Source of the DNA: a virus
IMG/VR virus record: IMGVR_UViG_3300033148_009064
Location: 1 to 29,867 of that record
Strand: one strand, 5' to 3'
Length of the DNA stretch: 29,867 nt
Shown here: in pieces, positions 1 through 29,867 of the stretch
How positions within the stretch are numbered: the first letter of the stretch is position 1
Layout: each line of letters begins with the position of its first letter
Program-made: the position numbers and the translations under genes
Notes under the pieces: generated by a model
Databases searched by the model: none
What the model saw: the letters and a program-made list of their open reading frames with translations, nothing else
What the model was told of the DNA's origin: nothing

Positions 1-2
1 AT

Positions 3-113
3 AGAGACATATCGGGGTGTGATTGGTCTGTTTATTGCCAAAACAATAATTGTGATGGTCGAGCTGTGGGGAATGTCGAAAACTTGGAAGAATTAAAAAA
101 GTGGTTTAGATAA
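3..113 (+). CDS. C-terminal end of a small Lar-like zinc-ribbon protein (partial)
   Basis: The frame is open from the window edge and ends in TAA at 111-113. The 36 visible residues contain W-x2-YC-x3-NC followed by an acidic stretch and end in LKKWFR. This is the layout of the second half of small Lar-type restriction-alleviation proteins: a second Cys pair, then an amphipathic helix ending near WNRR. The stop codon lies inside the ATAAC that opens the first structured intergenic element, so gene and element look like one unit. The start and first Cys pair are outside the window. Membership of the Lar family is inferred from the pattern alone. Confidence 0.5.
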   Translation, partial: RDISGCDWSVYCQNNNCDGRAVGNVENLEELKKWFR

Positions 114-167
114 CAGCCCCGTGGTTTGCCGAGGAACGAGGTCACAACCAACGGCAACGGTTATGAC
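110..167. repeat. attC-like structured intergenic element 1
   Basis: The outer arms are ATAAC (110-114) and GTTAT (160-164), which are complementary. The inner arms are CCGTGGTT and AACCAACGG, which pair fully if one A is left unpaired. The centre carries GAGGAACGAGG, also seen in element 2. Two nested complementary arm pairs with an extrahelical base are the architecture of integron attC sites (R''-L''-loop-L'-R'). It begins on the stop codon of the preceding gene. In canonical attC sites the extra base lies in the 5' inner arm; here it lies in the 3' arm. Confidence 0.6.
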
Positions 168-188
168 TAAACATTAAAAGGAGCTAAG

Positions 189-425
189 ATGTCAAATAAA
201 AAAGACGAGAAAAATAGCAAGAGCTATGGTGTTGAATTGTTACATTGTCCGTTTTGTGATGATTCGTGTGGTGTTGAGCTACTTAACCCCGAAGAAACAA
301 ATGGACACCACTGGTGGGTTTGTTGTAGCGGTTGTGCTTGTAAAAAAGATGGGCATACTAAAGAGCAAGCAGTAAATACTTGGAATCGCAGAGATGGTGA
401 ATTATTAATCAAACAGGATTTCTAA
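189..425 (+). CDS. Lar-like restriction alleviation / zinc-ribbon protein
   Basis: A 78-aa protein with CPFC at residues 20-23, a second Cys cluster (C45, C46, C49, C51) and the C-terminal signature AVNTWNRR (61-68). This order matches the small phage and prophage Lar family; Lar of the Rac prophage modulates type I restriction of unmodified DNA. The RBS AAAAGGAG (176-183) sits 5 bases upstream of the ATG. It is flanked by structured elements 1 (110-167) and 2 (432-495), so it forms a discrete one-gene cassette. The family assignment is fairly firm from the Cys/WNRR pattern. The anti-restriction role here is inferred, since many Lar-like proteins are untested. Confidence 0.75.
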   Translation: MSNKKDEKNSKSYGVELLHCPFCDDSCGVELLNPEETNGHHWWVCCSGCACKKDGHTKEQAVNTWNRRDGELLIKQDF

Positions 426-431
426 GCACAT

Positions 432-495
432 ATAACAGCCTAAGTGGTATGCAACGAGGAACGAGGCAGTCATTACCAACTGCCTCGGTTATGGC
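432..495. repeat. attC-like structured intergenic element 2
   Basis: ATAAC (432-436) and GTTAT (488-492) form the outer arms. AAGTGGTA pairs with TACCAACT if one A is bulged out, exactly as in element 1. The central GAGGAACGAGG is shared with element 1. It starts seven bases after the stop codon of the Lar-like gene and ends just before the RBS of the next gene. Confidence 0.6.
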
Positions 496-512
496 AAACT
501 AGGGAGAATGCG

Positions 513-713
513 ATGGGGCTAGCAAAAATATTTAGAAAAACAAATAGGTACTCACACGGGCTTGTGAATCAAAGGTGGAAAGCAAGAATGAATTTGCGGA
601 ATGGCACCATTGAGTATTTTAGTAGTGAGAAGTGGTTTAAATTACCGTATCGTTTCAGATACTTGTATGTTGAAAACAAAGAAAAGGGAGGAAGATGTGA
701 CAGCAACAGTTGA
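513..713 (+). CDS. small basic hypothetical protein
   Basis: A 66-aa basic protein of no recognised family, rich in Lys, Arg and aromatic residues, with no Cys pair until the last few residues. The ATG at 513 is chosen because AGGGAG (501-506) precedes it by 6 bases; upstream codons in the frame run back through structured element 2 and are unlikely to be translated. It overlaps the next gene by 17 bases, suggesting translational coupling. Both genes lie between elements 2 and 3, so they would make a two-gene cassette. Confidence 0.5.
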   Translation: MGLAKIFRKTNRYSHGLVNQRWKARMNLRNGTIEYFSSEKWFKLPYRFRYLYVENKEKGGRCDSNS

Positions 714-909
714 GAAATTGCTTTACAACGAGTGGTGTAAACCTAATATGTACACAGAAGGCGATAATCGTAAACCATACAGTGGCTATGTCGCTCAAAA
801 AATGAATTGTGGATGGCTAATTCTTTGCGAGGTTTGGCAAGATATGAATACTGGCGAGATTATGAGAAGACCAATTAAAGAAATAACAATATCAGAAATT
901 GAACTTTAG
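697..909 (+). CDS. small hypothetical protein
   Basis: A 70-aa product with a GTG start at 697, preceded by GGGAGG (686-691). A longer reading from 601 would overlap the upstream gene almost completely and has no RBS. The product begins VTATVEKLL and has an aromatic-rich middle and two Cys (NCGWLILC), then a charged C-terminus; no family is recognised. The TAG stop at 907-909 directly abuts the ATAAC of structured element 3, the same gene-element junction seen at the other cassettes. Confidence 0.55.
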   Translation: MTATVEKLLYNEWCKPNMYTEGDNRKPYSGYVAQKMNCGWLILCEVWQDMNTGEIMRRPIKEITISEIEL

Positions 910-977
910 ATAACAACTACGTGGTTTGTCGTAGTGAGGAACGAACGTAGATCATAACCAACGTAAACGGTTATAAC
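910..977. repeat. attC-like structured intergenic element 3
   Basis: Outer arms are ATAAC (910-914) and GTTAT (970-974). Inner arms ACGTGGTT and AACCAACGT pair with one A bulged. An alternative local hairpin ACTACG/CGTAGT can form in the 5' half. The centre has GAGGAACGAACG, close to elements 1 and 2. The 3' end runs into a 25-bp stretch (968-992) that recurs exactly at 7044-7068. Confidence 0.6.
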
Positions 978-996
978 CTTTTCAGAAAGAACGAGA

Positions 997-1578
997 ATGA
1001 AATTAGACTGGCATCCAGATAGTGAAAAGATTCAAAGTAGTGATGGATACAAAGCGGGATTTAAGACGGGTAGAAACTGGAAGCATAATTATGTTCCGGG
1101 TGGTCCATCTGTTTCTCACGATGACGAAGCATCAAAGGAAAACAAGCGGGTTTGGCTTATTGGGTTTCACGAAGGGTTGAACAAAAACAGATACAAGAAC
1201 ACTCCAGATGTAAAAGAGCTTCTTGATAAGTTGAGCGGTGTTATAAAAAATGAAAAGTCAATCTGTTCTGTGTGCGGTCATCAATGGATAACAGGTAACA
1301 CAGGAACTCATAGTTGTACAGACACATTGTTGAAAACTATCAAAGAACAACAACTACGCATTAAAGACCTTGAAGAGCGTGGAAGTATTCGTTTTATACT
1401 TGATGGAGAGCATAAAACACAGCGATACAGTTTTGACCACATACTTGAATTTGATGAAGAGTATGTTATTCAAAATGAAGAAGAGTGTGATTGTGATTTA
1501 AACGAATCTGTCAATCATTGTGAAGGCGATTGTAATAAATTTGAAAACAGTAAAATTACTGGATATGAGTTAGTGTAA
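997..1578 (+). CDS. hypothetical Cys-rich protein with RMF-like N-terminus
   Basis: A 193-aa protein. Residues 17-65 show GYKAGFKTG ... WLIGFHEG, a Gly-spaced pattern that resembles ribosome modulation factor-type sequences; this is only a resemblance. A middle CSVCGHQW motif looks like half a zinc ribbon. The C-terminal third is acidic with several Cys (CDCDL ... HCEGDCNKFE). The motif CNKFE also occurs in the gene at 7073, which shares the same 25-bp leader, suggesting common cassette ancestry. The ATG is preceded by a weak purine stretch (AGAACGAGA). Function unknown. Confidence 0.65.
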   Translation: MKLDWHPDSEKIQSSDGYKAGFKTGRNWKHNYVPGGPSVSHDDEASKENKRVWLIGFHEGLNKNRYKNTPDVKELLDKLSGVIKNEKSICSVCGHQWITGNTGTHSCTDTLLKTIKEQQLRIKDLEERGSIRFILDGEHKTQRYSFDHILEFDEEYVIQNEEECDCDLNESVNHCEGDCNKFENSKITGYELV

Positions 1579-1595
1579 AAAATGCACCATCTCAT

Positions 1596-1646
1596 ATAAC
1601 AGGGCGCGTGGTGGGCGCTACGCGTCATCACCAACGCTGCTGTTAT
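1596..1646. repeat. attC-like structured intergenic element 4
   Basis: The outer arms extend to 7 bp (ATAACAG and CTGTTAT). Inner arms GCGTGGTG and CACCAACGC pair with one A bulged, as in elements 1-3. A further local hairpin GGCGCGT/ACGCGTC (one G-U pair) can form in the centre. This is the most compact copy. Its 3' arm is also the left arm of a separate 15-bp inverted repeat. Confidence 0.6.
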
Positions 1647-1688
1647 TATAGGACCTACAAAAAAAGGTACTCTATAATAACAGCAGTG
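1635..1688. repeat. long inverted repeat / stem-loop
   Basis: A perfect 15-bp inverted repeat (1637-1651 with 1672-1686), extended outward by a G-U and a C-G pair and inward by ACC/GGT around an A-rich loop. The arms contain GTTATTATAG and its complement. It lies 43 bases upstream of the start of the 50-aa gene at 1731. It could be a transcript-stabilising or terminating hairpin (no T-tract follows) or an inverted partial copy of the element 4 3' arm. Confidence 0.7.
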
Positions 1689-1730
1689 TCAACCTATTTT
1701 CTTTCAACTGCACAAAAAGAGGTGAAAACT

Positions 1731-1883
1731 ATGAGTAAATGTAAGAAATGTGGATATGAACACCACTCATCCGAACAGGATTACACTGCATTGAGCAATG
1801 AGGTTAATAATGGTATTTGTGATTGTTGTAGAATATTGAATAATTACAAAGAGTCATATACTATATTGCAAACCGAAAGTTAA
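1731..1883 (+). CDS. small Cys-rich zinc-binding-like protein
   Basis: A 50-aa protein starting MSKCKKCGYEHH, with CKKC at residues 4-7 and ICDCC at about 32, giving two Cys pairs that could hold one zinc. The ATG at 1731 has AGAGGTG (1718-1724) at good distance; the frame reads on upstream through the inverted repeat, but that part is not protein-like. A membrane-protein gene follows 12 bases later. No named family is recognised. Confidence 0.6.
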   Translation: MSKCKKCGYEHHSSEQDYTALSNEVNNGICDCCRILNNYKESYTILQTES

Positions 1884-1895
1884 AAGGGGAGATCG

Positions 1896-2069
1896 ATGTT
1901 TGTTTTGTTTTTGTTGTTGATACTTGTTGCGGTGATCCTGTTGATCGTCAATTATTTGATGAGTAAAAAATCATTTGAAAATATAACTGAACTTTTAAAG
2001 ATCGAACATCATTGGAAAGTGCATGGTAATTGTGATCGGTTTCCAGTGGTTCAAAACGAATATGGTTAG
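1896..2069 (+). CDS. small single-pass membrane protein
   Basis: A 57-aa reading frame from ATG 1896 to TAG 2067-2069, preceded by AAAAGGGGAG. Residues 2-20 are almost entirely Leu, Val, Ile and Phe (MFVLFLLLILVAVILLIV), a clear membrane segment. The remaining ~35 residues are polar and charged and contain HHWKVHGNC. It is the last + strand gene before the strong bidirectional terminator at 2103. Small phage membrane proteins of this size can be superinfection or lysis accessory factors, but nothing in the sequence decides the role. Confidence 0.55.
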   Translation: MFVLFLLLILVAVILLIVNYLMSKKSFENITELLKIEHHWKVHGNCDRFPVVQNEYG

Positions 2070-2102
2070 TTTTGAATTAATGTTTCATCGCTCTTAACGT
2101 TA

Positions 2103-2134
2103 AAAAAGGAGACCAGGGGTGTGGTCTCCTTTTT
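2103..2134. terminator. bidirectional rho-independent terminator
   Basis: A perfect 13-bp stem (AAAAAGGAGACCA and its complement at 2122-2134) with a 6-base loop. The A-run on one side and T-run on the other make it work in both directions. It sits exactly between the converging + strand small genes and the - strand block. Confidence 0.9.
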
Positions 2135-2135
2135 G

Positions 2136-2303
2136 TTATATCCCTTCATCAATGATAGTTTTTTCAAGATCTCGTTGAATATCAATCAACGCCTGTTTAT
2201 ATCCTGAATACCATTCACTATTTAGTTTTTCGAGTTCATCAGTTGGTTCCAGGTGGTACAAGTTTGTAATATCTTCTTTTAGTTTTTCAACGCCTTTTTT
2301 CAT
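2136..2303 (-). CDS. small hypothetical protein
   Basis: A 55-aa minus-strand frame, start at 2303, stop at 2136-2138 beside the terminator. It begins MKKGVEKLKEDITNLYHLEP and is strongly helical and charged, with no Cys. An AAGGAG motif lies 6 bases upstream of the ATG on the minus strand. It is the last gene of the leftward block. No family is recognised, but the RBS and position make it a credible gene. Confidence 0.6.
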   Translation of the reverse strand: MKKGVEKLKEDITNLYHLEPTDELEKLNSEWYSGYKQALIDIQRDLEKTIIDEGI

Positions 2304-2312
2304 TTGATCTCC

Positions 2313-2759
2313 TTAATCAATGATACACCACTCTTTGAGAAGTTCCGCTTCTCTTTCGCACTCTGCAATCATTAGTGGAACAACAAATTGTCTTTTGAGA
2401 TAATGCCGGATATCTGTTTTTGGTACTTTCCATTGAGACAGTTTCCAATCACCGCGCGTTCTCATTCGTTTCCAAACCCATTCACCTTCAGGGATATCTT
2501 GAACATCGAACCGGATGATGTTTATGTGAACTTGTGGAACTACTGTTTCGATATGGAATCCACTGAGAAATGTGAAGTGATCATTTGCAACACAGATCAA
2601 CCGCTCTTGTTTTTCAGACCAATCATCCACCATAGGAATTGATACGTCGCATTCCCATCCACGAAATGAACGGTAATTCTGATTAATGAACTCGGTGTTC
2701 AGCATTCCGTTTTCAAACATATTTTCGATTTTACATATTGCGTTGTATTTTTTAGTCAT
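2313..2759 (-). CDS. hypothetical protein
   Basis: A 148-aa protein, start at 2759, whose ATG directly follows the stop codon of the gene upstream (zero spacing), indicating translational coupling. The sequence is mixed alpha/beta with a Trp-rich middle (GEWVWKRMRTRGDWKLSQWKVP) and ends CEREAELLKEWCIID. No catalytic motif or known domain is recognised. It belongs to the seven-gene leftward transcription unit. Confidence 0.65.
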   Translation of the reverse strand: MTKKYNAICKIENMFENGMLNTEFINQNYRSFRGWECDVSIPMVDDWSEKQERLICVANDHFTFLSGFHIETVVPQVHINIIRFDVQDIPEGEWVWKRMRTRGDWKLSQWKVPKTDIRHYLKRQFVVPLMIAECEREAELLKEWCIID

Positions 2760-3149
2760 TTAAAGAGTCCCTGCTTTCTTTGCCCAGTATAGTGTTTCTC
2801 TCTTTTGATTTTGTACATCAGTTTTGAGTTGTTCGATTTCCTTTTCAAGATCTGCAACTTTATTCAATCTATTTGATATCCATTCCGCATTTTCTGGAGT
2901 AGGGCAGTAGCAAATAGCATTTTCGGTTGGAAATGGTCTCACTAGGTGACTTTCTGACTCGTTAGCTCTCTCTTTTTGCTCTTCAGTCCATCTTTGATAT
3001 TGTGGTTGATCAACAAAGTACCCTTGGCTCCAAGTTGTTACATTTTTAAGTTTTATGGTATAAACTGCTCTCCCTTGTAACTTTGTAGTAAGATCTCTGA
3101 TTATATCTTTGAGCTTTCTCTTTTGATTCCTGCCGAATCTTTTTGACAT
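2760..3149 (-). CDS. hypothetical protein with C-terminal coiled coil
   Basis: A 129-aa protein, start at 3149, with AAGGAG 8 bases upstream on the minus strand. The N-terminus is very basic (MSKRFGRNQKRKLKDIIRDL). The C-terminal ~40 residues (NRLNKVADLEKEIEQLKTD...) have heptad-like leucines typical of a coiled coil. The middle segment, with aromatic and Pro residues, is unfamiliar. A nucleic-acid-binding or adaptor role would fit the basic end, but this is only a guess. Confidence 0.6.
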   Translation of the reverse strand: MSKRFGRNQKRKLKDIIRDLTTKLQGRAVYTIKLKNVTTWSQGYFVDQPQYQRWTEEQKERANESESHLVRPFPTENAICYCPTPENAEWISNRLNKVADLEKEIEQLKTDVQNQKRETLYWAKKAGTL

Positions 3150-3150
3150 T

Positions 3151-3441
3151 TTATCTACTCCTTATCGTCTTTATTAAATCGTGAATACGCTTATCTTCAC
3201 ACTCTTTATTTTTACAGTCGGAAGCCGGTTTAAATCCGTGTTCACAGCCGTTGCCGATTAGCCCGCCTGTAATTTCATAAGAAGAGTCTAAACGATCTAT
3301 CAATTCAATCATAGAATTAATGTATTCGATAAAATCATTAGCCTCTTCTCTGTAGTCTCCAATAGTAAGACCGTCAAATCCGTGGCCTTTTACTACAGGA
3401 TGAGCAGTATCACCATAATGTTTTACTATAAAATTTTCCAT
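3151..3441 (-). CDS. hypothetical protein
   Basis: A 96-aa acidic protein. The start at 3441 (MENFIVKHYGD) is preferred to the longer frame beginning at 3474 because GAAGGAAG lies 7 bases upstream of it. A C-terminal segment has HGFKPASDCKNKECEDKR, a Cys/His cluster (also C at NGCEHG) that could bind metal. The RBS-start region is nearly identical to that of the neighbouring gene starting at 3795 (both read TATTGAAATG). Confidence 0.6.
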   Translation of the reverse strand: MENFIVKHYGDTAHPVVKGHGFDGLTIGDYREEANDFIEYINSMIELIDRLDSSYEITGGLIGNGCEHGFKPASDCKNKECEDKRIHDLIKTIRSR

Positions 3442-3495
3442 TTCAATACTTCCTTCTGATTCGATGTAGAACACGAGTCAATTTAATTTGTTACT

Positions 3496-3795
3496 CTATT
3501 TGTAAGACTGTGTTAATATCTCAACAGGGATACCCATACTTTCTGATATGTTTTGAACAAATCTGTTGCGGAATTCATCAAAACTTTCTGCTTCTTTTTT
3601 TCTTCTATCATACTCTGCTTGAGTCTTTGCGGGTTTGATTTTCTTTGTTGGCAGAAGTGGTTCAATACCTGCTTTCTTACACTTCAGCTTATTTGTTATA
3701 GTGAATTTCTTCTTGAGTTTTCGCGGAACTCTCTTCCCGTATCTTTGAGCCATTTGAAATCTGAATAGTTCATTCATATCTAATTGTTTTCTCAT
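3496..3795 (-). CDS. hypothetical basic protein
   Basis: A 99-aa protein rich in Lys/Arg (QRYGKRVPRKLKKKFTITNKLKCKK), followed by a helical acidic stretch and ending SMGIPVEILTQSYK. The start at 3795 has AAAGGAAATATTGAA directly upstream and avoids the overlap with the preceding gene that the longer frame (3843) would need. No named family is recognised; the basic N-terminal half suggests nucleic-acid contact. Confidence 0.55.
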   Translation of the reverse strand: MRKQLDMNELFRFQMAQRYGKRVPRKLKKKFTITNKLKCKKAGIEPLLPTKKIKPAKTQAEYDRRKKEAESFDEFRNRFVQNISESMGIPVEILTQSYK

Positions 3796-3827
3796 TTCAA
3801 TATTTCCTTTTTGGTAATTATCAACTT

Positions 3828-4226
3828 CTACTTCGAACCGCAACTCTTAGCAAACGCCTTAAAATAATCAGATTCAATCGCTCTTCCTTCAATTTCAGCG
3901 GCAACAGCGGCGTTTGTCATTTCTCGTTGAGTGTGAAATTCGGTGTCGATTCTTCCCTTGAAAATAGGATCGTCGATCACTCTGAAATCGACACAGTTGA
4001 TTGCGGTGATAGTGTAGAGATTTTCAGAAACAAATCCCCCCTGAATCATCGATGTAGCATCGATAAACCCTTTGCAGCTTCTTTGTGATGAACAAAACGA
4101 ACAGCTTCGGATACAGCTTCTGCTTGACTCCTCAATAAGCCTGGTTATGACTCCGGAGAGCTCTTTTTTGGGATCTCCTCCCAATTGTTCAATCTTCTTG
4201 ATCATTGTCATCAATTCAGTGTACAT
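3828..4226 (-). CDS. hypothetical protein with Cys cluster
   Basis: A 132-aa protein whose ATG at 4226 overlaps the stop of the upstream gene by one base (TAATG). After a ~35-residue helical region there is a Cys cluster at residues 38, 42, 45 and 51 (C-x3-C-x2-C-x5-C), enough for a zinc or Fe-S site. The rest is mixed alpha/beta with AAVAAEIEGRAIE near the end. The C-x3-C-x2-C spacing equals the radical-SAM motif, but the protein is far too short for that fold. Function unknown. Confidence 0.6.
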   Translation of the reverse strand: MYTELMTMIKKIEQLGGDPKKELSGVITRLIEESSRSCIRSCSFCSSQRSCKGFIDATSMIQGGFVSENLYTITAINCVDFRVIDDPIFKGRIDTEFHTQREMTNAAVAAEIEGRAIESDYFKAFAKSCGSK

Positions 4227-4627
4227 TATCGCACCTCACTATATGTTGTCTGGTTTCCTGTTCCGTGCTGTAAATTTGAACTGGTATGTCCTTTACCGCA
4301 CCATCCGTTGCAATCGCCGTTTTCATCTGTTTCCGGTTCAGGTGAACAGGTACAGGTGATCCCCTTTTTTTCTTGCATTGTTGTTGGTTCGAAATTGCAG
4401 GAACCGCACGTTTTGATAGCTTGTTTCTTTGGTTTCTCCTCGAACCCTGTTGTGGTTATTTCGATCTGTTCCCGTGGAACAATCTGTTTTACTCCGTTTT
4501 CATCAACAATAGTGAACGTTCCCGCGTTGATATGTTGTGCTTCAATGCGATATTCCCCTTGTATCACAATCATACCAACGCGCGTTTTTCGATTGAACTT
4601 GATTTTGTTAAACGTATTTTTATTCAT
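4226..4627 (-). CDS. hypothetical Cys-rich protein
   Basis: A 133-aa protein, first gene of the leftward block, with a strong AGGAGG RBS four bases before the ATG at 4627. Residues ~17-65 look like a small beta-barrel (VGMIVIQGEYRIEAQHIN ... VPREQIEI). The C-terminal half has KTCGSCNF ... TCTCSPEP ... CNGWCGKG, a set of Cys pairs ending in the C-x3-C/Trp pattern seen in small phage zinc-binding proteins. No family name can be given with confidence. Confidence 0.65.
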   Translation of the reverse strand: MNKNTFNKIKFNRKTRVGMIVIQGEYRIEAQHINAGTFTIVDENGVKQIVPREQIEITTTGFEEKPKKQAIKTCGSCNFEPTTMQEKKGITCTCSPEPETDENGDCNGWCGKGHTSSNLQHGTGNQTTYSEVR

Positions 4628-4646
4628 AAAACCTCCTGTTGATAAT

Positions 4647-4676
4647 AATATACAAGAAAACAGATAATTAATGCAA
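4647..4676 (-). promoter_or_regulatory. sigma70-type promoter for the leftward block
   Basis: On the minus strand, TTGCAT (4676-4671) and TATATT (4652-4647) are separated by 18 bases. It lies 20 bases upstream of the start of the first leftward gene (4627), in the only divergent gap of this part of the window. Confidence 0.5.
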
Positions 4677-4693
4677 CTTTTATTATGAAACAG

Positions 4694-4703
4694 TGTATAT
4701 TAC
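4694..4703 (+). promoter_or_regulatory. possible rightward -10 region
   Basis: TGTATATTAC (4694-4703) contains a good -10 hexamer (TATATT), about 45 bases upstream of the 4745 start. No convincing -35 is visible. The same ten bases recur at 27493-27502 upstream of another small gene. Confidence 0.3.
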
Positions 4704-4744
4704 TAGTAACGAAATTGTTGTTGTTTAGCTTTTTGGAGAATAAA

Positions 4745-4933
4745 ATGAATCAAAAGAAAAAGATTAAGCGTGAATGTATTAGTTGTGATGATGGTGTTCG
4801 TGTTGAAACTGATCAGGTTCGAAGACCTGCGTATTTTTCATCATCAGTAGCAAAGTCAACATTGTTGGTGAAATTTTGTTGTTCAACCTGTGGTCACGTT
4901 TCGGCAATGCCAAAATCAATGGCGTTAAATTAA
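4745..4933 (+). CDS. small zinc-ribbon-like protein
   Basis: A 62-aa protein, MNQKKKIKRECISCDDG..., with CISC and CCSTCG forming two Cys pairs about 32 residues apart, the layout of a zinc ribbon. The start at 4745 is chosen because TTTGGAGAA (GGAG 4735-4738) precedes it; the longer frame from 4685 would begin inside the promoter region. First gene of the second rightward set. Specific function unknown. Confidence 0.6.
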   Translation: MNQKKKIKRECISCDDGVRVETDQVRRPAYFSSSVAKSTLLVKFCCSTCGHVSAMPKSMALN

Positions 4934-4943
4934 GGAGTCATTT

Positions 4944-5243
4944 ATGGCCTGTGGTAAGCAAGATATGAGCAGTAGTTTAGAGATGGTTGATCATTTCAAA
5001 GAGTCTGAAATTGAATTTATTCCTGTTCCGGTTCAATCATCGGCGCATCGATTGTTTTTGCTTGATCAAGTTTCTGAAGCAACTGCTCAGATTGAAAATG
5101 GAACCTTTGTTGTTTCTGAATCTGATACTAGTGAAAGATGTAAATGTTGTGAATCTGAAAAATCAATTCGCGTGAGAAATTATGATATTCAAGGGTTTGT
5201 GTTTTGTCCCTATTGTGGCAGAAAATTAACGAGGAGTGAATAG
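4944..5243 (+). CDS. small zinc-ribbon protein
   Basis: A 99-aa protein. The N-terminal ~60 residues are acidic and unremarkable. The C-terminal part has RCKCCESEKSIRV ... FVFCPYCGRKL, a CxxC ... CPYCGRKL zinc ribbon of the kind common in small phage accessory proteins. AAGGAG lies 7 bases before the ATG. Its stop precedes the lipoprotein ATG by one base. Role not known; a nucleic-acid or protein contact through the ribbon is an inference from fold class. Confidence 0.65.
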   Translation: MACGKQDMSSSLEMVDHFKESEIEFIPVPVQSSAHRLFLLDQVSEATAQIENGTFVVSESDTSERCKCCESEKSIRVRNYDIQGFVFCPYCGRKLTRSE

Positions 5244-5244
5244 T

Positions 5245-5535
5245 ATGAAAAGTGTAACGGTGTTGGCTTTTGTTGCTTTTGTTTTAGTTTCCTGTTCTCC
5301 GGTCGTTACTGGAACGGTGATGGGAAAATATGAACGTGAACCTCATATTGAACGATGGGTTGGGGTTTCGTACTCCGGAGGTGTTGGAGGCGCTCAGTAT
5401 AACGAACAGTATATTCGCCGCCGATGGTATCTGGAAATTGAACAGGTTGTTGATGGTGTAAAATCGTATAAGCAGGTTGAAGTTGATTCATTAACATTTG
5501 AAAAAGCCGGTCGTGGTGATTTTGGGGAGTATTAA
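5245..5535 (+). CDS. phage-encoded small lipoprotein
   Basis: A 96-aa protein with a textbook lipoprotein signal: MK, a hydrophobic core and the lipobox LVSC with the acylated Cys at residue 17. The mature part starts SPVVTGTVMGKYE and contains a Tyr/Gly-rich stretch and RRRWYLEIEQVVDGVKSY. Similar small V-x-GK-Y lipoproteins occur in phages and prophages. The start at 5245 is favoured by GGAG at proper spacing over the in-frame ATG at 5236. Membrane location is well supported; a superinfection-exclusion role would fit but is speculative. Confidence 0.7.
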   Translation: MKSVTVLAFVAFVLVSCSPVVTGTVMGKYEREPHIERWVGVSYSGGVGGAQYNEQYIRRRWYLEIEQVVDGVKSYKQVEVDSLTFEKAGRGDFGEY

Positions 5536-5536
5536 A

Positions 5537-5710
5537 GTGTTGTTAAAAAACGCCCAAAAAAAGTTCAATGAATTATTTGATGCTTGTGAAAAAACAGAAC
5601 ATAATATTGTTAACCCGCAAGGTAAAATTTACACAGCTTTTTGTAGTAAGTGTGGTTGTGAAATTGCATTAGATGATGATTGTCGAGCAGTTAGGGAAGT
5701 GTACAGATAA
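5537..5710 (+). CDS. small Cys-rich protein, cassette-associated
   Basis: A 57-aa product starting with GTG at 5537, eight bases after GGGGAG (5524-5529). The alternative longer frame from 5498 would overlap the lipoprotein gene. It contains FCSKCGCEIALDDDC, a CxxCxC plus C metal-site-like cluster, after a helical N-terminus. The TAA stop (5708-5710) lies inside the ATAAC that opens structured element 5, the same gene-to-element arrangement as in the first 1.6 kb. Confidence 0.55.
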   Translation: MLLKNAQKKFNELFDACEKTEHNIVNPQGKIYTAFCSKCGCEIALDDDCRAVREVYR

Positions 5711-5764
5711 CGCCTGCGTCGTTTGCGACGACGTAGGAGGAAGTCAAATGAACGCGCTGGTTAT
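5707..5764. repeat. attC-like structured intergenic element 5
   Basis: Outer arms ATAAC (5707-5711) and GTTAT (5760-5764). GCGTCGTTTG can pair with CAAATGAACGC with one A bulged and one G-U pair. The 5' half also folds alone into a 10-bp hairpin (5713-5737, one G-U). GGAGG plus ATG (5748) inside the element could encode a 9-residue peptide, MNALVMISA. Confidence 0.55.
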
Positions 5765-5790
5765 GATCAGTGCTTGAAAGCGAGAGTAGT

Positions 5791-6120
5791 ATGGGTAGAA
5801 AATGTACACAGTGTTTGGGTGGTGGCGAAGTAACAGATTGGGCTGACTATAGCGTGAAATACACCTGCCCCACTTGTAACGGCAAAGGTAGTCTGCCACA
5901 AGTAACCGTTCATAAAAGTGAAGAAGTTAAAGAAATGGGCATTGAGGAGGTAAAGAAACTTATAATGTCAAGGGTTGAGGGGCTACTCTATGGGACTAGG
6001 TTTGGTCAGTTTCGCGCAAAGGGTAGTGGTGACAACATAGAAATAACAATTGACAAGCTAAAAGATGACAGTCAGGTAACTATAAACGAATCAGCAACTT
6101 TTACTATCAAATTCTTATAA
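5791..6120 (+). CDS. DnaJ-type zinc-finger-like small protein
   Basis: A 109-aa protein beginning MGRKCTQCLGGGEVTD and continuing YTCPTCNGKGSL: two CxxCxGxG motifs, the unit of the DnaJ central zinc-finger domain (DnaJ has four). There is no J domain. The remainder is a charged alpha/beta tail (EEVKEMGIEEVKKLIMSR ... NIEITIDKLKDD). The ATG at 5791 is preferred to the GTG at 5770, which lies just at the end of element 5. The stop TAA (6118-6120) sits inside the ATAAC of element 6, so this gene is bounded by an element on each side. Confidence 0.65.
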   Translation: MGRKCTQCLGGGEVTDWADYSVKYTCPTCNGKGSLPQVTVHKSEEVKEMGIEEVKKLIMSRVEGLLYGTRFGQFRAKGSGDNIEITIDKLKDDSQVTINESATFTIKFL

Positions 6121-6172
6121 CAACCAAAGTGGTGGGTTGAGGTATGACACCATCACTGACTGCTTTGGTTAT
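6117..6172. repeat. attC-like structured intergenic element 6
   Basis: Outer arms ATAAC...CCAAAG and CTTTGGTTAT pair over 10 bp with a small bulge. Inner arms TGGTG (6130-6134) and CACCA (6148-6152) pair. It lacks the GAGGAACGAGG core (GAGGTATGAC instead) and is the most diverged copy. It begins on the stop codon of the upstream gene and ends just before the RBS of the YopX-like gene. Confidence 0.5.
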
Positions 6173-6188
6173 AACAAAAGGTAGAAAT

Positions 6189-6566
6189 ATGAAATACAGA
6201 ATTTATTCAACAATTGATAAAAATTACGTTGACAATACTAGAAATCTCGTACTTGATGCGAGTGGTAAGATACGAGCACTTGGTGGTATTACAATGAACC
6301 CAGAGCGCGGAATGATTGCAGAAATGTGTTTAGGGATAAAGGATTGCGGGGAAGCCGATGTGTTTCAAGGTGATGTTTTTCATATTGAAGATGAATTTTA
6401 CGGAAGAATTGTTTTTAAACAAGGCAATTTCTATGTGGAAGAGTTTGATTTCCAAACACCTGATCTTGTAGTTGAAACAGAAAGTGTAGATAATTATACG
6501 TGGGATCAAGTTGCAATACTCGGAAATATACATTGTAATTCCCGCGACTTTTCGCAACACTTTTAA
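6189..6566 (+). CDS. YopX-like phage protein
   Basis: A 125-aa protein with the hallmarks of the phage YopX family: MKYRIYSTIDKNYV at the N-terminus, the central VFQGDVFHIEDEFYGRIVFKQGNFYVEEF (about residues 58-86) and the terminal VAILGNIHCNSRDF, matching the usual iGNIyenpel ending. The ATG at 6189 has AAAGGTAG upstream; the frame from 6144 would start inside element 6. Members occur widely in phages and prophages, with unknown biochemical role. Assignment is by motif reading only. Confidence 0.8.
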   Translation: MKYRIYSTIDKNYVDNTRNLVLDASGKIRALGGITMNPERGMIAEMCLGIKDCGEADVFQGDVFHIEDEFYGRIVFKQGNFYVEEFDFQTPDLVVETESVDNYTWDQVAILGNIHCNSRDFSQHF

Positions 6567-6579
6567 TTAGGAGCACGAT

Positions 6580-6801
6580 ATGAGCAGACAGAGAAAAGCG
6601 AAAAAGAAGTGTTCGAAATGTGATAAAATGCTTCTTATCACTAAAAACTTTAACAAGCTGAAAAGTTCAAGTGATGGATATGCGTATCAATGCAAAACGT
6701 GCGCGAGATCCTATGATAACAGTGATGTTAAAAAGCCTGTTCTTCACACAAATGTAAATTGGGATCTCGTTATGGCTGCAAAGATCCCGTCACGTACATA
6801 A
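6580..6801 (+). CDS. small zinc-finger protein
   Basis: A 73-aa basic protein with KKCSKCDKMLLITKNFNKLKSSSDGYAYQCKTCARSY. The CxxC ... F-x ... SDGY-x3-CKxC pattern is a common small bacterial and phage zinc finger, often found next to or fused with HNH nucleases; no HNH part is present here. GGAGC lies 8 bases before the ATG. It follows the YopX-like gene by 13 bases. Nucleic-acid binding is likely from the family context but unproved. Confidence 0.7.
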   Translation: MSRQRKAKKKCSKCDKMLLITKNFNKLKSSSDGYAYQCKTCARSYDNSDVKKPVLHTNVNWDLVMAAKIPSRT

Positions 6802-6826
6802 ACTGTAGTTTTCACAAAGGGGGAAA

Positions 6827-7036
6827 ATGAGTAATTTGATCTTTATACTATCAAAACCGGTTAAAGGCAAAGATATTAAAAAAGATGATGTCATTGTTCG
6901 TATTGACAAAGAAGATCTGATTGTCATTAGTAAAAAAGACGAAAGTGCAGTTGTGAAACACGAAGATGGAACACACAGCGCAATTGTGTTTCAGGATTGT
7001 GAAACTCTTATGGTTTCAAATAGAAATGTTAATTGA
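6827..7036 (+). CDS. small hypothetical protein
   Basis: A 69-aa protein with alternating beta-like segments (VIVRIDKEDLIVISKKDESAVVKHEDGTHSAIVF) and little helix, suggesting a small beta-barrel. It has an AAAGGGGGA RBS. Unlike its neighbours it has only one Cys. It ends 7 bases before a truncated copy of the element 3 3' end. No family is recognised. Confidence 0.6.
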   Translation: MSNLIFILSKPVKGKDIKKDDVIVRIDKEDLIVISKKDESAVVKHEDGTHSAIVFQDCETLMVSNRNVN

Positions 7037-7043
7037 TCACACT

Positions 7044-7068
7044 CGGTTATAACCTTTTCAGAAAGAAC
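7044..7068 (+). repeat. 25-bp exact copy of the element 3 end and leader
   Basis: These 25 bases, starting CGGTTATAACC and ending GAAAGAAC, are identical to 968-992. At both places they are followed four bases later by the ATG of a Cys-rich gene (997 and 7073). Here the 5' half of the structured element is missing, as if a cassette joined at the GTT of the right arm to unrelated sequence. Confidence 0.75.
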
Positions 7069-7072
7069 TATA

Positions 7073-7474
7073 ATGGGAAGTGAAAACTACGAAGAAGGAA
7101 AATGTAACAGGTGTTTAGGAAACTCAGTTGATCTATGCCGCTATTTAGATGATTGGGTTTCAAACGAGCCTTGTAATGCAAAAAACAATTACGCAAATTT
7201 TGAAGAGTATGACGGTAGATATCCAAAATACTGTGAACTAGATTATGACCATAGCAAAATGGAGTGGGAAAGTTGCAACAAATTTGAAACTACTGTTTAC
7301 AATGGGGAGACAAAGATTAGAAACTGTTGCCCTGTATGTGGTTCAGAATTTGAAATTGAAGATATTCAAAATGTTGAAACATTTGATTGTAAAAGTTGTG
7401 GTGACTCGATGGGAAAAGGTTTGACCACGAATGAGTTGATAACTGATATCGATGATTATGCTTGGTGTTTGTAG
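7073..7474 (+). CDS. Cys-rich zinc-ribbon protein
   Basis: A 133-aa protein with at least a dozen Cys. It begins with CNRCLGNSVDLC, followed by further Cys in an aromatic, acidic middle (PKYCELDYDHSKMEWESCNKFE) and a C-terminal CCPVCGSEFEI ... FDCKSCG zinc ribbon. The motif CNKFE is shared with the protein at 997-1578, which has the same 25-bp leader. The ATG at 7073 lies four bases past that leader; no strong SD is seen, only AGAAAGAAC. Function unknown; several bound metal ions are likely. Confidence 0.65.
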   Translation: MGSENYEEGKCNRCLGNSVDLCRYLDDWVSNEPCNAKNNYANFEEYDGRYPKYCELDYDHSKMEWESCNKFETTVYNGETKIRNCCPVCGSEFEIEDIQNVETFDCKSCGDSMGKGLTTNELITDIDDYAWCL

Positions 7475-7515
7475 AGGTATAAATACATTAAAGCCGTGAC
7501 CTACTGATCGGCTAT

Positions 7516-7556
7516 TGGGTGGAGGTCTTATTCTAATTTATACTCCACCCATTTTT
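7516..7556 (+). terminator. rho-independent terminator
   Basis: TGGGTGGAG (7516-7524) pairs over 9 bp with CTCCACCCA (7543-7551), loop 18 bases, followed by TTTTTATT. A weaker AGCCG/CGGCT hairpin lies just upstream (7492-7513). It ends the small-gene unit after the 7073 gene. Confidence 0.7.
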
Positions 7557-7587
7557 ATTCAAAGAAAATAGAAACTGGTGGTAAAAA

Positions 7588-7851
7588 ATGAAATTTAATC
7601 CAATAGCAAACGGTTGGATTGCAAATACTTCAGATGTAGAGCAAGCAGCGTTTCGTATTTGTAGTTCTCTTGCAAGTTTGCGAAAGCTTCACAATCTTCC
7701 TCTTGCACCATACGACAAAAACGTTCACTTGGAAGAGATTGATCATATTTTTATAGGTATTGTTCGAGGTGCAATGCTTCTCGGTATTGATTTCGGAATC
7801 AAAGATGATATTTACTATAATTTAATAGATCTTACAAAATTTAATGATTAG
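7588..7851 (+). CDS. small hypothetical protein
   Basis: An 87-aa protein, MKFNPIANGWIANTSD..., mostly helical (AAFRICSSLASLRKLHNL; HLEEIDHIFIGIVRGAMLLGIDFGI). It is the first gene after the terminator at 7516. ACTGGTGG lies shortly upstream of the ATG. The hydrophobic stretch near residue 55 is too short and too mixed to be a confident membrane span. No known family is recognised. Confidence 0.55.
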   Translation: MKFNPIANGWIANTSDVEQAAFRICSSLASLRKLHNLPLAPYDKNVHLEEIDHIFIGIVRGAMLLGIDFGIKDDIYYNLIDLTKFND

Positions 7852-7866
7852 AAAGAAGGTTGAATA

Positions 7867-8121
7867 ATGGAAATTGAAAAATCAGATAGTCACTATCGAG
7901 AAATAGAAGAGAATGGAACCATTGAACCGATCGTAATTATGGAACAACTAGCGGAACGGATGATCAAAAACGAAGTTCCAGCGGACGCTATCGCCAATAT
8001 TATTCTTGCTCAAAAGCACATTACACGGGGCGGGAATAAAGCGGGCGAGGATTGGCGGAAGGAGATTCAGAAAAGTATTAACTATTTGACACGAGCTGTC
8101 ACAGGAAAGTGGATCCAATGA
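7867..8121 (+). CDS. DUF3310-like protein (SaV-type 'nucleotide kinase')
   Basis: An 84-aa protein matching the short phage DUF3310 pattern: SHY at 8-10, then IEPIVIMEQLAE (19-30), the helical core ANIILAQKHITRGGNK (43-58) and EDWRKEIQKSINYLTRAV (61-78). The family consensus is roughly HY ... IEpI ... ilkyi.R...K.g..Dl.Ka..YL. It is often labelled nucleotide kinase-like, but the enzymatic activity of short members is doubtful. Its stop overlaps the next gene's ATG (ATGA), so the two are coupled. Confidence 0.7.
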   Translation: MEIEKSDSHYREIEENGTIEPIVIMEQLAERMIKNEVPADAIANIILAQKHITRGGNKAGEDWRKEIQKSINYLTRAVTGKWIQ

Positions 8122-8315
8122 GTGATGATCTGTGTAAAATAGATTTGCAGTTTGTAAGACAAGTGGTTCGTGGTGTTTCCTGGACTGAAACAAGAATGAA
8201 GTTTTATTATTCACAATGGGAATTTCATTTTAATATGTTTGTTCGTCACGATAAAGTTGATGGAAAATATATGAAAGATGAAATTTGTAATACTTGGGTT
8301 GGTGATTTTAAATAA
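8118..8315 (+). CDS. small hypothetical protein
   Basis: A 65-aa protein starting MSDDLCKIDLQFVRQVVRG, with an aromatic middle (TETRMKFYYSQWEFHFNMFVRHDKVDGKYMKDE). The ATG at 8118 overlaps the previous stop by four bases. A start at 8109 is possible but less natural. It is followed 15 bases later by the first parS palindrome. No family is recognised. Confidence 0.55.
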   Translation: MSDDLCKIDLQFVRQVVRGVSWTETRMKFYYSQWEFHFNMFVRHDKVDGKYMKDEICNTWVGDFK

Positions 8316-8330
8316 TACAATAACAAAAAT

Positions 8331-8350
8331 GATGTTTCACGTGAAACATC
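8331..8350. promoter_or_regulatory. parS-like centromere site 1
   Basis: GATGTTTCACGTGAAACATC is a perfect 20-bp palindrome containing TGTTTCACGTGAAACA, the bacterial chromosomal parS consensus bound by ParB. It lies in the short gap between two genes. Confidence 0.85.
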
Positions 8351-8371
8351 AAATAAAAGAAAGGTTGTTGA

Positions 8372-8623
8372 ATGAATTCAATACCAATAGTAGGATGGTT
8401 ACTCAGTACAATTTTTAGTGTATCAACGGCGGTTCCGTTTTGGTTGGTTTGGACTAAAGGGGGAATTGGTCAAAAGTATTTTTATTTTCTACCTGAAGTA
8501 TATCACAATGTTTCTTTTTGGAGCTGTGTTGGTATTTTCATTGTGGTTGGTATAATCAAAGAGGTTTTTACGCCAAAAATCGCCACGGTTACTCAGAAGA
8601 TGGAGAACCAAAAAGAGAAATAG
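8372..8623 (+). CDS. small two-span membrane protein
   Basis: An 83-aa protein with two hydrophobic stretches: residues ~5-27 (PIVGWLLSTIFSVSTAVPFWLVW) and ~47-65 (VSFWSCVGIFIVVGIIKEVF), followed by a charged tail ending KMENQKEK. This hairpin topology with a charged C-terminus also fits small class II holins, but the gene is far from the other lysis candidates and sits between two parS sites. AAAGGTTG lies upstream of the ATG. Membrane location is firm; the holin role is only possible. Confidence 0.6.
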   Translation: MNSIPIVGWLLSTIFSVSTAVPFWLVWTKGGIGQKYFYFLPEVYHNVSFWSCVGIFIVVGIIKEVFTPKIATVTQKMENQKEK

Positions 8624-8658
8624 GCTGAACCGCAAACAACGCGAGCTTAATAAAAAAT

Positions 8659-8676
8659 ATGTTTCACGTGAAACAT
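8659..8676. promoter_or_regulatory. parS-like centromere site 2
   Basis: ATGTTTCACGTGAAACAT is a perfect 18-bp palindrome with the full 16-bp parS consensus, 328 bp after site 1. Its first three bases look like a start codon (giving MFHVKHH), a familiar annotation artefact of parS sites. Confidence 0.85.
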
Positions 8677-8694
8677 CACTCTGAATTATATTGG

Positions 8695-8722
8695 CCTCAT
8701 AACATTAGTTGTGAGGTTTTTT
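8695..8722 (+). terminator. intrinsic terminator overlapping a ribosome binding site
   Basis: CCTCATAA (8695-8702) pairs with TTGTGAGG (8709-8716) with one U-G pair and a 6-base loop, followed immediately by six T. The 3' arm GTGAGG is also the only SD for the ATG at 8725, so the hairpin would both terminate and mask translation. Confidence 0.65.
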
Positions 8723-8724
8723 AT

Positions 8725-9072
8725 ATGAATTATCTTCTGGAAAAGATACCGGTGAACGAACAGTTTCATCGATCTGAACCGATGTCGTATTCTCAAGCGT
8801 TTGAAAAAGCGAATCCTGTTTCGTTCAATTCCCGTTCTTTGGAAACGGCTCTTGTTTCATTTGCTTGGTATGTATATCCTAATCCTGGTGATGAACTTGA
8901 ACCGCACAAAAATCGCGTTTCTGATTTCATAAAAGAGTGGGGTGATCGTGCAAAAGATGTTTCACGTGAAACAATTCTCACCTGTTTCCTTCATTTTTTC
9001 TGCAACCAAAACTCTTTTTATATCAGTGAAGTAATACGACTTTCGAAAACTTCAAAAAAACTTTCAGAATAA
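8725..9072 (+). CDS. hypothetical protein carrying an internal parS
   Basis: A 115-aa protein starting MNYLLEKIPVNEQFH. It is mostly helical, with ETALVSFAWYVYPNPGDE in the middle and KDVSRETILTCFLHFFC later; no family is recognised. DVSRET is the translation of an embedded parS palindrome (8958-8973). The ATG is 8 bases after GTGAGG, which is the 3' arm of a terminator hairpin, so expression should depend on that hairpin being open. It is the last gene before the main structural promoter. Lambda-type genomes carry terminase genes at this position, but nothing terminase-like is visible in it. Confidence 0.6.
   Translation: MNYLLEKIPVNEQFHRSEPMSYSQAFEKANPVSFNSRSLETALVSFAWYVYPNPGDELEPHKNRVSDFIKEWGDRAKDVSRETILTCFLHFFCNQNSFYISEVIRLSKTSKKLSE
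8958..8973. promoter_or_regulatory. parS-like centromere site 3 (inside a gene)
   Basis: TGTTTCACGTGAAACA matches the parS consensus at all 16 positions, 299 bp after site 2, and is read in the gene as codons for V-S-R-E-T. Confidence 0.8.
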
Positions 9073-9077
9073 ATTGT

Positions 9078-9105
9078 TTGACATTTGCGGTGTGTCTGTT
9101 ATAGT
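9078..9105 (+). promoter_or_regulatory. sigma70 promoter of the structural operon
   Basis: A perfect -35 TTGACA (9078-9083), 16-base spacer and TATAGT (-10, 9100-9105) with upstream TGT. It lies 30 bases before the start of the W-like gene and after the last parS. It is the best promoter match in the window and sits at the head of about 16 kb of tightly packed head and tail genes. Confidence 0.75.
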
Positions 9106-9134
9106 TTTGTAATGTCTTCAATGAGGAGTTTTGT

Positions 9135-9368
9135 GTGTCAGCATTTTTCGATACAGTAGCAGAATATGACGCTGAAATAGCCCTCGCTCGCACGGCTCTT
9201 CGAAGAGCTCTCACCATTGGTCAGGATCACTCAAACAGTTCCGGCGGTTCATCCCGTTCAACTGAAGAGGTCGATCCAAAATTCACAAAAGGGTATCTCA
9301 AGGAACTTATCGAAGGCAAAGCTGATCTTTGTGGTACTACTGGTATGAATCGGGGGCGTGGCTGGTGA
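9135..9368 (+). CDS. gpW-like head-tail connector protein
   Basis: A 77-aa protein with GTG start (GAGGAG 6 bases upstream). The pattern EYDAEIALARTALRRALTIG ... TKGYLKELIEGKADLCG resembles lambda gpW (about 68 aa): an N-terminal helix rich in Ala/Leu, a short strand region, then LKeLi..ke. gpW is added to the filled head to form the tail attachment site. Position directly before the portal gene is the same as in lambda. Its stop overlaps the GTG of the portal gene. Assignment rests on size, position and a weak motif match. Confidence 0.65.
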   Translation: MSAFFDTVAEYDAEIALARTALRRALTIGQDHSNSSGGSSRSTEEVDPKFTKGYLKELIEGKADLCGTTGMNRGRGW

Positions 9369-10855
9369 AAACTCTCAATAATGGTATTGTAATGATGACC
9401 GGAAACGGTGCTGGGTACGATGGTTCCAAAACGGGCCACGAACTCGACAATTGGCGCACACAGCTTTCAGATCCTAATGATTTTATTACAAATACTTATG
9501 GTGAGCTTTCTTCGCGAAATGCTACACTGTACAATACAGCGGCCTATGCCCGCGCTGCGATACGAAAACCACTCAGCTACTCAATCGGTGATGGCCTGTT
9601 TTTTCGGTCTCTCCCCGATGCGAAATTTTTGGGCATTGATCGTGAAGAGATGGTTGAGTGGTCTCAAAAATTCACATCCCTATTGCATTATGATAAATTA
9701 GAAATGAACTACTATGAGAAGCAATCGCTTCTCTGTGCTGAAGCATCGATCACCGGTGATTCGCTTCTCTATTTTATCCGTGAAGATAACGGATATGATT
9801 TTGATCTCGTTGCAACTGGTGGGCATACTATCGATTGGAAAAACACTGATCCGTCAAAAAATATCGGTCTTGGAATTCAAACGGATGAATTACAACGTCG
9901 TACTGGTTTTTACGTTCCCGGTCAAGATTCTGTTATTCCGTTTATGCTTGATGGTGGTGAAAACAGTATTGGTTTTCAGAATGCGATTCAGGTGTTTCTT
10001 CAAAAAGAGAGGACTGGTCAACTTCGTGGATACGGTGTAAATAATTCAATGATTGCTCTCTTGAAAAATATGGATTCCGTTTGGGATGCAACAATTCAGC
10101 GTATGGTTCTTGAATCTATTATGCTTGGTTTTTCAAAAGCAACAGAAACAAATGTTCCTGCTCAAGCCCGGAATATGGCTAAAAATGTTAAAGCGGTTCA
10201 GAATAAAGTTCAAGAAAGTAGTGAATCTGGTAACGCACTTCAAAAAATTGGTGAGGGTGCTCAACCTGGTGAATTCTACAATCTCAAAAATGAAGAGAGT
10301 ATTGAGTTTACAAAACTTGAAACGCCTTCAAATAATTTCGGAAACGCGAACGAGTGGGCCATACGAAACGTTGCAATGGCTCGCGGTGTTTCTCCTGAGT
10401 TTTTGAAAACAGAATATGGTGGGTCGTTTACTGCTCATAAAGGGGCGTTGAATGATACGTTCCAGACAATTAAAAATGAACGTGGTTCGTTTGTGAGAAA
10501 TACTGATTCTAAAGTGAACCTTGAACTTCTCAAGGGGTATATACTTTCCGGTGAACTCACTGCACCGCCAGCGTTTTGGGAAAATTCAAAACGTGGTGCT
10601 CGAGTTCGTAACGCATTGTTAAAAGGAAAAACACTTGGTCCTGTTCCTGGGCATATCAATCCACTTCAGGAAGCGAAAGCTGATAAGCTGAAAGTTGATG
10701 AACGGTTTATTTTGCGTTCTGATGTACAAGTAAAAGATGGTAGTTTTGATGGTGAAGCGTTCGATGCTCAATGGCTTGAAGAAGATAGTCGATGGGGTAC
10801 GTTGACATCAGAGCAACAAACTAAAGAGTTCATAAAAGCAGAGGAAAACAAATAA
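9365..10855 (+). CDS. portal protein (lambda gpB-like)
   Basis: A 496-aa protein. Start GTG 9365 is chosen because it overlaps the W stop (GTGA) and has GGGGGCG upstream; the frame itself is open further back. Features of the lambda portal family: NWRTQLSDPNDFI and RNATLYNTAAYARAAIRKPL near the N-terminus, GDSLLYFIREDNGYDFDLV in the core, then RGYGVNNSMIALLKNMDSVWDATIQRMVLESIMLGFSKAT and VAMARGVSPEFLKTEYGGSFTAHKGALNDTFQ toward the C-terminus. It forms the dodecameric ring at the capsid vertex through which DNA enters. Size is close to lambda gpB (533 aa). Followed by the protease gene with a TAATG overlap. Confidence 0.9.
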   Translation: MKTLNNGIVMMTGNGAGYDGSKTGHELDNWRTQLSDPNDFITNTYGELSSRNATLYNTAAYARAAIRKPLSYSIGDGLFFRSLPDAKFLGIDREEMVEWSQKFTSLLHYDKLEMNYYEKQSLLCAEASITGDSLLYFIREDNGYDFDLVATGGHTIDWKNTDPSKNIGLGIQTDELQRRTGFYVPGQDSVIPFMLDGGENSIGFQNAIQVFLQKERTGQLRGYGVNNSMIALLKNMDSVWDATIQRMVLESIMLGFSKATETNVPAQARNMAKNVKAVQNKVQESSESGNALQKIGEGAQPGEFYNLKNEESIEFTKLETPSNNFGNANEWAIRNVAMARGVSPEFLKTEYGGSFTAHKGALNDTFQTIKNERGSFVRNTDSKVNLELLKGYILSGELTAPPAFWENSKRGARVRNALLKGKTLGPVPGHINPLQEAKADKLKVDERFILRSDVQVKDGSFDGEAFDAQWLEEDSRWGTLTSEQQTKEFIKAEENK

Positions 10856-12120
10856 TGAGCATTTTTCATATCAATAAAAAAGCCTTTGACAGAAATTTCG
10901 CAATTGCGAAATGCGTTCATCGTATGGAAAAAGTCAGTGATAAGAATATGCAGGAAGTTGCATCGTTCGTTCGTACAAGAAATGAACAGGAGCGTCCACT
11001 CTACAGTGTTGAAAATGGGATTGCTCATATCTCTATTTCTGGAATATTGATTCCGAAAGCTGATTTTTGGCTTGATTATTGGGATATATCAAACACCTCT
11101 TTTGATGTTCTACTTGAAGCAATTGCAAAGGCTGAATCTGATTCTGAGGTTTCTGATATTCAATATGATGTTCACTCTCCTGGTGGATATGTTGAACTGA
11201 GTGATCTTGTTTGTGAAGCAATTTTCAACGGCAAAAAACCATCGGTGGCGGTGATCAGTGGAATGTGTTGTTCACTTGCGTATAAATTTGCATCACAAGC
11301 TGATAAAATTATTGCCACAACTCGCGGTGTTGATGTCGGTTCTATCGGAACAGTTGTCGATATTGTTGATTGGTCCGGATGGGAAGAGGCTCAGGGAATT
11401 CGTTCTCTCTCGATTACCAACCGAACCAGTACCGATAAGCGCCCTGATGTTTCTTCTGAAGAGGGTCTTGATGTTATCCGTGATGAGATGGATGAGAATC
11501 AGGAAGTATTTGAATTTTATTATAACCGTGGTCGTGAAGGAAAAGCGAACTATTCACTTGAAAATGTTCGCTCTCTTAATGGTCGTGTGGTTAAAGCGAA
11601 AAAAGCGCTTGCTCTTGGTTTGATTGATCAAATCGGTGGTGAGTTTACAATACAAAAGGTTGCCGGAGCCGGTTCCGGTGTTGAAAGTGGAATTTCCCAC
11701 GAAGGAGAAACAGAAATGGGCTTAAAGTCTTTTCTTGAAGGAAACCCGGAGGCGAAAGCGCAGTATGATGCAGATATTTCTGCAGCTTCAGCGGCTGGAT
11801 CTGCAACCGGAGAAAAAACCGCGAAAGCGGAACAGGATCGTGTTCTTGCTCTAGTAAGTGCAAGTGGTGCTCAGTTGAGTGCATCGGTTATGGGTGCAAT
11901 TGAAAGTGGAACGGAGCCCGGTCAGTACGCGCTCTCTGTTCTTGAATCACAACGGACATCTGCAAAAACAGCGGCTGCAACTGTGGCATCACAGGTTCCA
12001 GCTATTACACCGGCACCAACAGCACAAGAAGATGCTGAAAAAGTGTCATCAATTAATGAAACTGATGCAGAGCGTGAAAAGAAAGCTACCGCAAAGTTTA
12101 ACTCGGAAGGGGCGAAATAA
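10855..12120 (+). CDS. S49-type head maturation protease with C-terminal scaffold domain
   Basis: A 421-aa protein organised like lambda gpC. Residues ~50-265 form a ClpP/SppA-type S49 domain: DVHSPGGYV (105-113), SGMCCSLAYKFASQADKI with probable nucleophile Ser140, GSIGTVV (162-168), probable general base Lys185 in STDKRPDVS, and GRVVKAKKALALGLIDQIGG (243-262). Ser-Lys spacing of 45 fits short SppA enzymes. The Ala/Ser/Glu-rich C-terminal ~130 residues are a scaffold-like domain that also has its own internal start at 11716. The protein would cleave scaffold and capsid components inside the procapsid. Confidence 0.85.
   Translation: MSIFHINKKAFDRNFAIAKCVHRMEKVSDKNMQEVASFVRTRNEQERPLYSVENGIAHISISGILIPKADFWLDYWDISNTSFDVLLEAIAKAESDSEVSDIQYDVHSPGGYVELSDLVCEAIFNGKKPSVAVISGMCCSLAYKFASQADKIIATTRGVDVGSIGTVVDIVDWSGWEEAQGIRSLSITNRTSTDKRPDVSSEEGLDVIRDEMDENQEVFEFYYNRGREGKANYSLENVRSLNGRVVKAKKALALGLIDQIGGEFTIQKVAGAGSGVESGISHEGETEMGLKSFLEGNPEAKAQYDADISAASAAGSATGEKTAKAEQDRVLALVSASGAQLSASVMGAIESGTEPGQYALSVLESQRTSAKTAAATVASQVPAITPAPTAQEDAEKVSSINETDAEREKKATAKFNSEGAK
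11716..12120 (+). CDS. internal-start scaffold protein (Nu3-like), in frame within the protease gene
   Basis: An in-frame ATG at codon 288 of the protease gene is preceded by GAAGGAG with 8-base spacing, a strong internal RBS. It would give a 134-aa protein, MGLKSFLEGNPEAKAQYDAD..., rich in Ala, Ser and Glu and probably mostly helical, typical of capsid scaffolds. Lambda uses the same scheme: Nu3 starts inside gene C and shares its C-terminus. The RBS is directly visible; the role is inferred from the lambda analogy. Confidence 0.7.
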   Translation: MGLKSFLEGNPEAKAQYDADISAASAAGSATGEKTAKAEQDRVLALVSASGAQLSASVMGAIESGTEPGQYALSVLESQRTSAKTAAATVASQVPAITPAPTAQEDAEKVSSINETDAEREKKATAKFNSEGAK

Positions 12121-12638
12121 TGTCTCAAACTATTACTGAAACATCGTTGAATACTGAAACTCTCGTTGCGGGAAATGTTGTAAGCGCAACAAAAGCTGTT
12201 CCGGCTGGAGAGTACTTCCCTGGACAAGTTCTCGGTATGCTTGCTGCAACACTTGTCTATGGTGATTATGACGCAACTGGAACATATGATGTTCTTAATG
12301 TAACAGATATTCCTGTTGGGTCAGTCATCATTATTGATACCGCTTTCGCTGGTGTAAGCTCAGGTACAGCTGTTCTATCAGCAGATATTCTTTATGTAAA
12401 TGATGGTACAGATGAAGCACTTGCTATTGCAGCAAGAGATGCTGTTGCTGGTCTTGAAAATATTCGCGCAATTTGTGTTCAGCGTCGAACTCTTGGAAGT
12501 GCTGGATTTGTTCAAGTGTACATTTCTGGTTCTGAAGTGAAATCTTCCGGTCTTGTTGATGGTTCTGGTGATCCACTTACTGTTGATGATGTTGCTATCG
12601 AATCAGCTCAATCAAATGGAATTATTATTAAGGCGTAA
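12120..12638 (+). CDS. head decoration protein (lambda gpD-like)
   Basis: A 172-aa protein whose ATG overlaps the protease stop (TAATG). It lies between protease and major capsid genes, exactly where lambda D lies. N-terminal SLNTETLVAGNVVSATKAVPAGEYFPGQVLGML is typical of D-family proteins, followed by strands with Gly/Ala/Asp turns and a C-terminal SNGIIIKA. At 172 aa it is longer than lambda gpD (110 aa), within the range of extended members. Trimers would cap the capsid three-fold positions. The assignment depends on position and the N-terminal pattern. Confidence 0.75.
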   Translation: MSQTITETSLNTETLVAGNVVSATKAVPAGEYFPGQVLGMLAATLVYGDYDATGTYDVLNVTDIPVGSVIIIDTAFAGVSSGTAVLSADILYVNDGTDEALAIAARDAVAGLENIRAICVQRRTLGSAGFVQVYISGSEVKSSGLVDGSGDPLTVDDVAIESAQSNGIIIKA

Positions 12639-12656
12639 CGCCAGAAAGGATATACA

Positions 12657-13736
12657 ATGGCTCGTTCAATTTGGACATTTTTCGCCGTAATGGTGTATAA
12701 CGGAATTAAGCAGGATGGATCTGAGGGATTGCCCCTCACTGGAAAAACACAGTTGTGGAACTTTCTCTTTCCTCGCATTGACAGCGATGATAGTTCTGAT
12801 TTTCTCCTGGACAAACTGCAAACAAATCCATACGGTATTGTGTACCGTGATCGTGATACTCAATCTCACGTTCGTGTGTATGAACCGGGAACTCAAACTA
12901 CTATTACTCCTCCTCGTTGGAGTGAGAAAACACCGATCACTGAAAAACTCAATGATTCGGTAATCGCTGGATATTTAGGAAATGAGCCGTGGGGACAACG
13001 TGACAAAAGTCTTGTTGGTAACATTCTTGAACAGCATATTCAAGCGGCTAATATGGAGAAAAACAAGCAAGCGATCAATATGTTCACTGCTGGTATTTTC
13101 CCTGCTGATGGTGAAGATGGAAAAGATATCGGACTTGATATTGATTTCTCTCGTTCTGTTGGTAATAGTATCACTTACGATTTCACCGCTGGTGGAGCAA
13201 CAATGGCTGAAGCTCTCACTGAACTTCAAAATGCTGGATCTGCTGCGGGTGTTCCACTTGCAAATCAGTTCGCTATCGGTGGTGATTCTTGGTTGACTGA
13301 ATTTTCAACTGATACCGGTGTTCTCGAATATCTGAAAACTAATAGAACAGTTCCTGCTGTTCCTGCTCAAATCACTGAGACTGAAGGTCTCGAAGCTGTT
13401 GAGTGGGTGAAACTTCCCGGAATGCGCACTGGTATTTGGGTTTGTTCATATGAACCTGGTGTTCCATACCGCGCAACAGAATCTTCTTCTGCTGGTGTTT
13501 GGATTGCTGCAACAGATATCATCTTCGGATCAATGTCTGATGTTCGTTGGACTGTGAACCGTGGTGTTGATGTTCTTGATGAATCTGAAAAAGCTGTTCG
13601 CGCTGTTGGTGATATTGTTTTCGATATGTACACTGAAAAAGATCCAGTGAATCGTTTTGCTCGTTCGCAAGGTCGTCACTGTTTTGTTCCTGGTGAAATT
13701 GACCATACTCTCAAATCAACCGGTACGTTCGCGTAG
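12657..13736 (+). CDS. major capsid protein (lambda gpE-like)
   Basis: A 359-aa protein, near lambda gpE (341 aa), with an AAAGGA RBS. Recognisable E-family features: N-terminal TGKTQLWNFLFPRID, then TPPRWSEKTPITEKLNDSVIAGYLGNEP, IQAANMEKNKQAINMFTAGIF in the middle, FAIGGDSWLTEFS, and the C-terminal MYTEKDPVNRFARSQGRHCFVPGEIDHTLKS. It builds the HK97-fold icosahedral shell. It directly follows the decoration gene and is probably one of the most highly translated genes in the operon. Confidence 0.85.
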   Translation: MARSIWTFFAVMVYNGIKQDGSEGLPLTGKTQLWNFLFPRIDSDDSSDFLLDKLQTNPYGIVYRDRDTQSHVRVYEPGTQTTITPPRWSEKTPITEKLNDSVIAGYLGNEPWGQRDKSLVGNILEQHIQAANMEKNKQAINMFTAGIFPADGEDGKDIGLDIDFSRSVGNSITYDFTAGGATMAEALTELQNAGSAAGVPLANQFAIGGDSWLTEFSTDTGVLEYLKTNRTVPAVPAQITETEGLEAVEWVKLPGMRTGIWVCSYEPGVPYRATESSSAGVWIAATDIIFGSMSDVRWTVNRGVDVLDESEKAVRAVGDIVFDMYTEKDPVNRFARSQGRHCFVPGEIDHTLKSTGTFA

Positions 13737-13750
13737 GAAGGGAATAGGTA

Positions 13751-14134
13751 ATGGCTACTAAAACAGAACTTGAAGCTCGTATTGTTGAACTTGAAACGCA
13801 GATTATTGATGGTGTTACTGATGAGAGTGTTCAATCTTTGGTTGAAGATCTCAAGGGTCGTACTGTTGCAGCTGAAGAAAAAGCTGTTTCTCTTGAAGGG
13901 GAGATTGTTTCTCTTGAAGGGGAGATTGTTTCTCTTGATGGGGAGATTGTTTCTCTTGAAGAAAAACTTGAAAAAGCTTTGAAAAAACCTTCAGTCAAAA
14001 AAGATGAAGATCCAAAGCCGGAATGTTTCGGTGAATACCCTGAATATCCTGAAGACGTGACGAAGAAATGTCGTGTCTGTAAGGACCACGCGGTGTGTAA
14101 AGTGTCCGGATCTCTTCCTGTAGAAGTTGAGTAA
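13751..14134 (+). CDS. coiled-coil protein with C-terminal Cys motif
   Basis: A 127-aa protein. Residues ~3-80 are an almost uninterrupted coiled coil; its middle consists of tandem heptads EGEIVSL encoded by a 21-bp DNA repeat (13886-13961). The C-terminal ~45 residues read PKPECFGEYPEYP ... KKCRVCKDHAVCK, a CFG...CxxC-x5-C motif seen in various phage proteins that may bind metal. It lies where lambda has FI, between capsid and head-tail joining genes. A DNA-packaging accessory role like FI is possible on position only. Confidence 0.65.
   Translation: MATKTELEARIVELETQIIDGVTDESVQSLVEDLKGRTVAAEEKAVSLEGEIVSLEGEIVSLDGEIVSLEEKLEKALKKPSVKKDEDPKPECFGEYPEYPEDVTKKCRVCKDHAVCKVSGSLPVEVE
13886..13961 (+). 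repeat. 21-bp in-frame tandem repeat
   Basis: Three full 21-bp units (13886-13906, 13907-13927, 13928-13948) and a 13-bp partial fourth. Units 1 and 2 are identical; unit 3 differs by one base (Glu to Asp). Each unit encodes one coiled-coil heptad, so length change would lengthen the coil without breaking the frame. Confidence 0.95.
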
Positions 14135-14136
14135 AA

Positions 14137-14493
14137 GTGAGTTCAGAAGGCATTACTTTAAAACTTCAGCAAGAGCGCGATTGGTTCGAGTATCAAGCTG
14201 ATAGTGTTAAAGTAACTGTTGTCGATGGGGGGCGTGAATTTCACGCTCTCTTCGATAACAGTTATTCAAACGGGAACGCTGATAAAGCTCACGTGAAACA
14301 ACACAAGCGCGTTCCGCGTTTGACCTGTTTCAGTGGTGATGTAAGTGGTTTGGAAAACTCGTTAGAACGTGAAGATGTATTATCGTGGTATGATGAAGCA
14401 ACTGAAACAACGATTACAATGAAAGTGAACCGTATTGAAACGGATCTCACTTCAGGAACTTATCAGGCGGCGATATGGCTAATAAAGTCTTAG
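14137..14493 (+). CDS. probable head-tail joining protein
   Basis: A 118-aa protein with GTG start two bases after the upstream stop. N-terminal TLKLQQERDWFEYQADSVKVTVVDGGREFHALFDNSY looks like a small beta-barrel; the C-terminal half is also strand-rich. Its place after the capsid block and before a gpZ/gp10-like gene is the slot of lambda FII (117 aa), nearly the same length. It overlaps the next gene by 19 bases. Sequence similarity to FII is not obvious, so the call is by position, size and predicted fold type. Confidence 0.55.
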   Translation: MSSEGITLKLQQERDWFEYQADSVKVTVVDGGREFHALFDNSYSNGNADKAHVKQHKRVPRLTCFSGDVSGLENSLEREDVLSWYDEATETTITMKVNRIETDLTSGTYQAAIWLIKS

Positions 14494-14897
14494 AAACGGA
14501 ACTGAGTAGTGATTTAAAACCACTCAATACGTTGATAAAAGCGTTCCCTGATGTTCGATTTCATTTCACTCGTTCGGTTGCTAAAAGTTCGAGAACGGTT
14601 TTGCGGTCAATCGTTTCAGGTATTGGAAGCCCGATAAATCTTCAGGCATATCCGAAGGACTCACGAGGATCATATACAATTCGGTCCCGTGTTGGTAAAA
14701 AGGGTGATTTGACAACGATCACTTCATACCCTTTGAACCTGTTCGAATTCGGGCGCGGGTTGCGTGATGGTAATCGTGAATCGGGAAAACATATTGTTAC
14801 CGGTTTGTTTAAATCAAAACTTGATTCACGGCTTCAAACGATTGTTGACAATTCTGGTCGTAAAATTCTTGATCCTGCTTTTAGGAGTGCATCGTGA
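14475..14897 (+). CDS. tail completion / minor tail protein (gpZ-like)
   Basis: A 140-aa basic protein. N-terminal helices (LKPLNTLIKAFPDVRFHFTRSVAKSSRTVLRSIVSGI) are followed by a strand segment (GSYTIRSRVGKKGDLTTITSYPLNLFEFGRGLR) and a C-terminal helix. This resembles the lambda Z / HK97 gp10-type tail completion proteins, which act at the head-proximal end of the tail. AGGCGG precedes the ATG. Gene order (joining, completion, terminator, tube) supports the call. Confidence 0.65.
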   Translation: MANKVLETELSSDLKPLNTLIKAFPDVRFHFTRSVAKSSRTVLRSIVSGIGSPINLQAYPKDSRGSYTIRSRVGKKGDLTTITSYPLNLFEFGRGLRDGNRESGKHIVTGLFKSKLDSRLQTIVDNSGRKILDPAFRSAS

Positions 14898-15307
14898 TTG
14901 ATATTGTTGAGGCTGAAACGGCGTTGGTTGCGTATTATACACCATTGATTACTGCAGCACTTGCTGTAGCTCCTGTTCTTGATCCAATTACTGAATATCA
15001 ACGGTTGCCGATTGTTCAGCAGGATGAGAAGATTTTTTCGTTATTGTCTGCTGGTACAGAAAAAGTAACTACTGACGAAGATTTGATTTTTGCCGTGAAT
15101 GTTCAGCTTCCCGGTGTGATTGATGTGAACGCATATTTTGCAAGAATATGGCCAATATTGAGTGAAACATCAACTGAGGTGTTGGATAATACTTCTCTTG
15201 AGAGCGGTGGGACGCCGTGGTTTCCTGACGATATTGGCGATGGTTCGTATGCATTTTTACGGTTCGGATTGAAATTCTCTTTTGAACTTGATGATTGTGA
15301 GGGGTAG
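14894..15307 (+). CDS. tail terminator protein (gpU-like)
   Basis: A 137-aa acidic protein starting at a GTG that overlaps the upstream stop (GTGA). Helix first (IDIVEAETALVAYYTPLITAAL), then strands with LPGVIDVNAYFARIWPILSE and ending YAFLRFGLKFSFELDD, the usual alpha-then-beta order of gpU-type terminators (lambda gpU is 131 aa). It would form the hexameric ring that ends tail-tube polymerisation. Assignment by size, order and fold pattern. Confidence 0.6.
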   Translation: MIDIVEAETALVAYYTPLITAALAVAPVLDPITEYQRLPIVQQDEKIFSLLSAGTEKVTTDEDLIFAVNVQLPGVIDVNAYFARIWPILSETSTEVLDNTSLESGGTPWFPDDIGDGSYAFLRFGLKFSFELDDCEG

Positions 15308-15309
15308 AT

Positions 15310-15513
15310 ATGGCTAAGAAAAACAAAGTGGTTCGCGTGGCGATTACCGGTGGTGGTGTTGATACTACTGTTATGGCTGGAACTCGTGATGAAGCTTTTG
15401 AAAAATTGGGATATGTTCCAAAGTGTGAAATGGTTAGTATTTCAGAATATAATAAAGTTGCTAAACAAAAAATACAAGATTCTAAAAGCAGAACAACGAA
15501 AGAGGGTGAATAA
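15310..15513 (+). CDS. small hypothetical protein in tail operon
   Basis: A 67-aa very basic protein, MAKKNKVVRVAITGGGVDTTVMAG, with a helical C-terminus rich in Lys/Ser. It starts two bases after the upstream stop and overlaps the tail-tube ATG by one base. No family is recognised. Its location between the tail terminator and tube genes suggests a tail-assembly function, but nothing in it proves this. Confidence 0.6.
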   Translation: MAKKNKVVRVAITGGGVDTTVMAGTRDEAFEKLGYVPKCEMVSISEYNKVAKQKIQDSKSRTTKEGE

Positions 15514-16217
15514 TGGGTTCAAAAACAGTAGCGGGAAAGAATGCGTTTCTTTCTCTAACACAACGTGGAACAATTGTCGATACAGTAATTGCTCTTGATC
15601 CAAATGAGTGGTATGAAATCTGTAAAGTCGGTCCAGCGACCGGTTTGCCATTTACCGCGCCAAAAGTTGGGGTAGTTTTCAAAACTCCAGATACGAGTTA
15701 TGCAACACCGATCACGCTTGCCGCTGGTGATGCAGTGTTTCCACTTACTGTTGATAAAACGTGTAAAGTCGATGCAAATATCAGCAACGAAGAGGGTACT
15801 ATTGATGTGACCGATGATTGTTCGAATGGTTACAATGCAAATATTCTTGATGGATATGTCACCATTTCCGGTGATGTGAGTGGATTCCTCAAAATTGATG
15901 ATATTACAGGAGAACTGGTTACTTCTGCTGAAGAGGTTTTCAAACGGTTCTATGATGTTGCAACTGATGATGGTGAAAGTGTATATACTTATACCGATCG
16001 TGAAAATGCAGTTCTTACATTGATGATCTGTATCAATAAAAATGCTGCAATCGGTGAAATTCAGAATTGGGTGATTGTTCCGATTCTTATTACCAGTTTT
16101 GCAACCGGTGCCGGTCTCAAAGATGCTCAAAAGCGTGATCTTTCGTGGACTAAAGGCGAAGGACCTGCAACACTCTATCAACGTACTGTGTTCGCTGATG
16201 ATGTTCTTGTTTCGTAA
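15513..16217 (+). CDS. major tail tube protein
   Basis: A 234-aa protein (lambda gpV is 246 aa), strand-rich: NAFLSLTQRGTIVDTVIALDPNEWYEICKVG at the N-terminus, repeated Asp/Thr/Gly beta turns and GYVTISGDVSGFLKIDD in the middle. It precedes the chaperone frameshift pair and tape measure gene, the fixed order in siphovirus tails. It would form the stacked hexameric rings of the tail. Overlaps the preceding gene by one base; followed by a 120-bp gap holding phased repeats and a hairpin. Confidence 0.8.
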   Translation: MGSKTVAGKNAFLSLTQRGTIVDTVIALDPNEWYEICKVGPATGLPFTAPKVGVVFKTPDTSYATPITLAAGDAVFPLTVDKTCKVDANISNEEGTIDVTDDCSNGYNANILDGYVTISGDVSGFLKIDDITGELVTSAEEVFKRFYDVATDDGESVYTYTDRENAVLTLMICINKNAAIGEIQNWVIVPILITSFATGAGLKDAQKRDLSWTKGEGPATLYQRTVFADDVLVS

Positions 16218-16226
16218 TTTGTAGGT

Positions 16227-16281
16227 TGTTGATGGTCTGTTGATAATATGTTGACAGTCTGTTGATAACTTGTTGAATGTT
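16227..16281 (+). repeat. five 11-bp-phased TGTTGA repeats
   Basis: TGTTGA starts at 16227, 16238, 16249, 16260 and 16271, exactly 11 bp apart each time. The units read TGTTGATGGTC, TGTTGATAATA, TGTTGACAGTC, TGTTGATAACT and TGTTGAATGTT. The second pair nearly repeats the first as a 22-bp unit. They lie in the non-coding gap after the tail-tube gene, on one face of the helix, as for an iteron-like protein-binding array. Confidence 0.85.
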
Positions 16282-16295
16282 TTTAATAATGTTTT

Positions 16296-16315
16296 GGTGG
16301 CGGGAAACCGTCACC
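16296..16315 (+). promoter_or_regulatory. GNRA-capped mRNA hairpin
   Basis: GGTGGCGG pairs with CCGTCACC over 8 bp (one G-U) closing a GAAA tetraloop. No T-tract follows, so it is more likely an mRNA-stabilising or processing hairpin between the abundant tail-tube message and the chaperone genes than a terminator. Confidence 0.6.
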
Positions 16316-16337
16316 TCTCAAACTCGGGGAGAGTAGT

Positions 16338-16763
16338 ATGAAAATCAAGTTGGCAAGCGGTAAAAAACCAAAATATGTAGTAAATTTCAGTTTTGTAGTT
16401 GATGGTGAAACGTTCGAAAACCGTGAAAATGATGTTGCAGATCAAGTTACTGCAGAAATCACACTTGCATCAACAGGGCAAAAAGAGCGTTTTGTTGAAT
16501 ACGTTACCGAATTCGGTAAAGGTAAAAAATCAGTTTCAAAATCAAAAACTATTTACAATCGTAAAGCTGCACTGAGAGAGTGTTGTGGTGATCTTACAGG
16601 GCTTTCTGAGTTTGGTATCACTGATGGGAAATCTCTTGTTGCGTTCAAAATGGATGATCCCAAAGAGGTTTCTCCCACAATTGAAGATATTAAAGCTGAT
16701 CTATTTTTTGCAATCATCGGTGTTGAAGAAGATGAAGAGGATGAAGATCTCGCGGGGGAATAA
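16338..16763 (+). CDS. tail assembly chaperone (gpG-like)
   Basis: A 141-aa protein (lambda gpG is 140 aa) starting ATG 16338 with GGGGAGAG upstream. N-terminal MKIKLASGKKPKYVVNFSF is followed by a helical core and a strongly acidic end (GVEEDEEDEDLAGE). It lies between tail-tube and tape-measure genes. A second frame in the -1 register begins before its stop, so ribosomes can make the longer G-T fusion. Such chaperones coat the tape measure protein during tail assembly. Confidence 0.75.
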   Translation: MKIKLASGKKPKYVVNFSFVVDGETFENRENDVADQVTAEITLASTGQKERFVEYVTEFGKGKKSVSKSKTIYNRKAALRECCGDLTGLSEFGITDGKSLVAFKMDDPKEVSPTIEDIKADLFFAIIGVEEDEEDEDLAGE

Positions 16764-16813
16764 CCTGTCTCGGGGTGATTTGGCTTGCCTCTCAGTTGGG
16801 GCTTTCTGAGACA
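16751..16813 (+). other. predicted -1 programmed ribosomal frameshift site (G to G-T)
   Basis: The frame 0 codons GCG GGG GAA TAA contain a G5 run (16754-16758). Slipping -1 on GGG lets reading continue as GGA ATA ACC into the 16775-17146 frame, which is open back to 16745. TGTCTC (16766-16771) can pair with GAGACA (16808-16813) downstream as a stimulator. The fusion would be about 269 aa. The slippery site is not a perfect X-XXY-YYZ heptamer, so efficiency is uncertain. Confidence 0.6.
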
Positions 16814-17146
16814 TATCTAATTGCGGCTGATTGGAGCGATGCAATACAGGAGTTACCGGATGGAAGTCACATTGTTACTGAGGAGATTAAAAAAGCCTTG
16901 GACGGTGATGATTTCCGTTTTTATCCTGAAGATGAGCGGTTTCCTGTAGTTTGTTCCGGCGTGGAACCAATGGTTTTTGCGCATTATATGAATATATTCA
17001 ACAATTGTGATCAGTTCGGGTTGCCTCACGGTGGTGGGTGGCTCGATGAACAGCCGTGGCTTCTTCAGTTCGTATCGTATATGAAAGCGAAAAAGTCAGC
17101 AATCGAAGCGTGGCATATTAGATTAGCAGGGAAAAATAATGGCTAA
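16775..17146 (+). CDS. tail assembly chaperone extension (T part of G-T fusion)
   Basis: About 123-129 aa in the -1 frame relative to the gpG-like gene. In the fused reading it begins GITCLGVIWLASQLGLSETYLIAADWSDAI and ends in a helical basic segment (AKKSAIEAWHIRLAG). In lambda the T domain is only made by frameshifting from G and binds tail-tube protein. A GTG at 16775 exists, but no convincing independent RBS is visible, so the frameshift route is favoured. It overlaps the tape measure ATG by eight bases. Confidence 0.7.
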   Translation: MIWLASQLGLSETYLIAADWSDAIQELPDGSHIVTEEIKKALDGDDFRFYPEDERFPVVCSGVEPMVFAHYMNIFNNCDQFGLPHGGGWLDEQPWLLQFVSYMKAKKSAIEAWHIRLAGKNNG

Positions 17147-19730
17147 AGTTGAATTAAAAATTGTCACAAATTTTGAAGAGGCTTCTCAAGGTTTTAAAGA
17201 CCTTGGGAACCTTACAGAAGCAGAAACGCGCCGTATTGATAAGGCGATGAAAAGTATTAAAACGGATTCCATCGATTCGATGATCCAAAAGCAGGAACGT
17301 CTTCGCGTTGCTGTTACCGCAACTCGTGGACCTCAAGAAGCAGCAATAATTCAGCAACGCAATCTCAGAAACGGCATAGAATCGCTTATTAAAAAAGGTC
17401 TTGATCCAATGGATCAGCGGCTTCAAAAAGCACGTTCTCAGTATGAAAAAGTTACTTCTGAAGTTGAAAAAAACCGTGCCGCTGTTGTTCGGCAAAAAGA
17501 ATCAAGCAAAAAGCAAGAGGAACAAACGCGCAAAAATACGGAAGCTCAAAAGAAATTCGCCGCTGTACTTAATAAAACATATCTTGCGATCCTTGCATCG
17601 GTTGTTGCAGTCACTGCAGCTCTTGCAAAAAACACTTTTGCCGTTGCTAAAAATGGAGCTGAATATCTTAAAACATCAAGGATGATCGGTTTCACTGTTG
17701 AAGAGTTTCAGGAGTTGCAATTTGCCGCCACGAAAAGTGGTGTTACTACTGATCGATTTACTGATTCTTTGAAGGATATGACTGAGAAAATCGGTGAAGC
17801 GCGTGTTGGCGCTGGAACTCTCAATGATCATTTAAAAGAGGTAAATCCCACTCTTCTCGAACAGGTGAAAAACGCCTCTTCAAATATGGATGCTTTTAAT
17901 CTCCTGGCGAATGAAATGGCATCAACTACAAATGAACAGGATCGAATGATTCTTGCAACTGAGTTGTTCGCCGATGCGGGAAAAGATATGATTCCGGTTC
18001 TTGCCGGTGGTGCAGAGGGGTTGAATAAACTTCGTGAAGAGGCTCGAAAATATGGAATTATTTCAAATGAAAACGCTCTGTTGTCAAAGAAGTTTGTTGA
18101 TACTCAGACAATATTAAAAGCCTCTTTCCGTGGAATTGCAAATGATCTTGGTGTTAAACTAATGCCAATGTTCATCCGTGCCGGTGAAGCGATGGTTGAG
18201 TTTATGGGATCCATTTCTCCGGAACAGATGGAACAAACTGGTGAATCAGTAAGGCTTATTTTCAAGGGTATTTTACTCGCTGGAATGGCACTTGCTCAAG
18301 GAATTAACCTCATATTTACTGCAATGGATACACAGATTCAAAACTCGGTGGGGAATAGCTTTTTAATTGTAGAAAAACTGACCGGATTTATTGCAACTCA
18401 ATTGGATTCTCTTCGAACGGTTGTTGGTTTTATCGATTTTGCTGATGTGTTTCCAGATCTTGATAGTGCATCTGATACCGTTGCGAACCTACAAGAAATA
18501 TCGGCATTGTTAGCGCAATCAAAGAAACATTCTGATGAAGCTGCAGAACAGGATATGGTGAACTGGGCGAATCGCGCACTTGCTATTGATTCATTTCGTC
18601 AGACGATGGATGATGCGTTTGATATTGAGGCCGGCGATGGTGGTGCCGGTGGTGGTCCCTCTCTTGTTGATCCTGTAAAATTGCAAACAGAAATTGAACT
18701 TCTTCAGAAACATCTTACCACACTTTCTGATCTTGAAGCTGAAGCACATCTTGATCGTGTTTCTGAGTTTCAGACATTTTTTGAGATGCGAAAAAATCAA
18801 GCTCAAATTGGAGCGAATGAACAAATCGCGTTTCTCACTGAAGAAAATGCACGTGTTCAGGCGTTGACCACGCTTTCAAATGAGCAAAAACTTGCAGCAG
18901 AACAGGCATTTCAGGAGCAAATGGCAGAACTTCGTTCTCCGGAAACACTTCGTTCACAATTGAGACTGCTTCAAAATGAGGAATCAATTGCAAATGAAGC
19001 GCGAATTGCTGAGTTTGAACAGTTTTTTCAGTCTCGAATAGATCAAGAGGGTGTTCAGGGTGAAGCTCGTTTCCAACTTCTTCAGGAAGAGTTTGCAAAA
19101 ACAGCAGAACTTCGTGCGTTAAGTAATGAAAATGAAATTGCTGCAACTGTTGCATTGAACAATGAGCTTGATCGTTTGCGTGATGATCAAACGAAAAAAG
19201 AGCAAGAAGCATTTCAGATAAAACTTGGTTTTGTAAAACAGCAAATCGATGCAACCGCATCGCTCGTTTCATCGTTGAGCGGAATAATGAAAAATGCGGG
19301 TAAAGAGTCCCGCGCTCTTGCGGTTATTGAAAAAGGAATCGCAATTGCTCAAATCGGAATAAATACAGCAGTTGCAGTTTCGAAAGCACTTGCATCAGCA
19401 CCACCGCCGGCGAATTTTGTTGCGGCTGGAGTAGTTGGCGCGGCGGGAATTGCTCAATCGGTGAAAGTTGCAACAACACCGATCCCAACCGCTGAAACTG
19501 GTGGTGATTTCGTTGTTCCAAATAGTGCGGGAATCGGTAGAGTTGACACTGTTCCGGTGGTTGCAAATCAAGGAGAAACGGTTTCTGTAACTCCTCGCGG
19601 TGAAGAAAGTTCGAAAAATCTTACGGTTAATGTTATATTAGACGATGAAGTTCTGTACAATTCAGTTCAAAAAGGGATTGATTCCGGTGAAATAACTGTT
19701 TCATCCGATAACATTAGACAGGTGGCATAG
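17139..19730 (+). CDS. tape measure protein
   Basis: An 863-aa protein, overlapping the T frame. The N-terminal ~140 residues are charged and coiled-coil (KVTSEVEKNRAAVVRQKESSKKQEEQTRKN). A hydrophobic segment follows (LAILASVVAVTAALAK, ~149-164), then globular and helical regions, long Glu/Gln-rich coiled coils (~505-710) and an Ala/Val-rich hydrophobic stretch (GIAIAQIGINTAVAVSKALASAPPPANFVAAG) near the end. At roughly 1.5 angstrom per residue it would set a tail near 130 nm. It is assembled with the chaperones and sits inside the tube. Confidence 0.9.
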   Translation: MAKVELKIVTNFEEASQGFKDLGNLTEAETRRIDKAMKSIKTDSIDSMIQKQERLRVAVTATRGPQEAAIIQQRNLRNGIESLIKKGLDPMDQRLQKARSQYEKVTSEVEKNRAAVVRQKESSKKQEEQTRKNTEAQKKFAAVLNKTYLAILASVVAVTAALAKNTFAVAKNGAEYLKTSRMIGFTVEEFQELQFAATKSGVTTDRFTDSLKDMTEKIGEARVGAGTLNDHLKEVNPTLLEQVKNASSNMDAFNLLANEMASTTNEQDRMILATELFADAGKDMIPVLAGGAEGLNKLREEARKYGIISNENALLSKKFVDTQTILKASFRGIANDLGVKLMPMFIRAGEAMVEFMGSISPEQMEQTGESVRLIFKGILLAGMALAQGINLIFTAMDTQIQNSVGNSFLIVEKLTGFIATQLDSLRTVVGFIDFADVFPDLDSASDTVANLQEISALLAQSKKHSDEAAEQDMVNWANRALAIDSFRQTMDDAFDIEAGDGGAGGGPSLVDPVKLQTEIELLQKHLTTLSDLEAEAHLDRVSEFQTFFEMRKNQAQIGANEQIAFLTEENARVQALTTLSNEQKLAAEQAFQEQMAELRSPETLRSQLRLLQNEESIANEARIAEFEQFFQSRIDQEGVQGEARFQLLQEEFAKTAELRALSNENEIAATVALNNELDRLRDDQTKKEQEAFQIKLGFVKQQIDATASLVSSLSGIMKNAGKESRALAVIEKGIAIAQIGINTAVAVSKALASAPPPANFVAAGVVGAAGIAQSVKVATTPIPTAETGGDFVVPNSAGIGRVDTVPVVANQGETVSVTPRGEESSKNLTVNVILDDEVLYNSVQKGIDSGEITVSSDNIRQVA

Positions 19731-19731
19731 T

Positions 19732-19803
19732 GTGAATCAGAAAATGAAAATTTTCGCGGGCGCAAGCGCCTATACTGAGCTCCGCATACAGGGGGGCTCG
19801 TGA
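19732..19803 (+). CDS. possible 23-aa peptide ORF
   Basis: A GTG-started frame (MNQKMKIFAGASAYTELRIQGGS) in the 69-bp gap after the tape measure gene. Its TGA overlaps the next gene's GTG, which would permit coupling. GACAGG lies upstream. Such a short frame may occur by chance. Confidence 0.2.
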   Translation: MNQKMKIFAGASAYTELRIQGGS

Positions 19804-20471
19804 GAATACTGGTGAACGATTTAATTCAAAATTCAAACGCTCCGGTTCAATTGAAAACGGCTGTGTTGGGTGATCGATGGTATGGAACATCGGTGACAAT
19901 AACTCTGCAATCATCACTGTTGTTTGATTCGGTTGGGATTGGTTTCACAGATGCAACAGAGATCACGATCAATGGTGAAGTTGTTACTGTTGATCTGATT
20001 ACTCAGAACGGGCTTTATCCATTGATTGAGCAAACTACTGATACTGTTGTATTGACTCACAACGGAACGTTTATTGGTCGTCTTGGAATTGGTGTTGGTC
20101 ACAGTGTTGGTATTTCTCCACCGCGTGAACCTGGTTATTGGACCACTTCCCAATCACGAAGAGCTGAAGAGGGTGGTGTTATTCCCGGCGCTGGTGGTCG
20201 TGGTGGTCGTTCTATTGATGTTGATATTCGGTATAAAATCGGTGTTGAGATGTTTCGTGATTTTGATGCTGCTTATGATGCTCAAATTTCTCGTGGATTT
20301 CCTCTCTTTGTTCTCTTTGATAAAGAGTTCAATAAAGTTACTGGTGAACCTGAAAAGGATCGTGTTCCCTATGAACGTTTTTACGGTGCTATACCTCAAG
20401 CGAATGTGTTTCAATCGTCGGTTAATCGTTTCCTGTTTAGTAAGCGTTGGAAATTTGTTGAGGCGTTTTGA
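19800..20471 (+). CDS. tail tip / distal tail-region protein
   Basis: A 223-aa protein with GTG start after GGGGGG. It directly follows the tape measure gene, where distal tail or minor tail tip proteins lie. Strand-rich N-terminal half, then a flexible Gly/Arg segment (GVIPGAGGRGGRSIDVDIRYKIG) and a C-terminal domain with FDAAYDAQISRGFPLFVLFDKEFNK ending RFLFSKRWKFVEAF. No exact family is recognised. The next gene starts within its stop codon (TGATG). Confidence 0.6.
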   Translation: MRILVNDLIQNSNAPVQLKTAVLGDRWYGTSVTITLQSSLLFDSVGIGFTDATEITINGEVVTVDLITQNGLYPLIEQTTDTVVLTHNGTFIGRLGIGVGHSVGISPPREPGYWTTSQSRRAEEGGVIPGAGGRGGRSIDVDIRYKIGVEMFRDFDAAYDAQISRGFPLFVLFDKEFNKVTGEPEKDRVPYERFYGAIPQANVFQSSVNRFLFSKRWKFVEAF

Positions 20472-22267
20472 TGGACATTTCAATAAAGAACGCGCCGGTT
20501 CGATATCTTGTTGAACTTACCGGTCGCAATATTTGGGATCCACGTTTTGCGCTTTCTACATCATTCTCGAATCAAGTGGAATCCGGTGTTGTCTGTTATT
20601 TTGATACCGGTGTTCCTGAAGAGTTAACGTACTGGAAAATCTGGGGTGGTGGGTATAGTGATGTACCTACATCGACACGGTTACAGATTTATTTCGCTGG
20701 TTTTTTGTCGGTAGTAACTTCATTTGCGGCGCTCATTGAAAAAGAGCGTTCGTTTTGGGTTGATGGTTCTCGAATATACTGCCATATTGAACGATACCCG
20801 TGGCAGTATGCAAACGGTTCAACATCGGTTCGTGAGTCGTTGGGGTTCGCCACTGATGTTGTTGATTATCGAAAAAAGAGTGATGATACTATTTCCGGAG
20901 AACGGTATGAAGTTCGCTTAAAAGTTCCTACGAATATAACTCAAAAGATTCCGGATCCTTCCGGTGGAATTGTGTTCTCAAAAACGTTCTCACTCACTTT
21001 AGATAATCACGATGGGTTGTTTGATTCTGGTCTGTTCTTTAATACGCCTGTTATTCTGAAAAAATCATCGGTTGAATATCCTGAATACTCAGATTTTGTA
21101 ACGATTAAAACGGGGCTTTATGAAAACGGGTTTGTGAAGAAAACGAGTTTCAAAATTACGGTTGCTGATGTACTGAGAACTCTCACGAATCCGGTAAATG
21201 ATGTGATTACTCTTGATGAATATCCCGCATCAGGAGATTCAGCAGGGAAAAACATTCCTCTCGCCTGGGGAGTGATCACCGGTGCGCCGTTGATCAGTGT
21301 TGGAACGGATCAATATTTGTGTTGTGCTCCTGATTATCTCACATCGGTGGAAACTGTTTATGATACTAATGGAGATCCGATAGTACCATTTACAGTAACT
21401 GACGGTGTAATATCAACGGCTGTTGAAGCAAAGAGTGCTGATTTTACAGGTCGGGATAGTAACCGAATTGGTGACATTATCATTGATATTGTTTCGAATC
21501 GTGCTAATTTTCCGTTTGTTGAGGGAGTTTGGGACGTTACTGATGTCACTGGATATCTTGAATCTTCATTCCGCATTAATTATTTAGTGAGTTCCGGAAC
21601 GGTTCAGAAGTTGGTAAATGACGTTACCGCAAATGATACATCAGTGTTTTTTGTAAAGAACAATGGTTTGATGACGCTTCGCCGTTGGGGTGATCGATAT
21701 GAAACTCATACAATTCCTACCTATTTGAGAATTGTTTTGAAAAGTAAAACATACACCAGTTATGATGATTTCGCTTCATCGGTTGATGTTAATTATGGGT
21801 ATGATTACGGTTCGAAAGAGTATTTAAAAAATGAACTTGATGATAGTCGTGAACAGGAGATTGAACGGGAATATCTGAAAGTTCAGCGTCGAACGTTTGA
21901 TACAGACCTTGCTTCAAAAGATGATGCGGTTTCGTTCGCTTCTCGTTTGCTGGCTCGATGGTCTGTTCGTGCTGAAATCATTTCGGTTGATGAGGGTGTT
22001 GATACTTCATTGATAAATGTGTTTGATACTGTTATACAGCCGGCGGTGGTGAATGGGCGCGTGATGTCAACGTTTACTATGTGGGTTGCAACTCAGGTGA
22101 ATCCCGCTCAGGATATGCTTGTTCTCGAACAGTTGGGACGTGAAACAGGATATTCCGGTGATATGTATCAACCATCAAACGAAGATCAGGCTGGAATTAT
22201 GTATCAACCATCAATAGAAAATCAATCTGGTGTATTATATTCACCTTCAGAAGTGATAACGGGGTAA
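20471..22267 (+). CDS. large tail tip/hub structural protein
   Basis: A 598-aa protein; ATG 20471 overlaps the preceding stop by one base. It is mostly beta with long Asp/Gly/Ser stretches: an N-terminal WKIWGGGYSDVPTSTRLQIYFAG region, GVIFTAP-like turns around residues 260-290 and a helical segment RTFDTDLASKDDAVSFASRLLARWSVRAEI (~476-505). The C-terminus carries three imperfect copies of a short unit (MYQPSNEDQAG, MYQPSIENQSG, LYSPSEVITG), like tail-protein anchoring or fibre-docking repeats. It probably forms the tail tip hub or baseplate-like structure before the fibre gene. Confidence 0.6.
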   Translation: MDISIKNAPVRYLVELTGRNIWDPRFALSTSFSNQVESGVVCYFDTGVPEELTYWKIWGGGYSDVPTSTRLQIYFAGFLSVVTSFAALIEKERSFWVDGSRIYCHIERYPWQYANGSTSVRESLGFATDVVDYRKKSDDTISGERYEVRLKVPTNITQKIPDPSGGIVFSKTFSLTLDNHDGLFDSGLFFNTPVILKKSSVEYPEYSDFVTIKTGLYENGFVKKTSFKITVADVLRTLTNPVNDVITLDEYPASGDSAGKNIPLAWGVITGAPLISVGTDQYLCCAPDYLTSVETVYDTNGDPIVPFTVTDGVISTAVEAKSADFTGRDSNRIGDIIIDIVSNRANFPFVEGVWDVTDVTGYLESSFRINYLVSSGTVQKLVNDVTANDTSVFFVKNNGLMTLRRWGDRYETHTIPTYLRIVLKSKTYTSYDDFASSVDVNYGYDYGSKEYLKNELDDSREQEIEREYLKVQRRTFDTDLASKDDAVSFASRLLARWSVRAEIISVDEGVDTSLINVFDTVIQPAVVNGRVMSTFTMWVATQVNPAQDMLVLEQLGRETGYSGDMYQPSNEDQAGIMYQPSIENQSGVLYSPSEVITG

Positions 22268-22270
22268 AAG

Positions 22271-25024
22271 TTGGCTATAACAAAAAGAAATTATGTTCCT
22301 GGTGAAAATGAAATAATTGCTCAAGTTTCCGCTGGTGTTGTGACGTTTAATCAGTCACAATATTTTATGCTTGAAGGGTATTGGAAATTTTCTATCTCTG
22401 ATATTCAGGTGTATTATGGAGCGGGAAAAGATCTCGTTCCCGCTTTGGATTATGAACTGATTGTTGATGATAAATACACCGATCTTGAATCTTCGTACAC
22501 TGGGAAAACGCTTCATTCAAAAATAAAATTTACGAATGTTCTGTATGATGGTGAAGAGTTCTTTATCACTGGTTTGAATTATGGAGCGTATACCGATCTT
22601 GAAGATACTAAGCGGTATATTGATGAAACAACGGTATCATCAACAGGTGTTAATTGGATTGATTTTATACCACAGGCACTCCAACCTGCATTTCTTGAGG
22701 GAAGAATATGGTTTGATGAGTTTTCACAGACTATAAAAGTTCACAATGATCTTGGTATAGATATGCAGTTTGGAAGAACTATTTCAAGTAGATTCACTGC
22801 TGAAGAGGATATCCTAAAAGGGGAATGTTTATTTGCTTCAAAGCTTGTTGGGCCTCTTGCGTTTGGAGTTAAAAAAGCTGCAGCGGACACGTATAACGAA
22901 AATTTTGTTTTCGGGTTAGCTGCTAATGATGCATTAACAGGTGAAATCTGTGAGTTTATGCAACAGGGATTCATTATAGGGGTTGACACATCTGTCTACG
23001 AAGTTGATAAGATTTTATATATGGATGTTGTAAGAGGAAAATTGACTACTGATCGACCCGATTTTCCTGCTGAACCTATCATTATCGGTGCTGTGGTTTT
23101 TTACGATGCTGTAACAGGAGTAATCGGAGTTAATGAAAATCGTGATCCGTATAATCACGGACTGGATGGTACAATACCAGAGCGTCACGAATTCGATATT
23201 GTGCCGGATTCGGGATTTGTGTATGCAGATGTATCAAACCTAGATCCAACGCGTGATTTGGTTATTCAGTTGGGATCAGAAAAGCACGTCATTGATACCA
23301 CTACTTCAGGACCTGATAGGATACCGCTGTTATTGGGTACTTCTGGTATGCCGATGAAGCAAACCGTTTATTATGATCTCACGGGATCGGTTCCAGTGCT
23401 TAAAACGACCGCAGGATTTCCTGCTCAACCGTTTTGTGAAGTTGGGAAATGTTCTATTAGAGATTTTGTATCTGAAGATACTTATGGTCAGCTTGGTTTT
23501 AGGCGCACAACTTCAGCTACACAGCACGATGGCAGAGGTATTATAGCCAGAATACTTGAAAGATTATCAATTATGCCTCCAAAGTACACAGCGGGAAACG
23601 GCATAATACCAACAGCCACCATAGATCAGGGCCCTACGCCTGACTCGATGAATCTCAGTGTAATATCTGGTATGGTGTGGCAGACGCTTCTTCAGGATTT
23701 CCCATCACTCAGTGTTGATACTGATGGGATTTTTGTTGCAAATGGTCCAGGAGGAGCAGGGCTTAACAAGTATGATTATTTTACAGATCTTACCGATGTT
23801 CTCGGTTGGACTGCTAAGGATGAATCAAGAGTTACTTCTTGTACGGGTTCAATTGTGCCGTTCGCAGTTGTTAATAAAAGTACTTCTCAATGTAAATTTA
23901 TGGTAAACCTTCCAAATGGCCTGCAGGCTTCAACTACAAATGGTGGGAAAATCACATATGATAACACCGACAATGATGCTATATTTACCGCACCTGCAGA
24001 ACTCGACTATGTTTCGTTTTCTCTTTGCAGAATACCGTATCGTTTTACCAGTGGTGGCAATACTGTTGAGTTCCTGTTGCCTGATGGAACTGCAACAACA
24101 GATGGTTCGTATATTATATCACTTCTTGGGCAGGATATGGGGATCAGTGGTGGCGGTGTAGGCGGTGGAGCTGCTGGGCTTCAGAATCTTTCACAGGTAC
24201 TGACTGAGGGTAATGATGCAGGTAATGTTCAGATTAAGAATATTGCAAATGGAACACTCAATACTGATGCCTCCAATGTCGGTCAATCATTTCAAGTAGA
24301 CGGCTCATCGACTATGGATGGTGACGTCGATGTGGGTGACAATGATATTCTTAATGCTAAAAGCTTGACAATCGGCGCTATTGTATCGGGTAGGCCGCTT
24401 GAGATTTCTATTTCAGGCGTTAGTGATAGCATTATGGCTCAGACATACGCAAAAATGTCTACGCCAGCGGGAACTGAAGGCGTCCAATTCGGTGGAGATG
24501 CAACGGGCGCGATGATTGGCTCTGCGCAGAGTAACAAGAGTCTCCATTTGCTGGCGAGGAAAACGGGGGTATATACAAAAGCATTAACTGTTGATTTAGA
24601 CGCTATGGTAACAGCCCCAGCAATGACCAACGAGCAAATCAACAACCACGCAACTGATGACGTATTAACCACCCGTGGGTATGTCAACAAGCGTACATTT
24701 ATTTTGGCAGTCGGTGAGACATTAACAATAACTGCCCTCTCAAGCACATTAGGCTATGAAAACAACAGCTTTACTGCTATGATTTCGAGGGTTCCGTTTT
24801 ATGGTGCAGGAATATCATTGTGGTCATTCTCAGCAGGAGGATATCCTACAATAAACGATATGACGGGGCTTACTATACCGGACTTGACGCCAAGTGTTAT
24901 AGCTGCACCAGATGGGGGTATTTTATTAGCATACGGTGTAGGAGGGTTGCACCCTATGCAGATAACGATTGAAGGAGTCGGTGACTCTAAAATTTCAGAT
25001 TTAGACTGGGTAATAACAACATAG
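22271..25024 (+). CDS. tail fibre / receptor-binding protein
   Basis: A 917-aa protein read from TTG 22271. The N-terminal ~120 residues are strand-rich and probably attach to the tail tip. The middle is Asp/Gly/Thr-rich. Around residues 635-670 it has LQNLSQVLTEGNDAGNVQIKNIANGTLNTDASNVGQ, a unit widely found in phage fibre shafts. ATDDVLTTRGYVNK (~797-810) marks the start of the terminal, probably receptor-binding, domain. Gene order after the tip proteins fits a long side or tip fibre. The last third has somewhat different base use from the operon, as expected for an exchanged fibre tip. Confidence 0.75.
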   Translation: MAITKRNYVPGENEIIAQVSAGVVTFNQSQYFMLEGYWKFSISDIQVYYGAGKDLVPALDYELIVDDKYTDLESSYTGKTLHSKIKFTNVLYDGEEFFITGLNYGAYTDLEDTKRYIDETTVSSTGVNWIDFIPQALQPAFLEGRIWFDEFSQTIKVHNDLGIDMQFGRTISSRFTAEEDILKGECLFASKLVGPLAFGVKKAAADTYNENFVFGLAANDALTGEICEFMQQGFIIGVDTSVYEVDKILYMDVVRGKLTTDRPDFPAEPIIIGAVVFYDAVTGVIGVNENRDPYNHGLDGTIPERHEFDIVPDSGFVYADVSNLDPTRDLVIQLGSEKHVIDTTTSGPDRIPLLLGTSGMPMKQTVYYDLTGSVPVLKTTAGFPAQPFCEVGKCSIRDFVSEDTYGQLGFRRTTSATQHDGRGIIARILERLSIMPPKYTAGNGIIPTATIDQGPTPDSMNLSVISGMVWQTLLQDFPSLSVDTDGIFVANGPGGAGLNKYDYFTDLTDVLGWTAKDESRVTSCTGSIVPFAVVNKSTSQCKFMVNLPNGLQASTTNGGKITYDNTDNDAIFTAPAELDYVSFSLCRIPYRFTSGGNTVEFLLPDGTATTDGSYIISLLGQDMGISGGGVGGGAAGLQNLSQVLTEGNDAGNVQIKNIANGTLNTDASNVGQSFQVDGSSTMDGDVDVGDNDILNAKSLTIGAIVSGRPLEISISGVSDSIMAQTYAKMSTPAGTEGVQFGGDATGAMIGSAQSNKSLHLLARKTGVYTKALTVDLDAMVTAPAMTNEQINNHATDDVLTTRGYVNKRTFILAVGETLTITALSSTLGYENNSFTAMISRVPFYGAGISLWSFSAGGYPTINDMTGLTIPDLTPSVIAAPDGGILLAYGVGGLHPMQITIEGVGDSKISDLDWVITT

Positions 25025-25035
25025 AGGAGGCAGAA

Positions 25036-25488
25036 ATGTCATTAGGAAAAGTTTGCAGCGAAGAGAACAAAGTCAGAACCGATTACACCGTGGTGGTTGA
25101 TGCAAAAGTTTTCAAGGATTTTATCACCCTAAAAGATACTGACACAGATTTACCGCCAGAGCTTTCGTTTGTTGAAAGCGATTGTGTTACACCCAAGAAA
25201 GGCGTTTATAATCCTAGAGGATGTGGCGTACTTCACGCGAGCGTTGATATTGTGGTTACTACTCTTGCTCAGGTTAAGGTTAAAAAACTTGAAGAGCTCA
25301 GAAAAGAAGCTCAAGATGAGATAGGTAAAATTGATGGAGTTGACGATCTCAGTGTGGTTTCTGTGGAAAAACAGAAATTGGATATTGAACAGAAGAGAGT
25401 GGTAGTTGTTAATCAGTTGAATGACAAGATGTACGACCTGGATCAAGCAGTGACGATTCAAGATGCTGAACTGATTTCTTGGGCGTAA
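25036..25488 (+). CDS. fibre-linked hypothetical protein
   Basis: A 150-aa protein with a strong AGAGGAGG RBS. N-terminal half is strand-like (RTDYTVVVDAKVFKDFI) with three Cys (C7, and ESDCVTPKKGVYNPRGCG). The C-terminal half is a long charged helix (LEELRKEAQDEIGKID ... QKLDIEQKRVVVVNQLNDKMYDLDQAV). Position directly after the fibre gene is typical of fibre-assembly chaperones, and the helical C-terminus would fit, but no family motif is seen. Confidence 0.6.
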   Translation: MSLGKVCSEENKVRTDYTVVVDAKVFKDFITLKDTDTDLPPELSFVESDCVTPKKGVYNPRGCGVLHASVDIVVTTLAQVKVKKLEELRKEAQDEIGKIDGVDDLSVVSVEKQKLDIEQKRVVVVNQLNDKMYDLDQAVTIQDAELISWA

Positions 25489-25534
25489 CAACTAACAATG
25501 TAGATAGTAAATTTGTTTTTAGGAGCTCGGAGAT

Positions 25535-26245
25535 TTGGAAAAATTTATTGAAACGGCTCCGTTGTGGTTATTGGTGGTTATTTCTCTATCGATAATAGTG
25601 TTACTGTTCAGGGGTGTCTCTATTAAGTCGAAAGTTGTTTCGATTGATACAAAAAGTGATCACTGGACTAGTTCCGTACAATCTGGTCATATCACACAGT
25701 ATCGTCAATTGAAAACTGAAATCGACGGGTATATAATTGCGAGTAAGGGAGAGTTTAAATCTCTTTTTAGGTCTCAATTTATAAATCAGTTGAAAGCTTT
25801 GGGGATTGATAACGTATTAATAGAACAGCACGAAGAGGTGGAAATGTATGAAATACTTCTTCAGGGTGCTCTTGATAGTGTCTATCATCCTGTTGTGCTT
25901 CTGGCAATTGTTGGAAATCACTTTCCGGTGAGAAAAGAGCGGGAATCTGAGAAAGAGTATGAAGAGCGATTTTTTGAAGAGTATACATTTAAGCTGACAA
26001 ACACTATAATTGAAATGACTGCTGCAGAAGTGAGTGCAAATTGGAAGTCGAAGAAAGTTCCCCGTGGTCAGTATGAAGATAATTATGTATTGTCGCGTAA
26101 AACTATGAAAAAGGTTTATTCAAAAATGTCAGCTCTCATTATTAGGTGTCGAACAAGAAGAGATTTTATATTTGGTCAGATCGCACGGCAAGATGGTTCT
26201 GATGTTCAAAAAATAAAAAACGAATGGGGCTTGATTTATGGATGA
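25535..26245 (+). CDS. membrane-anchored protein, lysis-region candidate
   Basis: A 236-aa protein with TTG start after AGGAGCTCGGAG. One N-terminal membrane segment (residues ~9-26, APLWLLVVISLSIIVLLF) is followed by a ~200-residue soluble, highly charged domain. One N-terminal span with a large soluble domain is the topology of T4-type holins and of several envelope-anchored lysis proteins. The next two genes (DUF1353 and the SxGC enzyme) support a lysis context. No holin family motif is recognised. Overlaps the next ATG by eight bases. Confidence 0.55.
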   Translation: MEKFIETAPLWLLVVISLSIIVLLFRGVSIKSKVVSIDTKSDHWTSSVQSGHITQYRQLKTEIDGYIIASKGEFKSLFRSQFINQLKALGIDNVLIEQHEEVEMYEILLQGALDSVYHPVVLLAIVGNHFPVRKERESEKEYEERFFEEYTFKLTNTIIEMTAAEVSANWKSKKVPRGQYEDNYVLSRKTMKKVYSKMSALIIRCRTRRDFIFGQIARQDGSDVQKIKNEWGLIYG

Positions 26246-26903
26246 TATCGGTGGGTTGAAAAATATAACAACATCATCGCCTTCACCGGCAACACGAAGA
26301 ATTGATTTTACCCAATATCACTGGTATGAAAATCATTATTCAAAAAAAGGTGTTACAATACCACGGGCTCGTGAATTGGTTCGTGATAATATGAATCAGA
26401 ACGGTTTGAGAATCGATGAAGAGGATTTTTCTCTTTCGTTTCAGTGGAAGGGATATGTTCATACGATAGATTACAGTTCAGGTTTTATTCACGATCTCGC
26501 ATCAACACCAAAGTGGTTGCGTGGGTTGGTCGATAATGATGATATTGTTGCAATCCTGGCGGCACGTTTCCACGATCCTGTATTTGCGATGCACTGGTTT
26601 TCCTATCGTGAGGCTAACCGTCTGTTTTACCTTTTTATTCTTTCAGCAATTGAACGGTACCGGTTGTTCAAAATGGGAGAAATTGAGAGTTGTGCGATAG
26701 AGATTGATGATCTTAAACAGAGAAGATGGTATATACGAAAGAGTGAGATTGATATCAATAAGTGGGTGCGTGAAAAGAAGCATAAAGCGCGGCTCTATCG
26801 GTTCGGTGTGAAAACTCCTATTGGTCTCAAAATCTACCGCAAGAACAATCCGGAAACTCATTGGATGCGTAATTTTGTTCATTATTCAAAGGTTAAGATA
26901 TGA
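26238..26903 (+). CDS. DUF1353 family protein
   Basis: A 221-aa protein with the DUF1353 core: SGFIHDLASTPKWLRGLVDNDD (81-102), then AARFHDPVFAMHWFSYREANRLFYLFI (108-134), and later RLYRFGVKTPIGLKIY. The family consensus is roughly G..tDlaSvP ... aaiiHD ... s...aD.lf.... DUF1353 genes are frequent in phage late regions beside lysis and tail genes; their function is unknown. The HD pair at 112-113 is conserved in the family. Overlaps both neighbours by a few bases. Confidence 0.75.
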   Translation: MDDIGGLKNITTSSPSPATRRIDFTQYHWYENHYSKKGVTIPRARELVRDNMNQNGLRIDEEDFSLSFQWKGYVHTIDYSSGFIHDLASTPKWLRGLVDNDDIVAILAARFHDPVFAMHWFSYREANRLFYLFILSAIERYRLFKMGEIESCAIEIDDLKQRRWYIRKSEIDINKWVREKKHKARLYRFGVKTPIGLKIYRKNNPETHWMRNFVHYSKVKI

Positions 26904-27406
26904 GAGAAACTATGAAAAAATCGTTTCATATTGATGTTTTTGTGAACTATAGACCAGAAGAGAAGCCAACTGGTTTTCACGATTTTCTGAGATTAAGTGT
27001 GAATGGTAAAACGTTCTTCAGTTCAATGTGTTCCGGTTCTCCCAATGGGTTTCATCCTCGTACAAAAAAGCCCTGGCATAAACACTATGGGTGGGTAGCA
27101 CCACAAACAACCTCTGCTACTCTTGTTTTAGGTCATAGAAAGTTTGGGGATTGCCTTCTTGTTGGTGGAGGGAAACAGATAGTTTCTATCAATGAGAATC
27201 CAAATCACAACGGTAAAAAGGTTATTAGTGCGGTGTTTATTCATCGGGCGCTGGGTATTTTGAATAAATTGTGGAGAGGATCAGCAGGGTGTTTCACTCT
27301 TACAAGATCTCAAATGAAACTGTTGATCAAGAGTATTGTACGATCAGGAGCTGGTTCTTCAGGAACAATCACGATTCATCATAATGGTAATCTTACAGAA
27401 GGTTAA
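26900..27406 (+). CDS. probable cell-wall enzyme with SxGC active site (L,D-transpeptidase-like endolysin)
   Basis: A 168-aa protein. The key segment is FIHRALGILNKLWRGSAGCFTLT (113-135): His115 followed 13 residues later by Ser128-x-Gly130-Cys131. The YkuD-type L,D-transpeptidase motif is HG-x14-17-S/T-HGC, and related phage lysis enzymes also use a short His then SxGC; the context here is similar. N-terminal strands (FHIDVFVNY ... FLRLSVNGKTFFSSMCSG) lead to a G/W/H-rich middle. It would cut or remodel peptidoglycan for host lysis. Starts in an ATGA overlap with the DUF1353 gene. Confidence 0.6.
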   Translation: MRETMKKSFHIDVFVNYRPEEKPTGFHDFLRLSVNGKTFFSSMCSGSPNGFHPRTKKPWHKHYGWVAPQTTSATLVLGHRKFGDCLLVGGGKQIVSINENPNHNGKKVISAVFIHRALGILNKLWRGSAGCFTLTRSQMKLLIKSIVRSGAGSSGTITIHHNGNLTEG

Positions 27407-27433
27407 GGTCGTTCATTTCAGTGATGTTGTGTT

Positions 27434-27512
27434 TTGATAACCGTTATAATATCTGTTTTCTGTAATATACACACACTTTTATGGTGTTTTATTGTATATT
27501 ACCCTATACAAT
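27434..27512 (+). promoter_or_regulatory. palindromic operator-like region with -10 motif
   Basis: ATTGTATA (27491-27498) and TATACAAT (27505-27512) form an 8-bp inverted repeat with a 6-base spacer, ending 19 bases before the 27532 start. A second palindrome, ATAAC-C-GTTAT, lies at 27437-27447 and overlaps TATAAT (27445-27450). No good -35 is visible. Confidence 0.5.
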
Positions 27513-27531
27513 TTACTGTAAGGTGTGTGTT

Positions 27532-27741
27532 ATGGGTAGAAAACAGCTTTATCCTTGGGACGATTTGAAAGAGATTGGTGATTCGTTTGTTGTGAAAAAT
27601 GCTGATACTCAAAAGCGTAATTCAATCCGTTTCTCAGGTCGTCAACGTGGGTTAAAAGTGTCAATATATAAACAACGTGATGAGAGTTGTATCGTTTATA
27701 TGGAGTCGAGAATTGATCAAGGGGAAAAATCAAATGGATAG
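27532..27741 (+). CDS. small hypothetical protein
   Basis: A 69-aa protein, MGRKQLYPWDDLKEIGDSFVV, with basic beta-like segments (RNSIRFSGRQRGLKVSIYKQRDESCIVYME). Start 27532 is preferred: AAGGTG lies 9 bases upstream and the longer frame from 27481 runs through the operator-like palindrome. It overlaps the MazG-like gene by eight bases. Basic beta proteins of this size include small DNA-binding proteins, but no family can be named. Confidence 0.6.
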   Translation: MGRKQLYPWDDLKEIGDSFVVKNADTQKRNSIRFSGRQRGLKVSIYKQRDESCIVYMESRIDQGEKSNG

Positions 27742-28300
27742 ATTGTCGTCGATTTGTGAACAGGCTCATCAAGGTGCTGCAATGAAAGGACTTCTTGATG
27801 ATGCATCACTTGAGAAACATCTTGTTGGTATTTGTGGCGAGTTTGATGAAGCTATTTCAGCTTTTGAGAATAACAAAACATCAGATAGAGAATCGAGAAA
27901 AGCGGTTGATCTTACTCAGAACAGTGTTGAGTTTGTTTATGAGTATTCGTTTCATATTCACAATAGTGTTGAAGATGAGATTGCTGATCTGTTCCTTAGA
28001 ACTGCAACTCTCATTCATCACCTTGATATACCGGTTGAAATATTATGGGATTCGGTTGGTTCCGGTTCAATGAAACGAGCGAGTTCAATCTATGAAATGT
28101 ATCTCATATTTTCAGCAACGATCAATGAATGTTATCTCAGGAAAGAGTGTAGTGATACTCTTTCCTATTTTATCGTTGGGGCATTAAAGCAAGCAACAAC
28201 GATATCATCAATGCTGAATTTCCCACTTGAATGGTATATTGAAAATAAGTTACGATTTAACAAATCCCGTCCATTTATGCACGGTAAAGAGGAGAAATAA
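27734..28300 (+). CDS. MazG-like NTP pyrophosphohydrolase
   Basis: A 188-aa all-helical protein. Metal-binding acidic motifs expected of all-alpha NTP pyrophosphatases are visible: GEFDEAISAF (E36, E39) and EDEIADLFLRTATL (E80-D85). The C-terminus NKLRFNKSRPFMHGK (171-185) matches the MazG-type kl.yN..R..kHGK ending. The start at 27734 follows AAGGGG; the longer frame (27677) would overlap the preceding gene. Phage MazG-like enzymes hydrolyse nucleoside triphosphates and may lower alarmone or starvation signals during infection. Confidence 0.7.
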   Translation: MDRLSSICEQAHQGAAMKGLLDDASLEKHLVGICGEFDEAISAFENNKTSDRESRKAVDLTQNSVEFVYEYSFHIHNSVEDEIADLFLRTATLIHHLDIPVEILWDSVGSGSMKRASSIYEMYLIFSATINECYLRKECSDTLSYFIVGALKQATTISSMLNFPLEWYIENKLRFNKSRPFMHGKEEK

Positions 28301-29208
28301 TGAGCGTTCAACAGGTTACGGTTGATGAAAGTGGAACGAGCTGGGTTGATAGTGTTCCAGGTGTTGAAGTATCTACATCATATCAATCACAAAACACTTC
28401 TTCTGAAGCATCGCGAAACGGGATTGATAGCGTTGTATTTGAGGTTTCCGGTTCAACTGTGATAGCAAAAGTATCAGGCCCTATCGATGAAAACGGGTTA
28501 CTGTTCAATATTACTTCAGAGGAAGTTCTTTCAACGTTCAGTGCGGGGAAAAACTATCTCTATCTTGATACTGGTGCAACTATTAACGATAGAACAATCA
28601 GTGTGACTCAGGATGTACCGACGTTCGATCCTGAAAAGAACGGTTGGTATACTGCAGGGAATCAGAGGGTGTTTAATACTGGTGTTGAACAAATAGATTC
28701 AAACCTTGGTAAATCAATCGGTACTTTTGATTTAGTTAAATATAACGAAACCAACGGAACGCCGTTTTATTTCCGATTTGCTTATTTGGATGGATCTACA
28801 CCGGTTCCCGTTGGAGGGGAGTTTTTTCAAGCCACCGTATTGAAGGTAACTGATGTTGAATGGAAGGTTTCACTTCCTACATTCGTTGTTCCTCCTGGTG
28901 ATGTATCATCTGCAGGCGAATATGTGTTCGCGTTTCTTACTGATTCTAGTGGTAACTTTTCTATACATTCATCAGATGAAGACCGGATATTCTATGGGAA
29001 AGAACCAAGGTTTTATACCAATGGTAATGATAGGTTTAGTTTCTTTTTAGAATTCGGTGGATGCGATAGTGGTTCTGGTGATTTTTTCAGTTGCATAAAG
29101 GTTTATGGGAAAGAACTTGCTAGTCTCGGGAGATGGGATCTTAAAGAGTTGGAATACATTGACTCTGTTTCTCTTGGAGAAGCTCAACCGACTACGTTCA
29201 TATTCTAA
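28300..29208 (+). CDS. hypothetical beta-rich protein
   Basis: A 302-aa protein whose ATG overlaps the MazG-like stop (TAATG). It is acidic, Ser/Thr/Gly/Asp-rich and strand-rich throughout, with no signal peptide and no catalytic motif noticed. The composition (SQNTSSEASRNGIDSVVFEVSG; PTFVVPPGDVSSAGEYVFAFLTDSSGNFSIHSS) resembles phage appendage or fibre-associated proteins. It is the last gene in the window; a hairpin follows 30 bases later. Structural role is suggested by composition only. Confidence 0.6.
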   Translation: MSVQQVTVDESGTSWVDSVPGVEVSTSYQSQNTSSEASRNGIDSVVFEVSGSTVIAKVSGPIDENGLLFNITSEEVLSTFSAGKNYLYLDTGATINDRTISVTQDVPTFDPEKNGWYTAGNQRVFNTGVEQIDSNLGKSIGTFDLVKYNETNGTPFYFRFAYLDGSTPVPVGGEFFQATVLKVTDVEWKVSLPTFVVPPGDVSSAGEYVFAFLTDSSGNFSIHSSDEDRIFYGKEPRFYTNGNDRFSFFLEFGGCDSGSGDFFSCIKVYGKELASLGRWDLKELEYIDSVSLGEAQPTTFIF

Positions 29209-29237
29209 TTAATACGATCCTGTAGATTAAGACTTAA

Positions 29238-29262
29238 AGAGCCATACGTTTGATATGGCTCT
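29238..29262 (+). terminator. terminator-like or switching hairpin
   Basis: AGAGCCATA (29238-29246) pairs perfectly with TATGGCTCT (29254-29262). No T-run follows. Its 3' arm GCTCT is also the 5' arm of a second 9-bp stem (29258-29266 with 29275-29283), so the two hairpins exclude each other. Confidence 0.5.
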
Positions 29263-29867
29263 ATTACAACGCATTAATAGAGCATCACTTGATCAGTGGT
29301 GTACTATCGGTGCTTTGTCATTGACGTCATCACAGTACGTAACTGTGAGATTTGTTTCGAGATATATGATACTGTGTATGCCACATTTGCGGGATTGCTC
29401 TGTTCATTCAGGTAATGACCGCCAGCTCTAAAGAGATGAAGTAAGCTCTGGATAGTTGGGTAAGGCTCTCAGAATGATATCAGGGGCATCTTGTGTATCT
29501 TAGTGGAGGATACACTTCTCTTCTGTATGGCGATAATCAAGCTGTGTAGAGAATCTCTATAGGTTCAGCAGGGATAATTGGCAATCTGATAGTACTAAAA
29601 GTACTCGAAATCGACGAGCTCGTGTGTGACGGAGTTTGTGTTTTGTTCAGTTTATGTCGTTCACTTTTTTGGGAAGTGAAGGGCATAACCTCTGCTCTTC
29701 TCTAAACTGAATGATCTGAAGTTTGTTTAAAAAGCAGTAAACACAATCATTCAAAAAGAGATCCAACCGGATCAAAATGTAAACAGGGGGAGTAAAAGAG
29801 TGGTATCACTGATACGCTTACCCTGTCACAAAAAAGGTACTCCCAGCGACTTAGGTATATATCAAAC
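29258..29867 (+). ncRNA. candidate large structured RNA (gene-free right end)
   Basis: About 600 bp without a convincing reading frame but dense in hairpins: 29258-29283 (9 bp), 29283-29301 (7 bp with one U-G), 29330-29348 (7 bp), 29493-29515 (7 bp), 29591-29605 (6 bp), a two-level fold 29646-29711 (9 bp) enclosing 29660-29680 (7 bp), 29760-29773 (5 bp, 4-base loop) and 29803-29815 (5 bp). Near the end, ACAGGG (29783-29788) with CCCTGT (29821-29826) and GGGAGTA (29788-29794) with TACTCCC (29838-29844) have pseudoknot order. The U-G pair favours a + strand transcript. Large phage RNAs such as ROOL and GOLLD are candidates by size and context; I cannot match a consensus by eye. Confidence 0.4.

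Follow-up and report, generated by a model that had tools for sequence, protein, structure and literature searches.

T4-type phages have stem-loops (PeSLs) between small hypervariable genes that undergo modular shuffling; these are early promoters with terminator stem-loops, and they act by homology. Bacteria swap antibiotic-resistance cassettes at folded DNA sites of the integron type (attC). Ordinary integrons keep each gene in the direction of its recombination site, so that the array promoter reads the gene. An ordinary attC site carries, on one side, two extrahelical bases with a spacing of about 6 nt (T-N6-G on the strand that recombines; PMC3053210). Qi et al. (2023, PMC9892861) have already described clusters of attC sites without an integrase (CALINs) in phages, including TJE1, P12002L, PH101 and others, and IntI1 recombines several of those sites in E. 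coli.

We analysed a 29,867-nt stretch of viral DNA (hereafter, the window) and a family of related elements in other phages. We suggest, with a probability of roughly 80%, that these elements are attC-type recombination sites acting as folded single strands, and that the window holds two integron-type cassette clusters without an integrase. Like the CALINs of Qi et al., the arrays have serial attC-type sites between small genes, no integrase, and methyltransferase cargo. With ordinary cassettes (R100 class 1 aadA1 attC and Vibrio repeats) they share R and L boxes, unpaired spacers and a variable loop, but no intI or attI was found and the outer bulge is A instead of G. They differ from TJE1-type CALINs in the ATAAC/GTTAT outer box and in the A bulge near the R box.

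Elements and cassettes in the window

All six elements reported by the initial annotation were confirmed. A structure model, R1, matched these six and no others in the window (E <= 4.5e-6, against 0.58 for the next best), and a parser of the whole architecture also found six, against 0.05 per shuffled window. The motif GTGGT..ACCAAC..GTTAT occurred four times, where shuffles gave an expectation of 0.00. In the following list element coordinates are arm limits, and scores are those of R1.

Element 1 (attC-like), 110-164, plus strand: ATAAC, 6 nt, GTGGTTTGC, loop, GTCACAACCAAC, 7 nt, GTTAT; 62.7 bits.
Cassette 1, 114-435, plus strand: from the C of ATAAC to the ATAA of element 2; gene 189-425.
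Element 2 (attC-like), 432-492, plus strand: 55.9 bits.
Cassette 2, 436-913, plus strand: two small overlapping reading frames, ending at 713 and 909.
Element 3 (attC-like), 910-974, plus strand: 55.7 bits; upstream TAG stop abuts ATAAC.
Cassette 3, 914-1599, plus strand: gene 997-1578, 193 aa.
Element 4, 1596-1646, plus strand: 44.8 bits; closes the first cluster.
Element 5, 5707-5764, plus strand: GTCGTTTGC/GTCAAATGAAC class; 45.9 bits; TAA stop of the preceding gene inside ATAAC.
Cassette 5, 5711-6120, plus strand: gene 5791-6120, zinc-binding CxxCxGxG type, DnaJ/anti-TRAP/Q-like.
Element 6, 6117-6172, plus strand: 40.5 bits; TAA stop inside ATAAC.
Relic, 7044-7075, plus strand: GTTAT box and leader without a complete hairpin; precedes gene 7073-7474.

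Between the two clusters (110-1646 and 5707-6172) lies mainly a block of genes with the opposite orientation. Element 4 ends in GTTATTAT, not GTTATGA, and the terminal elements of two other array phages (G003 and G002) are alike in this. Element 6 is followed by a leader and a YopX-like gene (6189-6566), and the relic is 94% identical to 968-999, the stretch after element 3.

Most of the anatomy first described for these elements stands: the ATAAC/GTTAT outer arms, a core, GAGGAACGA, shared by elements 1-3, a location 3' of small genes, and an ATAAC that contains a TAA stop in three cases (elements 1, 5 and 6) and abuts a stop in one. The TAA of element 1 closes a reading frame that runs in across the edge of the window. 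The inner arms had been said to pair only if one A is bulged, and this survives in part: the extra A in the 3' arm is present, but element 6 can also pair without the bulge (GTGGTGG/CCATCAC).

The gene of cassette 1 encodes a weak Lar-like restriction-alleviation protein (phrog_599, E 2.9e-6; Pfam Lar, E 0.008, under the cut-off), and that of cassette 3 is weakly related (33%) to a cassette gene of G003, which is likewise flanked by elements on both sides. Across 66 cassettes the median length was 438 bp; most had one ORF, which began about +25 after GTTAT and reached as far as the next ATAAC. Several cassette genes are DNA methyltransferases or possible anti-restriction proteins.

Folding and polarity of the element family

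A first pattern scan gave 20 contigs, and 13 were dropped as chance matches within genes. Across 13 IMG/VR records of uncultivated phages, which belong to several unrelated lineages, the family has 86 distinct members. It shows the attC design, namely outer boxes that pair with each other, imperfectly pairing and covarying inner boxes, unpaired spacers, a variable loop and two extrahelical bases on the same arm. The outer R boxes read AAC...GTT in nearly all 86 elements, a few having ATAAT or ATAGT. The L stem is paired in 98.4% of cells and covaries across elements, with a score of 0.475 (0.135 +/- 0.021 when shuffled) and 37 double-sided changes (8.4 when shuffled), a signal that is lost on sliding by 1-3 columns. 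The spacers, of about 4-8 nt, are unpaired (complementarity 2.70 vs 2.53 shuffled), and loop length varies. Two bulged bases lie about 6 nt apart on one arm (parser spacing 5-7), the outer being A in 78/81 elements and C in 3/81, and the second T in 36/60, C in 19/60 and A in 5/60.

These bulges lie on the arm opposite to that in ordinary attC in 81 of the 86 elements (the others being four ties and one mis-trimmed element), which makes the sites inverted with respect to the genes. The initial annotation had raised inversion as one of two possibilities, and it holds for essentially all copies; the ordinary orientation, with the extrahelical bases on the 5' half of the gene strand, is not what is found. 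The coding strand bears the features of the attC 'bottom strand', with a bulged T/C/A and a bulged A on the arm adjoining GTTAT. The recombined strand is the gene's antisense strand in ordinary integrons and would be the coding strand here. The same parser gave ordinary polarity for two controls, the R100 aadA1 attC and the phage TJE1 attC; TJE1 sites have C/A bulges on the gene strand's 5' arm, whereas polarity is reversed in every array here. Reversed polarity alters the subtype, not the site family. From it, the cut is predicted between ATAA and C, where the preceding gene has its stop codon.

The strand that folds is also the mRNA strand, and G-U pairs are present on it. A leader with a ribosome-binding site follows nearly every element, and the similarity of leaders tracks that of their elements (permutation p 0.01), while upstream sequence does not (p 0.72). 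Together with near-identical elements that have differing genes on both sides, this would suit hairpins that regulate at the mRNA level and travel with a leader, as in the T4 PeSLs, being shuffled by homologous or illegitimate recombination without any site-specific recombinase. We consider such an origin unlikely. The spacers are unconserved as well as unpaired, unlike RNA internal loops, no Rfam covariance model matched the elements, and a pair of bulges on one arm, about 6 nt from each other, is the hallmark of attC. The early promoter attached to the stem-loop in PeSLs is missing here, 57 aligned flanks having no conserved -35 or other upstream signal, and the junctions described below fall at a fixed 5-bp core rather than across the element. 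A part for ATAAC in a promoter was likewise rejected, as no upstream signal was found. A role in RNA is not excluded, because the folded strand is the mRNA strand too.

Cassette traffic between sister phages

Gene gain, loss and exchange exactly at the elements, put forward at the outset as a check on relatives, were found, and they occur at ATAAC edges. In a pair of phages with >99% identity, G1054 equals G007 plus a 432-bp cassette between two ATAAC, with nearly identical flanks. G004 and G1052 have five junctions at ATAAC edges, comprising swaps and one junction that joins an inverted segment, and no block end near any GTTAT edge. Junctions lie no more than about 5 nt from the ATAAC edge and are not spread over the 55-60 nt of shared element. 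These comparisons are based on metagenome assemblies. Exchange at the AA/C core of the folded strand is supported, if indirectly, by the junctions, and the exact cut base is inferred, ATAAC being only 5 bp long.

Sites of the same family with ordinary polarity, cut between G and TTAT and lying 3' of their own gene, would also be found directly after a stop codon, as in ordinary cassettes. Gene B, common to G003, G004 and G1050 (85-89% nucleotide identity), has its homology limits at GTTAT/leader and at ATAAC; between G003 and G004 the homology begins at GTTAT, and a bare GAGTTATG with no hairpin forms the end of one homologous block. Even so, ordinary polarity is scarcely tenable, since the bulges are on the wrong arm and, in the sister pairs, elements remain joined to the gene downstream of them and are separated from the gene upstream.

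Element 1 is 88-91% identical to elements of G005 and G004 with unrelated flanking genes. The elements at 33259 in G004 and 21688 in G1052 agree at 60/60 nt with unrelated genes on both sides, a context that a single ATAAC cut alone does not explain. Near-identical copies in unrelated contexts, including several CTTCG-class elements in G004 and one in G006, are what might be expected of a small mobile hairpin (REP/MITE or IS200/IS605-end type) with insertion points just downstream of stop codons, gene exchange being secondary. However, the difference between sisters is an element plus genes (the 432 bp) and not a lone element, no lone element was seen to have a clean empty counterpart site, a nested pair of stems with unpaired spacers does not resemble REP, and no Y1 transposase was noticed, albeit without a specific search. 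We therefore regard the mobile hairpin as very unlikely.

The source of the recombinase and the meaning of the arrays

No tyrosine recombinase is present in the window, which bears out the earlier remark that no integrase was visible. Nor was an integron integrase found in any array phage record; only ordinary phage integrases were found, in G003 and G1050, and they score far below the 265-bit integron-integrase cut-off. With no intI found, the definition of a complete integron (intI with attI) is not met. The array phages have no gene that all of them share, and thus there is no phage-borne recombinase candidate. In G011, true integron integrases are present, and their surroundings yielded no usable attC array. 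A search of 84,980 species genomes for the GTGGTTTG-class element gave only six chance matches, and therefore no chromosomal integron of this type is known. R1 found none in 1,040 genomes of three phyla, a weak result, as only 13-22 candidates were scored per genome, and a stricter pattern found none in 597 genomes of two phyla. Homology of structural genes indicated no single host, the portal protein as bait in viral_contigs retrieved no close relatives of the window phage, GenBank phages had no DNA match to it, and BLAST of the elements in phages and plasmids gave chance matches only.

For attC-type sites the enzyme is probably supplied in trans. We infer, without assay data on recombination by IntI, that an integron-type tyrosine recombinase from a host integron or a co-infecting element would bind the folded coding strand, cut between ATAA and C and join the end to another such site. 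The mobile unit would be the element, a leader of 20-30 nt with a ribosome-binding site, and the gene or genes, ending in the TAA of the next ATAAC; the site would lie upstream of the gene with which it moves, the reverse of ordinary cassettes. The phage may thereby gain and trade small accessory genes. More tentatively, it is possible that this is a phage-specific exchange system with reversed sites and a recombinase other than a known integron integrase, through which unrelated phages of one host group share an accessory pool that is partly anti-restriction. In this reading the site family, found in phages and in none of the bacterial chromosomes searched, has its polarity reversed so that each unit would finish at a stop codon of its own and carry a leader with it.

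The novelty first claimed for phage cassette arrays does not hold as such, since a 2023 paper (PMC9892861) had already described attC clusters in phages; a reversed-polarity variant with natural traffic remains. Cassette gain, swap and inversion are visible here between sister phages, unlike in the CALINs of Qi et al.: the earlier clusters are sites usable by an integron integrase in a laboratory assay, whereas here the traffic is visible in nature. It is this traffic, combined with uniformly reversed polarity, that is new. Uniform reversal is unexpected, because ordinary integrons align gene and site for reading by the array promoter; a phage operon evidently imposes another constraint on orientation. 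The arrays are also relevant to the question of how genes acquire attC sites, because near-identical sites adjoin unrelated genes in unrelated phages and because the same genes are associated with hairpins in one phage and free of them in another.

The six elements and their folded structure

All six hairpins that the initial annotation had described as an integron-like cassette array were found in the window, a virus record of 29,867 bases in IMG/VR, which also carries virion genes for a lambda-type portal, a head-maturation protease and a tape-measure protein, among others.

110-164 (+): attC-like element 1
189-425: cassette gene, weakly Lar-like restriction-alleviation protein
432-492 (+): attC-like element 2
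910-974 (+): attC-like element 3
1596-1646 (+): attC-like element 4
5707-5764 (+): attC-like element 5
6117-6172 (+): attC-like element 6

On the coding (+) strand the layout is ATAAC - 6/7 nt - GTnnnnnGY - variable loop - RnCnnnnn(n)[A]AC - 6/7 nt - GTTAT. The core motif was observed four times in the window against 0.00 in shuffled windows, a parser of the fuller architecture counted six against 0.05 per shuffled window, and the covariance model, run with filters off, returned precisely those six (E <= 4.5e-6; next best 0.58). A long inverted repeat at 1637-1693 (CTGCTGTTATTATAG...CTATAATAACAGCAG) overlaps the end of element 4 and may be a terminator closing the array. Terminal elements (window 1596-1646, and 8320-8371 and 17914-17961 of the related records L028 and L031) end in GTTATTAT, not GTTATGA, and downstream of these three lies phage backbone with no cassette gene.

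The proposed pairing was upheld by covariation in an alignment (A2) made without fitting to structure, where the eight L-stem pairs were formed in 98.4% of cells. Double-sided changes in this stem numbered 37 versus 8.4 in shuffles, and its covariation of 0.475 (shuffled, 0.135 +/- 0.021) collapsed when pairing partners were slid by 1-3 columns; the last L pair is C-G in 24/32 and T-A in 7/32, both sides changing in step. The G-T pairs are located on the coding strand, which is therefore the folded strand, and the spacers show no complementarity between them. Because it is the mRNA strand that folds, the elements may also act at the RNA level. Two bases bulge, both on the 3' arm: the outer is an A beside the AC that ends the arm (78/81), and the second, 5-7 nt away by the parser, is a T, C or A within the loop-proximal G-n-C. 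The recombined (bottom) strand of attC has two extrahelical bases on one side, with T-N6-G in the sites that the integron integrase IntI1 excises most easily (PMC3053210), and the double bulge of our elements is the signature of that strand.

Distribution and polarity

Pattern scans over 2.9 million viral contigs, together with a covariance model (R1) trained on nothing but the window and the seven relatives found first, yielded 86 distinct elements from 13 phage records, at most 13 of them in one phage (G003). R1 found 8-12 elements apiece in three records (G1050, G1052, G1056) where pattern scans had one or two. In these records the genes for terminase, portal, tape-measure and head proteins come from differing PHROG families, and the records represent several unrelated lineages; therefore, inheritance of the elements is not tied to a single type of phage genome. 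A further element-bearing phage contig, L072 (IMGVR_UViG_3300033388_007409), comes from the metagenome of another such record, G002. Intervals between successive elements (n=66) have a median of 438 bp, and most contain a single ORF that starts about 25 nt past GTTAT and ends at the next ATAAC. The preceding gene's TAA stop lies inside ATAAC at 40 of the 86 elements and abuts it at 13. Cassette genes include N6/N4 and C5 DNA methyltransferases, ASCH, HTH and several zinc-ribbon proteins; methyltransferases were noted in phage cassettes too by Qi et al. (PMC9892861). Elsewhere in the window, tandem 21-bp repeats at 13864-13968 encode EGEIVSL copies in a coiled-coil-like reading frame (13751-14134), and two 36-bp direct repeats at 22162-22233 (MYQPSNEDQAGI / MYQPSIENQSGV) end a tail-region reading frame.

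Ordinary cassettes have their bulges in the gene strand's 5' half, whereas ours lie in the 3' arm. A parser blind to the expected answer assigned ordinary polarity to two controls, the attC of R100 aadA1 (11.4 vs 1.5) and of phage TJE1 (11.2 vs 1.0), and reverse polarity to 81 of the 86 elements, with four ties, in support of the earlier suggestion that the sites are inverted relative to their genes; the one remaining element, of apparent ordinary polarity, is a mis-trimmed copy. If the elements work like attC, reversed polarity places the cut at coding-strand ATAA|C. The moving unit would then consist of the element, its leader and the gene, and would run up to the TAA within the next ATAAC.

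Exchange between sister phages

We compared sister phages against this predicted cut, all comparisons resting on metagenome assemblies. A search of relatives for gene gain or loss had been suggested as a check, and both gain and exchange were seen. Over 22 kb, G007 and G1054 share 99.6% identity, and the extra 432 bp of G1054, one element plus two small genes, sits precisely at the boundary of ...AGACGA with ATAACTTGACC of an element common to both. G004 and G1052 share main blocks at 93-99% identity and differ in their arrays; their homologous blocks end at ATAAC edges (G004 18671, 19701, 20094, 32549 and 34288), with no end near any GTTAT edge. At 18671/32549 the partner changes across ATAAC and the intervening segment is reversed in G1052, the outcome that inversion between a pair of sites in opposite orientation would give. 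One block ends at GAGTTATG without a hairpin. Plain homologous exchange could run through the 55-60 bp of a shared element, but the clustering of junctions at one 5-bp edge argues against it.

Gene B, a cassette gene present in three different phages at 85-89% nucleotide identity, has different elements on either side, and its homology begins near GTTAT or at the leader and extends to ATAAC. A two-gene unit found in G002 also lies in G005, there without hairpins (88% nucleotide identity), the homology stopping at the stop codon beside ATAAC. At 9990-10770 of G005 (also L032), three successive hairpin-less gene junctions have ATAACAGG directly or shortly past the stop codon, and these may be either remnants of cassettes or their forerunners. 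Over a set of 57 elements, the similarity of leaders tracked that of the elements (permutation p 0.01), and upstream-sequence similarity showed no such association (p 0.72). Some near-identical elements are flanked on both sides by unrelated genes (G004 33259 vs G1052 21688, 60/60 nt), so movement of element, leader and gene together needs a second process beside it, for instance homogenisation of sites or their attachment to new genes.

Enzyme, host and relation to known arrays

No integron integrase was found in the element-bearing phage records. The two tyrosine recombinases there (G003, G1050) are ordinary phage integrases, at 36 and 44 bits against an integron-integrase cut-off of 265 bits; since they adjoin or sit inside arrays, a role in cassette movement cannot be excluded. 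One element class was absent from 84,980 species genomes, and smaller genome surveys in four phyla gave no elements. That a recombinase acts in trans remains an inference, with no recombinase or host identified. The window also has three exact copies of TGTTTCACGTGAAACA (8333-8348, 8660-8675, 8958-8973), which is the consensus parS sequence to which ParB binds in bacteria; exact single copies occur at G003 3757, just before the first element, and at G1056 11419. The window phage may use or titrate host ParB.

Three features are seemingly unreported: a literature search without preprints and with few subscription papers found no earlier report of polarity reversed in every array, of an ATAAC/GTTAT, outer-A site family, or of cassette gain, swap and inversion junctions marking traffic between phages, which is not proof of absence. 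A 2023 study described integrase-less attC clusters in phages, virulent ones included, and showed recombination by IntI1 at five of the six sites that it assayed (PMC9892861). Therefore, we consider the present arrays a variant of an already known system.
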